Positions 1-64,000 of a DNA stretch of 64,000 nt are shown here, in pieces (the stretch's first letter is position 1; each line of letters opens with the position of its first letter). The notes beneath the pieces were generated by a model. The model ran no database searches, was not told the origin of the DNA, and worked only from the letters and a program-made list of their open reading frames with translations. This stretch comes from Lentzea sp. NEAU-D7 (GTDB lineage: Bacteria > Actinomycetota > Actinomycetes > Mycobacteriales > Pseudonocardiaceae): assembly GCF_026242055.1 (NCBI RefSeq), contig NZ_JAPJDL010000001.1:620001-684000 (forward strand). Direction: 5' to 3'. The translations under genes were made by a program, and so were the position numbers.

Positions 1-548
1 GAGATCACGCCGGAGCGGACGATCTCCGCCGCGTAGGCCGCCTGGTGCAACGCGAGCCCCAGCACGGCCGCGCCCATGGGGCTGATCAGCGCGATCGTCT
101 CGAAGCTGACGAACTCCGGCCCGAACGGAACGCCGAGCGAAAGCCGCTGGTACAGGTAGGAGATGTTGAACCAGAACAGCAACTGCACGATCAGCGGGAT
201 CGACCGGAACGCCCAGATGTAGGTCCAGCCCACAGCGCTCAGGAACGGGCTCTTCGACATCCGCAGCACTGCCACGACGATCCCGAGCGCGAACCCCAGC
301 ACGGTGCCGAGCACGGTCAGCACGATGGTCGTGCCCACAGCGGTCAGGATCGACTGAGCGGTGAAGTAGCGGGCGAACGTCGGCCAGTCCCACGCGGGGT
401 TCGTGACCAGGCCGTGCACGAACTGCGCGGCGAGCACCAGCACGAACGCGACGCCGACCCAGCGCCACGGGTGGCGGGCGGGCACGACGGGCAGAGAGGG
501 CAGATCATCGTCCTTTGTGGACACAAGCGTCAGCGTGCCAGAGGTCAT
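1..548 (-). CDS. Amino-acid ABC transporter permease, 3' end beyond window
   Basis: Inner-membrane permease of the polar amino-acid (His/Glu/Gln/cystine) ABC importer family. About 182 codons are visible from an ATG at 548, preceded by AAGGA six bases upstream. A cytoplasmic N-terminus of about 30 residues is followed by hydrophobic helices and then the stretch typical of this family, with WAFRSIPLIVQLLFW and later a QAAYAAEIVRSG segment, which is the EAA-type loop that docks on the ATPase. The protein runs off the left window edge, so the last part is missing. Two sulfur-type FMN monooxygenases lie upstream on the same strand. This recalls the Bacillus yxe/ytm operons, in which such permeases import sulfur-containing amino-acid derivatives. 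The substrate is inferred from context only. Confidence 0.88.
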   Translation of the reverse strand, partial: MTSGTLTLVSTKDDDLPSLPVVPARHPWRWVGVAFVLVLAAQFVHGLVTNPAWDWPTFARYFTAQSILTAVGTTIVLTVLGTVLGFALGIVVAVLRMSKSPFLSAVGWTYIWAFRSIPLIVQLLFWFNISYLYQRLSLGVPFGPEFVSFETIALISPMGAAVLGLALHQAAYAAEIVRSGVI

Positions 549-593
549 GGCGAGTCCTTGCCGCGGCGGGGAACGTGAGACGAGCGGGAAGTG

Positions 594-653
594 TCAGCTC
601 GTACAGGCGGTGCGACAGCGGGAGGACAGGACCAAAGCGGCAGCGCCTTTCAT
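594..653 (-). CDS. Candidate 19-aa leader peptide (uORF) before the permease
   Basis: A short ORF reads MKGAAALVLSSRCRTACTS and ends with TGA. It has a good Shine-Dalgarno sequence (GGGAGG, spacing about 6) and lies 45 bases upstream of the permease start. Two of the last seven residues are cysteine. Actinobacteria are known to use short cysteine-bearing uORFs as attenuators of sulfur-metabolism genes, so a cysteine-sensing leader is a reasonable inference. The ribosome-binding site lies within the 5' arm of a perfect 12-bp hairpin. It does not match the best-known actinobacterial cysteine leader consensus, and a spurious ORF of this size is possible. Confidence 0.4.
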   Translation of the reverse strand: MKGAAALVLSSRCRTACTS

Positions 654-664
654 CCTGTCCTCCC
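620..664 (-). promoter_or_regulatory. Perfect 12-bp stem-loop in the permease leader
   Basis: Bases 620-631 and 653-664 form a perfect 12-bp inverted repeat (GGGAGGACAGGA on the transcribed strand). The 21-base interior can itself pair partly. There is no U-run, so it is not a standard terminator. The arm contains the ribosome-binding site of the 19-codon leader ORF, so folding would hide it and translation would open it. An attenuator or RNA switch is the likely role. Confidence 0.55.
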
Positions 665-756
665 TTCCCTGCGCTCTTGAGGAGAGCACTCACTCAACGA
701 CGCTCACGTTAGGTACCGGTGAACCGGCCGGGCAAGGACGTCCACGTGCTGAACAA

Positions 757-2028
757 CTATCGGACACCGAGATGATCCCTCAGCGCCGGACCTGTGTAGT
801 CGGCCCGGAAAACGCCGCGCTCCTGCAGCAACGGCACGACGGTGTCCGCGAACTCGTCGAGCCCGCCCGGCGTCACGTGCGGTACGAGGATGAACCCGTC
901 GGCCGCGTCCTGCTGCACGAGGTCGTCGATCTGCGTGGCGACGCTGTCCGCCGGCCCGACGAACGTCTGCCGGGCGCTCACGTCGATCACGAGGTCGCGG
1001 ATGGACAGGTTCTTGGCGGCGGCCTTCTCCCGCCACTCCCGCGCGGTCTGCACCGGGTCCTTGAACATCCGCACGCTCGCGCGGCCCTTCGCGATGGTGT
1101 TCTCGCCGGTCAGCGGCTCGACGTCGGGCAGCGGCCCGTCCGGGTCGTAGCCGCTCAGGTCCCGGTTCCACACCTGCTCCAGGAACCGGATGGCGGTCGC
1201 GCCGCTGACCTGCTGCCGCCGCACCACAGCGGCCTTCTCCTGCGCGTCCGCGTCCGTGTCGCCGAGGACGAACGTGGCCGCGGGCAGCACCACCAGCTGG
1301 TCGTGCGTGCGGCCGTACTTGGCCAGACGGCTCTTCACGTCGCTGTAGAACTTCTGGCCCGCCTCCAGGGTCGCGTGCCGTGAGAAGATCGCGTCGGCGG
1401 TGGCGGCGGCGAACTCGCGGCCCTCCTCGGAGTCCCCCGCCTGCAGGATCACCGGACGCCCTTGCGGCGAGCGAGGAACGCCGAACGTGCCGCTGATGTC
1501 GAAGTGCTGGTCGGTGTGCTCGAACGGCCCCACCCCGGTGTCGAACAGCTTCCACGCGGTGCGCAGGAACGACTCCGCGCGCGTGTACCGGTCCTCCTGC
1601 TTGAGGAACCCACCGCGCCGGAAGTTCTCACCGGTGAACGCGTCCCACGAGGTGACGACGTTCCAGGCGGCACGACCGTCCGACAGGTGGTCGAGCGAGG
1701 CGAACTGCCGCGCCACCTCGTAGGGTTCGTTGAAGGTGGAGTTGATCGTGCCCGCCAGGCCGAGCCTGTCGGTGACGGCGGCCAGCGCGGCGAGCACGGT
1801 GAACGTGTCCGGCCGGCCGACGACGTCCAGGTCGTAGATCTCGCCGCCCTGCTCGCGCAGCCGCAACCCCTCGGCCAGGAAGAAGAAGTCGAACTTCGCC
1901 CGTTCGGCCGTCTGTGCCAAGTGGACGAAGGACGCGAACTCGATGTGGCTGCCCGCCTGGGGATCGCTCCAGACGGTCGTGTTGTTCACGCCGGGGAAGT
2001 GCGCGGCGAGGTGGATCTGCTTGGGCAT
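757..2028 (-). CDS. NtaA/SnaA/DszA-family FMN-dependent monooxygenase
   Basis: A 423-aa TIM-barrel flavin monooxygenase of the bacterial luciferase superfamily, NtaA/SnaA/DszA branch. These enzymes use FMNH2 from a partner reductase to oxidise sulfur compounds, chelators or amine donors. The N-terminus (KQIHLAAHF) and the block GRAAWNVVTSWD are characteristic of this branch, and the length is normal. The ATG at 2028 follows TAGGAGGA, in which the upstream gene's stop codon and the Shine-Dalgarno overlap, so it is translationally coupled to the other luciferase-like gene. Position between a second monooxygenase and an amino-acid permease suggests oxidative release of sulfur from an imported organosulfur compound. 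The exact substrate cannot be read from sequence. Confidence 0.9.
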   Translation of the reverse strand: MPKQIHLAAHFPGVNNTTVWSDPQAGSHIEFASFVHLAQTAERAKFDFFFLAEGLRLREQGGEIYDLDVVGRPDTFTVLAALAAVTDRLGLAGTINSTFNEPYEVARQFASLDHLSDGRAAWNVVTSWDAFTGENFRRGGFLKQEDRYTRAESFLRTAWKLFDTGVGPFEHTDQHFDISGTFGVPRSPQGRPVILQAGDSEEGREFAAATADAIFSRHATLEAGQKFYSDVKSRLAKYGRTHDQLVVLPAATFVLGDTDADAQEKAAVVRRQQVSGATAIRFLEQVWNRDLSGYDPDGPLPDVEPLTGENTIAKGRASVRMFKDPVQTAREWREKAAAKNLSIRDLVIDVSARQTFVGPADSVATQIDDLVQQDAADGFILVPHVTPGGLDEFADTVVPLLQERGVFRADYTGPALRDHLGVR

Positions 2029-2040
2029 CTCGCGTTCCTC

Positions 2041-2892
2041 CTAGGCGAACTGGTTGGCCGGCCGGGCGAGGCCGAGGTGGCCGCGCAACGTCGTGTGCTC
2101 GTACTCGGTGCGGAACAGTCCGCGCCGCCTCAGTTCCGGCACGACCTCGCGGGTGATCAGCCGGAGGTCACCGTGCAGCCGGAAGCCGGCGAAACCCTCG
2201 TCGTGCCAGGCGACCAGCTCCTCGATCGGAGTTGACGCCTCGACGTCTCGGAACACGAGCCTCTCCGATGCCGACACTTCGTCCGCGAACACGATGTCGC
2301 CCAACGGCTCCGAGGCCGCGATCAGCGGGTGCCCCTGCGGCGGGCGCGGTGTGATCGACGGTCCGCGCACCTTGAACCACCGGCCCTCGAAGTCGATGTG
2401 GTGCAGCTTCTCGCGGTCGATGAACCGCCCGGTGGCCACGTCGCGGATCTCCGCGTCGTCCTCCCAGCTGTCCCACAACCGGCGCAGCACCTCCGCGTAG
2501 TCCGCGGCCTCCTCCCACAGCTCGGACTCCGGTCCGGCCGAACGGCGCCCGAAGTGCCTGGCGTCAGCGGGATCGGGTGCGACGGCCAGCTGGACGCCCG
2601 CCCGTCCCCCGCTCACGTGGTCGAGCGTCGCGATCGCCTTCGACAGGTGGAACGGCTCGGTGTGCGTCACCACCGCCGTCGGCACCAGGCCGACGTGCGT
2701 GGTCAGCGGGGCGATGCGCGCGGCCGTGAGCACCGCGTCCAGGCCCGGCCGGCCGCCGAGCGAGTCGTCGAACGTGACGAAGTCGAGCTTGGCTTCCTCG
2801 GCCTCGCGCACGAGTTCGGCCCAATGCCTAGCGTTGAAGGCTTCTTCGCCGGTCGCGTGGAGCGCGGCGGCCAGGTGCAGTCGTGTGCCCAC
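2041..2892 (-). CDS. LLM-class FMN-dependent oxidoreductase
   Basis: A 283-aa luciferase-like (LLM) flavin oxidoreductase, shorter than the NtaA-type neighbour and of a different branch. It carries the usual barrel segments: KLDFVTFDD near the N-terminus, then HLSKAIATLDHVSGGRAGVQL around residues 85-105. The GTG start at 2892 is preceded by GAGAGGGGGA. It is the first gene of the minus-strand unit with the second monooxygenase and the ABC permease. A paired set of two luciferase-like enzymes next to an amino-acid-type transporter is known from sulfur-salvage operons of Bacillus (ytm, yxe). By analogy it probably oxidises a sulfur-containing intermediate. No flavin reductase gene is visible in the window. 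Confidence 0.87.
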   Translation of the reverse strand: MGTRLHLAAALHATGEEAFNARHWAELVREAEEAKLDFVTFDDSLGGRPGLDAVLTAARIAPLTTHVGLVPTAVVTHTEPFHLSKAIATLDHVSGGRAGVQLAVAPDPADARHFGRRSAGPESELWEEAADYAEVLRRLWDSWEDDAEIRDVATGRFIDREKLHHIDFEGRWFKVRGPSITPRPPQGHPLIAASEPLGDIVFADEVSASERLVFRDVEASTPIEELVAWHDEGFAGFRLHGDLRLITREVVPELRRRGLFRTEYEHTTLRGHLGLARPANQFA

Positions 2893-3044
2893 TGGTCCCC
2901 CTCTCGTCGTTTACCCGCATTCTGCGAGCGTTGAGGGGCCTCACGCCGGGGCGGCCACTGGGTGGGACTCCTGGCCGGAGCGGGAATATTTTCCTGGTTG
3001 CGGATCGCGGTGCGGCGATTGGCAGGGCGCTCCCAGCCGAAGTG

Positions 3045-3075
3045 TTGCGTTGACGTGAGCGTCAAGGTTTAGCGT
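3045..3075 (+). promoter_or_regulatory. Candidate MerR-type promoter with dyad in the spacer
   Basis: A perfect dyad, TTGACG-TGAG-CGTCAA, occupies 3050-3065. A weak -35 (TTGCGT, 3045-3050) and -10 (TAGCGT, 3070-3075) flank it with a 19-base spacer, the over-long spacing typical of MerR-activated promoters. The adjacent gene starts at 3083 and encodes a MerR protein, so autoregulation is likely. Confidence 0.5.
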
Positions 3076-3082
3076 TCGGTCC

Positions 3083-3542
3083 ATGAGGATCGGCGAACTG
3101 GCCAAGCGAGCCGGCACCACGACCCGTGCGCTGCGCTTCTACGAGTCCGAAGGGCTCCTCGAAGCGCCCCCCCCCCCCCCCCCCGACCCCCCCGGCGACG
3201 ACGACCCCCACCCCCCCCCCGGGCCCCCCCCCCCCCCCCCCCACGCCCAACGGCTACCGCGAGTACGACGAGCACCACCTGCGGCTGGTCCGCGAGATCC
3301 AGTCGCTGCAGGCGGTCGGGCTGTCCCTGGAGGACACCCGGCCGTTCGTCGCGTGCCTGCGCGCGGGGCACGAGTCGGGTGACTCGTGCCCGGACTCGCG
3401 GGAGGTCTACCGGCGCAAGCTCGCCGAGGTGGACGCCTGCCTGGACCGGCTCAACACCGTCCGGGAGTTCCTGCTGGCCAGACTCGCCTTCCAGGACCCG
3501 TGCCTCGTGCCCGAACCCAAGGAGTTCCAGTGCAGCAGCTGA
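3083..3542 (+). pseudogene. MerR-family regulator, reading frame broken by a C-rich tract
   Basis: The first 28 codons encode a normal MerR winged helix start (MRIGELAKRAG, TRALRFYE). After the C-rich tract at 3167-3242 the conserved continuation (PNGYREYDEHHLRLV, then the dimerisation helix) resumes one base out of frame and runs to TGA at 3540. The tract adds about 75 bases between LLEAP and PNGYREY, where relatives have only a few residues. The net offset is 3n+1, so one C fewer would restore a single ORF with a proline-rich insert. The C-terminal half holds several cysteines (ACLRAG, SCPDS, DACLD, DPC, FQCSS), suggesting a thiol- or metal-responsive regulator. It overlaps the thioredoxin gene by 13 bases. 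An assembly error is the leading explanation for the break. Confidence 0.75.
3167..3242. repeat. Poly-C tract inside the merR gene
   Basis: Four homopolymer C runs of 18, 7, 11 and 18 bases (3167-3184, 3187-3193, 3211-3221, 3225-3242) are separated by short G/A-containing linkers. Nothing else in the window resembles it. It encodes poly-proline in any frame. It looks like a sequencing or assembly artefact in a GC-extreme spot, but a slipping contingency tract cannot be excluded from sequence alone. Confidence 0.95.
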
Positions 3543-3841
3543 CCGACGCCACGTTCTCGGACCAGACCCGGACGGGCACCGTCCTCGTGGAGTTCTGGGC
3601 GCAGTGGTGCGGGCCGTGCCACATGCTCACGCCCGTGCTGGAGGAGATCGACCGCGAGCGGGACGACCTGACCGTCGTCAAGATCAACGCCGACGAGAAC
3701 ACCGCCACCGCCCGCGACCACCAGGTCATGTCGCTGCCGACGATGTTGCTGTTCCGCGACGGCGTGCCGATCAGGCAGATCGTGGGAGCGCGTCCCAAGT
3801 CCCGCCTGCTGGCCGAGCTGGATGACGCGCTGAGCGCCTGA
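3530..3841 (+). CDS. trxA: Thioredoxin
   Basis: A 103-aa single-domain thioredoxin, the cytoplasmic protein disulfide reductase. The active site WCGPC lies at residues 26-30 and the cis-proline loop is SLPTMLLF. The length is normal for TrxA. The GTG start at 3530 has AAGGAG five bases upstream, inside the 3' end of the MerR gene, so the two genes overlap by 13 bases and are translationally coupled. Pairing with a cysteine-rich MerR protein suggests redox-responsive control. The antiporter gene follows after 19 bases. A genome of this type normally has another housekeeping trxA, so this is probably an accessory copy. Confidence 0.93.
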   Translation: MQQLTDATFSDQTRTGTVLVEFWAQWCGPCHMLTPVLEEIDRERDDLTVVKINADENTATARDHQVMSLPTMLLFRDGVPIRQIVGARPKSRLLAELDDALSA

Positions 3842-3860
3842 TCGGCCTATCTTCTAGCGC

Positions 3861-5444
3861 ATGCTCGGTCTCGAACTCGTAGTGGTGCTGGGTGTGTGCA
3901 TCCTCGCGAGCAGCATGGTGTCCGGCCGGTTGCGCGTCGCCGCCCCGGTGCTGCTGGTGGTGTGCGGCGGGGTGCTCGGCTTCGTGCCCGCCCTGCAAGA
4001 GGTCAGCCTCCCGCCGGAGGCGATGTTGCTGATCTTCCTGCCGGCTTTGCTGTACTGGGAGAGCCTCAACACCTCGTTGCGGGAGATCCGCAGCAACCTG
4101 CGCCCGATCGTGCTGCTCAGCACGCTGCTCGTGCTCGCCACCGCCGCGGCCGTCGCCTCCGTCGCCCACGCGCTGGGCCTCGGCTGGGGTCCGGCGTGGG
4201 TGCTCGGCGCGGCTCTCGCACCCACCGACGCGACCGCCGTCGCGGCGATCGCCCGTGGAATGCCGCGCCGCACGACGACGATCCTGCGCGCGGAGTCGTT
4301 GATCAACGACGGCACGGCTCTCGTGATCTACGCGATCGCGGTCGCCATCACGGCCGGTGAGCAGCAGTTCAGCACCGGGCGGGTCGGCCTGCAGCTGGTG
4401 CTGTCGTACGCGGGCGGCGCGGTGGCCGGGTTGGTCGTCGCGTGGCTCGCGGTGCAGGTGCGCAAGCGGCTCGACAGCCCGTTGCACGAGAGCGTGGTCA
4501 GCATCCTGACCCCGTTCGCGGCGTTCCTGCTGGCCGAGACCGTGCACGGCTCCGGCGTGATCGCCGTGGTGACGTGCGGCCTGACGCTGGCGCGGGTCGG
4601 GCCGCGCATCGTGCGTGCCGACACCCGCCAGGTGAGCTACGCGTTCTGGGGCATCGCCACGTTCGTGCTCAACGGTGCCCTGTTCGTCCTGATCGGGCTC
4701 CAGGCGCACAGCGCGATCCGGTCGCTGGACGGCTCGGAGACCCTGGCGACGTTCGGCGCCATCGGGCTGGTGGCGCTGACGGTGACGGGCACGCGCCTGC
4801 TGTGGAGCTACACGACTCCCTATGTGATCCGGGCCCTCGACCGCCGTCCCCAGCAACGGCTGCGGCGCGTCGGTGCCCGCCAGCGGCTGGTGTCGTCGGC
4901 CGCCGGGTTCCGCGGCGCGGTGTCGCTGGCCGCCGCGCTGGCCGTGCCCGAGACGGTGGTGGGTGGCGGGCCGTTCCCGTTCCGCGACGAGATCATCCTG
5001 ATCACGTCCGGCGTCGTGGTGCTGACGCTGATCGTGCAGGCGGTGCTGCTGCCCTCGATCATCCGGTTCTCGCAACTGCCCGAGGACACGGCACTGGACG
5101 AGGAGCTCAGGCTGGCCCAGTCGACGGCCTCGGAGGAGGCCTACGAGGCTCTGCCCCGTCTCGCTGACAAGGTGGGCGTCTCCGACGTCGTCTACAAGCG
5201 GGTGCTCGCCGAGTACGAACACCACCTGCAGGTCGTGCGGGCCAAGGAGGCCGGCGACGAGCAGGTGGCGCAGTCCGAGGTCGAGTACGCGGCGCTGCGG
5301 CTGGAGCTGATCGCGCACAAGCGGGCGACCGTGGTGCGGTTGCGCGACGAGGCCGCCATCGACGACATCGTGCTGCGGACGATCCAGCGCAAGCTCGACG
5401 TCGAGGAAGTCAGGCTTTCCAGGCGCGAGGTCGAGGAAGACTAG
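3861..5444 (+). CDS. CPA1-family Na+(K+)/H+ antiporter
   Basis: A 527-aa cation/proton antiporter of the CPA1 (NhaP/NHE-like) family. About 12 hydrophobic helices fill residues 1-410, followed by a charged cytoplasmic tail of about 110 residues. The ion-binding core shows the family motifs: APTDATAVAAIARG in one discontinuous helix, and RAESLINDGTALV, in which the aspartate of ND is the transport-critical acid. The ATG at 3861 lies 19 bases after the thioredoxin stop, so it is probably co-transcribed with merR-trxA. The likely role is pH and sodium homeostasis at the cell membrane. Ion preference cannot be told from sequence. Confidence 0.92.
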   Translation: MLGLELVVVLGVCILASSMVSGRLRVAAPVLLVVCGGVLGFVPALQEVSLPPEAMLLIFLPALLYWESLNTSLREIRSNLRPIVLLSTLLVLATAAAVASVAHALGLGWGPAWVLGAALAPTDATAVAAIARGMPRRTTTILRAESLINDGTALVIYAIAVAITAGEQQFSTGRVGLQLVLSYAGGAVAGLVVAWLAVQVRKRLDSPLHESVVSILTPFAAFLLAETVHGSGVIAVVTCGLTLARVGPRIVRADTRQVSYAFWGIATFVLNGALFVLIGLQAHSAIRSLDGSETLATFGAIGLVALTVTGTRLLWSYTTPYVIRALDRRPQQRLRRVGARQRLVSSAAGFRGAVSLAAALAVPETVVGGGPFPFRDEIILITSGVVVLTLIVQAVLLPSIIRFSQLPEDTALDEELRLAQSTASEEAYEALPRLADKVGVSDVVYKRVLAEYEHHLQVVRAKEAGDEQVAQSEVEYAALRLELIAHKRATVVRLRDEAAIDDIVLRTIQRKLDVEEVRLSRREVEED

Positions 5445-5455
5445 AGTTCGGCCCC

Positions 5456-6493
5456 GTGATCACTCCTCGGGAGCGCGTGCTGGGCCGGATCGCCGACCAC
5501 CTCGCCGGGCTCGGGCGTCCGCTGCGGGTGGCGGTGGACGGGATCACCGCGTCGGGCAAGACGACGCTGGCCCGCGAGCTGACCGCGGCCGTCGCCGCGC
5601 GGGGCCGGTCCGCCGCGCACCTGTCGATGGACGGGTTCCACCAGCCCCGCGCCGTGCGGCACCGGCAGGGCCGCGACTCGGCGGACGGCTACTACCTGGA
5701 CGCCTACGACTTCGACGCGTTCTCACGGCTGGTGCTGGAACCGCTCGGGCCCGGCGGAGACCGCCGGTACCGCGAGCGGATCATCGACCTGCGTTCGGAC
5801 ACTCCCCTGGACGAGCCACCGGTCACCGCGCCGGACGACCTGGTCCTGGTGGTGGACGGGAGCTTCCTGCAGCGGGAGCTGAAGTGGGACGAGGTCGTCT
5901 TCGTCGACACGCCGTTCGAGGTGGCCTTCGAACGCGGCACCCGGCGTGACACCGAGCTGCTGGGCGGGCTGGAGCAGGCGCGGCGGGCCTTCGAGCAGCG
6001 GTACCACGCCGCGAGCCGCCGTTACCTGGACGAGGTCGAGCCGGCCGGAAGGGCTTCGGTCGTGATCGGCAACTCCGACGTCGCCCGTCCCGTGCTGCGG
6101 CGGATCGGCGGTGCGGCGGACGCCGTCGTGAACCTCTTCTCCTACGGGACGTTGCAGACGCCACCGGTCCAGGTCGAGCACTTCGGGCGGACGCTGACCG
6201 GCAGGCAGGACGTGCTGCCCGGCTACCGGCAGGACTGGGTGACGATCACCGACCCCGCCGTGATCGCGGTCAGCGGAACGGACCGGCACCCGATCCTGCG
6301 GCACACCGGCGACCCCGCCGACGCGACCGCGGGGACCGTGCTGGAAGTGACGACCGCGGAGCTGGCGGCGGCGGACCTCTACGAGGTGGACGACTACCGG
6401 CGAGCACTCGTGCGGCTCGCTTCGGGAATCGAGGCCTGGGTGTACCTGGCGGTCGGTCACGGCGCGAACTCGGTGGACGGTTCGGTCGCGTAG
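5456..6493 (+). CDS. Fusion: uridine-kinase-like P-loop domain + gamma-glutamylcyclotransferase (AIG2/GGCT) domain
   Basis: A 345-aa two-domain protein. Residues 1-210 are a uridine-kinase-like P-loop domain with Walker A GITASGKT (29-36), the DGFHQPRAVR substrate motif and LVVDGSFL as the Walker B region. From about residue 226 a gamma-glutamylcyclotransferase/AIG2-like fold begins with NLFSYGTLQ and carries DLYEVDDYRR, whose glutamate is the usual catalytic acid. The GTG start at 5456 lies 11 bases after the antiporter stop. The kinase half is paralogous to the stand-alone gene at 39943-40557. The chimera could couple phosphorylation of a small molecule with gamma-glutamyl chemistry, but no substrate can be named. 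The 3' end overlaps the convergent cupin gene by 37 bases. Confidence 0.85.
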   Translation: MITPRERVLGRIADHLAGLGRPLRVAVDGITASGKTTLARELTAAVAARGRSAAHLSMDGFHQPRAVRHRQGRDSADGYYLDAYDFDAFSRLVLEPLGPGGDRRYRERIIDLRSDTPLDEPPVTAPDDLVLVVDGSFLQRELKWDEVVFVDTPFEVAFERGTRRDTELLGGLEQARRAFEQRYHAASRRYLDEVEPAGRASVVIGNSDVARPVLRRIGGAADAVVNLFSYGTLQTPPVQVEHFGRTLTGRQDVLPGYRQDWVTITDPAVIAVSGTDRHPILRHTGDPADATAGTVLEVTTAELAAADLYEVDDYRRALVRLASGIEAWVYLAVGHGANSVDGSVA

Positions 6494-6918
6494 TTCTGCC
6501 AGATCGGCACCATGGTCTCGCGGTTCAGGGGCCGCCCGGACTCGACCATCGCCTTGAGGTCGCGGAAGTACTGCACGTAGAGGTCCGGCGTGAAGGTGGT
6601 CAGCATGACCGCCGGATCGTCGCCCGGGTTGGCGAAGGTGTGCGGTGCCCCCGGCGGGACCGTGACCCACGAACCCGCTTCGACGTCGTGGTCGTCCTGC
6701 CCGATGGTGAACCGCACGGTGCCCGTGAGCACGTAGAAGCCCTCGTCGTGCTGCGCGTGGCGGTGTTGCGGAGGACCGGGGGTGTGCGGCGGGATGACGA
6801 CCTCGCCGATTCCCAGGCGGTGAGCGGTGTTGCTGCCGTCCTCGAGGATCCGGATCTGCGACGGACCGCTCGCGATGAGTTCGCCCTCGCCGGGACGGAC
6901 GATCGACACCTCGGCCAT
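6457..6918 (-). CDS. Cupin-domain protein
   Basis: A 153-aa single-domain cupin. The metal-binding first motif HRHAQHDEGFYVLTG and the second-motif histidine in PPGAPHTFAN are intact, so an iron, manganese or zinc centre is expected. Family members range from small dioxygenases to quercetinase-like and binding proteins, so the reaction is open. The ATG at 6918 has AGGAGG upstream. It is divergent from the TetR gene, and both start codons flank two near-identical operators at 6937 and 6970, so it is very likely the direct target of that repressor. The downstream end overlaps the convergent kinase-GGCT gene. Confidence 0.88.
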   Translation of the reverse strand: MAEVSIVRPGEGELIASGPSQIRILEDGSNTAHRLGIGEVVIPPHTPGPPQHRHAQHDEGFYVLTGTVRFTIGQDDHDVEAGSWVTVPPGAPHTFANPGDDPAVMLTTFTPDLYVQYFRDLKAMVESGRPLNRETMVPIWQNYATEPSTEFAP

Positions 6919-6936
6919 GAGAAAGCCTCCTGATGT

Positions 6937-6955
6937 GATTGCAGCTTGTGCAATC
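6937..6955. promoter_or_regulatory. Operator 1 for the TetR regulator
   Basis: Perfect inverted repeat GATTGCA-GCTTG-TGCAATC (7-bp arms, 5-base spacer), 18 bases upstream of the cupin start. A second copy lies 33 bp away centre to centre. The size and symmetry fit a TetR homodimer. Confidence 0.75.
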
Positions 6956-6969
6956 ACCGTAGCACCAGT

Positions 6970-6988
6970 GACTGCACATTGTGCAATC
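6970..6988. promoter_or_regulatory. Operator 2 for the TetR regulator
   Basis: Near-copy of operator 1, GACTGCA-CATTG-TGCAATC, with one mismatch in the left arm. It ends 15 bases before the tetR ATG, so binding here should repress tetR itself. The 33-bp spacing from operator 1 is about three helical turns, which would place two dimers on the same face. Confidence 0.75.
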
Positions 6989-7003
6989 GCTAGTCTCAGG
7001 ACC

Positions 7004-7567
7004 ATGCCGCGATGGAAACCGGACGCAGCCGAGCGCCTGCAGACCGCCGCGCTGGAGCTCTTCGACCAGCAGGGGTTCGAGCGCACGACGGTCGCCGAGA
7101 TCGTCCAGCGGGCGGAGCTCACCCAGCGGACGTTCTTCAACCACTTCGCGGACAAGCGCGAGGTGCTGTTCAGGCTGAGCTCACGGCTCCAGGAGGAGAT
7201 CGTCCGCGAGATCGCGGCCGGCGACGACGCCTTGCCGCCGCTCGACGCCGTCGTGCGCGCGCTGGAGGTCGTGGCCGACAAGATGTTCGAGGACCACCGC
7301 GCCGTGGTGGCGCGCCGTCACGCCGTCATCGCCGCCAACCCGGAGTTGCTGGAGCGCGAGCTCGGCAAGAACGCCGCGCTCACCGAGGCCATCGCGGCCG
7401 CGTTGCAGGCGCGGTGCGGTGATCCCGAGACCGCGTTCCTCGCCGCCGGTGCCGCCATGCTCGCGCAGCAGGCGGCGTTCCGGCAGTGGACGCGACCGGG
7501 CGAGACCCGGACCTTGCGTGATCTCCTGCTGGACGCGGTGCGCTCTCTGCGCACGACTGTCGGCTAG
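7004..7567 (+). CDS. TetR-family transcriptional regulator
   Basis: A 187-aa repressor. The N-terminal TetR helix-turn-helix is clear (TAALELFDQQGFERTTVAEIVQRAELTQRTFFNHFADKR region, residues 10-50), followed by a helical ligand-binding domain. The ATG at 7004 is the start that leaves both operators upstream. It is divergent from the cupin gene and overlaps the convergent flavin monooxygenase by four bases at the 3' end. The cupin gene and tetR itself are the likely targets, given the tandem dyads at 6937-6988. The ligand is unknown. Confidence 0.92.
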   Translation: MPRWKPDAAERLQTAALELFDQQGFERTTVAEIVQRAELTQRTFFNHFADKREVLFRLSSRLQEEIVREIAAGDDALPPLDAVVRALEVVADKMFEDHRAVVARRHAVIAANPELLERELGKNAALTEAIAAALQARCGDPETAFLAAGAAMLAQQAAFRQWTRPGETRTLRDLLLDAVRSLRTTVG

Positions 7568-9144
7568 CTGACCAGGGAGAGACCCCGGCGGACCGGCTCC
7601 GGGGCGGTAGCGGCGGGTGCGGCCGAGGGGACCTCGACCTCCTCGCCCCCGATCTCCCGGGTGATCCACGCGCCGGACTCCACCAGGACCTTCAGCGTCC
7701 GGGTGTCCAGGGCGTTGACGCGGCCGTAGTACCACTCGTCGGTGGCCAGTGGGCCCATGCGGTCGCCCATGCGCTTCTTGATGTCGAGAACGCGCTCGAA
7801 CAGCGTCTTGACCAGCGCGGCACGGTCGGCGGGACCCTGGAGGCCCTCCCGGATGCGGTCCTCGATGCCGCGCGGGGTGCCTTCGGAGTCGGGCATGAGC
7901 ATGGTGGTCCACGCACGCGACTTCTCGCGGTACTGGAGCTGCTGCATGATGCCCTCGTGCTGCGCGAAGTCAGCGGCGCGGAAAGCCTTGCCGCGCCAGC
8001 GCTTCTGCAGGTTCACGGCGAGCGAGAGGGCGCTCTTGAGGCCGGTGTTGAGGCCGCGGCCAGGCCAGAAGTGCAGCGAGTTCGCGGCGTCGCCGAGCAG
8101 GAAGCCGAACGTGGACGGCGCGAGCTGCGCGGTGAACTTCGACATCTGCTGCATGCCGAGCGTGAACGAGTTGATGCCGACGACGTCCGCCACGCCGACG
8201 CCGAAGAAGCGCAGGCCGTCGAGGATCCGGGGCCACAGGTAGGAGAGCTTGTCGACCGAGGGCTTGAACACCGCGCGGTGCCGGTCGCAGACGAAACGGC
8301 CGTTCGAGGCGGGACGCATGGTGCAGCCGAACTTGCCGATGCACGAGACGGGGCCGCTCTCGCCCAGGGCGACGATCTCCGACGCCTCCTCGGCGGTGAG
8401 GCGCATGTTGATGAAGCCGCCGCCGAGCGAGTTGAAGAGGAACCTGTTCTGCGCCACGGTCAGCGGGACGGTGTGCTCGTCGGGCGACTTCGCGGTGACG
8501 CGGATGCCGAGGACGCGCTCGTCCAGCGGCGAACCGTCCACGGAGAACAGTTCCCGGCTCGGGGTGCCGAACTGGGACGAGAACGCCGCGCGGGTGGCGG
8601 AGCGGGCGCCGTCGGCGATCGCGAGCACGTGCAGGCCGTCGAAGCGGGCGGGAGGCGTGTAGGCGCCGGGGACGACCTCGATGCCGTAGACGTCCTGGGC
8701 CATGTCGAGCAGGCAGTCCTCGATCCAGCGGATCTTGATGTTGCGCGGACGGCCCTTGGACGCCGGGGAGTCCGGGCCGAGCGGCCACATCTCGGAGAAC
8801 TTGCCGGGCGCGAACAACCGCTCCTGCACGGCGACGGGCAGGGAGGCCCAGACGTTGCTCTGCAGCGTCACGACCTGCTCGCGGCGGTTGTTGCCCTCGG
8901 CCAGGCCCTTCCACACGACGCGGTTGCCCTGGCGCATCCAGCGGCGGTCGTGCACGCGGACCGAGACCTGCTCCCCCAGCAACGACTTGATCGTGCACGC
9001 GAAGGCGAGGCCGACCGGGCCGCCACCCGCCACGTCCACCCGCAGCGGAGCGGTCTGACGCAGCGGCACGACCCGGCTGCCCTGCTTCGGCAGCATGACC
9101 GTCGGACCGCACTTACCGATCAGCACCGTCTTCTCGTCCGCCAT
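7564..9144 (-). CDS. FAD-dependent (class A-like) monooxygenase
   Basis: A 526-aa flavoprotein with the p-hydroxybenzoate-hydroxylase-type fold. The FAD/NADPH fingerprints are visible: GGGPVGLAFACTI near residue 41, the DG motif (AIADGARSATR) in the middle, and the GD motif (GFLLGDAANSLHFWPGRGL) about two thirds along. The wording GDAANSLHFWPGRGLNTGL differs from the common aromatic hydroxylase GDAAH and is closer to MICAL-like or actinomycete-specific subgroups. A non-conserved tail of about 120 residues follows. The ATG at 9144 has GAGGGGGAT upstream. No reductase or pathway partner is adjacent and the substrate is unknown. Confidence 0.82.
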   Translation of the reverse strand: MADEKTVLIGKCGPTVMLPKQGSRVVPLRQTAPLRVDVAGGGPVGLAFACTIKSLLGEQVSVRVHDRRWMRQGNRVVWKGLAEGNNRREQVVTLQSNVWASLPVAVQERLFAPGKFSEMWPLGPDSPASKGRPRNIKIRWIEDCLLDMAQDVYGIEVVPGAYTPPARFDGLHVLAIADGARSATRAAFSSQFGTPSRELFSVDGSPLDERVLGIRVTAKSPDEHTVPLTVAQNRFLFNSLGGGFINMRLTAEEASEIVALGESGPVSCIGKFGCTMRPASNGRFVCDRHRAVFKPSVDKLSYLWPRILDGLRFFGVGVADVVGINSFTLGMQQMSKFTAQLAPSTFGFLLGDAANSLHFWPGRGLNTGLKSALSLAVNLQKRWRGKAFRAADFAQHEGIMQQLQYREKSRAWTTMLMPDSEGTPRGIEDRIREGLQGPADRAALVKTLFERVLDIKKRMGDRMGPLATDEWYYGRVNALDTRTLKVLVESGAWITREIGGEEVEVPSAAPAATAPEPVRRGLSLVS

Positions 9145-9202
9145 GACCCATCCCCCTCGATCCCGTTCGACGGCGGGAACACGTAGTGGGACGGGAGACG
9201 GT

Positions 9203-9376
9203 TCAACGGTTCTCTAGGAAATTTTTCCAGGCGGCAGAAGTGAAGGTCAGGACGCCTCCGGACGGGTTCTTCGAGTCGCGGACCAGAGCGTCGGAGGACA
9301 AGGACACCTCGACGCAGTTGTCGTCCTCGGTCGCGCCGCTGTAGCTGCTCTTACGCCAAGCGCGGGCCTCGCTCAT
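9203..9376 (-). CDS. DUF397-domain small protein
   Basis: A 57-aa DUF397 protein with the family signature WRKSSYSG near the N-terminus, then DNCVEV and VRDSKNP. In Streptomyces and relatives DUF397 proteins are the small partners of XRE/DUF5753 regulators, forming developmental or antibiotic-control modules such as the WhiJ-like and AbaA loci. The ATG at 9376 lies inside the 3' end of the upstream XRE gene (26-base overlap), with GAGAGGA upstream. Confidence 0.9.
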   Translation of the reverse strand: MSEARAWRKSSYSGATEDDNCVEVSLSSDALVRDSKNPSGGVLTFTSAAWKNFLENR

Positions 9377-10199
9377 TGAGTTCCTCTCGCGGTCGGCCGA
9401 CGTAGTCCGCCAGCACCTTCCGCGATTGTTCCTCATCCAGAGCGACCTCGGCCAAGCGGTCGAACAGCAGCCGGGTCCGCGCGATGGCGCCCGGATCCTG
9501 CACGAACACCTTCGCCAGGTCGGTCGACGTGAACGCCACGGGCATCGCCTTGTGGTACTCCCACAGCACGCAACTGGTGGCCACGAGCTTCGCCGTCGCT
9601 GGGACGATCCGGATGGTGGGCGCCCCGAACAGCAGCTTGGCGTACTGGTCTTCCATCGTCTGCGCGTCGCCGACCTGTGTCTGCAACGCATGTTCGTGGA
9701 TGTAGAACAAGCAACTCGGGCGGTTGTGCCGGTTCAGGATCGCCTGCCGGTCCATCCGGAACTTGACCACCGTGGGGATCCGCTCCTCCACGATGTACCC
9801 GCCCATCCTGTACAGGCTGTCGGCGTACTCCGGTGTCTGCGACAAGCCCGGCACCGCCTGCGGGTCGTAACTGGTGATCATCGTGGCGGTCGACTCGGCC
9901 ATCGCCAGTGTGCGGAGGTTGTCCGAGACCTGGACGATGTACTCCTCGAACGCGTACCGGAAGCGGCGTTTGAAGTCCTCGAAGAAGTCGATGTCCTTGC
10001 CGAGCATCGAGAGGTACTGCACGAGGTCGATCTCGCTGGGGCGGTACTTGCCGTTCTCCAGCGTGGAGACCTTGCTGGGATCCCAGCCCAGGCGGACGGC
10101 CAGTGCGGCGCCCGTGAGTTCGGACGACGTCTCGCGTACTTTGCGCAGCTCGTCGCCCAGGTCCCGGCTGTATGCGGTAGATGGAGTACTGGTGGCCAT
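9351..10199 (-). CDS. XRE-family regulator with DUF5753 domain
   Basis: A 282-aa regulator. The N-terminal Cro/C1-type helix-turn-helix spans about residues 13-75 (LTGAALAVRLGWDPSKVSTLENG), and the rest is the DUF5753 ligand or partner-binding domain. It is followed by and overlaps a DUF397 gene, the standard actinomycete pair. The ATG at 10199 is preceded by GGTCGAGGA. A short dyad at 10216-10230 lies just upstream and may be its own operator. Such pairs influence sporulation and secondary metabolism in Streptomyces, but the target set here is unknown. Confidence 0.92.
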   Translation of the reverse strand: MATSTPSTAYSRDLGDELRKVRETSSELTGAALAVRLGWDPSKVSTLENGKYRPSEIDLVQYLSMLGKDIDFFEDFKRRFRYAFEEYIVQVSDNLRTLAMAESTATMITSYDPQAVPGLSQTPEYADSLYRMGGYIVEERIPTVVKFRMDRQAILNRHNRPSCLFYIHEHALQTQVGDAQTMEDQYAKLLFGAPTIRIVPATAKLVATSCVLWEYHKAMPVAFTSTDLAKVFVQDPGAIARTRLLFDRLAEVALDEEQSRKVLADYVGRPREELNERGPRLA

Positions 10200-10215
10200 T
10201 CCTCGACCGTAGGGC

Positions 10216-10230
10216 TTGCTCCCAAAGCAA
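10216..10230. promoter_or_regulatory. Short dyad between the XRE gene and the exporter operon
   Basis: Inverted repeat TTGCT-CCCAA-AGCAA, 17 bases upstream of the XRE start and about 100 bases upstream of the divergent membrane-fusion gene. It could be the XRE operator. The arms are only 5 bp, so chance is possible. Confidence 0.3.
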
Positions 10231-10329
10231 CAAGAGGCTCGTTCGGGTGAAAACGGATCGCCTGATCTTCAGCTCGTTGCCAGGAAACTCGCAGCGCTGC
10301 CACAGCTTGGCGGACGACCATCCCCAGCC

Positions 10330-11448
10330 ATGACTCGACGTCGTAGATCCCTGGTGATCAACGGACTGTTGGTGGTGGTGCTCCTCGGCGCCGGGGTCGC
10401 CGGCTACCTGGTGTTCTTCGGTTCCTCCGGCAGCGCCCAGCCCACCGCCGCCCGCACGGCCGCCGCCGCGAACCGCGACGTCAGCGAGGTGGTGACGGCG
10501 TCCGGGACGGTGCAGAGCTCGTTCAGCGCCGCCGCGTCGTTCGGCGCGAGCGGCACGGTCACCGAGATCAACGTCAAGGTCGGCGACGTCGTCACGAAGG
10601 GCCAGCAGCTCGCGAAGCTCGACCCGGCGCAGGCTCAGCTGCAGGTCGACATCGCGCAGGGCAACCTGAACGCCGCGCTGGACAAGGGAACCGGCACTAC
10701 CGCGTTGCTCACGGCCTACCGGCAGGCGCAGCTGGCGCTCCAGCAGGCGAAGGACGCGCTCGCGGCCACCACGCTGACCGCTCCCGGCGACGGCACGATC
10801 ACGTCGGTCATCGGCGCCGTCGGCCAGAAGGTCAGCAGCGGCAACAGCTCCAGCACCTCCTCCAGCACGACGAGCACCACCACCGCGTCCGGGTTCGTCG
10901 TCGTCACCGACCTGAAGAACCTGGTGCTGCACGCGAACGTCTCCGAGTCCGACGTCAGCAAGCTCAAGGGCGACCAGGCGGCGACCGTCACGGTCAACGC
11001 GATGCAGTCGCAGCCGATCCAGGCCAAGGTCACGCAGGTCGATCTCACGCCCACGACCGCGAACAACGTCGTGCAGTACGGCGTCACGCTCACGCTGACC
11101 GAGCCGCCGGCAGGGCTGAGGCCCGGCCAGTCGGCCAGTGTCGAGATCACCGTCGCGGGGGCCACCAACGTGCTCGCCGTGCCCGCCGCGGCCGTGCAGA
11201 CCGCCGGCGGTGCGAGTTCGGTGGCGGTGCTGGAGAACGGGGCGGAGACGCGCAGGACCGTCGAGATCGGGGTGCGCGGCGACCAGTACGTGGAGATCAG
11301 GTCCGGGCTGACCGCCGGCGAGGAGGTCGTGCTGCCGCCGGTGACCACGTCGACGGGGCAGAACCGCACGGGACAGCAGCAGGGTGGCCAGTTCCCCGGC
11401 ACCGGTGGTCAGCGCAACGGTGGCGGCTTCACCGGGACCGGTCGATGA
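10330..11448 (+). CDS. HlyD/MacA-type periplasmic-adaptor-like subunit of an ABC exporter
   Basis: A 372-aa membrane-fusion protein. One N-terminal transmembrane helix (about residues 7-27) precedes a beta-barrel/lipoyl core with the biotinyl-lipoyl half-motifs (TVTEINVKVGDVVTKGQ and LTAPGDGTITSV), a Ser/Thr-rich insert around residue 180, and a C-terminal Gln/Asn/Gly-rich tail of about 30 residues. I prefer the ATG at 10330 over upstream in-frame starts because it places the helix at the N-terminus. Its stop overlaps the ATPase start (ATGA). In Gram-positive bacteria such subunits work with MacB-like ATPase/permease pairs in peptide or antibiotic export or envelope-stress defence. Confidence 0.9.
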   Translation: MTRRRRSLVINGLLVVVLLGAGVAGYLVFFGSSGSAQPTAARTAAAANRDVSEVVTASGTVQSSFSAAASFGASGTVTEINVKVGDVVTKGQQLAKLDPAQAQLQVDIAQGNLNAALDKGTGTTALLTAYRQAQLALQQAKDALAATTLTAPGDGTITSVIGAVGQKVSSGNSSSTSSSTTSTTTASGFVVVTDLKNLVLHANVSESDVSKLKGDQAATVTVNAMQSQPIQAKVTQVDLTPTTANNVVQYGVTLTLTEPPAGLRPGQSASVEITVAGATNVLAVPAAAVQTAGGASSVAVLENGAETRRTVEIGVRGDQYVEIRSGLTAGEEVVLPPVTTSTGQNRTGQQQGGQFPGTGGQRNGGGFTGTGR

Positions 11449-12125
11449 GCCCGGTCATCGAGGTCCGCGACCTCCGCAAGACCTACGGCAGCGGCGACAC
11501 GGCCGTGCACGCGTTGCGCGGGCTCGACCTGACCGTCCAGAAGGGCGAGTACATCGCGATCATGGGCGCGTCGGGGTCCGGCAAGTCGACGCTGCTGAAC
11601 ATCCTCGGGTGTCTCGACGTGCCGTCGGGCGGCGAGTACCTGCTCGACGGGATCGACACGGGCGAGTTCGACGAGGAGCAGCTCTCGTTGCTGCGCAACA
11701 GGAAGATCGGTTTCGTCTTCCAGTCCTTCAACCTGGTGCCGCGCACGACGGCACTCGCGAACGTCGAGCTCCCGCTGGTGTACGCGGGAGTTCGGCGTGC
11801 CCAGCGCCGGGAGAGGGCGCTGGCGGCGCTCGACCTCGTCGGTCTCCGGGACCGGACTCACCACCGCCCCAACGAGTTGTCCGGTGGTCAGCAGCAGCGC
11901 GTCGCCATCGCGCGGGCGTTGGTCACCTCGCCCGCGATCGTGCTCGCCGACGAGCCGACCGGGAACCTCGACACGGACTCCAGCCGTGAGGTGCTGGGCA
12001 TCCTCGACCGGCTCAACGCCACTGGCCGCACCGTCGTGCTGATCACGCACGAGGACGAGGTCGCCGCGCACGCCATGCGGACCGTGCGGGTCGTCGACGG
12101 CAGGGTCGCGGGGGTGCTGGTGTGA
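11445..12125 (+). CDS. MacB/LolD-type ABC transporter ATP-binding protein
   Basis: A 226-aa ATPase. Walker A is GASGSGKST, the Q-loop lies in FVFQSFNLVPRTT, the signature is LSGGQQQR, and Walker B is IVLADEPTGNLD with the H-loop THED. The PTGNLD wording and the adjacent FtsX-type permease place it in the MacB/LolD/FtsE family of mechanotransmission ABC proteins. It overlaps the adaptor gene (ATGA) and the permease gene (GTGA), so expression is tightly coupled. Confidence 0.95.
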   Translation: MSPVIEVRDLRKTYGSGDTAVHALRGLDLTVQKGEYIAIMGASGSGKSTLLNILGCLDVPSGGEYLLDGIDTGEFDEEQLSLLRNRKIGFVFQSFNLVPRTTALANVELPLVYAGVRRAQRRERALAALDLVGLRDRTHHRPNELSGGQQQRVAIARALVTSPAIVLADEPTGNLDTDSSREVLGILDRLNATGRTVVLITHEDEVAAHAMRTVRVVDGRVAGVLV

Positions 12126-13312
12126 GGATCTTCGAGATCGCCGCCTTCGCCGTGCGAGGGCTGACCGCGAACAAGATGCGGTCCGGGCTCACGACCCTGG
12201 GCATCCTGATCGGTGTCGCGTCGGTGATCCTGCTGATCGCGGTCGGCAACGGCGCGTCGAGCGCGGTGCAGCAGAGCATCGCGGGGCTCGGCACGAACAT
12301 CCTGACGATCAGCCCTCAACGCGCCCAGCCCGGCACCACGGCCAAGCCGCTGACCACGGCGGACGCGGCGGCGCTGGTGGGTCAGGACTCCCCCGCCGTC
12401 AAGTACGCCTCACCCGTCGTGTCGGCTCAGGCGACGGCCGGGTACGGCGACACCACGCACGACATCGGGCAGTTCATCGGCTCGGACCCGCGCTACTTCG
12501 ACACCACGAACAGCGCGGTCGCGCAGGGCAACCTGTTCTCCGACAACGACGTCCAGCAGGCGCGCAAGGTCGTCGTGATCGGCGCGACCGTGGCCGCGCA
12601 GCTCTTCCCCGGTCTCGACCCGGTCGGGAAGTCCGTGCTGGTCAACAACATCCCGTTCACGGTGGTCGGGGTGCTGGCGGCCAAGGGTTCCAGCGGTCTG
12701 CAGGACGCGGACGACCTGGCCGTGGCGCCGCTGACGACCACGCAGAACGCGCTGACCGGCTACGGCGGCCTCACCCAGATCGTGGTGCAGGCACGGTCCG
12801 CGGACGCGCTGCCGGACGCGCAGGCCCAGGTGACGACAATCCTCAACGGGCGGCACAAGACCACCGGCACGGCCGACTACCGGATCCTGAGCCAGGACCA
12901 GCTGCTGACCGCGCGGACCGCGACGACGGAGACGTTCACCGTGCTGCTGGCGTCGGTGGCCGCGATCTCGTTGCTGGTGGGCGGGATCGGCATCACGAAC
13001 ATCATGCTGGTGACCGTCACCGAGCGGATCCGGGAGATCGGCATCCGCAAGGCCGTGGGGGCGCCCCGGTCCTCGATCCTCGGGCAGTTCCTGATCGAGG
13101 CGACCCTGCTGAGCCTGTTCGGCGGCGCCCTGGGGGTGGCGGCGGGCGTGGTCGGCAGCCGGTTCACCATCGCGGGCATCCAGCCCGTGCTCGTGCCGTC
13201 GTCGGTGCTGCTGGCGTTCGCGGTCTCGGCGCTGATCGGCCTGTTCTTCGGCAGCTACCCGGCTTCCCGCGCCGCGAAGCTCCGTCCCATCGAAGCCCTC
13301 CGGCATGAATGA
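12122..13312 (+). CDS. MacB-type ABC permease (FtsX-like)
   Basis: A 396-aa permease with the MacB topology: one N-terminal helix (about residues 20-42, ILIGVASVILLIAVGNG), a large extracytoplasmic domain to about residue 275, and three C-terminal helices of the FtsX domain (GGIGITNIMLVTVTERIREIGIRKA motif at the boundary). The GTG start overlaps the ATPase stop. Together with the adaptor and ATPase it should form one complete exporter. The substrate could be a peptide or antibiotic; the linked two-component system suggests induction by an envelope signal. Confidence 0.93.
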   Translation: MRIFEIAAFAVRGLTANKMRSGLTTLGILIGVASVILLIAVGNGASSAVQQSIAGLGTNILTISPQRAQPGTTAKPLTTADAAALVGQDSPAVKYASPVVSAQATAGYGDTTHDIGQFIGSDPRYFDTTNSAVAQGNLFSDNDVQQARKVVVIGATVAAQLFPGLDPVGKSVLVNNIPFTVVGVLAAKGSSGLQDADDLAVAPLTTTQNALTGYGGLTQIVVQARSADALPDAQAQVTTILNGRHKTTGTADYRILSQDQLLTARTATTETFTVLLASVAAISLLVGGIGITNIMLVTVTERIREIGIRKAVGAPRSSILGQFLIEATLLSLFGGALGVAAGVVGSRFTIAGIQPVLVPSSVLLAFAVSALIGLFFGSYPASRAAKLRPIEALRHE

Positions 13313-13324
13313 GGAGTCCCTGAC

Positions 13325-13801
13325 GTGACCAACCCACTCGACCAGCCCCTGGAGAACGACATCTCGGCCGAGTTGAAGGAGCGCAAGGCGGGCCTCGGCA
13401 GGACCACGGTGGTCCTCGGGGTCGCGGTGCTCGCGATCGTGGCGTTCGTCGGCGGGGTGTTCGTGCAGAAGTCCTTCGGTGCGGCCGAGACGCCGGCACG
13501 CCAGAACGCCGCGGGCCGGCAGTTCAACGGCACTCCGCCTTCGGGGCAGAACCGGCCGAACGGCGGCAACTTCGCCGGACGCGGCACCGCCGGCACGATC
13601 GACCGCGTCGACGGCACGACCGTCTACGTGAAGACGCAGAACGGCCAGGTCGTGAAAGTGTCCACTTCGGACACGACGAAGGTGGAGATCAGCACGGAGG
13701 GCAGGCTCACGGACCTCAAGGCCGGTCAGCAGGTCGTCGTGCAGGGCCAGGCGGGTTCCGACGGCACGGTGACCGGGCAGACCATCACCCAGCGGCCGTG
13801 A
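13325..13801 (+). CDS. Membrane-anchored DUF5666-like protein
   Basis: A 158-aa protein with a cytoplasmic N-terminus, one transmembrane helix at about residues 26-48, a Gln/Asn/Gly-rich linker, and a beta-rich C-terminal domain (GTIDRVDGTTVYVKT ... VVVQGQAGSDGTVTGQTI) resembling DUF5666. The GTG start lies 12 bases after the permease stop, and its own stop overlaps the response-regulator start (GTGA). Its linker resembles the C-terminal tail of the exporter adaptor, so an accessory role outside the membrane in the same complex or in signal sensing is plausible. Function is not established. Confidence 0.75.
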   Translation: MTNPLDQPLENDISAELKERKAGLGRTTVVLGVAVLAIVAFVGGVFVQKSFGAAETPARQNAAGRQFNGTPPSGQNRPNGGNFAGRGTAGTIDRVDGTTVYVKTQNGQVVKVSTSDTTKVEISTEGRLTDLKAGQQVVVQGQAGSDGTVTGQTITQRP

Positions 13802-14481
13802 CCCGCGTGGAGCGCGGCCGGTTGCTCGTCGTCGAGGACGAGCCGAGCATCCGCGAGCTGCTGTGCGCCAGCCTGCGGTTCGCGGGCTTCACCGTGGCGA
13901 GCGCGGCGACGGGCGGCGAGGCCCTTGACGCTGCTCGGACCGGTGCTCCGGACCTGGTCCTGCTCGACGTGATGCTGCCCGACCGGGACGGGTTCGAGGT
14001 GGTGCGGCGGCTGCGGTCGTCGGGTGTGCGGGTGCCGGTGCTGTACCTGACGGCGCGCGACGGCGCGGACGACCGCGTCACCGGGCTGACGATCGGCGGC
14101 GACGGGTACATCACCAAGCCGTTCAGCCTGGAGGAGGTCATCGCGCGGGTGACGGCGGTGCTGCGCCGCACCCGTCCCGGCGGCTCGGAGCAACTGACGT
14201 GCGGCGAGCTGTCGCTGGACGTGGAGAGCCACGTCGTGCGGCGCGGTGCGCGGGTCGTGGAGCTGTCGCCGACCGAGTTCCGGCTGCTGCACTACCTGAT
14301 GCGCAACAGCGGCCGGGTCCTGTCCAAGGCGCAGATCCTGGACCAGGTGTGGGCGCACGACTTCGACGGCGACATCGGCGTGGTCGAGTCGTACATCTCC
14401 TACCTGCGGCGCAAGGTGGACGGCACCGAGCCCCGCCTGATCCACACCGTGCGCGGGCTCGGGTACATGATCCGCCCATGA
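13798..14481 (+). CDS. OmpR-family response regulator
   Basis: A 227-aa regulator. The receiver domain (residues 8-120) has the acidic pair in VEDEPS, the phospho-acceptor aspartate in LVLLDVMLPDRDG and the lysine in YITKPF. The usual GADDYxTKPF motif is written GGDGYITKPF, a mild deviation. The C-terminal winged helix (LSPTEFRLLHYLMRNSG, then SYISYLRRKVD) is of the OmpR/PhoB type. The GTG start overlaps the upstream gene and the stop overlaps the kinase start (ATGA). It probably controls the exporter operon it belongs to. Confidence 0.95.
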   Translation: MTRVERGRLLVVEDEPSIRELLCASLRFAGFTVASAATGGEALDAARTGAPDLVLLDVMLPDRDGFEVVRRLRSSGVRVPVLYLTARDGADDRVTGLTIGGDGYITKPFSLEEVIARVTAVLRRTRPGGSEQLTCGELSLDVESHVVRRGARVVELSPTEFRLLHYLMRNSGRVLSKAQILDQVWAHDFDGDIGVVESYISYLRRKVDGTEPRLIHTVRGLGYMIRP

Positions 14482-15728
14482 CGTTGCGCGTGCGGCTGGT
14501 GGTCGTGCTCGTCGCTCTGGCGGCCGCGGGCCTGTTCGCGACGTGGCTGATCGGGTCCACCGTGATGGAGCGGTACCTGCTCGGCCAGCTCGACGCGCGG
14601 CTCGACCGGGTGGTGTCGACGCCGCGCACGCTTCCGTTGCGCGACAACGCGGTGCTGCGCTCCGCGGAGGGCGTGCTGTCCGGCACCCCCTTCGAAGGGC
14701 TGCCGGCCTACGGGACGTTGACGCCCGGCGAGCACGTCACGGTCGGCTCGCGGCGGATCGTGATGCGGCAGTTCGACGGCGCCGAACTGGTCGCGGCCGT
14801 CGACCAGTCGGAGGTGGACCGGGCGGTCGGCGACCTCAGGCTCGCGTTCCTGCTGATCAGCCTCGGAGCGCTGATCCTCGTGGGCATGGCCGGGTACGCG
14901 CTGGTCAGAGCGTCGACACGGGCGTTGGAGGAGGTCGAGCAGGTCGCCGGCGAGATCGCGGCCGGCGACCTGTCGCGGCGGGTGCCGGTGCGGCGGCCGG
15001 GGTCGGAGGTCGGGCGGCTGGCGTCCGCGCTGAACACGATGCTGGGGCAGATCGAGTCCGCGTTCGCGGTGCGGGTCAGCTCCGAGAACCGGATGCGGCA
15101 GTTCGTCGCCGACGCGTCGCACGAGCTGCGGACGCCGTTGACGTCGATCCGCGGGTACGCCGAGCTGTACCGGCAGGGTGCGGCGACGGATGCTGCAGAA
15201 GTGTTGCGGCGAGTCGAGGACCACGCCGCGCGGATGGGGGTGCTGGTCGACGACCTGCTGCAGCTGGCCCGGCTGGACTCGTCACAGCCCCTGGCGTTGT
15301 CCACTGTGGACCTGGTCGTGCCGGTGAACGACGCCGTGGTCGAGGCTCGGGTGCGCGACACGAGCCGGCCCATCTCACTGGAGCTGCTCGCGGGGCCGGT
15401 GCCGGTGGAGGCGGACGAGGCGCGGGTGCGGCGGATCCTGACGAACCTGCTCGACAACGCGCTGATCCACACGCCGGCTGGGACGCCGATCGAGGTGCGG
15501 CTGACTCCGGACTCGATCGTCGTCACCGATCACGGGGCGGGACTGACGCCCGAGCAGGCCGCGCGGGTGTTCGAACGGTTCTACCGCGCGGATCCCGCTC
15601 GGGGGCCGGGTGGGAGCGGGCTGGGGTTGTCGATCGTGGCGGCGCTGGTGGCGGCGCACGGGTGGCGGATCGAGCTGGACACCGCACCTGGTGAGGGCGC
15701 GGTGTTCCGGGTGCTATTCGGGGCGTGA
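14478..15728 (+). CDS. Sensor histidine kinase
   Basis: A 416-aa membrane kinase. Two transmembrane helices (about residues 6-28 and 130-155) enclose a short external sensor of about 100 residues, followed by HAMP, a HisKA domain with the phospho-acceptor in DASHELRTPLTSIRG, and a HATPase domain with N-box TNLLDNAL and G-boxes DHGAG and GGSGLGLSI. It pairs with the preceding OmpR-type regulator (ATGA overlap). The 3' end overlaps the convergent DUF1479 gene by 15 bases. The signal is probably related to the substrate of the exporter encoded upstream. Confidence 0.95.
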   Translation: MTLRVRLVVVLVALAAAGLFATWLIGSTVMERYLLGQLDARLDRVVSTPRTLPLRDNAVLRSAEGVLSGTPFEGLPAYGTLTPGEHVTVGSRRIVMRQFDGAELVAAVDQSEVDRAVGDLRLAFLLISLGALILVGMAGYALVRASTRALEEVEQVAGEIAAGDLSRRVPVRRPGSEVGRLASALNTMLGQIESAFAVRVSSENRMRQFVADASHELRTPLTSIRGYAELYRQGAATDAAEVLRRVEDHAARMGVLVDDLLQLARLDSSQPLALSTVDLVVPVNDAVVEARVRDTSRPISLELLAGPVPVEADEARVRRILTNLLDNALIHTPAGTPIEVRLTPDSIVVTDHGAGLTPEQAARVFERFYRADPARGPGGSGLGLSIVAALVAAHGWRIELDTAPGEGAVFRVLFGA

Positions 15729-16898
15729 GCGGTTGGGCCAGGTGCGCTCGTAGTGCTCCTCCGGGAAGTCGCTCGGGCTCGACCCGGTCGCGTGCGCGCG
15801 CCGGATCTCCTCGGCGTAGCGGTCGTTGCGAGGGCAGGAGGGGGCGGCCGGGATGTACATGACGTTGCCCCAGCCCTGCTGGTCCTCGACCGGCGCGACG
15901 CTGTGGATCATGTCGCAGTGCCACCAGACCGAGTCGCCGGCCCGGACGTCCGGGATGCCGCTGAGCGCCTCGATCAGGAGCTCGTGGTACTTCGGGACGA
16001 CCGGGAAGACCTGGTTGACGGTGACGCCGCACATGTCGTCGTCCGGGACGTCGTCGAGCAGCGGGCGCAGCATCAGGTACGCCATGGCACCGGGGATCGG
16101 GACGGTGTGCAGGACGCCCTGGTCGTGGGCCATGTCCGAGAGCGCGGTCCAGCCCTGGAAGGTGCGGAACACCGAGCACATCGTGGTTCCCGGGTACTGC
16201 GGGCCGGTGGTGCGGTGGGCGGCGTCCCACGGGTCGTACTGCTCGGGCGTGCCGTTGAACAGGTGGCGGAACGCCTGCTGGTACTCGCGCGTCATCCACA
16301 GGTCGAGCGTGCCGGGGTCGAGGTGGGTGCCCAGGCCGTTCGAGTCGGCACCGGGCGGGCGGCGGCGGATGCGGTCCGGGTAACCGACGTCCGTGGCCGG
16401 GTCGAACCAGCCGTCGTGGCGCCACAGGCCGTTGAGGAAGCGTTGGACCGTGGCCATGCGCTCGTGCCGCCTGGCCTCGGTCTGCGCGGGTGACCAGTAG
16501 ATCGGGTAGATCTCGGGCTTCGAGCCGACGCTGCCGAAGAAGTCGTCGCCGGGACCCCGGTAGTTCTCGAAGAAGTCGTTGCCCTCGACGTAGTCCACAA
16601 TGGACTTGTCCCAGGCCAGGGCCTGCTCGCGGTCGAAGTGGCCGCGCACCACCAGACAGCCACGGCGCCGCACGAGCTCGGTGCTCGCGGTGCCGTTCTC
16701 GATGTCGGCGTAGTCGATCACGGGCCACGCCTGCCCGGACTTCACGTCGTCGACATCGCGCCGGATCCGCTGCTCGACGACGGCGAACACCTCCTCGACG
16801 GTGCGGCCGGACGCTTCGATGTTCGCGCGGATCGCCTTCTTCACCTCGCGGACGGCTTTCGGCAGGTCAGCGGGGGTCGTGTCCCAGTGCGGCAGCAT
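15714..16898 (-). CDS. DUF1479 protein, putative 2OG-Fe(II)-type oxygenase
   Basis: A 394-aa DUF1479 protein. The family has a double-stranded beta-helix fold related to 2-oxoglutarate/Fe(II) oxygenases. A plausible metal triad is visible: HLD in GLGTHLDPGTLDLW and a later histidine in HCDMIHSVAP. The ATG at 16898 is preceded by AAGGAG. It is divergent from a ROK-family regulator, and the shared 87-base promoter holds two copies of a CCTAACT-containing repeat. Fungal and bacterial DUF1479 proteins are often annotated from context only, and the substrate is unknown. Confidence 0.85.
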   Translation of the reverse strand: MLPHWDTTPADLPKAVREVKKAIRANIEASGRTVEEVFAVVEQRIRRDVDDVKSGQAWPVIDYADIENGTASTELVRRRGCLVVRGHFDREQALAWDKSIVDYVEGNDFFENYRGPGDDFFGSVGSKPEIYPIYWSPAQTEARRHERMATVQRFLNGLWRHDGWFDPATDVGYPDRIRRRPPGADSNGLGTHLDPGTLDLWMTREYQQAFRHLFNGTPEQYDPWDAAHRTTGPQYPGTTMCSVFRTFQGWTALSDMAHDQGVLHTVPIPGAMAYLMLRPLLDDVPDDDMCGVTVNQVFPVVPKYHELLIEALSGIPDVRAGDSVWWHCDMIHSVAPVEDQQGWGNVMYIPAAPSCPRNDRYAEEIRRAHATGSSPSDFPEEHYERTWPNRSRPE

Positions 16899-16921
16899 GG
16901 CGGCTCCTTCCAGTAAGGCCT

Positions 16922-16981
16922 CCTAACTTGGAACCGTAGGCGTGTCGACCCGTTGTAGGCAAGACCCCTAACTAGAATCCG
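16922..16981. promoter_or_regulatory. Direct repeats in the DUF1479/ROK divergent promoter
   Basis: CCTAACTTGGAACCG (16922-16936) and CCTAACTAGAATCCG (16967-16981) match at 12 of 15 positions and are 45 bp apart, one near each start codon. The second contains TAGAAT, which could be the -10 of the ROK gene whose GTG is only 8 bases further, implying a leaderless or nearly leaderless transcript. Confidence 0.45.
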
Positions 16982-16985
16982 CCGG

Positions 16986-18062
16986 GTGACCAGGCCGTCC
17001 CAGGAGTTGCTGCGCTCGATCTCGGACGAGCACGTGCTGCGCACGTTGATGACGGCACGCAAGCTCACGCGGGCCGAACTGGCGATCGAGACGGGCCTGT
17101 CGAAGCCGACGGTGAGCGAGAGCGTCCGCAGGCTCGTGGAGCAGGGCCTGGTCGCGGACACCGGCGAACGCACCCCCGGCGGGCGCGGCAAGGGCCGCGT
17201 CGGCTCGTTCTACAGCCTCGCTCCCGAGGTGGGCGTCGCGCTGGTCGTCACGATCGCGCCGGACGGCGTGAAGGCCGAGTGCGTCGACGCCTACGGGGAC
17301 GTCGTCGAGCGGGCGCACCACCCGATCGCCTCGCCGTCCGAGGTGGCGTCCGCGCTGCCGTCCGCGGCCGCGGAAGCCGTTGCGGCGCACCACGTCCGGC
17401 TCTGCACCGTGAGCGCGGCCGACCCGGTGGACCGCCGCACCGGCAGGCTCGTCCACCTCCCCGACTCGCCGTTCCTGGTGGGCGAGCTCGACCCGGTCGA
17501 GGTGCTGGGCCCGCTGGTGCACGGCCCGGTGGTCGTCGACAACGACGTGAACTGGGCGGCGCAGGCCGAGCACGCCGTGCTGGGTGTGACGGACTTCGCC
17601 TACCTGCACCTGGGCGAGGGCTTGGGATGTGCGGTCGTGCTGGACGGCGAGGTGCGGCGCGGGCACTCGGGGCTGGCGGGCGAGATCTCGCACGTGATCA
17701 CCGCCGGGCCGTCGGGCGCGACCCCGTTCATCGAGGTGTTCGGCGAACTCGGCCTGCGGCGGCCCGGCTCGACCGCGATCGACGTGCCGCGGCTGCGGGA
17801 GGCCGATCCTCTCGTGCCGGCCCGTGCGGTCGGCGGGGTGATCACGGCCCTGGTGACGCTGGCGGACCCCGAACTCGTGGTGATCGGCGGAACGTGGGGA
17901 CCGGCTCTTCTCGACGCGATCAGCGCCGAGTGCACCCGGCTGCCTCGTCAGGTCGCCGTGGTCGCGGCGTCGGTCGAGCAGCCGTCGCTGACCGGCGCCC
18001 GCGCCGCGGCCCTCGACCTGCTGAGGACCGCGCTCGTCAACCAGGGCTCGCGGCCTCGCTGA
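16986..18062 (+). CDS. ROK-family transcriptional regulator
   Basis: A 358-aa ROK protein with an N-terminal winged helix (residues 15-65, LTRAELAIETGLSKPTVSESVRRL) and a sugar-kinase-like domain (DNDVNWAAQAEH, then EGLGCAVVLDGEVRRGHSGLAGEISH). The CxCGxxGC zinc motif of canonical ROK proteins is absent; that stretch reads SGATPFIEVFGELG. Loss of the zinc motif and weak ATP-site conservation suggest a pure ligand-sensing repressor and not a kinase. It is divergent from DUF1479, its likely target. Start GTG at 16986. Confidence 0.88.
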   Translation: MTRPSQELLRSISDEHVLRTLMTARKLTRAELAIETGLSKPTVSESVRRLVEQGLVADTGERTPGGRGKGRVGSFYSLAPEVGVALVVTIAPDGVKAECVDAYGDVVERAHHPIASPSEVASALPSAAAEAVAAHHVRLCTVSAADPVDRRTGRLVHLPDSPFLVGELDPVEVLGPLVHGPVVVDNDVNWAAQAEHAVLGVTDFAYLHLGEGLGCAVVLDGEVRRGHSGLAGEISHVITAGPSGATPFIEVFGELGLRRPGSTAIDVPRLREADPLVPARAVGGVITALVTLADPELVVIGGTWGPALLDAISAECTRLPRQVAVVAASVEQPSLTGARAAALDLLRTALVNQGSRPR

Positions 18063-18065
18063 CGG

Positions 18066-19115
18066 TCACTTCCTCGCCGCCCAGACAGTGCGTTCAGTGC
18101 GCAGCGCCAGGTCGTCACGACTCAGGGCTTCTTCGAGCGCTTCCGGTTCGAGCCGCCGCCGCAGAACGATGCGGGCGTAGCGTTCCACGGCCTCGGACCG
18201 TTCGACGTGGACGGTGATCGTGCGGTCGCCCTCGACGGTGAACCCGGCGCCGGTCAGCATCGGACCCCAGTCGGCCCCGCGGTGCGGCATGCGCTCGTCG
18301 TGGCCGTCCGGCGCGTGCTCGGGGAGGAACTGCGGCATGCCGGCCAGCTCGACCACCGCGAGCAGACCGCCGGGGGCGAGCGTCTTGTGGAGCTGGGCGA
18401 GGGTGTGGCCGGGGTGGGCCATGTGGTGCAGGGAGGCCGAGGCCCAGATCAGGTCGGGCGTGCCGAGGTCCGGCCACTGCGAGTCGAGGTCGGCGACGAC
18501 GGTGTGGATCCGGTCGGCCAGGCCCCGTTCCCCGGCCTGGGCGCGGAGGCGCTGGAGGTGCTCGACCGAGGAGTCGACGGCGGTGACGTGGGCCTCGGGG
18601 AAGCGGGCCAGCAGGGCGAACGTGCCCGCGCCGGTGCCGGCGCCCAGGTCGACGATGTGGCGGGGGTTCGCGGTGGGGAGCCAGTCGATGACGGCGGCGG
18701 TGTGGTCGGCCAGGAGTTCGGCGTCGAGGTCGAGGACTTCGGCCTGGTCGGCGGCGTCGTCGAACCCGCGCTGATGCCCGTGGCCATGTTTGTGGCTGTG
18801 TCCGTGGCCGTGCTCGTGATCGCGGCCAGGCCCGGGGCCGCGGCCGTCTCCGTGGTCGTGGCCCTGTCCGTGACCATGCCCTTCGCCGTGACCATGTCGG
18901 TGTTCGTAGCCGTGCTCGTCTCCGTGGCCGTGATCGCGGCTAGGCCCGTGGTCGTGGCTCTGCCCGTGACCGTGTTCGCTGCCGTGACCATGTCCGTGAC
19001 CGTGGCGGTGCTCGTGTTCGGACTCGGGGCCTGGGCCGCGGCTCGGCTCGTGCTCGTGCGCATGGCCGTGGTCAGGTGCTACACCGTGGCCGTGCCCATG
19101 TCCGTGTTCGCTCAT
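18066..19115 (-). CDS. SAM-dependent methyltransferase with a His-rich N-terminal extension
   Basis: A 349-aa protein. Residues 4 to about 113 are an extraordinary run of His-Gly, Glu-His and Asp-His repeats with dozens of histidines, and the remainder is a class I methyltransferase (motif I VDLGAGTGAGTFALL, then DSSVEHLQRL, DLIWASASLHHM, LAPGGLLAVVEL). The His-rich segment resembles the metal-storage tails of HypB, SlyD and CobW-type proteins and would bind nickel, zinc or cobalt. The ATG at 19115 has TTTGGGGA upstream. A short dyad at 19157-19173 lies before it. The methyl acceptor is unknown. Metal-regulated methylation or metal sequestration is an inference. Confidence 0.85.
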   Translation of the reverse strand: MSEHGHGHGHGVAPDHGHAHEHEPSRGPGPESEHEHRHGHGHGHGSEHGHGQSHDHGPSRDHGHGDEHGYEHRHGHGEGHGHGQGHDHGDGRGPGPGRDHEHGHGHSHKHGHGHQRGFDDAADQAEVLDLDAELLADHTAAVIDWLPTANPRHIVDLGAGTGAGTFALLARFPEAHVTAVDSSVEHLQRLRAQAGERGLADRIHTVVADLDSQWPDLGTPDLIWASASLHHMAHPGHTLAQLHKTLAPGGLLAVVELAGMPQFLPEHAPDGHDERMPHRGADWGPMLTGAGFTVEGDRTITVHVERSEAVERYARIVLRRRLEPEALEEALSRDDLALRTERTVWAARK

Positions 19116-19156
19116 GGTCCCCAAAGTAGGTCGGCCATGCGCCAGATGCACGACAC

Positions 19157-19173
19157 CTTGCGCAATGAGCAAG
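19157..19173. promoter_or_regulatory. Short dyad upstream of the His-rich methyltransferase
   Basis: CTTGC-GCAATGA-GCAAG, 42 bases before the start codon. It is loosely like the TTGC/GCAA half-sites of Fur-family nickel sites but with the wrong spacing (7, not 9), so assignment to a metal regulator is only a suggestion. Confidence 0.3.
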
Positions 19174-19206
19174 ACGGTCACCCTCCACGATGCCATCCGC
19201 GCAAGA

Positions 19207-19776
19207 TCACGCCTTCTTGTCGGCGTTGTGGCCGCGCCGCGCCTCCCGGTCGAAGATGCCGAGGATCTCGCACGGACCGCCTGCCGTGCCGATGGCGTGC
19301 GGCAGCATCGTCGGGAACTCGGCGGCCTGGTTGGTCTCCACGCGGAACCTCCGGTTGCCGAGCAGCAGGACCGCCGTGCCCGACAGCACAACCAGCCATT
19401 CGCGGCCGGAGTGTGCACGGAGTGAGGCGGGGTTGTCGGGTGGCGGGGTGGTCATCCGCTGGCGCATGACCGTCATGCCCGGCTCGGCCTTGATCGGCCA
19501 GCGCATCGTGCCGTGCCCGCCGTCGAGCATCGGGCTGACGATCACGTCGTCGGTGTCGGTCTCGACCAGCTGGTCGAGCGAGGTGTCGAGGGCCCTGGCC
19601 AGCGTCACCAGCTGGTCCAGGGCGAGGCGGCGCTGACCGTTCTCGATGCGGCTGAGCGACGACGGGCTGAGCTTGGCCCGCGTGGCGAGTTCGTCCAGGG
19701 ACCAGCCCTGGGCGACCCGCAGTGCGCGGATCCGTGCGCGCACGAGGCCGTCCAGGTCGCCGTCTTCTTGCGTCAT
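19207..19776 (-). CDS. XRE-family regulator with C-terminal cupin
   Basis: A 189-aa regulator. An N-terminal helix-turn-helix (about residues 10-65, LDELATRAKLSPSSLSRIENGQRRL) is joined to a small cupin (GREWLVVLSGTAVLLLGNRRF, then PTMLPHAIG). This architecture is common for repressors of catabolic or detoxification genes that sense a small ligand in the cupin. The ATG at 19776 is chosen, and another in-frame ATG at 19794 is possible; neither has a clear Shine-Dalgarno. It lies 53 bases downstream of the flavin monooxygenase on the same strand and is probably co-transcribed, acting as its regulator. Confidence 0.88.
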   Translation of the reverse strand: MTQEDGDLDGLVRARIRALRVAQGWSLDELATRAKLSPSSLSRIENGQRRLALDQLVTLARALDTSLDQLVETDTDDVIVSPMLDGGHGTMRWPIKAEPGMTVMRQRMTTPPPDNPASLRAHSGREWLVVLSGTAVLLLGNRRFRVETNQAAEFPTMLPHAIGTAGGPCEILGIFDREARRGHNADKKA

Positions 19777-19829
19777 GCGCACGACTGTATGCATCTGCAG
19801 CAAGCGCCGCTCAGCGGTGTCCTTCGTCG

Positions 19830-20897
19830 TCAGGCCTCGACGAGCAGGTCGAGCAGCTTCTGCGGGGGCTCGTCGCCGAACAGGCTCTGGACCATCTCCT
19901 CGGAGTCCTCCGCGGTGCGGGCGGCACGCTCGAACATCGCCTCCTCGTACTCGGCGAGGGCGGTCTCCACGTCCTTGGTGGCCAGGGCCAGGGCGAGCTC
20001 GGCACCGTCCAGCATGGCCAGGTTGGCGCCCTCGCCGTTGGGCGCCATGAGATGCGCGGCGTCGCCGACCAGGGTCACTCCCGGCACCCGTTCCCAGCGG
20101 TGCTCCGCCGGCAGGGCGTAGTGCGGGCGGAACACCGGCTCCGTGTCGGACTCGGTGATGAGCTTCGTGATCTCCGGCGCCCAGCCCTCGAACTCCCCCG
20201 CGATCCGGCCGAGGTCGTCGAACCACTCCAGCGGGCGGCTCAACTCCACGTAGGCGTGCAGCGTGTCGCCGCTCTCCCGGTGCGCGAAGATCCCCTTGCC
20301 CTGTCCGGGCGCGAACATCGAGCCGCCACCGACCGCCCTCGCGACGTCCGGGTGCCGGGTGTCGGCGTCGTGGAGGTAGGTCTCGACGAACGACATGCCG
20401 GTGTACTCCGGCTTCGCGTCGGTGACCAACGTCCGCACCCGCGACCACGCGCCGTCAGCACCCACCAGCACTTCAGCGGTGAGGGTGCCGCCGTCGGCGA
20501 ACGTCACGGTCCTGCCCTCGACACCGGTCACCTTGCGGCCCCAGCGGACGGTGCCCGCCGGCAGCGAGTCGAGCAGCATCTGCCGCAGGTCGGCGCGCTG
20601 CACCTCGGGACGGCCGCCCGTGCCGTCGTCGCCCTTCTCGAACAGCACGGTGCCGTCGGAGTCCAGCACCCGCATGGCCTGGCGGCCGGGCAGCACCAGG
20701 CGGTGGAACTCGTCCATCAGACCCGCGGCCTCGACGACGATCTGCCCGTTGTAGTCGTGGATGTCGAGCATGCCGCCCTGCGTCCGCGCCGACGGTGACT
20801 CCTCGGCCTCGTAGACGGTGGACGGAATGCCGTTGACGTGCAGCACGCGGGCGAGCGTGAGGCCACCGAGTCCGGCACCGATGATCGTGACATGCAT
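19830..20897 (-). CDS. FAD-dependent monooxygenase (TetX-like)
   Basis: A 355-aa class A flavoprotein monooxygenase. It has the FAD dinucleotide motif IIGAGLGGLTLARVL at the N-terminus, the DG motif GADGAWSRVR, and the GD motif LVGDAAHLMAPNGEGANLAMLDG near residue 285. The size and the MAPNGEGANLAM wording are those of TetX/tetracycline-destructase-like proteins, which also include many uncharacterised actinomycete oxidases. The ATG at 20897 is preceded by GGGGAG, and an 8-bp inverted repeat at 20916-20940 lies just upstream. The XRE-cupin gene follows. It may inactivate an aromatic or tetracycline-like compound; resistance is not proven. Confidence 0.85.
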   Translation of the reverse strand: MHVTIIGAGLGGLTLARVLHVNGIPSTVYEAEESPSARTQGGMLDIHDYNGQIVVEAAGLMDEFHRLVLPGRQAMRVLDSDGTVLFEKGDDGTGGRPEVQRADLRQMLLDSLPAGTVRWGRKVTGVEGRTVTFADGGTLTAEVLVGADGAWSRVRTLVTDAKPEYTGMSFVETYLHDADTRHPDVARAVGGGSMFAPGQGKGIFAHRESGDTLHAYVELSRPLEWFDDLGRIAGEFEGWAPEITKLITESDTEPVFRPHYALPAEHRWERVPGVTLVGDAAHLMAPNGEGANLAMLDGAELALALATKDVETALAEYEEAMFERAARTAEDSEEMVQSLFGDEPPQKLLDLLVEA

Positions 20898-20915
20898 GTG
20901 GAGCTCCCCTGGAGA

Positions 20916-20940
20916 TCGTGCCGCCTCCCTGACGGCACGA
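20916..20940. promoter_or_regulatory. Perfect 8-bp inverted repeat before the TetX-like gene
   Basis: TCGTGCCG (20916-20923) and CGGCACGA (20933-20940) with a 9-base spacer, 18 bases upstream of the start codon. Likely operator of the XRE-cupin regulator encoded downstream, although a 5'-UTR hairpin is also possible. Confidence 0.5.
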
Positions 20941-21051
20941 CCAGGTTCACCCGGCCCGCTGGCACTCTCCGCACACCTCGCTGACAGCGGCTGGCAGCCC
21001 CTGTCACGCACCAGGAACATCTCTTGATCTGCGCGCAGTAGCCTGGCCGGC

Positions 21052-21648
21052 GTGAGCTACCGCTACGAGATCACCCAGGCGGTCGTGCGGCAGGGCATCA
21101 TCGCGATCGTTCGCACCGCCGACGCCTCCTCCGCCGTGCAGGCGGCCGTTCCGCTGCTGGACGCCGGGATCACGTCCCTCGAGCTGCCGCTGACGAATCC
21201 CGGTGCGCTGGAGGCGATCCGGCAGCTCCGCGCGGACCACCCGTCAGCGGTGATCGGTGCCGGGTCCGTGCTCGACGAGGCTTCCGCCGTCGCCGCGGTG
21301 CGCGCCGGGGCACAGTTCCTGGTGGCCCCCAACCTGAACTTGTCGGTGATCCGAGCCGGGCACCGGTACGGGGCCGCTGTTCTGCCGGGGGCAGGGTCGG
21401 TGTCCGAGGTGGTGCAGGCTCTTGAAGCCGGGGCGGACGCGGTGAAGGTGTTCCCGGCGCCCACACCTCAGTGGGTCAGGGACGTGCTCGCCGTGCTGCC
21501 TCACGCGCCGCTCGTGCCCACCGGAGGCGTTGCGCCCGCCGACGTTCCGGCGTGGCTGGAGGCAGGAGCGGTGGCGTGCGGGATCGGTTCGGCCCTCGGC
21601 CGCACGCCGCGTGAGGAGATCAGGTCCCTGATCGATCTGATCTCCTGA
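21052..21648 (+). CDS. eda: KDPG/KHG-type aldolase
   Basis: A 198-aa class I aldolase of the 2-keto-3-deoxy-6-phosphogluconate/4-hydroxy-2-oxoglutarate family, which cleaves 2-keto-3-deoxy sugar acids to pyruvate and an aldehyde. Key residues are visible: IIAIVR near residue 20, the glutamate in SLELPLTNP, and the Schiff-base lysine in DAVKVFPA. The length is normal. The GTG at 21052 has only a weak ribosome site. No KDPG dehydratase, glucose-6-phosphate dehydrogenase or sugar-acid kinase is adjacent, so it may serve hexuronate or other sugar-acid breakdown and not a full Entner-Doudoroff unit. Confidence 0.9.
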   Translation: MSYRYEITQAVVRQGIIAIVRTADASSAVQAAVPLLDAGITSLELPLTNPGALEAIRQLRADHPSAVIGAGSVLDEASAVAAVRAGAQFLVAPNLNLSVIRAGHRYGAAVLPGAGSVSEVVQALEAGADAVKVFPAPTPQWVRDVLAVLPHAPLVPTGGVAPADVPAWLEAGAVACGIGSALGRTPREEIRSLIDLIS

Positions 21649-21723
21649 GCGAGCAGCGGCTTCGGGACGCGTTCGTCGAGAGCGCTTAATCGATACGACA
21701 CCTTCGGGTCACCCAGGCGGGTT

Positions 21724-21738
21724 GTGAAAGACTTTCAC
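21724..21738. promoter_or_regulatory. Palindrome GTGAAAG-A-CTTTCAC upstream of the sphingomyelinase
   Basis: Perfect 7-bp arms around one central base, 20 bases upstream of the sphingomyelinase start. No regulator gene is adjacent, so the cognate protein is encoded elsewhere. Confidence 0.45.
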
Positions 21739-21758
21739 GTCCGCCACCATCGGGCCTC

Positions 21759-22682
21759 ATGCGCCTGATCACGCTCGCCGCCGCCGTCGCGCTGACGATC
21801 TCGGCCGCCCCCGCGGTCGCCGCTCCGGCCGCCCCCAGGATCGCCACCTACAACGTCTTCATGCTGTCGCGGAACCTCTACCCGAACTGGGGCCAGGTCG
21901 CCCGCGCCGACCTGATCGACAGCACCGGTGTGCTGAACGGGCAGGACGTCGTCGTGCTCAACGAGGTCTTCGACAACACCGCCTCGGACCGGCTGCTGGC
22001 GAACCTGCGCGACACCTACCCGCACCAGACGCCGGTGCTCGGCCGCAGCAAGGCCGGGTGGGACGTGACGAGCGGGAGGTACAGCGACTCGACGCCGGAG
22101 GACGGCGGTGTCGCGGTGCTGAGCCGCTGGCCGATCACCACGCGGATCCAGCACGTCTACCGGGACGGCTGCGGCGCGGACTGGTTCTCCAACAAGGGGT
22201 TCGCGTACGTGCGGATCGAGGCGCCGACCGGGCCGCTGCACGTCGTCGGGACGCACATGCAGGCCGAGGACTCGGCCTGCACCAGCGCGCCGGGCGGGTA
22301 CCGGGCGAAGCAGCGGGCCGAGATCAGGGCGTTCCTGACGGCGCGGAACATCCCCGCGGCCGAGCCCGTGTACGTGGCGGGCGACCTGAACGTGGTCATG
22401 GCGAGCGACGAGTACCCGCGGATGGTGTCGGAACTGGGCGCGCGGACGCCCGAGGTGGGTGGGCACCCGTTCTCTTGGGACTGCGCGGACAACAGCGTCT
22501 GCCGCGACCAGTACGGGCCGGAGTACGCGTCCGAGCACCTCGACTACGTGCTGACCGTCCAGGGGCCGTTGCTGCGCAACGAGACGCGGCGCGCGAAGAG
22601 TCCTGAGTGGTCGATCTGGTCGTGGGGCCGCAAGTACACCTTCAACGACCTGTCCGACCACTACCCCGTCTTCGCTAGCTGA
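21759..22682 (+). CDS. Secreted sphingomyelin phosphodiesterase-like enzyme
   Basis: A 307-aa exported hydrolase of the endonuclease/exonuclease/phosphatase fold, sphingomyelinase C branch. A Sec signal peptide of about 23 residues ends near AVAAPAAP. The metal site and catalytic residues are visible: NVFM near the mature N-terminus, the glutamate in VVLNEVFD, the mid-protein HMQAEDSAC, VAGDLNV, and the terminal SDHYPVF histidine. Cysteines in the mature part could form disulfides outside the cell. It should cleave sphingomyelin or other phospholipids for phosphate or carbon. The 3' end overlaps the convergent small gene by 8 bases. Confidence 0.88.
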   Translation: MRLITLAAAVALTISAAPAVAAPAAPRIATYNVFMLSRNLYPNWGQVARADLIDSTGVLNGQDVVVLNEVFDNTASDRLLANLRDTYPHQTPVLGRSKAGWDVTSGRYSDSTPEDGGVAVLSRWPITTRIQHVYRDGCGADWFSNKGFAYVRIEAPTGPLHVVGTHMQAEDSACTSAPGGYRAKQRAEIRAFLTARNIPAAEPVYVAGDLNVVMASDEYPRMVSELGARTPEVGGHPFSWDCADNSVCRDQYGPEYASEHLDYVLTVQGPLLRNETRRAKSPEWSIWSWGRKYTFNDLSDHYPVFAS

Positions 22683-22986
22683 GCACGGGCGCGACGGTGA
22701 GGCCGAGCTCGGGCATGCCCAGCCAGTCCAGGGTGGCGCCCGACTCGGTCAGCCTGATCCGCACGGAGTGGACGCTGAGCAGCAGGGCCTGCAGCGAGTC
22801 CACCCCGTACGCGGCGCTGACGACCTCGTCGCCGAGGCCCACGATCTGATGTGGACACTCCCAGTCGCCGTTGCCGCTCAACGGGTCCGGGCGCGGGGTA
22901 CCGAACCTGACCACCACCTCGAAGGGTGATCCGTCCGGTGCCCTGCCCTCGATCTGCCGTTCCGCGACGACGACTCCCAGGTCCAT
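22675..22986 (-). CDS. Conserved hypothetical protein (DUF6968-like)
   Basis: A 103-aa protein without signal peptide or membrane helix. It contains FEVVVRFGTPRPDP, then GNGDWECPHQIVG, and resembles small actinobacterial proteins grouped as DUF6968. It begins with ATG at 22986, only five bases after the stop of the DUF6493-like gene, so it is probably the last gene of the SWIM/DUF6493 operon. No catalytic motif is recognisable. Confidence 0.65.
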   Translation of the reverse strand: MDLGVVVAERQIEGRAPDGSPFEVVVRFGTPRPDPLSGNGDWECPHQIVGLGDEVVSAAYGVDSLQALLLSVHSVRIRLTESGATLDWLGMPELGLTVAPVLS

Positions 22987-22991
22987 GCGGT

Positions 22992-25487
22992 TCAGCCTAG
23001 TGCGTTCACCAGCCTCCGGGCCTGAACGGCCGCCTTGCTGGAACCCTTGCGGGCCGCCACCTCCGCGAGACCGCCGACGGTGCCGCCCGGCTCGAGGCGC
23101 TGGGCCAGGTCGACCGCGAGCTCGACCAGGTCCGCGACCCTGTTGTGCGACCACGCCTTCGGCAGCGCGGTCGTCAGCAGGTCCCAGATCGGAGCTGCGG
23201 CACCGGAGCGTGCCGCATCGCGCAGGCACGGCACCACGCGGTTCAGCGCGAGGTCGCCGCGTTCCAGCAGCAGGCCGATCACCTCGCCCAGTGCCCTGCC
23301 GTCGAGCTGGCCGCGGGCCGCGAGGATCAGCAGCGCGTCGACGGCGTGGGCGCGACCGACAGTCCCCGCGGCGCCGAGCCCGTAGGCGAGCGCCAGGTGC
23401 GTGGCGGCGCCGATCGGGCCGTCCGCCTCGGCGAGCGCGGGCAGCACCGGGCCGTCGTCGACGTTCGACTCCCGGCCGTTCGCGAGGATCGGCACGAGGT
23501 ACGCGGCGACGACCTCCCGTTGCGCGGGCAGGACGGCGGGCCAGCACAGGAGCATGGCGCCCCAGCCGTTGTAGCTGAACCAGTACCGCTCCGGATCGGC
23601 CAGTCCGGGTGTGAGCGTCACGAGCAGCCGTTTCTCCGGGGGCGGCGGGGTCCCGTAGTAGGAGTGCTGCTGGCGCGTGCGTTCGACCAGCTCGGACGCC
23701 GGATCGCTCCGCTCCTCCAGCCACTCGCGCAGCAACTTGCCCGCGTTGCTCGTCAGCGGCGCGAAGTCCTCGGGGCGGGTGTCGCGCGGCAGCCGCTCGA
23801 AGGCCTGCCGGAGGTCACGCGGCCACGGCTCCCAGTTCTCCGCCTCGGCCTTGGCCAGGCGTTCGAGCAGCGTCACGGCGTCGAGCAGGCCGTTCGTCGC
23901 GGTCGGCGTCGACACCAGCGCCGGTCGCGGCGAGTTGACGATGCCCTTGGCGATCTCGTTGAGCCGCTTGGCGAGCTGCAGGCTCACCGAGCCCACCTCC
24001 GCCCGCTTGAGCTGCCTCATCCACGTCCTGGCGGCTTCCAGCACCGACTCGATCGGGCCGAGCGCCACGGCGGTCTCGGACACGGCGCCGATGATCGCGA
24101 CGAGCACCGACCAGCAGTCGCGCCGGGCGTGGTCGGGGTAGGTCTCATAGGCACCCTGGTTCAGCACCCACGGGTACTTCTCGTAGACCGGCGCGAACGC
24201 CCGCGCGATCGCCTCCTTGTCCTGCCAGGCGAAGCGGACGACGGCCTCGACGATCCGTTCCGCGGTCACCAGGTCGACCTGCCCCGCGTTGCGGCCGAAC
24301 AGCCCGCGCACCTCGCCGGTCAGCTCGTCCAGCGTGGCGATCGGGTCCGGCCACGGGCGCGGCGCGAACGGTGCGAGCTCGACCGCCTCCTCCGCGACCG
24401 TCTCGGCGCCGAGCTGGGCGGCGAGATCGGGCGGCAGCTGTTCGGCCAGCGCCAGCAGTTCCGTCCGCGTGCTGTCGCCGATCTTCGCCTGGTGCTTGGT
24501 GATCAGCTTGACGGCCTGGCCGCGCAGGTCGTCCGACTCGTGCGCGAACAGCTCCGCGACCGTGAGCACGACGTCGTCTGGAGTGGATTTCGCGTGCTTG
24601 CCGAGCCACGTGAGCTGGGTGCGGACGAGCTTCTTCTCGGTGCGGCCGAAGACCCACCGGCTCGCGTCGGCGAGCAGGTCGAAGTCGAGCCTTTCCGCCT
24701 CGTCCAGCGTCTTCAGCCGGGCCTGCGCGAGGGTGGCGACCGACGAGCGGGAGTCGGGCAGCATCGCGACGTAGTCCCGTGCGTGCTCGGCGGTCTCGTC
24801 CAGCGTCACGTCGAGAATCCTGTGCAGCGCGAGGAAACCCTCCATCTCCGAGGCGCTGCCGCCCTGCTGGAGGCGGGCCAGGCAGCCGTCGAGGAGCACC
24901 CGCCGGTCTGCCCGCTCGCACAGGAACTGCGGCCACTGCGGGATGTTCGCGAAGATCGCCCCACCGCCGACGACCTCCAGCATGCGCGGGACCAGCGCGT
25001 CAAAGGACGGACGCCAGTCCGCGTGACCGTCGAAGGCCAGGAAGTGCAGCAGGAACCCGTCGGTGTCCGGTGGGTTGTCGCCGCAGAACTCCAGCATGAT
25101 CCTCATCAGGTCGGGCCGGCTCGGCTCCCGGGCGGGAATCCTGGCGGCGACCCGTGCGACCAGGTCCGGCAGCCACGCGGGGTCGCGGTGCCTCAGCACG
25201 TCCAAGGCCTCGGAGATGCCGTTGTCCTGGCTCATGCGGTGCCACCAGATCTGGTAGCGCACCAGCCACGGCGTGAGTGTGGAGGCGTTCGGCAGCAACC
25301 CGATTCCCGCGATCTGCAACCCCGCGTGGTGGTCCCAGTTCCGGCCGGACGCCCGCCGCTTCTTCTCGTACGCGACGAGGTCGGCGGCGCGCTCCTTGCG
25401 TTCCTCGGGCGTGAGGCTCTTGAGCACCTCGCCGAGCGCGAGCAGCTGGTCCGATTCGATCAGAGCCCGGATCCTGTCGAAGCTCAC
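22992..25487 (-). CDS. DUF6493-like large protein, copy A
   Basis: An 831-aa cytoplasmic protein of unknown function. It is rich in amphipathic helices spaced like HEAT/ARM repeats, with no signal peptide or membrane helix. Marker stretches include WLPDLVARVAARIPAR, VFGRTEKKLVRTQLTWLGKH and LAYGLGAAGTVGRAHAVDAL. It is paralogous along its whole length to the neighbour at 25484-27955. I assign it to the DUF6493 group found beside SWIM zinc-finger proteins in actinobacteria, from memory of that gene order. The GTG at 25487 overlaps the stop of the upstream paralogue (GTGA) and follows GGGAGGGAAGG. The long open frame upstream of this start is only a shadow of the neighbour. Confidence 0.8.
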   Translation of the reverse strand: MSFDRIRALIESDQLLALGEVLKSLTPEERKERAADLVAYEKKRRASGRNWDHHAGLQIAGIGLLPNASTLTPWLVRYQIWWHRMSQDNGISEALDVLRHRDPAWLPDLVARVAARIPAREPSRPDLMRIMLEFCGDNPPDTDGFLLHFLAFDGHADWRPSFDALVPRMLEVVGGGAIFANIPQWPQFLCERADRRVLLDGCLARLQQGGSASEMEGFLALHRILDVTLDETAEHARDYVAMLPDSRSSVATLAQARLKTLDEAERLDFDLLADASRWVFGRTEKKLVRTQLTWLGKHAKSTPDDVVLTVAELFAHESDDLRGQAVKLITKHQAKIGDSTRTELLALAEQLPPDLAAQLGAETVAEEAVELAPFAPRPWPDPIATLDELTGEVRGLFGRNAGQVDLVTAERIVEAVVRFAWQDKEAIARAFAPVYEKYPWVLNQGAYETYPDHARRDCWSVLVAIIGAVSETAVALGPIESVLEAARTWMRQLKRAEVGSVSLQLAKRLNEIAKGIVNSPRPALVSTPTATNGLLDAVTLLERLAKAEAENWEPWPRDLRQAFERLPRDTRPEDFAPLTSNAGKLLREWLEERSDPASELVERTRQQHSYYGTPPPPEKRLLVTLTPGLADPERYWFSYNGWGAMLLCWPAVLPAQREVVAAYLVPILANGRESNVDDGPVLPALAEADGPIGAATHLALAYGLGAAGTVGRAHAVDALLILAARGQLDGRALGEVIGLLLERGDLALNRVVPCLRDAARSGAAAPIWDLLTTALPKAWSHNRVADLVELAVDLAQRLEPGGTVGGLAEVAARKGSSKAAVQARRLVNALG

Positions 25488-27955
25488 GCCTTCCCTCCCA
25501 GTGCGCTCATCAGTCTCTTCGCCTGCACGACCGCCTTGCTCGACCCCTTGCGGGCGGCGGCCTCGGCCAGTCCGCCGACGGTGCCGCCCGGCTGCAGCAG
25601 CTGGGCCAGTTCGACCGCGAGCTCGATCACGTCCGCCGCCCGGTTGTGGGTCCACAGCCGGGGAACGGCCGCGGTCAGGGCGTCCCAGACCTGCCGTGCG
25701 GCACCGGAGCGGGCCGCGTCGCGCAGGCAGGGCACGACCCGGTTCATCACGAGGTCGCCGCGGTCGAGCAGCCGTCCCAGGAAGTCGCCCAGCGTCCTGC
25801 CGTCGAGCTGGTCGCGTGCGGCGAGGACCAGCACCGCGTCGACGGCGTGGGCGCGGTTGACGGTCAGTTCGGCACCCAATCCGTAGGAGAGGGCGAGGTG
25901 CAGAGCCGGACCCGCTGGACCGTGGGCTTCGGCGAGCATCGGCAGGAGCGGGCCGTCGCCACCCTTCGAGGCCGTGCGCGCCCGCAGGTGCGGAATGAGA
26001 TGGGCGGCGACGACCTCCCGCTGGGCGGGCAGCAGCGAGGGCCACCACTCCTTCATCGAGCCCCAGTCGTCGTGCTGGCGCAGGAACTGCTCCGGCTCCT
26101 CCAAGCCGGGGGTGACGGTCGCGTAGAGGCCGGTCTCGCCCATGTAGGAGTCGTACCGCCAAGGGTGCCGGTAGGTGCGTTCCGCGATGGCGACCTCGGG
26201 GTCGGTCCTGTTCGCGAGCCAGTCGCGCACCTTCGCGGCCGCCTTGCTGGTCAACGATGCGAACACCGCGGGGTCCGTGTCGAGCGGCAGGCGCTGGAAG
26301 GCCTGCCGCAGGTCGCGCTGCCACGGTTCCCAGCCCTCGGCCTCGGCCCTGGCCAGGCGGTCGGCCAGCACCGCAGGCTCGATCAGGCCGGACATGTCGG
26401 TGGGCGTGGAGACCAGGGCCGGCTTCGGCAGGTGGACGAGGCCTCTCCCGATCTCGTACAGCCGCTTGGCGAGTTCGTCCCCGACCGCCCCGATGCCGGG
26501 CTCCGGCTTCCGGTTGCGGGCGAAGTCCAGTTCAGTGGTCACCCCGTGCTTCAGCGGGCGCGGCTTGTCGGGAGCGTCGAGGACCGCTCCGATGAGCTCG
26601 GAACGCGGGGTGTGCTGGGAGTGGTCGAACCACGGGGAGTTCTCGGAGAACGGCCGGATCGCCTCGCCGAGCGCTTCCCTGTCCTGCCAGGCGAACCGGA
26701 CCACCGCCTCGATGATGCGTTCCGCCGTGGACGGTTCGACGTTGCTCGAGTTGCGGCCGAACGCGCTGAGCAGTTCCCCGGTGAGTTCGTCGAGGGTGGC
26801 GATCGGGCTCGGGAACGGCCTGGGCTCGAACGCGGCCAGTTCCGGGGCTTGTTCCCGGGACGTGGTGCCGCCGAGCCGTGCCGCCAGGTCGCCCGGCAGC
26901 TGCTCGGCCGAGGCGCGGATTTGGGCCTGCGTCGTGTCACCGGTGTTGCCGAGGTGCTTCGCGATCAGCGTGACGGCCTGGCCGCGCAGGTCGTCCGACT
27001 CGTGCGCAAACAGCTCCGCGGCGGTCAGCACCACGTCGTCCGGGTTCGCCTTGCCGTGCTTGCCGAGCCACGTGAGCTGGGCGCGGACGAGCTTCTTCTC
27101 GGTGCGGCCGAACACCCACCGGCTCGCCTCGCAGAGCAGACCGAAGTCGAGCTTTCCCGCGTCGTCGACTCGCTTGAGCTGGTCCTGGGCCAAGGCGGCC
27201 ACGGTGGAGCGCGAGTCAGACAGCATCGCCAGGTAGTCCCGGACGTGCTCGACGGTTTCCGCGAGCGTGATGGCGATAGCTTCGTGCAGTTCGATGAAAC
27301 CGGCCATCTCCGACTGAGATCCGCCCTGCTGGAGCCGGGCGAGACAGCCGTCGACGAGCACCTGTCTGTTCGCCCGCGTGCGGAGGAACGCCTGCAACGG
27401 CCTCGAGTTCCCGAAGTAGAACCCCGATCCCACGACCTCCAGCAGCCGCGGGAACAGCACGTCGAACCCGGGACGCCACTTCTGGTGGCCCTTGGAGTCC
27501 AGCAGGTGCAGCAGGAATCCGTCGGAGTCCGGCGGGTCCTCCCCGCAGAACTCCAGGATCACCGTGAGCAGGTCCTGCCGGAGCAGTTGGCGTGCCGGCA
27601 TCCGGGAAGCGAGCCTCCCGACGAGGTCCGGCATCCACGTGAGCTCGCGGTGCCGCAGGACGTCGACGAGAACACCGATCCTGTCGTCGTGCTGACGGCC
27701 GTAGTGGTGCAGCGAGATCCGGTAGCGGACCAGCCACGGGGCGAGCGCCGACGCGCTCGGCAGCAGGCCCGCTCCCGCGATCGCCAGCGGCTCGCCGTGC
27801 TGCCAGCGCAGATCACTCGCCCGGTGCGCCTTCTCGTACGCGATCAGGTCCTTCGCGCACTCCTTGCGCTGCTCGGGGGTCAGGTTCTTGAGCGCCTCCC
27901 CCAGCGGGTAGGCGTGCCCCGTCTCGATCACCGCCCGGATCCGGTCGAACGTCAC
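25484..27955 (-). CDS. DUF6493-like large protein, copy B
   Basis: An 823-aa paralogue of copy A with the same N-terminus pattern (FDRIRAVIET against FDRIRALIES), the same central block (VFGRTEKKLVRAQLTWLGKH, then ESDDLRGQAVTLIAKH) and the same end (GGTVGGLAEAAARKGSSKA). The two copies differ most in the middle, around residues 440-520, where copy B carries a shorter and more charged segment. The GTG start at 27955 overlaps the stop of the SWIM gene (GTGA). Helical-repeat architecture suggests a scaffold. A link to the E. coli MolR/Yeh gene group, which also combines large repeat proteins with a SWIM protein, is a contextual analogy only. Confidence 0.8.
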   Translation of the reverse strand: MTFDRIRAVIETGHAYPLGEALKNLTPEQRKECAKDLIAYEKAHRASDLRWQHGEPLAIAGAGLLPSASALAPWLVRYRISLHHYGRQHDDRIGVLVDVLRHRELTWMPDLVGRLASRMPARQLLRQDLLTVILEFCGEDPPDSDGFLLHLLDSKGHQKWRPGFDVLFPRLLEVVGSGFYFGNSRPLQAFLRTRANRQVLVDGCLARLQQGGSQSEMAGFIELHEAIAITLAETVEHVRDYLAMLSDSRSTVAALAQDQLKRVDDAGKLDFGLLCEASRWVFGRTEKKLVRAQLTWLGKHGKANPDDVVLTAAELFAHESDDLRGQAVTLIAKHLGNTGDTTQAQIRASAEQLPGDLAARLGGTTSREQAPELAAFEPRPFPSPIATLDELTGELLSAFGRNSSNVEPSTAERIIEAVVRFAWQDREALGEAIRPFSENSPWFDHSQHTPRSELIGAVLDAPDKPRPLKHGVTTELDFARNRKPEPGIGAVGDELAKRLYEIGRGLVHLPKPALVSTPTDMSGLIEPAVLADRLARAEAEGWEPWQRDLRQAFQRLPLDTDPAVFASLTSKAAAKVRDWLANRTDPEVAIAERTYRHPWRYDSYMGETGLYATVTPGLEEPEQFLRQHDDWGSMKEWWPSLLPAQREVVAAHLIPHLRARTASKGGDGPLLPMLAEAHGPAGPALHLALSYGLGAELTVNRAHAVDAVLVLAARDQLDGRTLGDFLGRLLDRGDLVMNRVVPCLRDAARSGAARQVWDALTAAVPRLWTHNRAADVIELAVELAQLLQPGGTVGGLAEAAARKGSSKAVVQAKRLMSALGGKA

Positions 27956-29232
27956 GCCCGTCCCCTGACCATGTCCGCGGCCAGCACGTGCTTGCACTTG
28001 CCGCGGCCGCCGCGGTACTCGGCCCACCACTGACAGGTGCACGCCTCGCCGTTGACGCGGTACGAGCCGACGACCGCCGTGTCGCCGTCCCAGCTGACGG
28101 CGTTCTGCGCGACGAGCGCCCTGGCGTTGCGCAGCCTGGGGTTCATGGCCTCGACGTCGATGCCGCCGTAGGGCAGTTCGCGGTGGAAGTACGACGCCTC
28201 GGCGAGGTCGTAGCCCACCCGGCCGGCCGTGCCCAGCTGCGCGAGCGCGTCCCCGACCCTGGCCGGCGTGAGTCCGGAGCGGTCGGCCAGGTCGGCGACG
28301 TCCACGCGGGGTTCGAAGTCGAGCAGGGCGCCGACCAGCTCGGCGTCGGTGTCGGCGTCTCCCGCCGCGAGTCCGTCGAGGACGGCGCCCTCGCCGGACA
28401 GGCCTCGGGTCACCTCGGGCGACAGGACGAGCGTCAGGCGTTGCGCGCCGAGGTCCACCTCCCAGCCGCTCGCGACGGGCTTGCCGTCGGCCGGAGGGCC
28501 GTAAAGCCGGACCGCCTTCGCGAAGCGCAGCAACGGGATCAAGGTCTCCAGGCGGTTCGGGCCCGCCAGGCACACGGCGTTGGCCGAGGCCGATCCGCTG
28601 AGCCGCAACGACTTCCCGGACGGCACCGCCCACACCGCCGCGCGACCCTTGGGCAGCGTCTTGAGGAACCGCTGCGCGTCCGCCGCCGAGAGCTCGGCCT
28701 TCAGGTCGAACTTCGAGGTGAGGACCTGGGTCTCGGCGAAGCCCCGCAACCAGCGCGGCGGTAGCGGGACCTTCTTCTCGACGACCGCGCCGTCGAGCGT
28801 GCCGACCTCGACCTGGTCGGGCCCGACCGTGAGGTGCAGCGGGTCGCCCTTGGTCACGCGGGCGAGCGCGCGGCGCAGCGGCTCGTTGACGTCGACGTTC
28901 GTGGTGCCGCGGTCGTGCACCTCGCCGTCGAGGGCGTCACCCAGCACGTCCAGGCGCGCGTAGACGCCGCAGCAGCCGGAGAAGGACTCGAAGCGCAGCC
29001 GGTCGCCGTTGCAGGTGACGACCGGGTCCCGCAGGCGCTCCGTGGTGGGCTGGAAGTACCGGGTGCCGGCGACCTTGGCGATCGCGAGCAACGCGGTGGC
29101 GGCCTGCTGCGAGTCGGCGAGGAACCCGGTGAAGAAGCGCGGGTTCGGCGCCCGGCCGCCGGAGGTCTGCAGTCCGAGGGCGCGCCGCGTCTCGTCCAGC
29201 CGGGAGTCGGCCACGTAGGCGTACGAGTGCAT
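27952..29232 (-). CDS. SWIM zinc-finger protein
   Basis: A 426-aa protein whose C-terminus holds a SWIM motif, C398-x-C400 ... C413-x-H415 (EACTCQWW, then GKCKHVLAA), expected to bind zinc and to contact DNA or protein. The N-terminal 300 residues are a beta-rich domain without a recognised enzyme signature, and a segment around 300-345 (VDVADLADRSGLTPARVGDAL) looks like a winged helix. It is the first gene of the operon and overlaps the DUF6493-like copy B (GTGA). In other bacteria SWIM proteins travel with MoxR ATPases and VWA proteins; here neither is present, and two large repeat proteins take that place. Confidence 0.87.
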   Translation of the reverse strand: MHSYAYVADSRLDETRRALGLQTSGGRAPNPRFFTGFLADSQQAATALLAIAKVAGTRYFQPTTERLRDPVVTCNGDRLRFESFSGCCGVYARLDVLGDALDGEVHDRGTTNVDVNEPLRRALARVTKGDPLHLTVGPDQVEVGTLDGAVVEKKVPLPPRWLRGFAETQVLTSKFDLKAELSAADAQRFLKTLPKGRAAVWAVPSGKSLRLSGSASANAVCLAGPNRLETLIPLLRFAKAVRLYGPPADGKPVASGWEVDLGAQRLTLVLSPEVTRGLSGEGAVLDGLAAGDADTDAELVGALLDFEPRVDVADLADRSGLTPARVGDALAQLGTAGRVGYDLAEASYFHRELPYGGIDVEAMNPRLRNARALVAQNAVSWDGDTAVVGSYRVNGEACTCQWWAEYRGGRGKCKHVLAADMVRGRA

Positions 29233-29276
29233 CGCGCCACTCTAGGGAACAGACGTTCGACTCGGCACCCGAATGA

Positions 29277-30587
29277 TCAAACGTAGCGGCGCAGCAGGTC
29301 CTCCTCTGTCTCCCTGCGCACGATCGGCCTCGCGACCCCGTCCTTCACGGCGATGACCGGCGGACGGCAGACCTGGTTGTAGTTCGAAGCCAGGGCGTGG
29401 TGGTAGGCGCCCGTCGCGGGGACGGCGAGCAGGTCTCCGGCGTGCACGTCGGCCGGGAGGAGCACGTCCTCGGCGAGCACGTCGCCTGCTTCGCAGTGCC
29501 TGCCGACGACGGTGACCGGCTTGGGTTTTCCGCCGCGGCCCACGAGCCGGACGGCGTATTTGGCCCCGTACAAGGCGGGACGCGGGTTGTCGCTCATGCC
29601 GCCGTCCACGGCCACGAACGTGCGGACCGACTCCTTGACCGCGCACACCCGGTACAGGGTCACGCCGGCGTTCGCGACGATCGAACGACCGGGTTCGACG
29701 AGCAGGCGCGGGGGTGGCACGCGGTGCAGCGCGCACTCGTAGTTGAGGGCGCCCCGGACGCGGTGGGCGAGCCCCGCCAGGTCGAAGTCCGCGTCGCCCG
29801 GCAGGTACGGCGCGCAGAAGCCGCCACCGAGGTCGAGCTGCTCGATCCTGGTGCCGCAGGACGCGATCAGGCCGACCATCCGCCGCACGGCCTCCTCGTA
29901 GCTCGCCACGTGCCTGATCTGCGAGCCGAGGTGGCAGTGCAGGCCCACGAGTTTGAGCGACGGCTGCTCGACCACCCGCAGGACGGCCTCCAGTGCGGCG
30001 CCGGAAGCCAGTGAGAAGCCGAACTTCTGGTCCTCGACACCGGTCGCGATCTTGGCGTGGGTGTGGGCGTCGATGCCGGGCGTCACCCGGATCATGACCT
30101 CCTGGCCGTGGGTCGCCAGGGCACCGAGCTGGGCGATCTCGTCGAACGAGTCGACGACGATCCTGGAGACGCCGTGCTCCAGTGCCGCCTTGAGGTCCTC
30201 GGCGGTCTTCACGTTGCCGTGCATGATGATGCGCGTCGCCGGGAACCCGGCCGCCCTGGCCAGCGCGAGCTCGCCGGCCGAGGACACGTCCAGGGACAGG
30301 CCCTCCTGCGCCATCCAGCGGTAGACCTCGGGGCAGGGCAACGACTTCCCCGCGAACACGACCTCGGCCTCGGGCAGCGCGGCGCGGAAGGACCTCGCCC
30401 TGGTGCGGACCGTCTGTTCGTCCAGGACCTGGCACGGGGTGCCGAAGCGGGCCGCCAGCTGCGTGGCGGGGACTCCACCGATGACGAGGTCCTGGCCGGC
30501 AACCTGAGTGCCGTCCGGCCAGAGACCGTCTTCCAGCACCGGTTCGGTGGAACATCCGGTGCTGGGCAACAACTCCGCGAGTGTCAT
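29277..30587 (-). CDS. lysA: Diaminopimelate decarboxylase-like fold III PLP enzyme
   Basis: A 436-aa PLP decarboxylase. The Schiff-base lysine is K81 in VFAGKSLPCPEVYRW, followed by HGNVKT, GLHCHLGSQI, LDLGGGFCAPY and the VEPGRSIV phosphate-binding motif, then VDGGMSDNPRPALYG, as in diaminopimelate and related decarboxylases. In place of the common YASKA the lysine motif reads FAGKS, which is seen in a second actinomycete clade. It is the only amino-acid gene in this area, so it could be an accessory lysA copy or act on another diamino acid. The ATG is at 30587. Confidence 0.85.
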   Translation of the reverse strand: MTLAELLPSTGCSTEPVLEDGLWPDGTQVAGQDLVIGGVPATQLAARFGTPCQVLDEQTVRTRARSFRAALPEAEVVFAGKSLPCPEVYRWMAQEGLSLDVSSAGELALARAAGFPATRIIMHGNVKTAEDLKAALEHGVSRIVVDSFDEIAQLGALATHGQEVMIRVTPGIDAHTHAKIATGVEDQKFGFSLASGAALEAVLRVVEQPSLKLVGLHCHLGSQIRHVASYEEAVRRMVGLIASCGTRIEQLDLGGGFCAPYLPGDADFDLAGLAHRVRGALNYECALHRVPPPRLLVEPGRSIVANAGVTLYRVCAVKESVRTFVAVDGGMSDNPRPALYGAKYAVRLVGRGGKPKPVTVVGRHCEAGDVLAEDVLLPADVHAGDLLAVPATGAYHHALASNYNQVCRPPVIAVKDGVARPIVRRETEEDLLRRYV

Positions 30588-30697
30588 GCGTCCAGCACAC
30601 GCCTGCCGCGGGCCGGTGCCCAGATCCCGGACGGGACCCTGACACGGGCGGGCTCCGCCTTGACGCGATCCTGACGACCGCGGTGGCGGGGACCACA

Positions 30698-32188
30698 TCA
30701 GTGCGCGCAGCACCCCGTCGGCGTGGCCGGAGCCTCGACCGGTTCCTGTGCTGCGACCTCGATCTCGCGGAGGACGCGCGCGCGGTCGGCCGGACCCAGG
30801 TAGCGGCCCCGGCTGACGACGGCGTGGATGCGACCGACGTTCGTGATGTCCCGCAACGGGTCCCCGTCCAGCACGACCAGGTCCGCCTGCTTGCCCGGCG
30901 TGACCGTGCCCGACTCGTGCTCGCGGCCGACGCAGCGCGCGGCGTCCCGAGTGGCGGCCTGCAGGGCCTGGGCCGGGCTGAGGCCCGCCTGGACCAGCAG
31001 CGCCAGTTCGTCGTGCAGGGAGAAGCCGGGGAAGACGTAGGCGAAGCCCGCGTCGGTGCCCGCGACGACGCCCACGCCCGCCTCGTGCATCTGGCGGAGC
31101 AGGCGCATGCGGGCGTCGCCGAACCTCCGCAGCTCCGCGACCTCCTCGGGAGTGCGGATGGGGCGGCCGGCCATGATCTGCTGCCACTGCGCGCGCAGGC
31201 CGACCGGGATGTACCGCATCCGTTCGAGGGCTACCGGGTCGTTCGTGATGGTCTCGGGCGAGCGGGACATGTTCCGCTCGACGAAGAGGGTCGGCGACTG
31301 CCATGTGCCTTGTCGGGCCATGGTGGCGAACAGGTGGCGTGCGCGGGCCGGTGAGTGGGTGGCGACGGCCGCGCGTTCGATCCGGCCCGCGTGCCGGCCC
31401 CACCAGTTCGGGTCGGCCGGGTCGTCGGGCATGGCGCGCAACCGGGCGTAGAGCGCGTCGGCGTCGTCCGATGTGGACGTGAACAGGTTGTAGAGGTGCT
31501 CGTGGGTGTGCTGTGCGAGCGCGTCCTGCACCGGCACGCGGGCGGGAACGTGACCGGCGAACGGGATCCGCAGCCTGCGGGCCTCGTCGGCGATGGCGGC
31601 GTGGCACTCCGGTGAGAGGAACGAGTAGACCTTGACGAAGTCCGCTCCCCCGTCCTTGGCCCTGCGCACGGCGGCACGGGCTTCCGCCGGGGTGCGGACG
31701 ACGTCCGAACCGGGCCAGATGGAACCGGGGCCGTCGACGATCGCGCTCGCGATCACCATGCGGGGGCCGAGGATCTCGCCGGTCTCGATGCGACGGCGGG
31801 TGCCGTGGGTCTCGGGCTGGCCCCACATCTCACGAATGCCCGTGACGCCTTGGACGACGTGCAACGGTGCGACGGTGTTCTCGTAGAACGTGGCGTGCGT
31901 GTGCAGGTCCCACAGACCGGGGATCACGTACTTCCCGGCCACGTCGACCACCCGCACGCCGCGGGGGACGTCGCGGTGGCGCCCGGCGGCCAGGATCCGG
32001 TCGCCGGCCAGCACCACCGTCGCGTCGCGGACGGGCGGGCGGCCGGTGCCGTCGATGAGCGTCGCCCCGCGCAGCACGGTCACGCCGGTCGCAGCCTCCG
32101 CGGGCCGCCCCACGGCACTCAGCGCGACCGCTCCGAGTGCCCCTTTCCCCAGCCAGGACAGCACGTCCCGGCGCGCCGGTTCCCCCAC
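30698..32188 (-). CDS. Tat-exported amidohydrolase
   Basis: A 496-aa metal-dependent hydrolase of the amidohydrolase superfamily (imidazolonepropionase/prolidase-like branch). A twin-arginine signal is present (RRDVLSWLGKGALGAVALSA), so the protein is folded before export. Metal ligands are visible: LHTH after IPGLWD, a probable carbamylated lysine in FVKVYSF, the histidine in FAGHVPA, and the aspartate in VVAGTDAG. The protein ends in GCCAH. The GTG start is at 32188. It lies downstream of kdpE behind a set of inverted repeats, probably with its own promoter. The substrate may be a peptide or N-acyl amino acid. Confidence 0.87.
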   Translation of the reverse strand: MGEPARRDVLSWLGKGALGAVALSAVGRPAEAATGVTVLRGATLIDGTGRPPVRDATVVLAGDRILAAGRHRDVPRGVRVVDVAGKYVIPGLWDLHTHATFYENTVAPLHVVQGVTGIREMWGQPETHGTRRRIETGEILGPRMVIASAIVDGPGSIWPGSDVVRTPAEARAAVRRAKDGGADFVKVYSFLSPECHAAIADEARRLRIPFAGHVPARVPVQDALAQHTHEHLYNLFTSTSDDADALYARLRAMPDDPADPNWWGRHAGRIERAAVATHSPARARHLFATMARQGTWQSPTLFVERNMSRSPETITNDPVALERMRYIPVGLRAQWQQIMAGRPIRTPEEVAELRRFGDARMRLLRQMHEAGVGVVAGTDAGFAYVFPGFSLHDELALLVQAGLSPAQALQAATRDAARCVGREHESGTVTPGKQADLVVLDGDPLRDITNVGRIHAVVSRGRYLGPADRARVLREIEVAAQEPVEAPATPTGCCAH

Positions 32189-32201
32189 CGCTCCACCTTC
32201 C

Positions 32202-32285
32202 CCCGAAGTCCCCTGCCGTCACGCTAGTGACTTCGGGTCCGCGGGGCAGTAGGGCTGACCGGAGGACTCGCGGGCGGGTCCGCCC
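32202..32285. promoter_or_regulatory. Nested inverted repeats between kdpE and the amidohydrolase
   Basis: A 9-bp inverted repeat (CCCGAAGTC at 32202-32210, GACTTCGGG at 32229-32237) encloses a second small dyad GTCAC-GCTA-GTGAC. Closer to kdpE a compact GC hairpin (GGGCG-GGTC-CGCCC, 32272-32285) lies 18 bases past the kdpE stop and could end kdp transcription. The larger repeat lies 14 bases before the amidohydrolase start and could be an operator or a leader fold. Confidence 0.45.
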
Positions 32286-32303
32286 CACCACGCGGTCCCG
32301 CGG

Positions 32304-32981
32304 TCACATCTCGAACCGGTACCCCATGCCGGGCTCGGTGATGAGGTGGCGAGGGCGGGCCGGGTCGTCCTCCAGCTTGCGGCGCAGCTGGGCGAAGTAG
32401 ACGCGCAGGTACTGGGACTCGTTGACGTGCATCGGCCCCCACACCTCCTGCAGCAGCTGCTTCTGCGACACGAGCCGGCCGGGGTTGCGCGCCAGGATCT
32501 CGACCAGGCCCCACTCCGTCGGCGTCAGGTGGACCTCGTGACCGTTGCGCCGCACCTTCTTCACCGCCAGGTCGACGACGAACGACGACGTCTCGACCAC
32601 GGGGTCGCAGTCCTCGCGAGCCGCGTTGCGGCGCACGGCGGCACGCAGCCTGGCCAGCAGCTCGTCCATCCCGAACGGCTTGGTCACGTAGTCGTCGGCG
32701 CCCGCGTCGAGGGCCTCGACCTTGGCCGACGAGTCGGTGCGCGCGGACAGCACGATGATCGGGATGGTGGACCAGCCGCGCAGGCCGGCGATCACGTCCA
32801 CGCCGTCGATGTCGGGCAGGCCGAGGTCGAGCACGACCACGTCCGGCTTGCCCTCGACGGCCACGCCCAGGGCGGATCTGCCGTCGTAGGCCGTCATCAC
32901 GTCGTAGCCGCGTGCGCTGAGGTTGATCCTCAACGCGCGCACGATCTGCGGTTCGTCGTCGACCACCAGCACTGATGTCAT
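32304..32981 (-). CDS. kdpE: KdpE response regulator
   Basis: A 225-aa OmpR-type regulator of the kdp potassium system. The receiver has VVDDEPQ, the phospho-acceptor in VVVLDLGLPDIDG and DDYVTKPFGMDELLAR; the C-terminal winged helix contains LTPTEWGLVEILARNPG and SQYLRVYFAQLRRKLE, closely matching KdpE. The start overlaps the kdpD stop (ATGA). It would activate the kdp promoter upstream of 39749 under potassium limitation. The order kdpFABCDE places it last. Confidence 0.95.
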   Translation of the reverse strand: MTSVLVVDDEPQIVRALRINLSARGYDVMTAYDGRSALGVAVEGKPDVVVLDLGLPDIDGVDVIAGLRGWSTIPIIVLSARTDSSAKVEALDAGADDYVTKPFGMDELLARLRAAVRRNAAREDCDPVVETSSFVVDLAVKKVRRNGHEVHLTPTEWGLVEILARNPGRLVSQKQLLQEVWGPMHVNESQYLRVYFAQLRRKLEDDPARPRHLITEPGMGYRFEM

Positions 32982-35491
32982 CGGGAAGTCTCCTCGTAGA
33001 CGGGCAGCGAGATGACCACGGTCAGTCCGCCGCCCGGGGTGTCCTCGGCGCTGATCTCCCCGCCCATGGCGGCGGTGAAGCCCTTCGCGACGCTCAGCCC
33101 GAGCCCGACGCCCGGTGTGGCGGAGCGGTCACCGAGGCGCTGGAACGGCGCGAACAACCTGTGCCCCGTCTTCTTCGGCAGGCCCGGACCGTGGTCCACG
33201 ATCCTCAGCTCGACGGACGAGCCGTGGCGGCTGGCCCGGATCGCCACCGGGGACGGACTGCCGTGCCGCAGGGCGTTGTCCACCACGTTGGCGACCACGC
33301 GCTCCAGCAGCCCGAGGTCCGCCAGCACGGGCGGCAGGTCCTCCGCCACCACCACCGACACCTCTCCCCCGATGCCGGCGAGCGCCCTCGCCACGACCTC
33401 GTAGTAGCCGATCGGCCGCAGCACCGGCTCGACCGAACCGGTCGCGAGCCGGGACGAGTCCAGCAGGTTGTCCACCAGGCCGGTCAGCCGGTCCGCGGAC
33501 TCCTCCACGGTCGCCATCAGCTCGCGGACGTCCTGTTCTGACAGTGGCAGCGAGTCGTCGCGCAGGCTCCCGATCGCCGCCTTGATCGACGTCAGCGGCG
33601 TGCGGAGGTCGTGGCCCACCGCCGACAGCAGGGCGGTGCGCAGCTCCGACGTCTCCACCTTGCGGTGCGCGTCGCGCGTCTCGTCGACCATTCGCTGCTG
33701 CCGCAACGCCATCAGCGCCTGCCCGGCGGCCGCCTCCAGCACGCGCTGGTCGCTCGCGGGCAACACCCGGCCTCGCAGAGCCAGGTGGATGTCGGACGTC
33801 ACCATCACATCCGCGTCGGCGTCATCCGGTTCGTCGCACGGCCGCGGCCCCACGCACGCGACGCGTTCCCAGACGCCGCCACGGCGTTCGAGCAGCGCCA
33901 CCGACTCCAGTCCGAAGTTCTCCCGGATCTTCTCCAGCAGCCGGGCCAGCGGGTACGGGCTCGTGAGCACCGTCCGCGAGTAGGAGGCCAGCAACGCGGC
34001 CTCGGTCCGCGCCCGCGCGCCCTGCTCCGCCAGCCGCGCCGCCCGGTCCACCGTCAGCGCCACCACGGTCGCGACGATCACCATGGCCACCAGCGTGATC
34101 ACGTTCTCCGGCGTCCGCACGGCCAGGCTGTAGTAGGGCTCGGTGAAGAAGTAGTTCAGCAGCCCGGCCCCGAGCACGGCGCAGAACAACGCGGGACCCA
34201 GTCCTCCCGCGATCGCCACCACGCACGTGACCAGCAGGGACGCCACCAGGTCGGTCGAGAGGTCCAGTTCGTCGCGCCACAGCATGCCCAGCGCCGTCAC
34301 CGCGGCCGGCAGCGCCAGCGACAGGCCCCAGCCGATGAGGCGGCGCTGGAGCGACAGCGGATCGACGCCGGTCTTCCACCGCAGGCCACGCCGCGACTCG
34401 TCGTGCGTGACCATGTGCACGTCGATCGCGCCGGACTCCTGCACCACGGCCGCGCCGATGCCCTCGTCGAACGCCCGCGCGACCCGAGACCTGCGCGAGG
34501 TGCCCAGCACGAGCTGGGTGGCGTTGACCCCGCGGGCGAACTCCAGCAACGCCGTCGGCACGTCGTCGCCCACGACCGAGTGGAACGTCGCGCCGACGTC
34601 CTCGGCGATCCTGCGGGACCGGGCGATGTGCTCGGGTGTCGCGCCGGACAGCCCGTCACCGCGCATCACGTGCAGCACCAGCAGTTCCGCGCCCGCCCGC
34701 GTCGCGATCCGGCGGGCGCGGCGGATCAGCGTCTCGCTCTCCGGGCCCCCGGTGATCGAGACGACGACCCGTTCCCTGGTCTCCCAGGTGTCGGTGATCT
34801 CCTTCTCGGTGCGGTACCGCTGCAACGCGACGTCGACCTGGTCGGCGACCCAGAGCAGCGCCAGTTCGCGCAACGCCGTCAGGTTGCCGAGCCGGAAGTA
34901 GTTGCCGAGCGCGGCGTCGATGCGGTGCGCCGGGTAGACGTTGCCGTGCGCCAACCTCCGTCGCAGCGCCTCCGGGGTGATGTCGACCAGCTCGACCTGT
35001 TCGGCGCGGCGGACCACCTCGTCCGGCACGGTCTCCCGCTGCCGCACCCCGGTGATCCGCTCGACCACGTCGTTCAGCGACTCCAGGTGCTGGACGTTGA
35101 CCGTGGACAGGACGTCGATGCCCGCTTCGAGCAGTTCCTCGACGTCCTGCCACCGCTTCTCGTTGCGCGAGCCCGGCGCGTTGGTGTGCGCGAGCTCGTC
35201 GACCACCGCGACCTCGGGCCTGCGGGCCAGGACCGCGTCCACGTCCATTTCGGACACTTCGAGGTCGCGGTGCCGCATGGGCCTGCGCGGCACCACTTCC
35301 AGGCCTTCGAGCAGGGAGGCGGTCTTGTCCCGGCCGTGGGTCTCCACGAGTCCGACGACCACGTCCGTGCCGCGCTCCCGGCGCCGGTGGGCCTCGCCGA
35401 GCACGGCGAAGGTCTTGCCGACGCCGGGAGCGGCGCCGAGGTAGATCCTCAGCTCACCCCGGCGACCGTCAACGTGCGCTGTCGATGGCAC
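32978..35491 (-). CDS. kdpD: KdpD sensor kinase
   Basis: An 837-aa KdpD of full length. It begins with the KdpD N-terminal domain (Walker A GAAPGVGKT), then a universal-stress-like domain around residues 250-370, four closely spaced transmembrane helices near 390-500, a GAF-like region, HisKA with AVGHDLRTPLTSI and a HATPase (VVDNALRHG, GVGLGLSVA). It senses potassium and turgor and phosphorylates KdpE. The GTG start at 35491 overlaps kdpC by 23 bases, and the stop overlaps kdpE. Confidence 0.96.
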   Translation of the reverse strand: MPSTAHVDGRRGELRIYLGAAPGVGKTFAVLGEAHRRRERGTDVVVGLVETHGRDKTASLLEGLEVVPRRPMRHRDLEVSEMDVDAVLARRPEVAVVDELAHTNAPGSRNEKRWQDVEELLEAGIDVLSTVNVQHLESLNDVVERITGVRQRETVPDEVVRRAEQVELVDITPEALRRRLAHGNVYPAHRIDAALGNYFRLGNLTALRELALLWVADQVDVALQRYRTEKEITDTWETRERVVVSITGGPESETLIRRARRIATRAGAELLVLHVMRGDGLSGATPEHIARSRRIAEDVGATFHSVVGDDVPTALLEFARGVNATQLVLGTSRRSRVARAFDEGIGAAVVQESGAIDVHMVTHDESRRGLRWKTGVDPLSLQRRLIGWGLSLALPAAVTALGMLWRDELDLSTDLVASLLVTCVVAIAGGLGPALFCAVLGAGLLNYFFTEPYYSLAVRTPENVITLVAMVIVATVVALTVDRAARLAEQGARARTEAALLASYSRTVLTSPYPLARLLEKIRENFGLESVALLERRGGVWERVACVGPRPCDEPDDADADVMVTSDIHLALRGRVLPASDQRVLEAAAGQALMALRQQRMVDETRDAHRKVETSELRTALLSAVGHDLRTPLTSIKAAIGSLRDDSLPLSEQDVRELMATVEESADRLTGLVDNLLDSSRLATGSVEPVLRPIGYYEVVARALAGIGGEVSVVVAEDLPPVLADLGLLERVVANVVDNALRHGSPSPVAIRASRHGSSVELRIVDHGPGLPKKTGHRLFAPFQRLGDRSATPGVGLGLSVAKGFTAAMGGEISAEDTPGGGLTVVISLPVYEETSR

Positions 35492-35996
35492 GGTTCAGCG
35501 CTGTCACGTTGACGGTGGTGGTGAAGGTGCCGCCGGTGTGGGCAGCGACCAGCTCACGCACCTCCTCCACCGGCAGCCCGGACGCGCGTGCCACACGGGG
35601 CACCTGCAACGCCGCGTAGTCCGGGCTGATGTGCGGGTCGAGGCCGGACGCGGACGCCGTCACGGCGTCCTGCGGCACCTGGCTCTCGGGCACGCCCTCG
35701 CGTCGCGCGATCTCCGTTCTGCGCTCCGCGACGACCGAGGTGTAGTCCTCGTTCAGCTCACCCTTGTTCGACCCGCCGGACGCGGGCAGCGTCGCGGCGG
35801 ACGGACGAGGCACGAAGTACTGGTCGCCTTCACGGGCCACGGCGACCAGCGTCGTGTCCACGGCCTCGGCGTTGGCGTGCAGGCCGGGAATCCGCGACAC
35901 TCCCCACACCGACAGCGGGTAGAGCACGCCGAGGAGCACGGTGAGCGCGAGCAGGATCCGCAGACCCGCCCACGACTGCTTCAGGAAGTTGTTCAT
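35469..35996 (-). CDS. kdpC: KdpC subunit of the K+-transporting ATPase
   Basis: A 175-aa KdpC with one N-terminal membrane helix (about residues 12-32, LRILLALTVLLGVLYPL) and the conserved extracytoplasmic part (DQYFVPRPSA, then VTASASGLDPHISPDYAALQVPRVA). It stabilises the KdpA-KdpB complex. It starts six bases after the kdpB stop and overlaps kdpD by 23 bases. Confidence 0.95.
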   Translation of the reverse strand: MNNFLKQSWAGLRILLALTVLLGVLYPLSVWGVSRIPGLHANAEAVDTTLVAVAREGDQYFVPRPSAATLPASGGSNKGELNEDYTSVVAERRTEIARREGVPESQVPQDAVTASASGLDPHISPDYAALQVPRVARASGLPVEEVRELVAAHTGGTFTTTVNVTALNRAIDSAR

Positions 35997-36002
35997 CTTG
36001 TC

Positions 36003-37952
36003 TCAGCCGATCCCGGGGACGAGTCGCACGAGCAGGTCGATCAGCCAGATCCCGGCGAACGGCGTCACGACGCCGCCCAGGCCGTAGATCAGCAGGTTGC
36101 GGCGCAGCAGCGCCGAGGCACTGGACGGCCGGTACCGCACGCCCTTGAGCGCCAGCGGGATCAGCGCCACGATGACCACCGCGTTGAAGATCACCGCCGA
36201 CAGGATCGCGGACTGCGGCGTGGCCAGGTGCATGATGTTGAGCTTGTCCAGCGCCGGGTAGATCGCCGCGAACATGGCGGGCAGGATCGCGAAGTACTTC
36301 GCGAGGTCGTTCGCCACGGAGAACGTCGTCAGCGCACCGCGGGTGATCAGCAGCTGCTTGCCGATCTCCACGATCTCGATGAGCTTGGTCGGGTCCGAGT
36401 CGAGGTCGACCATGTTGCCGGCCTCCTTCGCGGCCGACGTGCCGGTGTTCATGGCGACGCCCACGTCCGCCTGGGCCAGCGCGGGCGCGTCGTTCGTGCC
36501 GTCACCGGTCATCGCGACCAGCCGGCCGCCCTCCTGCTCCTTGCGGATCAGGGCCAGCTTGTCCTCGGGCGTGGCCTCGGCGAGGAAGTCGTCGACCCCC
36601 GCCTCCTCCGCGATGGCCTTGGCGGTCAACGGGTTGTCGCCGGTGACCATGACCGTCCGGATGCCCATGGCGCGCAGCTCGGCGAAGCGTTCCCGCATGC
36701 CGGGCTTCACCACGTCCGACAGCCGGATGATGCCGAGGACGTTGCCGTTCTCGGCGACGACGAGCGGGGTGCCGCCCTGCGAGCTGATCTCGTCGACGAT
36801 CTCGCGGGCGGTGTCGGTCAGCTCGAACGCCGAGGCCGCGCCCTTGCGGATGCTGCGCTCGCCGAGGTCGATGCCCGACATCCTGGTCTGGGCGGTGAAC
36901 GGGACGAACTCGCCGGTCTTCTCGTGCTCGGTGGCGGGTTCTCCGCCCGCCAGCTCCAGGATGCTGCGGCCCTCCGGGGTGTCGTCGGCCAGGCTCGCGA
37001 GCCGGGCCGCCGCGACGAGCGTCTCGTCGGAGGTCGGGCCGACCGGGATGAACTCGGTCGCGCGCCGGTTGCCCCAGGTGATCGTGCCGGTCTTGTCGAG
37101 CAGCAACGTGTCGATGTCGCCGGCGGCCTCGACCGCCTTGCCCGAGGTGGCCAGGACGTTGCGCTGCACCAGCCGGTCCATGCCCGCGATGCCGATGGCC
37201 GACAGCAGCGCGCCGATGGTCGTCGGGATCAGGCAGACCAGCAAGGCCGTCAGCACGACGACCGACTGCTCGCCTCCCGAGTAGATCGCGAACGGCTGCA
37301 GGGCCACGACGGCCAGCAGGAAGATGATCGTGAGCGTGGACAGCAGGATGGTCAGGGCGATCTCGTTCGGCGTCTTCTGCCGTTCCGCGCCCTCGACGAG
37401 CGCGATCATGCGGTCCACGAAGGACTCGCCGGGCCTGGTCGTGATCCGGACGACGATCCGGTCCGACAGCACGGTCGTGCCTCCGGTGACGGCACACCGG
37501 TCACCGCCGGACTCGCGGATGACGGGCGCGGACTCGCCGGTGATCGCGGACTCGTCGACCGTCGCGATGCCCTCGACCACGTCACCGTCGCCCGGGATGA
37601 CCTCGCCCGCCTCGACGACGACCAGGTCGCCGATCTTCAGTTCGGTGCCCGCCACGACGTCGCCGTTGACGAGCCGGGCGACGGCGTCGGACTTCGTGCG
37701 CCGCAACGACTCCGCCTGCGCCTTGCCGCGTCCCTCCGCGACGGCCTCGGCGAGGTTCGCGAACAGCACGGTGAACCACAGCCACGCCGCGACGGCGATG
37801 GTGAACACGCTCGGCTCCGTCACCGCGAACACGGTGACCAGCGACGAACCCACCCAGACGACGAACATGACGGGACTGCGCAGCTGGTGGCGCGGGTGCA
37901 GCTTCTTCAGGGCCTCGGGAAGAGCGGCCGCGAGACCGGGCTTGGTGGTCAC
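36003..37952 (-). CDS. kdpB: KdpB, P-type ATPase subunit
   Basis: A 649-aa P-type ATPase subunit of the high-affinity K+ pump. The phosphorylation motif is [13 protein letters not shown], the A-domain motif is [16 protein letters not shown], and the hinge motif is [24 protein letters not shown], all intact. The GTG at 37952 is chosen because it overlaps the kdpA stop (GTGA) and gives the usual N-terminus before the first helix ([14 protein letters not shown]). The protein is slightly short for KdpB but complete. Longer frames upstream are shadows of kdpA. Confidence 0.95.
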
Positions 37953-39571
37953 AGCAGTGCCTCCGCGATGGGACCGAGAGCGAGAGCGGGGACGAACGTC
38001 AGCGCGGCGACCAGGACGATCGAGCCGGTCAGCAGCGTCGCGAACAACGGCCCGGTGGTGGGCAGCGTGCCCGCCGTGACCGGCACCTTCTTCTGCGCCG
38101 CGAGGGATCCGGCGAGCGCGAGCACCGCGACGATCGGGACGAACCGGCCGAACAGCATGCACAGGCCGAGCGACGACTGGAACCAGTCGCTCGTCACCGT
38201 GATGCCGCCGAAGGCCGACCCGTTGTTGTTCGACGCCGACGCGTAGGCGTAGAGGATCTCCGACAGTCCGTGCTCTCCCGGGTTGTTGAGAGCGGCCTGC
38301 GTGCTCGGCAGGACCGCGGCGATGCCGGCACCGATCAGCAGCACCGTCGGCATCGCGAGGATGGACACCGCGGCGGCCGTGACCTCCCTGCGCCCCAGCT
38401 TCTTCCCCAGGTACTCGGGCGTGCGGCCGACCATCAGGCCCGCCAGGAACATTGCGATGATCGCCATCACGAGGATGCTGTAGAGCCCCGTGCCGACACC
38501 GCCCGGCGTCATCTCGCCGAACAGCATGTTGAGCAGTGCGGCACCGCCGCCGAGTCCGGTGTAGCTGTCGTGCAACGAGTTGACCGCGCCGGTCGACGTG
38601 CCGGTGGTGGCGTTCGCGAACAGGGCGCTACCGGGGATGCCGAAGCGGAGTTCCTTGCCCTCCAACGGCCTGACGCCGTTCGCCTCGGCGGCCCAGATGA
38701 TCGCCAGCATGGCCGTCCAGATGACGGCCATGACGCTCAGCAGGACATAGCCCTGCTTCCTGTCGCCGACCAGGCGGCCGAACGTGCGGGTCAGCGCGAC
38801 CGGGATGACCAGGATCAGGAAGATCTCGATCAGGTTGGTCCACTCGTTCGGGTTCTCGAACGGGTGCGCGGAGTTCGCGTTGAGGACACCGCCACCGTTG
38901 GTGCCGAGCTCCTTGACGACCTCCTGACTGGCGACGGGTGCGTTGGCCACGACCTGCCCGTCGACGTCCACTCCGGACTGGAGCGACATCGTGACACCGA
39001 AGGCGATCAGCACGATCGCGCCGATGAACGCGATCGGCAGCAGGATCCGGAAGGTGCCGCGGACGAGGTCGACCCAGAAGTTGCCCAGCCGGTCGGTCTG
39101 GTGCCGCACGAAACCGCGCACGAGCGCGACGGCCACGGCCAGGCCGACCGCCGCCGACACGAAGTTCTGCACGGTCAGGCCGATCATCTGGACCGTGTGG
39201 CCCAGGACGGCTTCCGGCACGTACGACTGCCAGTTCGTGTTGGCCACGAAGCTGATCGCCGTGTTGAACGCCATGCCGGGGCCGACGTTGCCGCGGTCGA
39301 AACCGAACGGCAGCAACGACTGAGCGCGCTGGATGACGTACAGGAACACGATGCCGACGAAGGAGAAGCCCAGCACGCCGTACGCGTAGGTGCTCCACTT
39401 CTGCTCGGCGTCCGGGTTGACGCGTGCGAAGCGGTAGATCGCTCGCTCGACCCTTAAGTGGTGCTCGGCGGTGAAGACGCGGGCCATGTAGTCGCCGAGA
39501 GGCCGGTACACGACCGCCAGGGCCGTGACGAGGATGCCGGTCTGCAGGAGACCGGCCACGAGGGGTGACAT
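37949..39571 (-). CDS. kdpA: KdpA, K+-translocating subunit, with a TTA codon
   Basis: A 540-aa channel-like KdpA with ten or so helices and four pore-loop repeats of the SKT superfamily ([28 protein letters not shown]). The ATG overlaps the kdpF stop (TGATG). Codon 39 (39455-39457) is the leucine codon TTA, within [12 protein letters not shown] is extremely rare in such GC-rich genomes, and in Streptomyces it makes translation depend on the bldA tRNA, so potassium uptake may be tied to development. This was the only in-frame TTA I noticed in the window. Confidence 0.95.
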
Positions 39572-39669
39572 CAGAACTTCTCCGGCCTCACGAGTGCGAT
39601 GAACAGGTAGACGACGAGCCCGAGTGCGAGCACGCCGGCGGCGGCGTTCGCGACGAGTCCCGTGCTCAC
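39571..39669 (-). CDS. kdpF: KdpF small subunit
   Basis: A 32-aa single-helix peptide that begins VSTGLVANAAAG and ends LFIALVRPEKF, the typical KdpF end (RPEKF). The GTG start at 39669 overlaps the stop of the preceding 27-codon ORF (GTGA), and its TGA overlaps the kdpA start (TGATG). KdpF stabilises the KdpABC complex. It is below the length that most gene finders report. Confidence 0.85.
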   Translation of the reverse strand: MSTGLVANAAAGVLALGLVVYLFIALVRPEKF

Positions 39670-39749
39670 AACTTCTCCAGTCCGCGCACCGTCAGGCCCA
39701 ACACGACGAAACTCCCGATCAGCAGCAACGCATAGGCCAGGTCGGCCAT
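39666..39749 (-). CDS. 27-aa membrane peptide in front of kdpF
   Basis: A second tiny ORF starts with ATG at 39749, with AAGGGAG upstream, and ends with a TGA overlapping the kdpF start (GTGA). It encodes one hydrophobic helix (LAYALLLIGSFVVLGLTVRG) ending in LEKL. Strict four-base overlap, a good ribosome site and a membrane-helix composition argue that it is translated and part of the kdp operon. I recall similar peptides ahead of kdpF in other actinomycetes, but I cannot verify this here. Confidence 0.6.
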   Translation of the reverse strand: MADLAYALLLIGSFVVLGLTVRGLEKL

Positions 39750-39774
39750 GACGCCGCTCCCTTCAACGAAAAGA

Positions 39775-39877
39775 CGTTCTTGATGACGCCCGGAAGCGTG
39801 CATCACGAAATCCCTGATCAGGGGGTGCCTGACAACGTCCTTACGGGAGCGGGTCCGGCATTTACGCGTTCTTGAGG
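39775..39877 (-). promoter_or_regulatory. kdp promoter region with palindrome and repeats
   Basis: The 193-base gap upstream of the kdp operon contains a perfect palindrome CCCTGATCAGGG (39812-39823). It is flanked by two copies of CGTTCTTGAnG (39775-39785 and 39867-39877), 92 bp apart. These are candidate KdpE or other regulator sites. No clear -10/-35 pair can be fixed. Confidence 0.4.
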
Positions 39878-39942
39878 CCGGGGAGACCTGGGTCTCATCC
39901 GAACGGGGCCGTCGCGGTGACGATGTGTGAAATGGTGCCGGG

Positions 39943-40557
39943 GTGCTGAACGACGTCGCCGCTCTGCTTCCCGCCCGTGGCCTGGTCGCGGTCGACGGCG
40001 TCGACGGGGCGGGCAAGACGACGTTCTGCGACGAGCTGGCCGGGGTGCTGCGGGCCAGGGGCCGCGAGGTCGTGCGGGCCTCGGTGGACGACTTCCACCA
40101 CCCGCGGGCGATCCGCTGGCGGCGCGGCAGGACCTCGCCCGAGGGGTTCTTCCTCGACAGCTTCGACTACCCGCGGTTCGTCGAGCGCCTGCTCGCGCCG
40201 TTCGCCGAGGGACGGCCGTTCCGGCGGGCGAGCCACGACCTGGAGACCGACGAGTACGTCGACCCGCCGGCCGAGGTGGCGTCACCGGACGCGCTGCTGC
40301 TGGTGGACGGGATCTTCCTGCACCGCGACGAGGTCGTGGCGCACTGGGACTTCTCGGTGTTCCTCGACGTCGGCTTCGCGGTGTCCGCGGCGCGCATGGC
40401 CGGGCGCGACGGCAGTCCGCCCGATCCGGACGACCCCCGCAACCGCCGCTACGTCGAGGGCCAGCGGCTGTACCTGGCGACGTGCGCCCCGGCGTCGCGG
40501 GCCGGTCTGGTGATCGACTACAGCGCACACCGACCCCCAAATCGTTACCGAACGTGA
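39943..40557 (+). CDS. Uridine-kinase-like P-loop protein
   Basis: A 204-aa P-loop kinase-like protein: Walker A GVDGAGKTT, DDFHHPRAIRWRRG as the substrate-binding motif, and LLLVDGIFL as Walker B. It is paralogous to the N-terminal half of the kinase-GGCT fusion at 5456-6493, with the same DxFHxPRA and GxxLDxxDxxxF spacing. GTG start at 39943. The genuine uridine kinase Udk is usually a little longer and differently worded, so the substrate may be another nucleoside or small alcohol. It is divergent from the kdp operon. Confidence 0.82.
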   Translation: MLNDVAALLPARGLVAVDGVDGAGKTTFCDELAGVLRARGREVVRASVDDFHHPRAIRWRRGRTSPEGFFLDSFDYPRFVERLLAPFAEGRPFRRASHDLETDEYVDPPAEVASPDALLLVDGIFLHRDEVVAHWDFSVFLDVGFAVSAARMAGRDGSPPDPDDPRNRRYVEGQRLYLATCAPASRAGLVIDYSAHRPPNRYRT

Positions 40558-40624
40558 TAACGCCAGGTCATCTCTCGACGACGTAAGGGCCACAGCGTCC
40601 GAACGGCGTAGCGAGGAGGCCGCA

Positions 40625-41329
40625 ATGGCGACCACGTTCTGGGCTTGGTCCGTGTCCGCAGTCGTCATCGTGCTGCTCGCGGTGGTGGTCCCCTCCCGTC
40701 TGAGTGCGCAGAACGTGCTCAGGGACGCCCGCGGCCGCTACAGCCTCTCGCGGGTGCAGGTGATGGTGTGGACGGTCGTGCTGCTCTCGCTGGTCAGCGG
40801 CATGGCGTTCGGCCGGTTCGCGGCCGGGCAGGTCGACGTGGCCGGGTTCCAGATCCCGGACCAGGTGCTGTGGCTGCTGGGGATCTCGGTCGGGTCCGGA
40901 GTGGTCGCGACCGCCATCAAGATCACGAAGAGCACGACCCGCCCGGACTCCGTGGCGGCCTACCCGCTCGGCGCCGAGCGCGGGCGGTTCTGGGAGATGC
41001 TGACCGCCGAAGAGGGCGCGTCGGCGGGCCGGTCGATCGACCTCGCGAAGTTCCAGAACTTCGTGATCACCGTGCTGCTGGTGCTGATCTACGTCGCGCA
41101 GGCCGTCTCGGCCTTCAGGGCCGTGGACAACCCCGCCGGTATCGCCGGGCTGCCCGAGTTCTCCAGCGCGTTCCTGGTGCTGCTCGCGGTGAGCCACGCC
41201 GGGTACCTGCTGGGCAAGGTGCCGTCGCCGGCCGGAACCCCCGAGGGCGGCACGATGGCCGGGCGCCTCGCCTCCGCCGCATCGGAGAAGAACGTGACGA
41301 AGACCGTCCCCGAGGTGCGTCCCGCGTGA
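40625..41329 (+). CDS. Uncharacterised integral membrane protein
   Basis: A 234-aa protein with about four transmembrane helices (near residues 5-23, 45-66, 79-100 and 139-160, with a possible fifth at 180-197). A short positively charged loop (NVLRDARGRYSLSRVQ) follows the first helix, and the cytoplasmic tail is hydrophilic. SD GAGGAGG precedes the ATG at 40625. I do not recognise the family. The loop SLSRVQVMVWTVVLL resembles a motif seen in phage-like or surface membrane proteins, but this is not enough for a name. No functional partner is adjacent. Confidence 0.7.
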   Translation: MATTFWAWSVSAVVIVLLAVVVPSRLSAQNVLRDARGRYSLSRVQVMVWTVVLLSLVSGMAFGRFAAGQVDVAGFQIPDQVLWLLGISVGSGVVATAIKITKSTTRPDSVAAYPLGAERGRFWEMLTAEEGASAGRSIDLAKFQNFVITVLLVLIYVAQAVSAFRAVDNPAGIAGLPEFSSAFLVLLAVSHAGYLLGKVPSPAGTPEGGTMAGRLASAASEKNVTKTVPEVRPA

Positions 41330-41336
41330 GGTCCAC

Positions 41337-42440
41337 TCACAGAACACGGACCTCGTGGGCCGGAAGGCCGCTCCACCACCGCACGTAACGCTTGTACACC
41401 TGCGGTTCCCGGTCACCGAGGAGCTTGCGCAGCAACGCCGCCTCCTCGGCCAGCCCGGCCCACTGCTCCTCGCCGAGGGCGTGGAAAGCCGTAGCTTCGA
41501 CGCCTCCGTCCTCGGCCGGGCGCCACACCCCTGCCACGTGACCGTCGACGAGCAGGGTCGGCAGGGTGTCCCCGTTGTTGCGGATGACGAGCTTGCGGTA
41601 CTCGTCCGGGATGATCCGGCTCCGGTCGGCGTAGGCGAGCAAAGTGCTGTCCCACATGGCCATCAGCCGCGGCGGCGCCACAGCGTCCTCGTCCGGCATC
41701 GTCCGGCCGGGAACGTCGTAGTGGTCACCGGTCCGCACGAGGTCCAGCGACGCCAGCGCCTCCCGGATCGTGGTGCGCGGCAACATGCTGAACTGGTTCA
41801 TGTCGGGGACGGTCGCCGGGCCGAACCCGGTGAGGTAGCGGCGCAGCATCTCGGCCACCGCGGCCAGTTGCTCGCGCGGCTCGGTCGTCACGGCCTGATA
41901 GGACGGCCGCAGTCCGAACGACCAGGGCCCGCCCGTCGGCGCGTGCACGAGACCGCCGTACGTTCGCAGCGCCCACCAGACGCCGGGCTCACCGACGTCG
42001 CCGGCGTGCGAGTGCAGCAGTTCCTCGATCTCCGCCTTCTGGCGGGGTGTCGCGGCGAACTCGAGCAGGTGCTCCAGCAGCGCGTCGGCCTGCTCGATCG
42101 TGACGTTCATCGACTTGAACCGCTTGTCGTACAGCCGTGACGCCCTCAACGCGGGCAGCATCGCGTGGTGGAACACCTCGTGGTCCGCGGCCGTCACGGC
42201 GTGCAGGGTGATCCGCATCAGCGATGCCTTGCGGACCACCCCGCTCACGAACGCCTCGTCCAGGTCGGCGGGGTCGAAACCCTCGATCCGGTTCCACAGC
42301 GCGATGTACGGCGACGCGGGTTCCTGCGCCTGGATCGCCACGACCCGGTTCACGGCCGTCAGCGGGTCGACCGGTTCACGCCTCAGCAGCATCTGCCGGT
42401 CGAGCGTGGCGCGGTTGAGCTGACGTGCCGTGAAGGTCAT
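41337..42440 (-). CDS. AlkZ-like winged-helix DNA glycosylase superfamily protein
   Basis: A 367-aa protein of the HTH_42 superfamily, which includes the interstrand-crosslink glycosylases AlkZ and YcaQ. The catalytic QxQ motif is present at Q37-A-Q39 (VVAIQAQEPASPY), exactly the position used by AlkZ. Three tandem winged-helix-like modules and a C-terminal beta-barrel are expected. AlkZ itself protects an azinomycin producer against its own DNA-crosslinking product, and related copies exist in many actinomycetes without a known crosslinker. The ATG at 42440 faces away from the orphan membrane gene. Confidence 0.85.
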   Translation of the reverse strand: MTFTARQLNRATLDRQMLLRREPVDPLTAVNRVVAIQAQEPASPYIALWNRIEGFDPADLDEAFVSGVVRKASLMRITLHAVTAADHEVFHHAMLPALRASRLYDKRFKSMNVTIEQADALLEHLLEFAATPRQKAEIEELLHSHAGDVGEPGVWWALRTYGGLVHAPTGGPWSFGLRPSYQAVTTEPREQLAAVAEMLRRYLTGFGPATVPDMNQFSMLPRTTIREALASLDLVRTGDHYDVPGRTMPDEDAVAPPRLMAMWDSTLLAYADRSRIIPDEYRKLVIRNNGDTLPTLLVDGHVAGVWRPAEDGGVEATAFHALGEEQWAGLAEEAALLRKLLGDREPQVYKRYVRWWSGLPAHEVRVL

Positions 42441-42455
42441 GCCCGAGATCCTGGC

Positions 42456-44432
42456 TCACCTCAGCTTCGACGGCCACCAGATTCGCCCGCCGACGTCCAC
42501 CGACAGCGCCGGCACGAGCAGCGACCGCACCAGCAGCGTGTCGAGCAGGACACCGAACGCGACGATGAACGCGATCTGCGTGAGGAACAGGATCGGCAGC
42601 ACGGCCAGCGCCGCGAACGTCGCCGCCAGCACCACACCCGCCGACGTGATCACGCCACCGGTCAGGGTGAGGCCGCGCAGCGTTCCCTCGACTGTGCCGA
42701 GTCGCTGGGTCTCCTCGCGGACGCGGGTCATCAGGAAGATGTTGTAGTCGATGCCCAACGCCACGAGGAACACGAACCCGAACAACGGCACCACGGGATC
42801 GGAACCGGGGAAGTCGAACACGTGGTTGAACACCAGCGCCGACACGCCCATCGTGGCCGCGAACGACAGCACGACGGTCGCGATCAGCAGCAGCGGCGCC
42901 AGCAACGACCGCAGCAGCAGCGCCAGGATCAGGAAGATCACGACCAGCACGATCGGGATGATCAGCATCCGGTCGTGCTCGGACGTCGTCCTGGTGTCGA
43001 GCAACGTCGCCGTGGGCCCGCCCACCTTGGTCCCGTCGATGCCGTCGACCGCCGCGCGAAGCCGTTGCACGGTCTCGACCGCGGCGTCGGAGTCCGGGGC
43101 GTCGGTCAGCGTGGCCTCGATGCGCACCAGGCCTTCGGCCGTTCCGGACGGCCGCACGTCCGCGACACCGTCCACCTTGGACTTCTGCACGACCTCGGCG
43201 GTCCTGTCCTCGGCCGCGATGATCACGGTGGGCGAGCCGGTGCCGCCGGGGAAGTGGCGGGACAGCAGCTCCTGTCCCGCCACGGACTCGACCGGGGTCA
43301 GGAACACGTCGGACTGCGCGGTGCCCGACGCCTTGAGCTGCGGCAGGAACGCGGCGCCGACGAGCAGCACGAGCGTGGTGACGATCCAGATCGCGCGCGG
43401 CCTGCGGCGCACCAGGTTCGCGACGCGGCCCCACAGCCCGCTGGTCTCGGGGTGCTCCGAGCCGAACTTCGGGGCGAACGGCCAGAAGGCGCCGCGCCCG
43501 AGCAGTGCCAGGGTCGCGGGCAGGAACGTCATCGTGGTCAGCAGCGCGGCACCGATGCCGATGGCGGCGACCGGGCCGAGGCCCTTGTTCGAGTCGAGGT
43601 CGCTGAACAGCAGGCACAGCACGCCGAGGATCACCGTGCCGGCCGAGGCCGCGATGGGTTCGATCGTGCCGCGCCAGGCGGTCTTGACGGCCGCGAACCT
43701 GTCCTGGGTGTCGCGCAGCTCCTCGCGGAACCTCGACACCAGCAGTAGCGCGTAGTCCGTCGCGGCGCCGAACACCAGGATCGAGAGGATGCCCTGGCTC
43801 TGGCCGTTCAGCGCCAGGACGTCGTTCTTCGCGAGCAGGTAGACCACGAAGCTGGCCAGCCCCAGCGCGAACACCGCCGACACCAGCACGACGATCGGCA
43901 GCAGCGGGCTCCGGTAGACCACCAGCAGGATCAACGCGACCACGGCGCCCGCGACGAGCAGCAGCAGCCCGTCGATCCCGCCGAACGCCTCGACGAGGTC
44001 CGCCACCTGCGCCGCCGGGCCCGTGACCAGCACGGTCAGCCCTTCAGGCGCGCCACGCGTGCCGTCGCGGAGCTCGAAGATCGAGTCCTTGACGTCCTTG
44101 GCGGGGTCGAGCAGGACGACCACCTGCGCGGCCTGGTCGTCGTTCGGCGAGGGGATCACCGGCGACGCCTGGAAGCCCTTGACCTCGTCGGCGAGGTACT
44201 TCTTGTCCTCTTCGGTCAGTCCGCTGACGCGTTCGACCACGACGATCGCCGGGATCGCGTTCTCGCGCTGGAACTTCTTCTGCAGCTCGGCGACCTGGGT
44301 GGACTCGGCGGAGTTGGGCAGGAACGCGCTGCTGTCGTTCTCCGCGACCTCCGACAGCTTGCCCGCGTACGGTCCGGTGAAGCCGCCCAAGGCCAACCAG
44401 ACGACGAGCAGGACCCCGGCAAGCACTCGCAT
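42456..44432 (-). CDS. MMPL-family transporter
   Basis: A 658-aa MmpL/RND-superfamily membrane protein. One N-terminal helix is followed by an extracytoplasmic domain, five clustered helices around residues 165-330 (VFGAATDYALLLVSRFREEL), a second external domain and a final helix cluster (GIDYNIFLMTRVREE). The paired DY motifs carry the proton-relay aspartates. Such proteins export lipids or drugs. It lacks the long leader of mycobacterial MmpL proteins. The ATG at 44432 is divergent from a MarR gene, with two dyads between them. Confidence 0.9.
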   Translation of the reverse strand: MRVLAGVLLVVWLALGGFTGPYAGKLSEVAENDSSAFLPNSAESTQVAELQKKFQRENAIPAIVVVERVSGLTEEDKKYLADEVKGFQASPVIPSPNDDQAAQVVVLLDPAKDVKDSIFELRDGTRGAPEGLTVLVTGPAAQVADLVEAFGGIDGLLLLVAGAVVALILLVVYRSPLLPIVVLVSAVFALGLASFVVYLLAKNDVLALNGQSQGILSILVFGAATDYALLLVSRFREELRDTQDRFAAVKTAWRGTIEPIAASAGTVILGVLCLLFSDLDSNKGLGPVAAIGIGAALLTTMTFLPATLALLGRGAFWPFAPKFGSEHPETSGLWGRVANLVRRRPRAIWIVTTLVLLVGAAFLPQLKASGTAQSDVFLTPVESVAGQELLSRHFPGGTGSPTVIIAAEDRTAEVVQKSKVDGVADVRPSGTAEGLVRIEATLTDAPDSDAAVETVQRLRAAVDGIDGTKVGGPTATLLDTRTTSEHDRMLIIPIVLVVIFLILALLLRSLLAPLLLIATVVLSFAATMGVSALVFNHVFDFPGSDPVVPLFGFVFLVALGIDYNIFLMTRVREETQRLGTVEGTLRGLTLTGGVITSAGVVLAATFAALAVLPILFLTQIAFIVAFGVLLDTLLVRSLLVPALSVDVGGRIWWPSKLR

Positions 44433-44442
44433 CAGACATTCC

Positions 44443-44472
44443 TTCGATCGTCGAACGTTTCGATGGTCGAAA
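44443..44472. promoter_or_regulatory. Paired operators for the MarR regulator
   Basis: TTCGA-TCG-TCGAA (44443-44455) and TTTCGA-TGG-TCGAAA (44458-44472) are two near-identical dyads with 16 bp between centres, lying between the divergent MMPL and marR starts. They are likely binding sites for two MarR dimers controlling both genes. Confidence 0.75.
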
Positions 44473-44487
44473 CAGTAAGCTGTGCGC

Positions 44488-44934
44488 GTGAGCGATGCAA
44501 CCGACTACGAGCTGAGCATGATGCTGCGCGCGCTGGTGATGGAGTCGAACCGGTTCCTGGAGATCTTCAGCGCCGCCCACGAGTTGCATCCCACGGACAT
44601 GACAGCGCTGAACCTCATCATGACGGCCCCGATGACACCCGGCACGCTGGCGAAGGCCCTGAACCTCAGCGCGTCGGCGACGACGTCCGTGCTCGACCGC
44701 CTCGAGAGGGCGGGGCACGTCGTCCGCGACCGCGACCCCGGCGACCGCCGCCGTGTCGAGCTCCGGGTGCTCGACACGGCGACGGAGCTCGCCTCCACGT
44801 TCTTCCAGCCCCTGGCACGCGGCTACGCGGCGGCGTGGGGGCGCATGAGCGCGGAGGAACGGCAGGTCGTCGCGCGCTTCCTCGCCGCGACGATCGAGGC
44901 GACGGCCCGGGTGCGCGAAGAGGTGGTCAGCTGA
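44488..44934 (+). CDS. MarR-family transcriptional regulator
   Basis: A 148-aa winged-helix regulator (LAKALNLSASATTSVLDRLERAGHVVRDRDPGDRR recognition region, the classical MarR wing DPGDRRRVELR). The GTG at 44488 is chosen, and the in-frame GTG at 44482 is equally possible; there is no Shine-Dalgarno, so the mRNA may be leaderless. It is divergent from the MMPL gene across the paired TTCGA/TCGAA dyads and is thus its probable repressor. The stop overlaps the convergent DinB-like gene by 8 bases. Confidence 0.9.
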   Translation: MSDATDYELSMMLRALVMESNRFLEIFSAAHELHPTDMTALNLIMTAPMTPGTLAKALNLSASATTSVLDRLERAGHVVRDRDPGDRRRVELRVLDTATELASTFFQPLARGYAAAWGRMSAEERQVVARFLAATIEATARVREEVVS

Positions 44935-45517
44935 GCCGGCCCGCCGGCAGCGTCCGCCCGCACACCAGCAGCAACAGGTCCTGGGCCAGTCCCCTGACCG
45001 GCTCGCCCTCACCGAACGTCCAGTCCAGGTCGGTGGCTTCGAGGCGTTTGCCGCCGAGGTCGGCACCGAAGTACCTGACGTTGGCGGGCTTCATGGCGCC
45101 GAGCACGACGCGGAGCCGGTCGAGCGGGACCCTGCGGTCCAGTCCCAGCGCGACGGTGATGTCCAGGCCGTGGATGACCTCGTGCGCGAGCGCTCCGGCC
45201 GGGCCGCCACCGGGTGGCGTCCACGGGTGGTCGATGTTGTTCTTCAGGCTGTTCAGCAGGTCGCTCGCCGGGAGCAGGGCGTCCTTGCGGGCCATGCGGT
45301 CGGAGGCGTGGTTGAACCGGCCGGCCGATTTCAGGATCTCCAGGAGCACTCTCGTTCCCGACGACCGGAACGGCAGCGTCGTGTGCGCGACGACGTGCTT
45401 CACGGTCCAGCCCTCGCACAGGCTCGGCGCCTGCCACTGCTCCCCGGTGAGGCCGCTCAGGAGTTCTGCCTGGTCACGCCGTTCGGCCGCCACTGCGGCG
45501 CGGATGTCTTCGGTCAT
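44927..45517 (-). CDS. Maleylpyruvate isomerase-family (DinB-like) protein
   Basis: A 196-aa protein of the mycothiol-dependent maleylpyruvate isomerase/DinB superfamily, a four-helix bundle. The opening is typical (RDQAELLSGLTGEQWQAPSLCEGWTVKHVVAH, the last histidine being a metal ligand), then ALAHEVIHGLDI with further histidines. In actinomycetes many members use mycothiol for detoxification or thiol transfer. The ATG at 45517 is divergent from the sigma-factor gene. The substrate is unknown. Confidence 0.85.
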   Translation of the reverse strand: MTEDIRAAVAAERRDQAELLSGLTGEQWQAPSLCEGWTVKHVVAHTTLPFRSSGTRVLLEILKSAGRFNHASDRMARKDALLPASDLLNSLKNNIDHPWTPPGGGPAGALAHEVIHGLDITVALGLDRRVPLDRLRVVLGAMKPANVRYFGADLGGKRLEATDLDWTFGEGEPVRGLAQDLLLLVCGRTLPAGRLS

Positions 45518-45573
45518 GCCCGGATGTACGAGCCGGGCGACGGGAACTCATCGGTCCGCGTAGGGTCTGGTGC

Positions 45574-46554
45574 GTGATCGAGACGCTGGAGCCGTTCCGG
45601 GTCGAGCTGACCGGCTACTGCTACCGCATGCTCGGCTCCGGCTTCGAGGCCGAGGACGCCGTGCAGGAAACACTTGTGCGCGCGTGGAAGGCGTTCGACA
45701 GCTACGACTCCGCGCGCGCGTCGCTGCGGACCTGGCTCTACCGGATAGCCACGAACATCTGCATCGACATGCAGCGCAGTGCTCAGCGCCGCGCCCTGGC
45801 CGTGGACCTGGGCCCGTCCGGCGGGGAACTCGGCGCCCCTCTGCTGGAGAACGCCTTCGTGCAGCCAGTGCCGGACGCCTCCGTGCTGCCGGAGGACCGG
45901 ACGATCCGCCGCGAGACCGTCCGCCTGGCGTTCGTCGCCGCCCTGCAGCACCTGCCGCCCCGCCAGCGGGCCGTGCTGATCCTGCGCGACGTCCTGGCGT
46001 GGCAGGCCTCCGAGGTCGCCGCACTGCTGTCCGACTCGGTCGCGTCGGTGAACAGCGCACTGCAACGCGCCCGCGCGACACTGCGGGTGGCCGACGTCGG
46101 CGCACCCCTGGACGTGTCCGACCCCGTGCAGAAGTCGCTCCTGCGCCGCTACTGCGAGGCGTTCGACCGGCATGACATGCGGACGCTCGTGTCCTTGCTG
46201 CACGAGGACGCGACCATGTCGATGCCGCCGTTCAGCTGGTGGCTGCGGGGCCGCGAGTCGATCTCCCTCGCGTTGAGCGCTCCTGACTCCCCCTGCGCCG
46301 GCGCCTGGCTGGTACCGGTGCGGGCCAACGCCTCCCCCGCGTTCTGGCAGATGCGGCCCGGTCTGGAGCAGCCGTTCGGACTGGTGTTCCTCGACGTGCG
46401 GGACGGCATGGTGACGGGAACCACCACGTACCTGAACGTGGAGGAGCTGCTGCCCCTGTTCGGCTCGCCCTCGGCCGCACCGCTCAGTTCCGCACCGCTC
46501 AGTTCCGCACCGCTCAGTTCTGGGCGGCCGTCCCGTACATCTGTGGACGACTAG
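45574..46554 (+). CDS. ECF-type sigma factor with SnoaL-like C-terminal domain
   Basis: A 326-aa sigma-70 family factor. Region 2 (about residues 8-75, GYCYRMLGSGFEAEDAVQETLVRAW) and region 4 (about 125-170, HLPPRQRAVLILRDVLAWQASEVAALL) are followed by a SnoaL/NTF2-like domain to about residue 300, as in the SigJ/ECF41-like groups where the extra domain replaces an anti-sigma factor. The end is a low-complexity tail made of three exact APLSS repeats. GTG start. VOC and GNAT genes follow with short gaps. Confidence 0.88.
   Translation: MIETLEPFRVELTGYCYRMLGSGFEAEDAVQETLVRAWKAFDSYDSARASLRTWLYRIATNICIDMQRSAQRRALAVDLGPSGGELGAPLLENAFVQPVPDASVLPEDRTIRRETVRLAFVAALQHLPPRQRAVLILRDVLAWQASEVAALLSDSVASVNSALQRARATLRVADVGAPLDVSDPVQKSLLRRYCEAFDRHDMRTLVSLLHEDATMSMPPFSWWLRGRESISLALSAPDSPCAGAWLVPVRANASPAFWQMRPGLEQPFGLVFLDVRDGMVTGTTTYLNVEELLPLFGSPSAAPLSSAPLSSAPLSSGRPSRTSVDD
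46475..46519. repeat. 15-bp tandem repeat, three copies
   Basis: CCGCACCGCTCAGTT repeated exactly three times (46475, 46490, 46505) in frame inside the sigma-factor gene, giving APLSS-APLSS-APLSS. Exact DNA identity suggests recent slippage and possible copy-number variation between strains. Confidence 0.9.
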
Positions 46555-46569
46555 TTCTGGAGGAAGTCC

Positions 46570-46923
46570 ATGGCTGTTCAGCCCATCGTCCTGACGCCCG
46601 ACCTGGAGCGGGCGCAGGCGTTCTACTCGCAGGTGTTCGGCGCCGTCGAGGTGTACCGCCACCCCGCTGACGGACCGGTCTTCTACAAGACGCTCAAGAT
46701 CGGCGACGGAGAGCTGGGGCTCGTGGCCGAGGAGGTGGACGTCTCGGTGCCCGCGCGCATCGTGCTGAGCATCGGCGTGGAGGACGTCGACGCGGCGCTG
46801 CCGCTGGTCGAGGCCGCCGGCGGTCGGGTGCGGGGGCCCGCGAACGACATGCCCTGGGGGCAGCGCGTGGCGCACGTCTTCGACCCGGACGGGAACCCGG
46901 TCAACCTCACGCAGGACCTCTAG
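46570..46923 (+). CDS. VOC-family (glyoxalase/bleomycin-resistance-like) protein
   Basis: A 117-aa vicinal-oxygen-chelate domain with one beta-alpha-beta-beta-beta module pair (LERAQAFYSQVFGAVEV near the start, HVFDPDGNPVNL near the end). The ATG follows GGAGGAAG, 15 bases after the sigma-factor stop, so it is likely co-transcribed with the sigma gene. Metal ligands of glyoxalase I are only partly visible. It could bind or detoxify a small molecule. Confidence 0.88.
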   Translation: MAVQPIVLTPDLERAQAFYSQVFGAVEVYRHPADGPVFYKTLKIGDGELGLVAEEVDVSVPARIVLSIGVEDVDAALPLVEAAGGRVRGPANDMPWGQRVAHVFDPDGNPVNLTQDL

Positions 46924-46933
46924 GGTCGCGGAC

Positions 46934-47500
46934 GTGATCCGGATCGTGCCGTCGGACGAGGTGCCGTGGGAGGACGTCGAGGCGATCTTCGACGGCTCCG
47001 AGCCCCGCAAGTGCCACTGCCAGCGCTACAAGGTGAAGGGCTGGTTCTGGCGCGACTCGACGCTCGCCGAACGCGTCGCCGCGCACGAGTCGCAGTCCGC
47101 GCGGGGCAGCGGCCTCGTGGCCTACGTGGACGACCAGCCCGCCGGCTGGGTGGCGGTCGAACCGCGCTGCGACTACGCGAAGCTGCTGGACATGCCCGTT
47201 CCGTGGAAGGGGCGCGCCGAGGACAAGGACGACGACGGCGTGTGGGCCGTGACGTGTTTCGTGGTGCGCAAGGGGTTTCGGCGCCAGGGCCTCACCTACG
47301 AGCTGGCAGCGGCGACCGTGTCCCACGCGCGCGAGCGGGGCGCTCGTGCCGTCGAGGCTTATCCGATGATCGCCGCGCCGGGGCAGAACGTCACGTGGGG
47401 CGAGATGCACGTCGGCGCGCGGCAGGTGTTCGAGGAGGCCGGGTTCGTGCAGGTGACCCACCCCACGAAGCGGCGTTTCGTGATGAGGGTGGACTTCTGA
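46934..47500 (+). CDS. GNAT-family acetyltransferase
   Basis: A 188-aa GNAT N-acetyltransferase. The acetyl-CoA site is FVVRKGFRRQGLTYELAAA (R/Q-x-x-G-x-G/A type), followed by AVEAYPM. An N-terminal CHCQRYK motif with two cysteines is unusual and is shared by a subgroup of actinomycete GNATs. GTG start 10 bases after the VOC stop, so it is the third gene of the sigma/VOC/GNAT unit. The acceptor is unknown. Confidence 0.88.
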   Translation: MIRIVPSDEVPWEDVEAIFDGSEPRKCHCQRYKVKGWFWRDSTLAERVAAHESQSARGSGLVAYVDDQPAGWVAVEPRCDYAKLLDMPVPWKGRAEDKDDDGVWAVTCFVVRKGFRRQGLTYELAAATVSHARERGARAVEAYPMIAAPGQNVTWGEMHVGARQVFEEAGFVQVTHPTKRRFVMRVDF

Positions 47501-47513
47501 CGCGTCCGCGCGG

Positions 47514-48056
47514 CTAGACGGCCTCGACGAGGTCCCGGCGGCGCTCGACCGGTTGCGCCGACTTCCGGATCCGGCCCCACGGCTTGAACACGGAGAGGAA
47601 GTAGGCGAACAGCAGCAACGTCGGCGCGACGACGACCGGGTGCAGGATTCCGGACGGGATCACGGCGGCCGGGTCGCCCGCCAGCATCCGGTCGCCGATC
47701 TCGGCCGCCTGCGCGACGCCGGGCCGGAGCGCGAACGCGATCAGCAGTGACATGCCGGCGTTCAGGACGAGCTTGGTCGCGACCCACCAGTACCTCACGA
47801 GCCCGTACTTGCTGCCGAGGCCGAGCACGACGCCGGAGATCATGCAGACGACGCTGGCGCCGAACATCGGCCAGATCGCGAAGAGGTCGACCGCCTGGAT
47901 CGCCACCCCGGCGGTTCCGGTGTCCTCAGTGGACAGTGCGACCACGACGAGGATCCCCAGCGCGAGGTCGATGCCGAGCCATGCCGCCGCCGACAGGACG
48001 TGCACGAGCAGCACGGCCTTGCGGGCGCGGCCGCTGAGCTTGCGGATGGTGGTCAT
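47514..48056 (-). CDS. DUF2269-like integral membrane protein
   Basis: A 180-aa membrane protein with four helices (about residues 15-42, 55-80, 90-112, 135-160) and an N-terminal histidine in LLVHVLSAAAWLG, a motif of the DUF2269/CopD-like family that could bind heme or copper. The ATG at 48056 follows AGAAGGAG. It lies downstream of the NarL-type two-component pair and may be its target. The function is unknown. Confidence 0.75.
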   Translation of the reverse strand: MTTIRKLSGRARKAVLLVHVLSAAAWLGIDLALGILVVVALSTEDTGTAGVAIQAVDLFAIWPMFGASVVCMISGVVLGLGSKYGLVRYWWVATKLVLNAGMSLLIAFALRPGVAQAAEIGDRMLAGDPAAVIPSGILHPVVVAPTLLLFAYFLSVFKPWGRIRKSAQPVERRRDLVEAV

Positions 48057-48139
48057 CGTGATGCGCTCCTTCTCCCGTGGTGTCGCGTCCTACTCTCGCC
48101 ACCACGAGTGGCTGCATCATCCGCTCACGTTCTGATCTC

Positions 48140-48160
48140 GCGTACGTCAGATTGCGTACG
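48140..48160. promoter_or_regulatory. Direct repeat GCGTACG upstream of the DUF2269-like gene
   Basis: Two copies of GCGTACG (48140-48146, 48154-48160), 14 bp apart, lie between the response-regulator stop and the membrane-protein start. Each contains the palindrome CGTACG. Possible site for the neighbouring NarL-type regulator; weak evidence. Confidence 0.3.
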
Positions 48161-48162
48161 GG

Positions 48163-48810
48163 CTAACCGCCCGGAGTGACGATCCCTCTCTCGTAGGCGA
48201 ACACCACGGCGTGCGTGCGGTCGCGCAGACCGAGCTTGGTGAGCACGCGCGACACGTGCGTCTTCACCGTGGTCTCCCCCAGGAACAGCGTCGCGGCGAT
48301 CTCCGCGTTCGACGCGCCCTTGGCCAGTTCCACCAGCACCTCGAACTCTCGGTCGGTGAGCTCGGGCGGACGGGTGCGTTCCCTCGGCGCGGTGCTGAAA
48401 CGGGCGATCACCCGCCGGGTGACCTCGGGTGAGAGCAACGCGTCACCGCGCGCGACGACCCGCACGGACTCCACGAGGTCTTCCGGCGAGGCGTTCTTGA
48501 GCAGGAAGCCGCTCGCGCCCGCCTGCAGCGCCTCGAAGAGGTAGTCCTCGCGGTCGAACGTGGTCAGTATGACGACGCGAGTGCCGTGACCTGCGGAAAG
48601 GATGTGGCGGGTGGCTTGCAGGCCGTCCATGCGGGGCATCTGGACGTCCATCAGCACGACGTCGGGACGGAGCTCGGCGACGAGTTCCACGGCCTCGGCG
48701 CCGTCGCCCGCCTCGCCGACCACCTCGATGCCGGGCTCGGTGCCGAGGATGACCCGGAAGCCGGCGCGGACCAGGTCCTGGTCATCGGCCAGCACTACTC
48801 GCAGACTCAC
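48163..48810 (-). CDS. NarL/LuxR-family response regulator
   Basis: A 215-aa regulator with receiver domain (LADDQDLVRAGFR, phospho-acceptor in VVLMDVQMPRMDG, lysine in GFLLKNASPEDL) and a C-terminal LuxR helix-turn-helix (LTDREFEVLVELAKGASNAEIA, then TVKTHVSRVLTKLGLRDR). The GTG start overlaps the stop of its kinase (GTGA). It belongs to the DesR/LiaR-like group common in actinomycetes that answers membrane or antibiotic stress. Confidence 0.95.
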   Translation of the reverse strand: MSLRVVLADDQDLVRAGFRVILGTEPGIEVVGEAGDGAEAVELVAELRPDVVLMDVQMPRMDGLQATRHILSAGHGTRVVILTTFDREDYLFEALQAGASGFLLKNASPEDLVESVRVVARGDALLSPEVTRRVIARFSTAPRERTRPPELTDREFEVLVELAKGASNAEIAATLFLGETTVKTHVSRVLTKLGLRDRTHAVVFAYERGIVTPGG

Positions 48811-50069
48811 GCCTTCTCCTCCACCACGGTCGGCAGCGACGCACGGACCAGGAAGCCCGCCTCGCGCCGTGGCCCCACTTCCAGCGAACCTCCGTGCACG
48901 GCAAGACGTTCGCGCATGCCGACGAGACCGAAACCTGAGCTGGTGGAGTTGGACCGGCCACGGCCGTCATCCGCGATCTCCAGTTCCAGCGCGCTGTCCA
49001 GGAACCGCATCCGCACGTCGACGTGCTGCGCGTCGGCGTGCTTCACCACGTTCGTCAGTGCTTCCTGCACGACCCGATACGCCGACAACGCGACACCGGA
49101 CGGCACCTCGCGCGCATCGCCGTACACGCCGTGCGAGACCTCGAGGCCTGCCGCGCGGGCACTCTCGAACAGCTCCGGCAGGTCGTCGAGGCCGGGCGCC
49201 GCTTTCAGGTCGGTGTCCGCGTCCGCGCGCAGCACGCCCAGCAGGCCGCGCAGCTCGCTGATCGCGGTGCGGGCGGTCTGCTCGACGGTCTGCAGGGCGT
49301 CACGTGCCAGGGCGGGGTCGGAGTCGAGGACGCGGCGCGCGGCACCGGCCTGGATGCCCATGACGGACACGTGGTGCGCGACGACGTCGTGCAGGTCGCG
49401 GGCGATGCGCATGCGTTCGGCCGCGATGGCGCCGCGGGTGTTCTGCTCCTGCGAGCGGCGCAGTTCCTCGGCCTGGAACTCGAGCTCGGCCCGGCGCCGG
49501 GCACCCGACCAGGCCATCTCCCCCACCACGTAGGCCAGCAGGAAGAAGAAGATGTTGAACTCCAGTCCGTACAGGACGGAGGCGAGCACCGGGTCCATCG
49601 GCCCGGCCGCGTCCTTGAAGTCCCCCTTGGGTCCGAGCAGGGCGCGCACGAGGCTGAACCCGAGCCACAGGAACATCGCGGCGATCACGCCGATGCGCGA
49701 CCAGCGCGCGACGCGGCGGTTCTGCTCCCAGGCGCCGACCGTGTAGATCGCGAGGAACAGGATCGCGGACGGCACCAGGGTGTCGCCGGCCCTGTTCACC
49801 TGCGCGGCGATGAACAGCGCGGACACCACGAGCATCACGGCGAGCGGGTAGCGGCGGCGCACCACGAGCGGCACGGACAGCACGAGCATCCAGAGCACCT
49901 GCTCCAGCAGGCCCGGAGGGTTCTTGAAGACGTAGGCGCCCATGCTGTTGACGAGCGTCGTGACCTCGACCGCGCAGAGCAGCACGATCGCGGCGATTCC
50001 GATGTCGCGCCGCCGTTGCGCGGCGGTCGGGCCGGGCCGCCGCCACTCGTTCCACACGGGCTCTTCCAC
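48807..50069 (-). CDS. NarL-type sensor histidine kinase
   Basis: A 420-aa kinase of the HisKA_3 group. About six transmembrane helices fill residues 20-195, followed by the dimerisation helix with the phospho-histidine in RIARDLHDVVAHHVSVM and a HATPase ending (VVQEALTNVVKHADA, DDGRG, GLVGMRERL). No extracytoplasmic sensor is visible, so the membrane helices may sense the bilayer or a partner protein. It is the partner of the following response regulator. GTG start at 50069. Confidence 0.94.
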   Translation of the reverse strand: MEEPVWNEWRRPGPTAAQRRRDIGIAAIVLLCAVEVTTLVNSMGAYVFKNPPGLLEQVLWMLVLSVPLVVRRRYPLAVMLVVSALFIAAQVNRAGDTLVPSAILFLAIYTVGAWEQNRRVARWSRIGVIAAMFLWLGFSLVRALLGPKGDFKDAAGPMDPVLASVLYGLEFNIFFFLLAYVVGEMAWSGARRRAELEFQAEELRRSQEQNTRGAIAAERMRIARDLHDVVAHHVSVMGIQAGAARRVLDSDPALARDALQTVEQTARTAISELRGLLGVLRADADTDLKAAPGLDDLPELFESARAAGLEVSHGVYGDAREVPSGVALSAYRVVQEALTNVVKHADAQHVDVRMRFLDSALELEIADDGRGRSNSTSSGFGLVGMRERLAVHGGSLEVGPRREAGFLVRASLPTVVEEKA

Positions 50070-50154
50070 GCGATCAAAGTACCCGCCGCACCGGCGTCAC
50101 CGGCCGGCCGACAACCGCATGGGGAAAGCGCGCTCGTTGATCTACGGTTGACCG

Positions 50155-50907
50155 ATGGACCTCAGCCTGACCGTGCTCGGCTGCGCGACGCCGTACCCGA
50201 GCGCGGACAACCCCTGCTCCGGCTACCTGGTGTCGCACGGTGACACTCGCGTGTGGATGGACGCCGGCGCCGGCACGCTCGGGCCGTTGCAGCGGCACAC
50301 CCGGCTGGAGGACCTGGACGCGATCTGGATCTCGCACCTGCACGCCGATCACAGCGCGGACCTGCTGACCGCCTACTACGCCCTGGTGTTCGCGGACGTC
50401 TCGCGCGACCCGGTCCCGCTGTACGGCCCGCCCGGCATCGCCGACCGCCTGGCTGGCTTCCTCACCAACGGCCCGGAGCGCAGCCCGATCGAGTCGGCCT
50501 TCGCCGTCACCGAACTGCACGACGGGCACGAGGCCGAGGTCGGCTCGATGCGGCTGAGCACGGCGGCGGTCGAGCACGGCATCCCGGCGTTCGGCGTGCG
50601 GATCGAGGCGGAGGGCCGTTCGCTGACGTACTCGGGCGACACGGCCCCGTGCCCGAGTCTGACGGCGCTGGCGAGCGGCACCGACGTGCTGCTGTGCGAG
50701 GCCGAGAGCGCGGTCAAGACGCCGGACATGGTCCACCACACGCCGGAGGACGCGGGTGAGACGGCGTCCCGGGCGGGCGCGGGACGGTTGGTCGTCACGC
50801 ACGTGGGCCGCTTCCTGACCTCTCAGGAAGCGGTCACCCGTGCTGCGGCCCGGTACCAGGGGACGGTCGGCTACGCCGCGCCCGGCACCACGATCACAGT
50901 TGGTTGA
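50155..50907 (+). CDS. Metallo-beta-lactamase-fold hydrolase (RNase Z/AtsA-like)
   Basis: A 250-aa MBL-fold hydrolase. The zinc motif H61-x-H63-x-D65-H66 (WISHLHADHSAD) is complete, followed by VEHGIPAFGVRI, LTYSGDTAP (bridging aspartate) and a terminal VVTHVGRF. The size and GCATPYPSADNPCSGYLV opening place it in the RNase Z/arylsulfatase-like branch without the exosite arm of true RNase Z. The ATG is at 50155. It may hydrolyse a phosphodiester, sulfate ester or lactone. The stop overlaps the convergent VOC gene by 14 bases. Confidence 0.88.
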   Translation: MDLSLTVLGCATPYPSADNPCSGYLVSHGDTRVWMDAGAGTLGPLQRHTRLEDLDAIWISHLHADHSADLLTAYYALVFADVSRDPVPLYGPPGIADRLAGFLTNGPERSPIESAFAVTELHDGHEAEVGSMRLSTAAVEHGIPAFGVRIEAEGRSLTYSGDTAPCPSLTALASGTDVLLCEAESAVKTPDMVHHTPEDAGETASRAGAGRLVVTHVGRFLTSQEAVTRAAARYQGTVGYAAPGTTITVG

Positions 50908-51316
50908 TGCGGACCAGGTTGCCGGCCGGGTCGCGGAACGAGCAGTCGCGCACGCCCCACGGCTGGTCCTCGGGCTCCTGCAGCACCTCACCCGCCCCGG
51001 ACGACTCGACCCACGCCCGTGCGCGGTCGAAGGTGCCCTGCAGGTCCTTCGTGGCGAGCGAGAGGGCGGTGTAGACGCCCTTCGCCATGAGCACGGCGAT
51101 CGTGCGGCGCTCCTCGTCGCTCACGCCGGGGTCGGCGGCGGGCGGGTGCAGCACGATGCCGGTCTCCGGCTGGCCGGGCGGACCCACCGTGATCCAGCGC
51201 ATGGTGCCCTGGCCGACGTCCTGGCGGACCTCGAAGCCGAGCGCGTCGCGGAAGAAGCCGAGCGACTTCTCGGGGTCGTCTGCGGGCAGGAACGCCGCGG
51301 CGATGATGACTGACAT
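50894..51316 (-). CDS. VOC-family protein
   Basis: A 140-aa vicinal-oxygen-chelate protein (PADDPEKSLGFFRDALGFEVRQD at the start, DCSFRDPAGNLVRINQL at the end), unrelated in detail to the VOC gene at 46570. The ATG at 51316 is preferred over an in-frame TTG nine bases earlier. It follows the AraC gene by 10 bases and is probably regulated by it. Confidence 0.9.
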   Translation of the reverse strand: MSVIIAAAFLPADDPEKSLGFFRDALGFEVRQDVGQGTMRWITVGPPGQPETGIVLHPPAADPGVSDEERRTIAVLMAKGVYTALSLATKDLQGTFDRARAWVESSGAGEVLQEPEDQPWGVRDCSFRDPAGNLVRINQL

Positions 51317-51326
51317 GGCGGTCAAC

Positions 51327-51761
51327 CTAATCGGACGGGCCGGTCCCCGCTTCTCGATTCCTGATCGGCCGCATGACGGCCTTGGCCAGGCAGTTCGGGA
51401 TGCCCTGGCCGTCCTCGGAGGCGACCTTGCGGTACTGGCTCGGGGACATGCCGACCAGCTCGGAGAAGCGGGTGCTGAAGGTGCCGAGCGAGGTGCAGCC
51501 GACCTCGAAGCACACGTCGGTGACGGACATGTCGCCCCGGCGCAGCAACGTCATGGCCCGCTCGATGCGGCGCGTCATGAGGTAGCTGTACGGCGACTCG
51601 CCGAACGCGGCGCGGAACGCACGGCTCAGGTGCCCCGCGGACAGGTGCACGCCGCGGGCCAGCGCAGCGACGTCCAGCGGCTGGCGGTACTCGCGGTCGA
51701 TCCGGTCGCGCACTTTGCGCAGCAGCACCAGTTCCTGCAGGCGCGGGTCTTGGGCGGTCAC
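51327..51761 (-). CDS. AraC-family regulator, DNA-binding domain only
   Basis: A 144-aa protein that is essentially one AraC/XylS double helix-turn-helix (LDVAALARGVHLSAGHLSRAF, then SVTDVCFEVGCTSLGTFSTRF, then MSPSQYRK). It lacks an N-terminal ligand domain and carries a short tail with a cysteine. GTG start at 51761. The next gene on the strand encodes a VOC protein. The pair looks like a minimal stress-response unit. A signal could be sensed by another protein or by the short tail. Confidence 0.9.
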   Translation of the reverse strand: MTAQDPRLQELVLLRKVRDRIDREYRQPLDVAALARGVHLSAGHLSRAFRAAFGESPYSYLMTRRIERAMTLLRRGDMSVTDVCFEVGCTSLGTFSTRFSELVGMSPSQYRKVASEDGQGIPNCLAKAVMRPIRNREAGTGPSD

Positions 51762-51812
51762 GATGGACAGCCTAAGCCCCGCGCCTGACAGATCCCTGAC
51801 TTCTACGGCGAA

Positions 51813-54164
51813 CTAGCAGGCACCCTGGTCGCGCCAGACGCCCCACTCACCCGTGGTTCCGGGCTCCTCGTTGGTCGTCCACCACTGGGCCCGCCACTTG
51901 CGGCCCTTGTGCGACACCTCGTTGCCACCGTTGTAGACCTTGCCGGCCTCCCACGCGGGCAGCGCGCACGTCGGCGGCTTGGTCGTGGTGGTCGTCGTGG
52001 TCGTGGTGGTGGTGGTGGTCGTCGAGGTGGTCGTGGACGTGGTGGTGGAGGTCGGCGGGTTGCCGCCACCGATGCGCGGGTGGTCCGCGCTGATCGCGTA
52101 CGACTGGCCGCCGAACGTGAACACGAAGTTCGACGGCGTCGAGATCGGCAGCTGGTAGCTGACCGTCACCTCGATCGACGCGCCCGGTGCGAGCGACTGC
52201 CACGACGGCAGCGTGAGCTCCGCCTTCTGGAAGTCGCCCTTCAGGCCGCCGACGTTGGGCCCGCTGTGTCCCTTCGAGACGACCTTCAGGCCGAAGCCCG
52301 ACTGGTCGCCCATGCTGCCGGGCGCACTGGTGCCGTAGTCGAACGCGATCTTCGTGCCACCGGGGATGGTGACGGTCGAGCGGTTCGTGAACTTGATCTT
52401 CGGCGTGATCGGGTAGTTGTTGTCGCCCAGCGCGAAGCCGTGGACGTCCACGTCGACCGCGAGGGACTGGGTCTGCTGCGTCGAGGCCTTCAGGTTGCCG
52501 TAGGGCGCGGCACCGTTCAGGCCGGTGTTGATGGTCGACAGCAGCGTGTCACCGATGAAGTACTCGTTCTTCGCGGAGTCGAACCTGTAGTCGCCCGCGA
52601 GCTCCCAGATCATGATGCCGCCAAGACCCTTGTCCTTGACGTACTTGGCCTTCTCCGCGATCGACTGCTCGGTCTCGGTGGAGAGGAACACCTTCTTGTC
52701 GTTGTTCCACAGCCACGGCGACTTCAGCGTCGAGTCGTAGTACGGCGTGTAGGTGCCGGTGAGGCGGTCGGTCGGGTCGTTGACCGGGTCGAGGCCGTAC
52801 TGCGCGCCGTAGGAGCCGGTGATCTTGGCTTCCAGGTTCTTGGTGTGCCACAACGGGTTCACACCGGACGGGACCTCGGCGCCACCCGCGGTGACGTCGT
52901 GCCAGATGTTGTCGACGCCGGCCGCGCCGTTGCCGCACGGGGTGGTGGAGCCGACGGACGAACCGGTGCCGGGCGGGCACTGCGACTGGTTCGGCAGCGG
53001 AGCCTTGCCCCACAGGCCGTTCGTGCCGCCGGTGACGCCCTGCCAGCCGCGCGAGTAGAACGGCACGCCGATGTTGATGCGTCCGGCCTGCATGGCGCCG
53101 CGGTAGTAGTGGTACGCCCAGTCGGTGTTGAGGTAGCCCATGCCCTCGTACTGCGGGGCCGTGTACACGCCACCGGCCGAGAGCTCGCCGTCCTTGCCGT
53201 CGTCGTAGAGGGCGGCGTTCGGGCCGACGAACTGGTTCCACGAACCGTGCAGGTCGTAGCTCATGACGTTGAGGTAGTCGAGGTACTTGGTGACCTGGTA
53301 CGCCTCCTGGCCGCGCAGCAGCCAGCCCGAGGCGGGCACGGCGGCGGTCAGCATGTAGTGCTTGCCGTCGGCGGCACCGGCGCGGTCGAGCTTCTCGCGC
53401 AACGTCTTCATGATCCTGTCGTAGCCCGCCCACAGCGTGCCGCGGTTGGCGTTGGAGATCCAGAAGTCGTCCGGGTTGCCGGCGTGGTTGTTCGACGTCG
53501 CGTACTCGTAGTCGATGTCAGCGCCGTTGAAGCCGTACTTGCGCAGGAACTCGACGGTGCTGTCGGCGAACGTGTCGATCGCCGCCTGGTTCTGGCCGAG
53601 CTTGTAGAAGCCGCCCGACGCGTTGCGCGTGCCGTCGGCGTTGAAGAAGCCACCGGTCTCCGCCCAGCCGCCGACCGAGATCAGCGTCTTGACGTTCGGG
53701 TTGGCCTTCTTGAACTTCGTGAGCTGGTTGAAGTGCCCCTTGTAGGGCAGCGCCGGGTCCATCTCGGAGCCGGGGACGCCCGGCCACTCCATGCCGATGG
53801 ACGAGTTGTTCGCGTCGTTCGCACCGACCGAGATCTTGTTCTGGGCGTCGATGTGCGCGAACGCGTAGTTCAGGTGCGTGACCTTGTTCCAGGGGATGTC
53901 CTTGGCGAGGTACCCGGGCTGACCGTTCTTGCCGGTCCGCCAGCTGGTGAAGTACCCGATGACGCGTCTGGACTTGTCCCCCATGGTCTCGCGGCCGGCG
54001 GTGTCGTAGACGGTGCAGTACGGCACCTCGACGCCCGGCGTCTTGTACAGCCCGTCCGGCCGGCAGTCCTCGTGGGCTGCGGCTGCGGTCGGTGCGTTGG
54101 TCACGGCTATCACGGTCCCGGCTAGCAGAGCTAGCACCGGGACCACTCTGGCGAGCAGTCGCAA
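51813..54164 (-). CDS. Secreted multidomain chitinase (GH18, CBM, CBM5/12)
   Basis: A 783-aa extracellular chitinase. A Sec signal peptide (residues 1-29) is followed by a GH18 barrel (about 67-545) with SVGG in LISVGGWAE, the catalytic D216-x-D218-x-E220 (GADIDYEYA) and MSYDLHG. The canonical DGxDxDWE reads NGADIDYE, so the first Asp is Asn and the Trp is Tyr. A beta-sandwich of about 120 residues, a Thr-rich linker (about 700-729, nearly pure threonine) and a C-terminal chitin-binding CBM5/12 (WEAGKVYNGGNEVSHKGRKWRAQWWT) follow. The TTG start is supported by AGGAGGT. A DasR-like site lies 50 bases upstream. Confidence 0.95.
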   Translation of the reverse strand: MRLLARVVPVLALLAGTVIAVTNAPTAAAAHEDCRPDGLYKTPGVEVPYCTVYDTAGRETMGDKSRRVIGYFTSWRTGKNGQPGYLAKDIPWNKVTHLNYAFAHIDAQNKISVGANDANNSSIGMEWPGVPGSEMDPALPYKGHFNQLTKFKKANPNVKTLISVGGWAETGGFFNADGTRNASGGFYKLGQNQAAIDTFADSTVEFLRKYGFNGADIDYEYATSNNHAGNPDDFWISNANRGTLWAGYDRIMKTLREKLDRAGAADGKHYMLTAAVPASGWLLRGQEAYQVTKYLDYLNVMSYDLHGSWNQFVGPNAALYDDGKDGELSAGGVYTAPQYEGMGYLNTDWAYHYYRGAMQAGRINIGVPFYSRGWQGVTGGTNGLWGKAPLPNQSQCPPGTGSSVGSTTPCGNGAAGVDNIWHDVTAGGAEVPSGVNPLWHTKNLEAKITGSYGAQYGLDPVNDPTDRLTGTYTPYYDSTLKSPWLWNNDKKVFLSTETEQSIAEKAKYVKDKGLGGIMIWELAGDYRFDSAKNEYFIGDTLLSTINTGLNGAAPYGNLKASTQQTQSLAVDVDVHGFALGDNNYPITPKIKFTNRSTVTIPGGTKIAFDYGTSAPGSMGDQSGFGLKVVSKGHSGPNVGGLKGDFQKAELTLPSWQSLAPGASIEVTVSYQLPISTPSNFVFTFGGQSYAISADHPRIGGGNPPTSTTTSTTTSTTTTTTTTTTTTTTKPPTCALPAWEAGKVYNGGNEVSHKGRKWRAQWWTTNEEPGTTGEWGVWRDQGAC

Positions 54165-54213
54165 GGGAAGGACCTCCTGGCTAGGGCGGCGGCCACTGCC
54201 GGGAACGGTAAAA

Positions 54214-54225
54214 TGGTCCAGACCT
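54214..54225. promoter_or_regulatory. DasR-like responsive element (dre) of the chitinase gene
   Basis: TGGTCCAGACCT, with GGTC/GACC arms, closely resembles the DasR operator core (TGGTCTAGACCA) and the 12-bp repeats of Streptomyces chitinase promoters. It lies 50 bases upstream of the chitinase TTG, so N-acetylglucosamine control through a DasR homologue is expected. Confidence 0.75.
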
Positions 54226-54242
54226 TTAGGTCAATAGACGAT

Positions 54243-54263
54243 CACTGACAAAAGGTGTCAGTG
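54243..54263. promoter_or_regulatory. Perfect dyad CACTGACA-AAAGG-TGTCAGTG
   Basis: Eight-bp arms with a five-base spacer, 21 bases upstream of the DUF1579-like gene. It overlaps a possible -35 (CTGACA). It is strong enough to be an operator of a TetR- or PadR-type repressor, but no regulator gene is adjacent. Confidence 0.6.
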
Positions 54264-54284
54264 AATCGGTTTAGCGTCTTTTCC

Positions 54285-54731
54285 ATGAGTGAGAACGATT
54301 TCAACTTCCTCCACGGCCGCTGGCGGGTCGCCAACCGCAAGATCGCCGACATCGTCGGCCGCGGCACCGAGTGGGTCGAGTTCGAGACGCAGGCCGAAGC
54401 CAGACCTCTGCTGGGCGGCGCGGCGATCATCGACAGCGTCTTCGCGGACGACTGGGAGGGCATGACGCTGCGCCAGTACGACCCCGCCGCCGGCGTCTGG
54501 CGCATCTGGTGGGCCTCCACCCGCGCTCCCGGCCACCTCGACCCGCCGTTGGAGGGCAGGTTCACCGACGGGCACGGGGTGTTCTTCGGCGACGACGAGG
54601 TCGGCGGGCACGCGGTGAAGGTGCGGTTCGACTGGACGACCGGCGACGAGCCCGTCTGGGAGCAGCGGTTCTCCTACGACGGCGGCGAGACCTGGGAACC
54701 GAACTGGGTCATGCGCTTCACCCGCGCCTGA
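54285..54731 (+). CDS. DUF1579-like small protein
   Basis: A 148-aa cytoplasmic beta-rich protein that starts MSENDFNFLHGRWRV and contains LLGGAAIIDSVF and WEQRFSYDGGETWEPNW. It resembles DUF1579-type lipocalin-like proteins that bind small hydrophobic ligands. The ATG at 54285 is chosen because an alternative GTG at 54255 would sit inside the operator dyad. It is divergent from the chitinase. Confidence 0.78.
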   Translation: MSENDFNFLHGRWRVANRKIADIVGRGTEWVEFETQAEARPLLGGAAIIDSVFADDWEGMTLRQYDPAAGVWRIWWASTRAPGHLDPPLEGRFTDGHGVFFGDDEVGGHAVKVRFDWTTGDEPVWEQRFSYDGGETWEPNWVMRFTRA

Positions 54732-54736
54732 GCGGA

Positions 54737-55732
54737 TCAGCCGATCTGGGTCAGCGCGAGCCCGCCCGCCATCAGCAGGGCGCACGCCAGGAAGTGCACG
54801 ACGGGGTTGCGCACCAGGAGCGCCACGAACTCCCGCAGGAACGCGCTGGGCACGAAGTACCAGGCCGTCGGCGCGCCGATGACCTGCAACCGCAGGCCCT
54901 GCTTGCGGGAGAGCACGGCGGTGCGGAACACGTGGTAGTTGTTCGTGACCGCGACGACCCGGCCGTTGAGACCCCGCTCGGCGAGCAAAGCCTTGCTGTA
55001 GCGGAGGTTCTCCTCGGTCGTGGTCGCCTGGTCCTCCAGCACGACGTCGCCTTCCGGCACGCCGCGTTCGAGCAGGTACCGGTTCATCGCGAACGCCTCG
55101 GACACCTGCTCGTCCGAGCTCTGCCCACCCGACACCACGATCAGCGGCGACCGGCCGGCCTCCCGTTCGCGGTGGTAGAGCCGCATCGCGCGGTCGAGCC
55201 GGCTCGCCAGCAGCCGCGGCACGCGGTCGCCGATCAGACCGGCGCCCAGCACGACGATGCCGTCGAACCCGTGACGGCGGCCGGTGCGGCCGTAGATCAC
55301 CGAGTACAGCAGCAGGCTCACGAACAGGAACGCGATGTACGCGGACACCAGGAACAACCCGATCGCGGAACCGCGGATCCAGTCGTTGGGCTGGGTGATG
55401 CCCCACGCGAAGTAGGCCATCTCGCCGAGCAGGGCCAGGCCCGCGAGCAACGACAACAGGTTGCCCAGCGAGCGGCCCTCGCGGCGGACCATGACCACGC
55501 CGTTGGCGAGCAACGCGAGCGGGAGCAGCAGCAGGCCCAGCACCGCGAGCATGAAGGCGACGATCAGCGGCATGCTCAGCACCGGGTTGTCCCGTCCGGC
55601 CTCGGCCAGCAGCAGGAGCAGCATCACGAGCGCGATGCCGAGCCAGACGGCGTTGCTCAGCCTCCGGCGGTCGCGGACCACGCCGATGACGAAGAAGGTG
55701 GCGGGGATGAGGAAGAGCAGCCCGGCTAGCAC
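54737..55732 (-). CDS. YdcF/ElyC-like membrane protein
   Basis: A 331-aa protein with about five N-terminal membrane helices (residues 1-150), a DUF218/YdcF domain (DGIVVLGAGLIGDRVPRLLASRLDRA, VVSGGQSSDEQVSEAFAM, NNYHVFRTAVL) and a final helix. E. coli ElyC, of the same family, influences undecaprenyl-phosphate and envelope synthesis; SanA and YdcF affect barrier function. The GTG start is at 55732. A role in cell-envelope lipid-carrier metabolism is inferred. Confidence 0.87.
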   Translation of the reverse strand: MLAGLLFLIPATFFVIGVVRDRRRLSNAVWLGIALVMLLLLLAEAGRDNPVLSMPLIVAFMLAVLGLLLLPLALLANGVVMVRREGRSLGNLLSLLAGLALLGEMAYFAWGITQPNDWIRGSAIGLFLVSAYIAFLFVSLLLYSVIYGRTGRRHGFDGIVVLGAGLIGDRVPRLLASRLDRAMRLYHREREAGRSPLIVVSGGQSSDEQVSEAFAMNRYLLERGVPEGDVVLEDQATTTEENLRYSKALLAERGLNGRVVAVTNNYHVFRTAVLSRKQGLRLQVIGAPTAWYFVPSAFLREFVALLVRNPVVHFLACALLMAGGLALTQIG

Positions 55733-55754
55733 CGGGCAAGGGTAATACCGGTGA

Positions 55755-55931
55755 TCACTCGGTGCCGTCGGCGCTCTCGGGTTGCGGGGCCGGCTTCGGC
55801 CGAGGCCTCAGGCGGACCGCGCCCGCCGTGAGGTCGAGCGGCCCGGTCTCCTCGTAGTCCTCACCCGTGCCCGCGTCCGTCGCCTCGCGGCGGACCTTGG
55901 GGCCGGGGAACAACTCGCCCAACTGTCCCAT
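55755..55931 (-). CDS. Small hypothetical protein
   Basis: A 58-aa proline- and charge-rich protein starting MGQLGELFPGPKVRRE, with a GGG-rich stretch before the ATG at 55931. No membrane helix or known motif. It follows a 50-aa membrane peptide on the same strand with a 16-base gap. Codon use is like its neighbours (GC-rich third positions), so it is probably real, but the function is unknown. Confidence 0.5.
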   Translation of the reverse strand: MGQLGELFPGPKVRREATDAGTGEDYEETGPLDLTAGAVRLRPRPKPAPQPESADGTE

Positions 55932-55947
55932 GCCCCCGACCCTACCC

Positions 55948-56100
55948 TCAGAACAGAGCGATGAGCAGCACGATCACGGCGATGGCGACCACGATCGGGA
56001 TCCACATGGAACCCGGCGGCCTGCGGTAGTGGCTGCGCACCGTCGTGGTGCGGAACCAGCTGTACGGGGCGCTGCGGCGGTGCCGGCGAACCCAGGGCAT
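55948..56100 (-). CDS. Small single-helix membrane peptide
   Basis: A 50-aa peptide with an Arg/His-rich N-terminal half (MPWVRRHRRS ... VRSHYRRPPG) and one C-terminal transmembrane helix (WIPIVVAIAVIVLLIALF). SD GAGGAGG lies close to the ATG at 56100. Positive-inside topology predicts a C-tail-anchored peptide with a basic cytoplasmic part. It is probably part of a short operon with the APH-like gene upstream and the small gene downstream. Confidence 0.6.
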   Translation of the reverse strand: MPWVRRHRRSAPYSWFRTTTVRSHYRRPPGSMWIPIVVAIAVIVLLIALF

Positions 56101-56123
56101 CTCGTCCTCCTCGGCTGTTGCTG

Positions 56124-56861
56124 TCAGCGGAGGGTTACCCCGTTTTCGAGGCGGTCCTGTACTCCAGCCAGCCCAACTTCCACCATCTCCGGGTCGCCGA
56201 TGTCGTTGCCGTGCAGGACCTCGTGCCACGGTCCGAGCCGGTGCCAGACCAGGGCCCGCTCCCGCAGGTCGCGCGTGACCCCGTAGGTCTCGGCGAGGGC
56301 GGCGGCGAACTCGGGCGGCGTGGAGTGCAGTGCCCACGCGAGGTCGAGGGCGGCGTCGCCGACGTGCAGGTCGCCGAAGTCGATCACGCCGGTCAGCACG
56401 CCGTCGCGGCCCAGCACGTGCTCGGGACCGAGGTCGCCGTGGACGAGCGTGTCGGCGGGCAGGCCGTCGAGTGCGGCGAGCAGTTCCTCCGCGCCGGGCA
56501 CGCGCACCTCGGCGCGGAAGCGTTCGACCGGCAACCGCCTCGGGCCGACACCCAGTGCGACGGCCTCGGCGACGGGCGCGGCGTGCAGGGCGCGCAGGAA
56601 CTCGCCCAGCTGGCGGCCCTGGACGGCGTTGAGCGCGTGCTGCTCCTCCCCCGGCACCAGTGCGTGCCGCACCACCACCGGTGTCTCGGACACGACCACG
56701 GGCACCGGGACGGGCAGCGGCAACCGGGGCGCGAGCCACGGCATGACCACCGACTCGCGCACGAGCTGCGGCCCGATCTCCGGACGGCGAGGCCGTCGTT
56801 CCACCCAGCGTCCGCCGACCAGGACGGCCGTGCTGTCCCAGCCTTCACCGAGGTACGTCAC
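56124..56861 (-). CDS. Aminoglycoside-phosphotransferase-fold kinase
   Basis: A 245-aa APH/choline-kinase-fold protein. The catalytic loop is TLVHGDLGPEHVLG (H-G-D-x-x-x-x-N variant with H for N), and the metal motif is VIDFGDLHVGDAALDLAW. Replacement of the usual asparagine by histidine in the loop is a deviation. The substrate may be an aminoglycoside, a sugar or a small alcohol, and resistance cannot be assumed. GTG start at 56861, divergent from the IclR gene. Confidence 0.87.
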   Translation of the reverse strand: MTYLGEGWDSTAVLVGGRWVERRPRRPEIGPQLVRESVVMPWLAPRLPLPVPVPVVVSETPVVVRHALVPGEEQHALNAVQGRQLGEFLRALHAAPVAEAVALGVGPRRLPVERFRAEVRVPGAEELLAALDGLPADTLVHGDLGPEHVLGRDGVLTGVIDFGDLHVGDAALDLAWALHSTPPEFAAALAETYGVTRDLRERALVWHRLGPWHEVLHGNDIGDPEMVEVGLAGVQDRLENGVTLR

Positions 56862-56957
56862 ACGCCCAGTGTTACCAGCTGCTCCCCCGCGTCCCGAAGC
56901 GAATTCCTCCCGGCCGCGCCGCTCGGCGGCGGCCTCTTGTGCCGTGTGGACGGACCC

Positions 56958-56971
56958 GCCCGGTACCGGGC
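56958..56971. promoter_or_regulatory. 14-bp palindrome upstream of iclR
   Basis: GCCCGGTACCGGGC is a perfect palindrome 41 bases upstream of the IclR GTG and in the divergent promoter shared with the APH-like gene. Candidate operator of the IclR protein. Confidence 0.5.
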
Positions 56972-57012
56972 TTCGGCGGCCGGCCTGGGGCGGACCGGGC
57001 AGAATCCGCGGG

Positions 57013-57774
57013 GTGGCCGCCACCGTCTCCTCCAAGCTGCTGTCGCTGCTCGGCACCTTCGACAGCCGGCACCGCCGCCAGACTCTGAGCGGCATCGCGC
57101 GACGCAGCGGACTGCCGATCAGCACCACCCACCGGCTCCTCGCGGAGCTCGCGGAGTGGGGCGCGGTGCGGCGGCTGGACTCCGGCGAGTACGTCATCGG
57201 CAGGCGGATCTGGCGGCTCGGCCTGCTGGCCGCCGGGGAGGTGGAGCTGAGCCGGGTCGCGGAGCCGTTCCTGCACGACATCCACGCGGCGACCCGTGCC
57301 GTGGTGCACCTGGCCGTGCGGGAGGGCACCGAGGTGCTGTACCTCGACCGTGTCTCCGGGCACGCGTCGGTGCCGATCGTGAGCAGCACCGGGAGCCGGT
57401 TGCCGTTGCACGCGACCGGGGTCGGGAAGGTGTTGCTGGCACACGCTCCCAAAGAGGTGCAGGAGGAGGTGCTCGCGCACGGGCTGACGCGCATCACGGC
57501 GTTCACGGTCACGGAGCCGGGGCGGATGCGGGCTCAGCTGCACCGGATCCGGCGGGACGGGTACGCGCAGACGTTCGAGGAGATGACGCTCGGGGCGTGC
57601 AGCGTCGGGGTGCCGGTCGAGGTGGACGGGCACGTCGTCGCCGCGCTCGGGATCGTGGTGCCCGACCTGCGCAACGTGCGGGCGCGGCTGGTGGCGGCGT
57701 TGCAGGTGGCGGCGCGCGGGATCGCGCGGATGCTGGAGCCCAGTTTCCACCCACCGGAAGCCGGGCTTGGATGA
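57013..57774 (+). CDS. IclR-family transcriptional regulator
   Basis: A 253-aa IclR regulator: an N-terminal winged helix (about residues 5-70, LSGIARRSGLPISTTHRLLAELAEWGAV) and a C-terminal GAF-like effector domain (SRLPLHATGVGKVLLAHAP, a family signature, then SVGVPVEVDGHVVAALGIVVP). It is followed after 24 bases by an aldehyde dehydrogenase gene on the same strand, so it probably controls catabolism of an aromatic aldehyde or acid. GTG start at 57013; a 14-bp palindrome lies upstream. Confidence 0.92.
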   Translation: MAATVSSKLLSLLGTFDSRHRRQTLSGIARRSGLPISTTHRLLAELAEWGAVRRLDSGEYVIGRRIWRLGLLAAGEVELSRVAEPFLHDIHAATRAVVHLAVREGTEVLYLDRVSGHASVPIVSSTGSRLPLHATGVGKVLLAHAPKEVQEEVLAHGLTRITAFTVTEPGRMRAQLHRIRRDGYAQTFEEMTLGACSVGVPVEVDGHVVAALGIVVPDLRNVRARLVAALQVAARGIARMLEPSFHPPEAGLG

Positions 57775-57798
57775 TCAGGTGGTCTGCCGCTTGAATCC

Positions 57799-59250
57799 GT
57801 GACCGTGGCAAGCGAAAAACGTGAGCTCCTCATCGGCGGCGACAGCGTTCCGGCGCTGGACGGCCGCACCACCGACGACCTCAACCCGTTCACCGGCGAG
57901 GTCCACGCCGTCGTCGCGGCGGCCGGTCCCGCGGACGTCACGCGGGCCGTCGACGCCGCCGAGCGGGCGTTCGCGGGGTGGGCGGCGACGTCGCCGTCCG
58001 TGAAACGCGGGATCCTGCTGCGAGCCGCGGACGGCCTGGAGGCCAGGACGGCCGAGGTCGTCGCCCTGATGGCCGCCGAGGTGGGCGGCGTCGCAGGGTG
58101 GGCGGGGTTCAACGTCGTGCTCGCGGCGAACGTCCTGCGCGAGGCGGCCGCCGCGGTCACCCAGCCCGTCGGCGAGGTGCTGACGACGGAGGTGCCCGGT
58201 CAGCTGTCGCTCGCGGTGCGGGAGCCGCTCGGCGTCGTCGCGGCGTTCGCGCCGTGGAACGCGCCGGTCATCCTGAGCACGCGCGCCGTGGCCGCGCCGA
58301 TCGCCGCCGGGAACACCGTCGTGCTCAAGCCCAGCGAGGACGCGCCGATCGCGGCCGGGCTGCTGATCGCCGACGTGCTGCGCGAGGCAGGCCTGCCGGC
58401 GGGCGTGCTCAACGTCGTCACGAACGCCCCGGAGGACGCCGCCGCGGTCGCCGAGGCGCTGATCACCGACCCCCGCGTGCGCGCCGTGAACTTCACCGGC
58501 TCCACCGAGGTCGGCCGGATCGTCGGAACCCTTGCCGCACAACACCTCAAGCCCGCCGTGCTGGAGCTGGGCGGCAAGAACTCGCTGCTGGTGCTCGACG
58601 ACGCCGACCTCGACCACGCGGTGGACGCGGCGACGTTCGGCGCGTTCCACAACGCGGGCCAGATCTGCATGTCGACCGACCGCATCCTGGTGCACCGGGC
58701 CGTGGCCGAGGAGTTCACCGCGAAGCTCGCGGCCAAGGTCGGCTCCCTGCCCCACGGCGACCCCGCCGACCCCGGCACCGTGATCGGTCCCGTGATCAAC
58801 CCGCGGGCGGCCGCGCGGGTCGCCGCGCTGGTGGAGGACGCGGTCGCGAACGGCGCCACCGTCCGTGCGGGCGGCAACGGCGGCGCGACCGTGCTCGACG
58901 GTGTCACGCCGCGGATGCGGGTGTTCCAGGAGGAGATCTTCGGCCCGGCCGTCGTCGTCGTGCCCGTCGCCGACGACGACGAGGCCGTGGCGATCGCGAA
59001 CGACACCGAGCACGGCCTCACCGCGGGCATCATCACCGAGGACTCGCGGCGCGGACTCGGGCTGGCGCAACGCATCCGCACCGGCATCGTGCACGTCGGC
59101 AACCAGACCGTGGACGACGAGCCGCAGGCGCCGTTCGGTGGCGTGAAGTCCAGCGGGTACGGCAGGTTCGGCGGCCGCTGGGGCATCGAGGCGTTCTCCT
59201 CGACGCGCTGGGTGACGATCGCGAGCGAGCACGGCCACTTCCCGTTCTGA
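57799..59250 (+). CDS. NAD(P)+-dependent aldehyde dehydrogenase (aromatic-aldehyde type)
   Basis: A 483-aa aldehyde dehydrogenase. The catalytic cysteine is C290 (NAGQICMSTDRI), the general base is E256 (LELGGKNS), and the cofactor loop is FTGSTEVGR. The wording EEIFGPAVVVVPV and GQICMSTDR fits vanillin, benzaldehyde or salicylaldehyde dehydrogenases. GTG start. It is under the preceding IclR gene. The likely reaction is oxidation of an aromatic aldehyde to the acid. Confidence 0.92.
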   Translation: MTVASEKRELLIGGDSVPALDGRTTDDLNPFTGEVHAVVAAAGPADVTRAVDAAERAFAGWAATSPSVKRGILLRAADGLEARTAEVVALMAAEVGGVAGWAGFNVVLAANVLREAAAAVTQPVGEVLTTEVPGQLSLAVREPLGVVAAFAPWNAPVILSTRAVAAPIAAGNTVVLKPSEDAPIAAGLLIADVLREAGLPAGVLNVVTNAPEDAAAVAEALITDPRVRAVNFTGSTEVGRIVGTLAAQHLKPAVLELGGKNSLLVLDDADLDHAVDAATFGAFHNAGQICMSTDRILVHRAVAEEFTAKLAAKVGSLPHGDPADPGTVIGPVINPRAAARVAALVEDAVANGATVRAGGNGGATVLDGVTPRMRVFQEEIFGPAVVVVPVADDDEAVAIANDTEHGLTAGIITEDSRRGLGLAQRIRTGIVHVGNQTVDDEPQAPFGGVKSSGYGRFGGRWGIEAFSSTRWVTIASEHGHFPF

Positions 59251-59260
59251 GGCAGCTCTT

Positions 59261-59896
59261 CTAGCCGACCAGGCCCGCCTCGTGGGCCACGATGGCCGCC
59301 TGGACGCGGTTCTCCGCGCCCAGGCGGCCCAGGATCGCGCTCACGTGCCCTTTCACGGTGCCTTCGACCAGGTCGAGGCGCCGGGCGATCTGCGCGTTCG
59401 ACAGGCCCTCGCCGAGCAACGCCAGCACGTCGCGTTCCCGCGCGGTCAGCGACTCCACCCGCGACCGCGCCCGCCCGACCCGCCCGCCGCGGAACCGCGT
59501 GATCATCCGGGCCGCCACCTTGGGCGCCAGGTAGGCGCCGCCGGACGCGAGCGCGTGCACACCGGCGATCAGCTCGCGCGGATCCCCCGACTTCAGCAGG
59601 AATCCGCGCGCGCCCCCGTCCAGCGCCCGTTCGAGGTAGCCGTCGTCGTTGAACGTCGTCAGCATCGCCACGCCGAACCCGAGCCGGGCCAGCTCGCGCG
59701 CCGCCTCCAGGCCGTCGAGGCGGGGCATCCGGATGTCCATCAGCACGACGTCGGGCCGGTGCTTCAACGCCAGGTCGATCGCCTCGCGGCCGTCCGCCGC
59801 CTCCGCGACGACCTCGAGCCCGGGATCGGCGCCGAGGACGGCCCGCACGCCCGCTCGCACCAGCACCTCGTCGTCCGCGAGCAGAACCCGGATCAC
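59261..59896 (-). CDS. NarL/LuxR-family response regulator
   Basis: A 211-aa regulator: receiver with LADDEVLVRAGVR, phospho-acceptor in VVLMDIRMPRLDG and GFLLKSGDPRELI, and a C-terminal LuxR helix-turn-helix (LTARERDVLALLGEGLSNAQIA, then TVKGHVSAILGRLGAENR). The GTG start overlaps the kinase stop (GTGA). It is the third gene of the serine-hydrolase/kinase/regulator unit, and its probable binding site is the dyad at 62023-62038 in front of the unit. Confidence 0.95.
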   Translation of the reverse strand: MIRVLLADDEVLVRAGVRAVLGADPGLEVVAEAADGREAIDLALKHRPDVVLMDIRMPRLDGLEAARELARLGFGVAMLTTFNDDGYLERALDGGARGFLLKSGDPRELIAGVHALASGGAYLAPKVAARMITRFRGGRVGRARSRVESLTARERDVLALLGEGLSNAQIARRLDLVEGTVKGHVSAILGRLGAENRVQAAIVAHEAGLVG

Positions 59897-60756
59897 AGCT
59901 CCCCCGTGTGCGGCACCGTCGCGACCAGCTCGAACCGGCCCTCGTCGCGGCTGACCCGGAGCGTACCGCCCGCGATCCGCACCCGTTCGCGCAACGCGAC
60001 GAGCCCCAGCCGGCTGCCCGCGCCCCGGCGCAACCCGGCCTCGTTGAGCACCTCCACCACGGTGCTGCCCTCCCCCGACGTCACCTTCACCTCCACGAGG
60101 GACTTCGGCGCGTGCTTGGCGGCGTTCGTCAGCGCTTCCTGCACCACCCGGTGCACGGTTCGCTCCACAGTGGCCGGCACATCACCCTCCACTGTGAACT
60201 CGACGCGCATCCCCGCCGCCACGGCGCGGTCCACGAGGTCGCGCAGGTCGGCCACCGCGGGCGGTTCGCCGTCGCGCAGGAGGAACACCAGTGCCGACAG
60301 CCGTTCCGTGGCGGCGGAGGCGGTCACCCGGAGCTGGGCCGCGGCCTGCTGGTGCTCGGGAGGCAGGTTCAGCTCCAGCGCACCCGCCTGCAGGGCCAGC
60401 AGGCTGAGCTCGTGGCCGAGCGTGTCGTGGACCTCGTGCGCGATCCGGGTGCGTTCGCGCAGGTGGGCGGCCTCGACCTCGGCGGCGGCCAGCGCGGCCT
60501 GCTGTCCCGCGACCCGGCCGAGGAACCACGGCAGCGCCACCGCGAGCCCGACGACGATCAGCTGGGTGAACCCGATGAAGCCCGCCGCGGCGAACATGAT
60601 CGCGGGCCAGCCGGGCGCCATCCGCCTGCCGAGCAGGAACGCGGCGACGAACAGCCCGGCGCACACCACGACCGTCCACGGCGGCACGTTCTCCTCCATG
60701 AAGAACGACATGCCGAACGCGACGACCACGCAGCCCCCGAGCGCCACGACCCTCAT
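59893..60756 (-). CDS. Sensor histidine kinase (HisKA_3 type, small)
   Basis: A 287-aa kinase with about three membrane helices at residues 5-85, a dimerisation helix with the phospho-histidine in RIAHEVHDTLGHELSLL, and a HATPase (VVQEALTNAAKHAPK, then RLGLVALRERVRIAGG). No external sensor domain is present. The ATG at 60756 overlaps the stop of the serine-hydrolase gene (ATGA), so the signal may be sensed by that membrane-linked hydrolase-like protein. Confidence 0.92.
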   Translation of the reverse strand: MRVVALGGCVVVAFGMSFFMEENVPPWTVVVCAGLFVAAFLLGRRMAPGWPAIMFAAAGFIGFTQLIVVGLAVALPWFLGRVAGQQAALAAAEVEAAHLRERTRIAHEVHDTLGHELSLLALQAGALELNLPPEHQQAAAQLRVTASAATERLSALVFLLRDGEPPAVADLRDLVDRAVAAGMRVEFTVEGDVPATVERTVHRVVQEALTNAAKHAPKSLVEVKVTSGEGSTVVEVLNEAGLRRGAGSRLGLVALRERVRIAGGTLRVSRDEGRFELVATVPHTGEL

Positions 60757-61964
60757 CGCACCCACCTCACGACCGCCAAGACCAGGTTCATCGTGCTGGA
60801 CACGCCCAACCACACCACGAGCGGCAGCGAGTAGTGCGCCAGTTGGACGAACGTGATGTCGCGCCCACCGCCGTACAGCAGCCCGAGCAAAGCCGGCAGC
60901 GCCAGCAGCACGCCCAGCGGTACGAACCTGAACACCTGCCACGCCCTGTGGAACCTGCGAGGCCGCCGCAGGGCGCGGATCCCCAGCCCCACCGACACCA
61001 GCGTCAGCCCGGCCAGCACGAGATCCACCAGCAGCCGGTACGACTCCGGCCGCGGCGGTTCCTCGCCGTCGAGGACGGCGGCGATCGCGTTCTCCAGCAC
61101 GTGCGTGCCCTCGTTGCCGAGCGTGACCCCGCTGTTGGTCATCACCGCGATGCCGTGCCCGGACGACGTCAGCAGCTGCCCGGCCGTGCCCGTGAACCAG
61201 ATCCCGCTGTGCCGCAACCGCCCCTGCGAGTCCGCCTTCCAGCCCATGCCGTCGCGCGGGCCGAGCCGCGGCTGCGCGGCCAGCCACTTCGCCATGTCCG
61301 CGGCCGTGCTGACCACCCCGTCCGACCCCGTGACGAACCGGTCCGGCTCGGTCAGCGGCACCGAGAACCCGTAGGCGTAGCCGTACCCCTTGCGGTGGTC
61401 CGGCGGCAGGTCCCGCGGCGTCACGTCGATCGCCACCGTGTCCTTCATGCCCAACGGCTCGAAGACGTGCTTCTTCAGGTAGGCGTTGAAGTTCTCGCCC
61501 GACGCCAGTTCGACCAGCCGGGCGAGCAGGTGGTAGTTCGTGTTGGTGTAGCGGAACTCGCCGTCGGGCACGGCTTCCCGCAAAGCCTCGCGGGCCCGTT
61601 CCACGGCCCCCTCCGCGCTGTCCGGCTGCGGCAGGCTCTTCTCCGGCAAGGTCCGGTCGCTGATCCCGGACTCGTGCGCCAGGAGCTGCCGCGGCGTGAC
61701 CCGCGAGCCGAGGACCGGGCGGTCGAGGTCGATCTTCCCCGCGTCCGCGAGCTGCCGGACCGCGAGCGCCGTGAACGACTTGCTGACCGAGGCGATCGCC
61801 ATCTTCGAGCTCCCGGTGATCGGCGCGCCGGACGAGTCGTGCCCGAAGCTCTGGACCGCGATCACCTGGTCTCCCTTGGTGATCGCGACCGCGACGCCCG
61901 GAAGGGACGCCTCTCCCATGTACGTGGACACCAGCAGCGTGAGCGCTGCACCCCAGAGAACCAT
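60753..61964 (-). CDS. Membrane-linked serine hydrolase (class C beta-lactamase/PBP fold)
   Basis: A 403-aa protein. A hydrophobic N-terminus (about residues 2-16) acts as signal or anchor, then a beta-lactamase/DD-peptidase fold with S59-V-S-K62, YTN (FRYTNTNYHLLARLV) and HSG in RHSGIWFTG, so all three catalytic boxes are present. The C-terminal 100 residues form about three membrane helices. It is first in an operon with a histidine kinase and a NarL-type regulator (ATGA and GTGA overlaps). It could be a D-amino-acid or peptidoglycan hydrolase or a sensor of beta-lactam-like ligands. Confidence 0.87.
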   Translation of the reverse strand: MVLWGAALTLLVSTYMGEASLPGVAVAITKGDQVIAVQSFGHDSSGAPITGSSKMAIASVSKSFTALAVRQLADAGKIDLDRPVLGSRVTPRQLLAHESGISDRTLPEKSLPQPDSAEGAVERAREALREAVPDGEFRYTNTNYHLLARLVELASGENFNAYLKKHVFEPLGMKDTVAIDVTPRDLPPDHRKGYGYAYGFSVPLTEPDRFVTGSDGVVSTAADMAKWLAAQPRLGPRDGMGWKADSQGRLRHSGIWFTGTAGQLLTSSGHGIAVMTNSGVTLGNEGTHVLENAIAAVLDGEEPPRPESYRLLVDLVLAGLTLVSVGLGIRALRRPRRFHRAWQVFRFVPLGVLLALPALLGLLYGGGRDITFVQLAHYSLPLVVWLGVSSTMNLVLAVVRWVR

Positions 61965-62022
61965 GGGACAGAACGTAGGGATCGGCGCGGGGAGGAACCC
62001 GACCTGAAAGGCACACCGGACC

Positions 62023-62038
62023 CCTGACGAAAGTCAGG
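62023..62038. promoter_or_regulatory. Dyad CCTGAC-GAAA-GTCAGG
   Basis: Perfect 6-bp arms around GAAA, 59 bases upstream of the serine-hydrolase start and four bases before the divergent gene at 62043. Site and position fit autoregulation by the NarL-type response regulator of the adjoining operon. As RNA it would form a GNRA tetraloop hairpin. Confidence 0.55.
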
Positions 62039-62042
62039 CATC

Positions 62043-62528
62043 ATGGCCGGGGTGAGCGACAACTGGGCGGACAAGCACTGGCTGAACGTGCCCGGCCCCT
62101 TCTACACGGGCCAGACGGACAACTGCTGGACCGGCCGGCTGCACGCACCACGCCACATCCTCTACGGCGGCGACTTCTACAACGAGTTCGTGTACCGCCA
62201 GCCCAGGACCAAGGCCGAGATCGAGTGCGTGCACGTCGCCGCGGCGCAGGACCCCTTCGGCGGTTACGCGGACGACGGCAACGAACGGTGGACACCGGAG
62301 GCGGTGCGGTCCTGGTGGGGTGGGCGAGCCCAGGTCGAGGAGCACGTCACCGCGCTGCTCGCCGAGTGGGCCGCGTCGAGCAAGCAGGACGAGGTCGAGG
62401 CCGCCGACGGTGCCCGCGACTTCCTCTCCTACCTGGCGGGCGACCTCGAGGCCGACCTCCGGGCGTACGTCTTCCGCCTGGAGCGCGGCTACTACCCCGG
62501 CCCCGGGGACCGGGTCCCTCTGCTCTGA
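62043..62528 (+). CDS. Conserved hypothetical protein of actinomycetes
   Basis: A 161-aa soluble protein with the conserved opening DNWADKHWLNVPGPFYTGQTD, then CWTGRLHAPRHILY and EFVYRQPRT. I recognise similar proteins in other actinomycetes but no function. It has no signal peptide, membrane helix or metal cluster. ATG at 62043; an in-frame GTG at 62052 is possible. The dyad immediately upstream suggests regulation shared with the divergent serine-hydrolase/two-component operon. Confidence 0.78.
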   Translation: MAGVSDNWADKHWLNVPGPFYTGQTDNCWTGRLHAPRHILYGGDFYNEFVYRQPRTKAEIECVHVAAAQDPFGGYADDGNERWTPEAVRSWWGGRAQVEEHVTALLAEWAASSKQDEVEAADGARDFLSYLAGDLEADLRAYVFRLERGYYPGPGDRVPLL

Positions 62529-62533
62529 ACGCA

Positions 62534-62568
62534 CCGGGGCCCCCGACCACGAAGGTCGAGGGCCCCGG
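62534..62568. terminator. Bidirectional stem-loop terminator
   Basis: CCGGGGCCC (62534-62542) and GGGCCCCGG (62560-62568) form a perfect 9-bp GC stem, extended by CGACC/GGTCG inside, between two convergent genes. There is no strong U-run, as is usual in actinomycetes. Confidence 0.8.
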
Positions 62569-62582
62569 CACCAGCGAGCAGA

Positions 62583-64000
62583 TCAGTGACCCGCGGCGAT
62601 CTCCGCCGCCAGCCGGTCGTCACCGCTCATCTCCTTGAGCGGCTTCTCCTTGATGAACGCCACCGCGAGCAGCGCCAGCACCGCGAACGGCGCACCCACC
62701 AGGAAGATCTCCGCGGTCGCCGTCGCGTAGATGTCGGCGATCACGGCCTTGATCTCCGGCGGCAGCACCGAGATGTCCGGCACGTTGCCCTCGCCGCCGG
62801 TGAGGCCGCCCATCGGGCCGAACTTCTCGGCCGCGAGCGACGAGACCTTGTTGGCCAGCACGGCACCCAGCGCCGAGACGCCGATCGCGCCGCCCAGCGA
62901 GCGGAAGAACGTCAGCGTGGACGTGGTGGCGCCGAGGTCCTTGGCCGGCACGTCGTTCTGCGCCGCGAGGACCAGGTTCTGCATCATCAGGCCGACGCCG
63001 ACGCCGAGCACGAACATGTGCACGGACACCATGACCACGCTGGTCTGCGCGGTGATCGTGGACAGCAGCAGCATGCCGCCGACCATGAACACGCCACCGG
63101 CGACCAGGAACGCCTTCCACTTGCCGAACTTCGTGATCAGCTGTCCGGCCACGGTGGACGAGATGAGCAGACCGAAGATCAGCGGCAGGCCCAGCAGACC
63201 GGCCTGGGTCGGGGTCTTGCCGAGCGAGAGCTGGAAGTACTGCGAGAGGAAGACGGTGCCGCCGAACATCGCGATGCCGACCAGGGCGCTCGCGACGGTC
63301 GCCAGCGAGACGGTGCGGTTGCGGAAGATCGACAGCGGCACGATCGGGTCGTGCGCGGTGGCCTCGACGCGGACGGCCGCCACGAGCAGCAGCACGCCGA
63401 GCGAGACGAGGCCGGCGGTCCAGCCCGACGCCCACTCGAACTTCTGCCCGGCCAGCGACGACCAGATCAGCAGCGTCGAGACGCCGGAGACGATCAGGAA
63501 CGCGCCCAGGTAGTCGATCTTCGTCTTCTCGTTGCGCACGACCGGCAGGCGCAGCGTGCGCTGGAGCATGTAGATCGCGGCGAGGGTGAACGGGATGCCG
63601 ATGAAGAAGCACCAGCGCCAGCCGAGCCACGAGGTGTCGACCAGGACGCCGCCGATCAGCGGGCCCGCGACGGTGCCGACGCCGAACACCGCGCCGAACA
63701 TGCCGGAGTACTTGCCGAGCTCGCGCGGCGGGATCATCGCGGCCATCACGATCGTCGCGAGCGCCGTGACGCCACCGGCGCCCAGGCCCTGCACGACGCG
63801 GCTGACGATGAGCATCTCGACGTTCTGCGAGAAGCCCGCGATCAGCGAGCCGACGACGAACAGGCTGAGCGACGCCTGGATCAGCAGCTTGCGGCTGTAG
63901 AGGTCGGCGAGCTTGCCCCACAACGGCACGGTCGCGGTCATCGCGAGCAGCTCGGCCGTCACGATCCACGCGAAGATCGACTGCGAGCCCTTCAGCTCGG
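62583..64000 (-). CDS. DHA2-family MFS multidrug exporter, 5' end beyond window
   Basis: A major-facilitator exporter of the DHA2 (EmrB/QacA, 14-helix) family. About 472 codons are visible and the frame stays open to the window edge, so the N-terminus with the first helix is missing. Motif A (GKLADLYSRKLL) and the motif C segment (GAVFGVGTVAGPLIGGVL) are clear. A hydrophilic loop with DISVLPPEIKAVIADIY lies near the C-terminus. Drug or metabolite export is likely. No regulator for it is seen within the window. Confidence 0.92.
   Translation of the reverse strand, partial: ELKGSQSIFAWIVTAELLAMTATVPLWGKLADLYSRKLLIQASLSLFVVGSLIAGFSQNVEMLIVSRVVQGLGAGGVTALATIVMAAMIPPRELGKYSGMFGAVFGVGTVAGPLIGGVLVDTSWLGWRWCFFIGIPFTLAAIYMLQRTLRLPVVRNEKTKIDYLGAFLIVSGVSTLLIWSSLAGQKFEWASGWTAGLVSLGVLLLVAAVRVEATAHDPIVPLSIFRNRTVSLATVASALVGIAMFGGTVFLSQYFQLSLGKTPTQAGLLGLPLIFGLLISSTVAGQLITKFGKWKAFLVAGGVFMVGGMLLLSTITAQTSVVMVSVHMFVLGVGVGLMMQNLVLAAQNDVPAKDLGATTSTLTFFRSLGGAIGVSALGAVLANKVSSLAAEKFGPMGGLTGGEGNVPDISVLPPEIKAVIADIYATATAEIFLVGAPFAVLALLAVAFIKEKPLKEMSGDDRLAAEIAAGH

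What the first reader, a model, noticed from the sequence alone, without database searches (positions are those of the whole stretch)
22675..29232. Operon of a SWIM zinc-finger protein with two tandem DUF6493-like paralogues and a small fourth protein
Seen: four same-strand genes with GTGA or near-zero spacing (27952, 25484, 22992, 22675). Copies A and B are paralogous over about 825 residues, with shared blocks such as VFGRTEKKLV and ESDDLRGQAV but a divergent middle. The SWIM motif C398xC400...C413xH415 is complete. Known: SWIM proteins often sit with MoxR/VWA proteins or with large repeat proteins (E. coli yeh/mol group). Here the partner ATPase and VWA genes are missing. Inference: two scaffolds plus a zinc/nucleic-acid-binding subunit may form an uncharacterised complex, with duplication allowing heterodimers. 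This is my best candidate for an undescribed system.
Basis: partly seen in the sequence, partly recalled or inferred. Interest (0 to 1): 0.75.

Follow-up and report, generated by a model that had tools for sequence, protein, structure and literature searches.

The report
Damage-induced DNA clamp and fast-evolving partner
A widespread but apparently unstudied bacterial operon makes a protein whose predicted shape is that of the rings that slide on DNA, plus a large partner that evolves unusually fast, and many of its promoters carry DNA-damage switches, which suggests a damage-triggered guard or repair machine acting on DNA.

Summary
The real unit is a two-gene operon: the SWIM protein and one DUF6493-type protein ("BIG"). 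BIG lies next downstream on the same strand in 108 of 126 distinct SWIM loci, 88 with a 4-bp overlap. In 298 genomes of the order, all 31 with BIG are among the 37 with SWIM. The A/B duplication is a side variant; the small DUF6968 gene looks incidental. New: (1) Residues ~34-270 of the SWIM protein are predicted to have the PCNA/sliding-clamp fold (Foldseek E 3.6e-9; model pLDDT 70), followed by a winged helix and the SWIM finger. (2) It is homologous from clamp region to finger to a type XIII retron SWIM protein (hhalign 99.8%), but without a reverse transcriptase and with a different partner. (3) Promoters carry the actinobacterial damage motif tTGTCRgtg-N8-TAnnnT: at least 11 of 12 positions in 64 of 125 SWIM upstreams against 1 of 1090 control genes; Lentzea itself lacks it and has a LexA-like box instead. 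(4) BIG is less conserved than its neighbours in 30 of 31 disjoint pairs. Best reading: a DNA-damage-inducible clamp-solenoid complex, anti-phage or repair.

The parts
27952..29232 (-). SWIM protein gene (426 aa): predicted sliding-clamp fold + winged helix + SWIM zinc finger; conserved core subunit
28423..29133 (-). predicted PCNA/sliding-clamp fold, residues ~34-270 (four beta-alpha-beta-beta-beta units, my reading of the model)
   Evidence: AlphaFold2 model pLDDT 70.1; Foldseek PDB E 3.6e-9, probability 1.00; viral library
28198..28392 (-). winged-helix region, residues ~281-345
   Evidence: weak, sub-threshold DprA_WH and other HTH matches in Pfam; helices in the model, part of it at low confidence
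27976..28059 (-). SWIM zinc finger, residues 392-419 (C398, C400, C413, H415)
25484..27955 (-). large protein A (823 aa), DUF6493/7824/7825 type, first copy
22992..25487 (-). large protein B (831 aa), DUF6493/7824/7825 type, second copy; predicted nearly all-helical HEAT-like solenoid
   Evidence: (pLDDT 88.9)
29245..29260 (-). LexA-like box TCGAAC-GTCT-GTTCcc upstream of SWIM; TCGAAC and GTTC invariant in 8 of 8 Lentzea loci (window included)
   Evidence: consensus tCGAAC-N4-GNNCGa in PMC9380542 (passage)
29239..29244 (-). -10 element TAGAGT, 6 nt before the SWIM start codon (leaderless-type promoter, inference)
22675..22986 (-). small DUF6968 protein gene; probably a passenger
   Evidence: Pfam E 2.9e-15; clear kin only in L116 and L118

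Best explanation
This is a two-part, DNA-damage-inducible system acting on DNA. When DNA damage (or phage replication) leaves single-stranded DNA, damage regulators switch the operon on: PafBC, judged by motif, in most sampled actinobacterial loci, and LexA, judged by a less certain motif, in Lentzea. The SWIM subunit has a sliding-clamp body and probably forms a ring or partial ring on DNA, with its winged helix and zinc finger adding DNA contact. It brings in the large DUF6493 alpha-solenoid through that protein's conserved parts, while the solenoid's fast-changing stretches recognise variable targets such as phage or other foreign replication proteins. Shown here: the pairing, the promoter motifs, the relation to a type XIII retron SWIM protein, the different rates of evolution, the predicted folds. 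Inferred: actual induction, ring formation, binding between the two proteins, DNA loading, the target and the outcome. I put protection against phages or mobile DNA slightly ahead of pure DNA repair.
For: Pairing: of 126 distinct SWIM loci, 88 have BIG downstream with a 4-bp overlap, 15 within 50 bp, 5 further off; 31 of 31 BIG-bearing genomes also have SWIM, n = 298; G193 has a SWIM gene with an internal stop and no BIG found. Same pair in Diaphorobacter (with two tandem DUF6493 genes) and Asticcacaulis plasmids. Clamp fold: 479 PDB matches at E<=1e-3, the 50 shown all from clamp or clamp-with-loader entries; the named viral matches shown are mostly PCNA or beta clamps. Damage control: 12/12 motif in 38 of 125 distinct SWIM upstreams against 0 of 1090 control genes; >=11 in 64 against 1; >=10 in 86 against 11 (a recount without duplicates). 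In one Streptomyces genome the perfect motif occurs 40 times (backward control 0), among them before recA, a RadA-like gene, dnaX and SWIM; in a second genome 5 times, among them before uvrA and SWIM. Motif consensus: PMC5656591. Rates: in Lentzea BIG dN/dS 0.40-0.63, SWIM 0.06-0.11; BIG below the flank median in 30 of 31 disjoint pairs, Wilcoxon p 1.9e-9. Retron link.
Against: The clamp model is moderate (pLDDT 70; three of five models at 52-56) and no sequence-level match to a clamp was found. The helices that would line a pore are not uniformly basic (mean net charge -0.3, +0.2, +1.1, +2.2). BIG dN/dS stays below 1 overall, so relaxed constraint is possible; for L116 the BIG dS (0.38) is also above that of its flanks (0.10-0.30), so deeper divergence or recombination may add to it. 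In the 136 neighbouring proteins scanned there is no clear defence island, the pair was not found in phage or viral contigs, and flanks are often conserved, so it behaves like a stable accessory operon. The damage motif scores below 10 in 39 of 125 loci, all 7 fetched Lentzea included (7-8 of 12), and the LexA boxes tried were not seen in the three proteobacterial upstreams. Of 20 genes scanned behind perfect motifs only 5 are clearly replication/repair-like. Of 11 separately transcribed or extra BIG genes only 2 reach 10 of 12. Where BIG is convergent with SWIM (genus g4) one of two pairs shows no fast BIG.
Confidence: 0.55

Rival explanations
1. A genome-maintenance complex: the SWIM protein is a specialised repair clamp, like the eukaryotic 9-1-1 ring, and BIG is a repair scaffold, both induced with recA, uvrA, radA and dnaX to deal with lesions or stalled forks; no role against phages.
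For: Shared promoter motif with recA, a RadA-like gene and dnaX in one genome and uvrA in another; the best solenoid matches include FANCI/FANCD2, though only at E about 1e-3 with TM at most 0.21; no clear defence island, none in phage records; flanks often conserved.
Against: Patchy: 37 of 298 genomes of the order, absent from one Lentzea in which the flanking genes lie side by side; very fast evolution of BIG; extra BIG copies; kinship with a retron accessory protein.
Confidence: 0.35
2. A reverse-transcriptase-free relative of type XIII retrons that works as abortive infection: SWIM is a toxic clamp that poisons replication, BIG holds it in check, and damage or phage proteins release it.
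For: SWIM is homologous, clamp region to finger, to the SWIM of a type XIII retron found here in Methylobacterium (WGR_XIII, SWIM_XIII, RT_XIII); adjacent, probably co-expressed genes; fast-evolving partner.
Against: BIG shows no sequence kinship with the retron's WGR/HEAT-ARM protein. Toxicity is unknown. In three loci SWIM and BIG lie apart on opposite strands (L138, L152, L156) and in 9 of 126 distinct loci no BIG was detected in the stretch, which is awkward for a strict toxin-antitoxin pair.
Confidence: 0.25
3. A remnant or variant of the E. coli yehL-yehM-yehP-yehQ (MoxR ATPase, VWA, SWIM) group.
For: Both have a SWIM finger; yehF near the E. coli group has a WGR domain, as the type XIII retron partner has.
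Against: YehQ (614 aa) has its finger at residues 56-88 and no match to SWIM_XIII at E<=0.01; the pair stands without annotated MoxR or VWA partners in the four annotated plasmid loci that hold both genes.
Confidence: 0.05

Closest known systems
Type XIII retron (PADLOC RT_XIII, SWIM_XIII, WGR_XIII/HEAT-ARM_XIII), one locus seen: Methylobacterium bullatum plasmid, L198
   Same: SWIM protein homologous from clamp region to finger (29% over 403 aa; hhalign 99.8%, E 1e-27); large partner joined by a 4-bp overlap
   Different: No reverse transcriptase, only 44 bp upstream of the operon and so no room there for a retron RNA, partner is DUF6493-type and not WGR/HEAT-ARM, gene order mostly SWIM first
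DNA sliding clamps (PCNA, beta clamp, 9-1-1)
   Same: Predicted fold and four-unit topology of residues 34-270
   Different: No detectable sequence similarity, extra winged helix and SWIM finger, operon with a solenoid, damage-type promoter; ring not shown
Pfam DUF6493/DUF7824/DUF7825 proteins
   Same: A and B belong to this family through their relatives
   Different: No function known; here a fast-evolving partner of a clamp-fold SWIM protein
E. coli yehL-M-P-Q group
   Same: Contains a SWIM protein
   Different: Different SWIM layout, MoxR and VWA partners

Membership tests
Type XIII retron | SWIM_XIII protein | tested here: met
   PADLOC E 3.1e-44; hhalign to a retron member 99.8%
Type XIII retron | RT_XIII reverse transcriptase | tested here: not met
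   No RT_XIII in the own genome at E<=1e-60; of 296 genomes of the phylum 2 have one at that level, neither with SWIM in the 19-kb stretch around it
Type XIII retron | WGR_XIII or HEAT-ARM_XIII partner | tested here: not met
   No such PADLOC match for A, B or 29 relatives (only OloA, 2 members, best E 0.044); no profile kinship with the one retron partner seen
Type XIII retron | msr-msd noncoding RNA | tested here: inconclusive
   Only 44 bp upstream of SWIM; no Rfam match in 20000-34000
DNA sliding clamp superfamily | clamp fold | tested here: met
   Predicted model only, moderate confidence
DNA sliding clamp superfamily | sequence-level match to a solved clamp | tested here: not met
   Profile search of PDB sequences up to E 10
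DNA sliding clamp superfamily | closed ring around DNA | not testable with these tools
   no oligomer prediction
DUF6493 family | profile match | tested here: met
   Through relatives aligned end to end (15 of 31 members at E<=0.1; L129 33 bits against a cut-off of 25); A and B themselves below threshold
PafBC-type damage regulon (actinobacteria) | tTGTCRgtg-N8-TAnnnT upstream | tested here: met
   64 of 125 SWIM upstreams >=11/12 against 1 of 1090 controls; not met in the 7 fetched Lentzea loci (7-8 of 12)
LexA regulon (Lentzea) | TCGAAC-N4-GTTCGA box | tested here: inconclusive
   10 of 12 positions, half-sites invariant in 8 loci, but 10 of 12 is also the best score upstream of 2.6% of control genes
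E. coli YehLMPQ (MoxR-VWA-SWIM) group | YehQ-type SWIM protein | tested here: not met
E. coli YehLMPQ (MoxR-VWA-SWIM) group | MoxR ATPase and VWA gene beside it | not tested
   Neighbours were not scanned for MoxR or VWA with Pfam; none is annotated in the plasmid loci

The most novel reading that the evidence does not exclude
A bacterial two-component clamp system: a PCNA-fold SWIM ring, induced by DNA damage, that loads on damaged or foreign replicating DNA and uses interchangeable, rapidly diversifying solenoid partners as its recognition parts; type XIII retrons would be the version in which an RT and its DNA serve as the trigger.
Probability: 0.35. Interest if true: 0.92.

Novelty: new variant of a known kind. 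Interest (0 to 1): 0.8.

Why it matters
It turns a pair of 'zinc finger' and 'DUF' genes found in many soil actinobacteria into a testable DNA-damage or defence system, and it offers a structural clue (a sliding-clamp fold) to the SWIM protein of type XIII retrons. If true, bacteria keep a further sort of clamp besides the replication clamp. The promoters give a ready experiment: add mitomycin C and look. They also suggest that PafBC-type promoters exist in Streptomyces, where an initial motif search in S. venezuelae had suggested that the M. smegmatis motif is not conserved (PMC9380542, passage seen).

Tried and rejected
Rejected: (1) YehQ/MoxR kinship. (2) The window as a full retron: no RT_XIII in the own genome at E<=1e-60, no Rfam match. 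(3) BIG as homologue of the retron's WGR/HEAT-ARM protein: hhalign probability 0.7%, no such PADLOC match. (4) A LexA box as the general control: of 131 SWIM upstreams 12 score 10 of 12, 7 of them Lentzea, which leaves the rest (5 of 124) near the control rate (about 3% of 1154 genes); the PafBC-type motif is the general one. (5) The small DUF6968 protein as a component; it also evolves fast where present (dN/dS 0.58-0.68 in two comparisons). (6) A defence island: of 136 neighbour proteins (4 of the 140 listed were left out) few matched PADLOC models at E<=1e-15; 37 families matched, 25 shown, each in 2-3 proteins, mostly kinase-like PD-T4-6 models and mad3; no far-gene control was run. (7) A motif-based hunt for an RT near the pair gave 12 candidates that looked implausible and were not checked further. 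(8) PDB sequence searches of P0001, P0002 and the SWIM profile: nothing usable. (9) Papers: DUF6493, WHSWIM, retron+type XIII+SWIM and SWIM+MoxR+VWA gave no paper; retron+sliding clamp gave 7 listings, none on this by title; retron/SWIM/winged helix gave 155 papers with two of the terms, 10 listed, one of them looked into; the 'yehQ' and ARM-repeat searches gave nothing of use among the rows shown. PMC5656591, PMC8151990, PMC11804915, PMC9380542, PMC8223512, PMC10568477 and PMC12548924 were seen as passages only. The retron classification paper (Mestre 2020) is not held: 'type XIII' rests on PADLOC model names and recall.

Weak points: gene calling is by my own script. Six genomes were fetched twice (found by identical SWIM sequence); still hold some of these, so the recount is the one to use (105: 39 perfect and 65 at >=11 of 126, against 0 and 1 of 1106). 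The pairs are not independent, so the 31 disjoint pairs are the ones to use; one of them (L134/L138) compares unlike BIG genes and leaves 29 of 30 if dropped. For the separately transcribed BIG genes of L138 and L152 the upstream lies outside the fetched stretch. Related species make all locus counts less independent than the numbers suggest.
Full report
OBSERVATION. The window (from a Lentzea-like genome; SWIM up to 97% identical to named Lentzea) holds four minus-strand genes exactly where reported: SWIM 27952-29232, A 25484-27955, B 22992-25487, small 22675-22986. The zinc-binding residues C398, C400, C413 and H415 are nearly invariant in 32 aligned sequences, the window's included. A and B are 60% identical. 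They belong to the DUF6493/DUF7824/DUF7825 family by way of relatives; their own scores are below threshold.

THE UNIT IS A PAIR. In 298 genomes of the order, 37 have a SWIM match at E<=1e-3 (three of these weak, in genus g55) and 31 have BIG at E<=1e-10; all 31 are among the 37. Of the six SWIM genomes without BIG, three are the weak ones, G076 has a divergent BIG by my own profile, G193 has a SWIM gene with an internal stop and no BIG found in its stretch, and G266 is a distant relative with no BIG found. Of 126 distinct SWIM loci (132 fetched, six genomes twice), BIG follows on the same strand with a 4-bp overlap in 88, within 50 bp or with another short overlap in 15, and further off in 5; 4 are convergent, 1 has BIG upstream, 4 are not adjacent, and 9 show no detected BIG in the stretch. 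In two of those 9 (L104, L109) a 1007- and a 1126-residue gene sits just upstream with a 4-bp overlap, without Pfam or BIG-profile match. The same pair is annotated in Diaphorobacter (with two tandem DUF6493 genes, all overlapping by 4 bp, next to an integrase) and in Asticcacaulis. One Lentzea (G223) lacks both, and there the genes corresponding to window genes W28 and W22 lie next to each other. No confirmed match in phages or viral contigs; 10 of 72,556 plasmid records.

THE DUPLICATION. Among Lentzea, the window, L. cavernae and L. albida have two BIG copies; L. albidocapillata, L. indica, L. kentuckyensis, L. fradiae and G215 have one. First copies group together in the tree; second copies group with the single copy of L. 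albidocapillata. I infer that the duplication arose within the genus and that one copy was later lost in some; gene conversion is not excluded. Extra BIG loci without a second SWIM match occur elsewhere (G189, G236).

CLAMP FOLD. AlphaFold2 on 37 sequences gave a SWIM model with pLDDT 70.1; two of five models are near 70, the other three at 52-56. Foldseek found 479 PDB chains at E<=1e-3. The best is S. tokodaii PCNA (E 3.6e-9, probability 1.00, TM 0.66 by target length), and the 50 shown all come from entries of PCNA, beta clamp or 9-1-1, some with their loader. The named matches shown in the viral library are mostly PCNA or beta clamps. The strand and helix order fits four beta-alpha-beta-beta-beta units (my reading; the topology of PCNA is recalled). 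Against: no sequence-level match, and pore helices not uniformly basic. BIG is predicted with high confidence (pLDDT 88.9) as a nearly all-helical solenoid; its PDB matches (FANCI, karyopherins) are at best E 1.1e-3 with TM at most 0.21 in the rows shown and say only 'HEAT-like'.

RETRON LINK. PADLOC names the SWIM protein SWIM_XIII (E 3.1e-44). A search of plasmids led to Methylobacterium bullatum, where a WGR_XIII protein (1048 aa), a SWIM_XIII protein (554 aa, 4-bp overlap) and an RT_XIII (602 aa) follow each other; this is the only such locus seen, and its RNA was not searched for. The window family aligns to that SWIM over 363 columns, from the clamp region to the finger (hhalign 99.8%, E 1e-27). 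The large partners do not align. RT_XIII at E<=1e-60 occurs in 2 of 296 genomes of the phylum and in neither near SWIM. So the clamp-SWIM protein is shared, while the partner and the RT differ.

DAMAGE PROMOTERS. The published damage motif is tTGTCRgtg-8 nt-TannnT (PMC5656591, introduction passage; similar in PMC8151990). Scored over 12 positions, it is perfect in 38 of 125 distinct SWIM upstreams and 0 of 1090 control genes of the same loci; >=11 in 64 against 1; >=10 in 86 against 11. Of these 86, 38 lie 29-31 bp before the called start (first count). In genome G351 (genus g93, Streptomyces by a shared contig of another member; inference) the perfect motif occurs 40 times, backward control 0, and genes behind it include recA, a RadA-like gene, dnaX, a DEAD helicase and a WGR protein, besides SWIM. 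In G446 it occurs 5 times, including uvrA and SWIM. Pfam was run on 20 of the 23 downstream genes found for 30 sites; 5 of the 20 are clearly replication/repair-like, the rest are various or without family. Lentzea differs: recA has a PafBC-type promoter (TTGTCAGAC-N8-TAGCGT, 10 of 12), but the SWIM promoter scores only 7-8 in 7 of 7 fetched loci and has TCGAAC-N4-GTTC followed by TA, with both half-sites invariant in 8 of 8 loci. The own genome has 13 perfect TCGAAC-N4-GTTCGA sites (control 0), one of them about 250 bp before lexA. The pattern GTCGAAC-N4-GTTC-N2-TAnnnT occurs without mismatch twice in 9.3 Mb: here and before a DprA gene. The S. venezuelae LexA consensus is tCGAAC-N4-GNNCGa (PMC9380542, passage). 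The same paper's statement that the M. smegmatis PafBC motif seems not conserved in S. venezuelae stands against a general PafBC reading in Streptomyces, though the site counts above stand for one.

RATES. Between the window and seven other Lentzea loci, SWIM has dN/dS 0.06-0.11, flanking genes 0.08-0.32, BIG 0.40-0.63, with dS mostly in the same range, but higher than the flanks for L116. In 12 chosen pairs, dN peaks at B residues ~80-200, 436-514 and 595-633, and is lowest at 277-316 and the C-terminus. In 31 disjoint pairs of loci with three or more shared flanking genes, mean identity is SWIM 89.3, flanks 85.7, BIG 66.7; BIG is below the flank median in 30 of 31. The one exception is a convergent pair (L051/L053).

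VERDICT. A real, widespread pair, undescribed within the papers searched. Mechanism: damage-induced clamp-solenoid complex on DNA (0.55), with defence and repair as open outcomes. It is not a retron (RT and partner tests fail), but its clamp-SWIM protein is kin to one.

Noticed in passing
L292:1579-3021 (genome G351): A WGR-domain protein (the domain type of the type XIII retron partner) also has a perfect damage motif upstream; possibly another arm of the same theme.
   Followed up: no
L134 and L138 (Microtetraspora): SWIM 91% and flanks 91-98% identical, but the BIG gene is missing at the SWIM site in L138 and an unlike BIG (36%) lies a few kb away: partner replacement or loss.
   Followed up: partly
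L051, L053, L054, L055 (genus g4): SWIM and a divergent 815-aa BIG overlap tail to tail on opposite strands; in one of the two pairs compared BIG does not evolve fast.
   Followed up: partly
L104:9209-12232 and L109:9122-12502: Large genes (1007 and 1126 aa) upstream of SWIM with a 4-bp overlap and no Pfam or BIG-profile match: perhaps a third kind of partner.
   Followed up: partly
window 21759-22682: Convergent gene for an endonuclease/exonuclease/phosphatase-family protein with an export-like N-terminus at the far end of the operon; not seen between the flanking genes in G223, where the pair is absent too.
   Followed up: partly
Streptomyces promoters (genome G351): 40 perfect PafBC-type motifs including recA and a RadA-like gene, although a published initial search suggested the motif is not conserved in S. 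venezuelae.
   Followed up: partly
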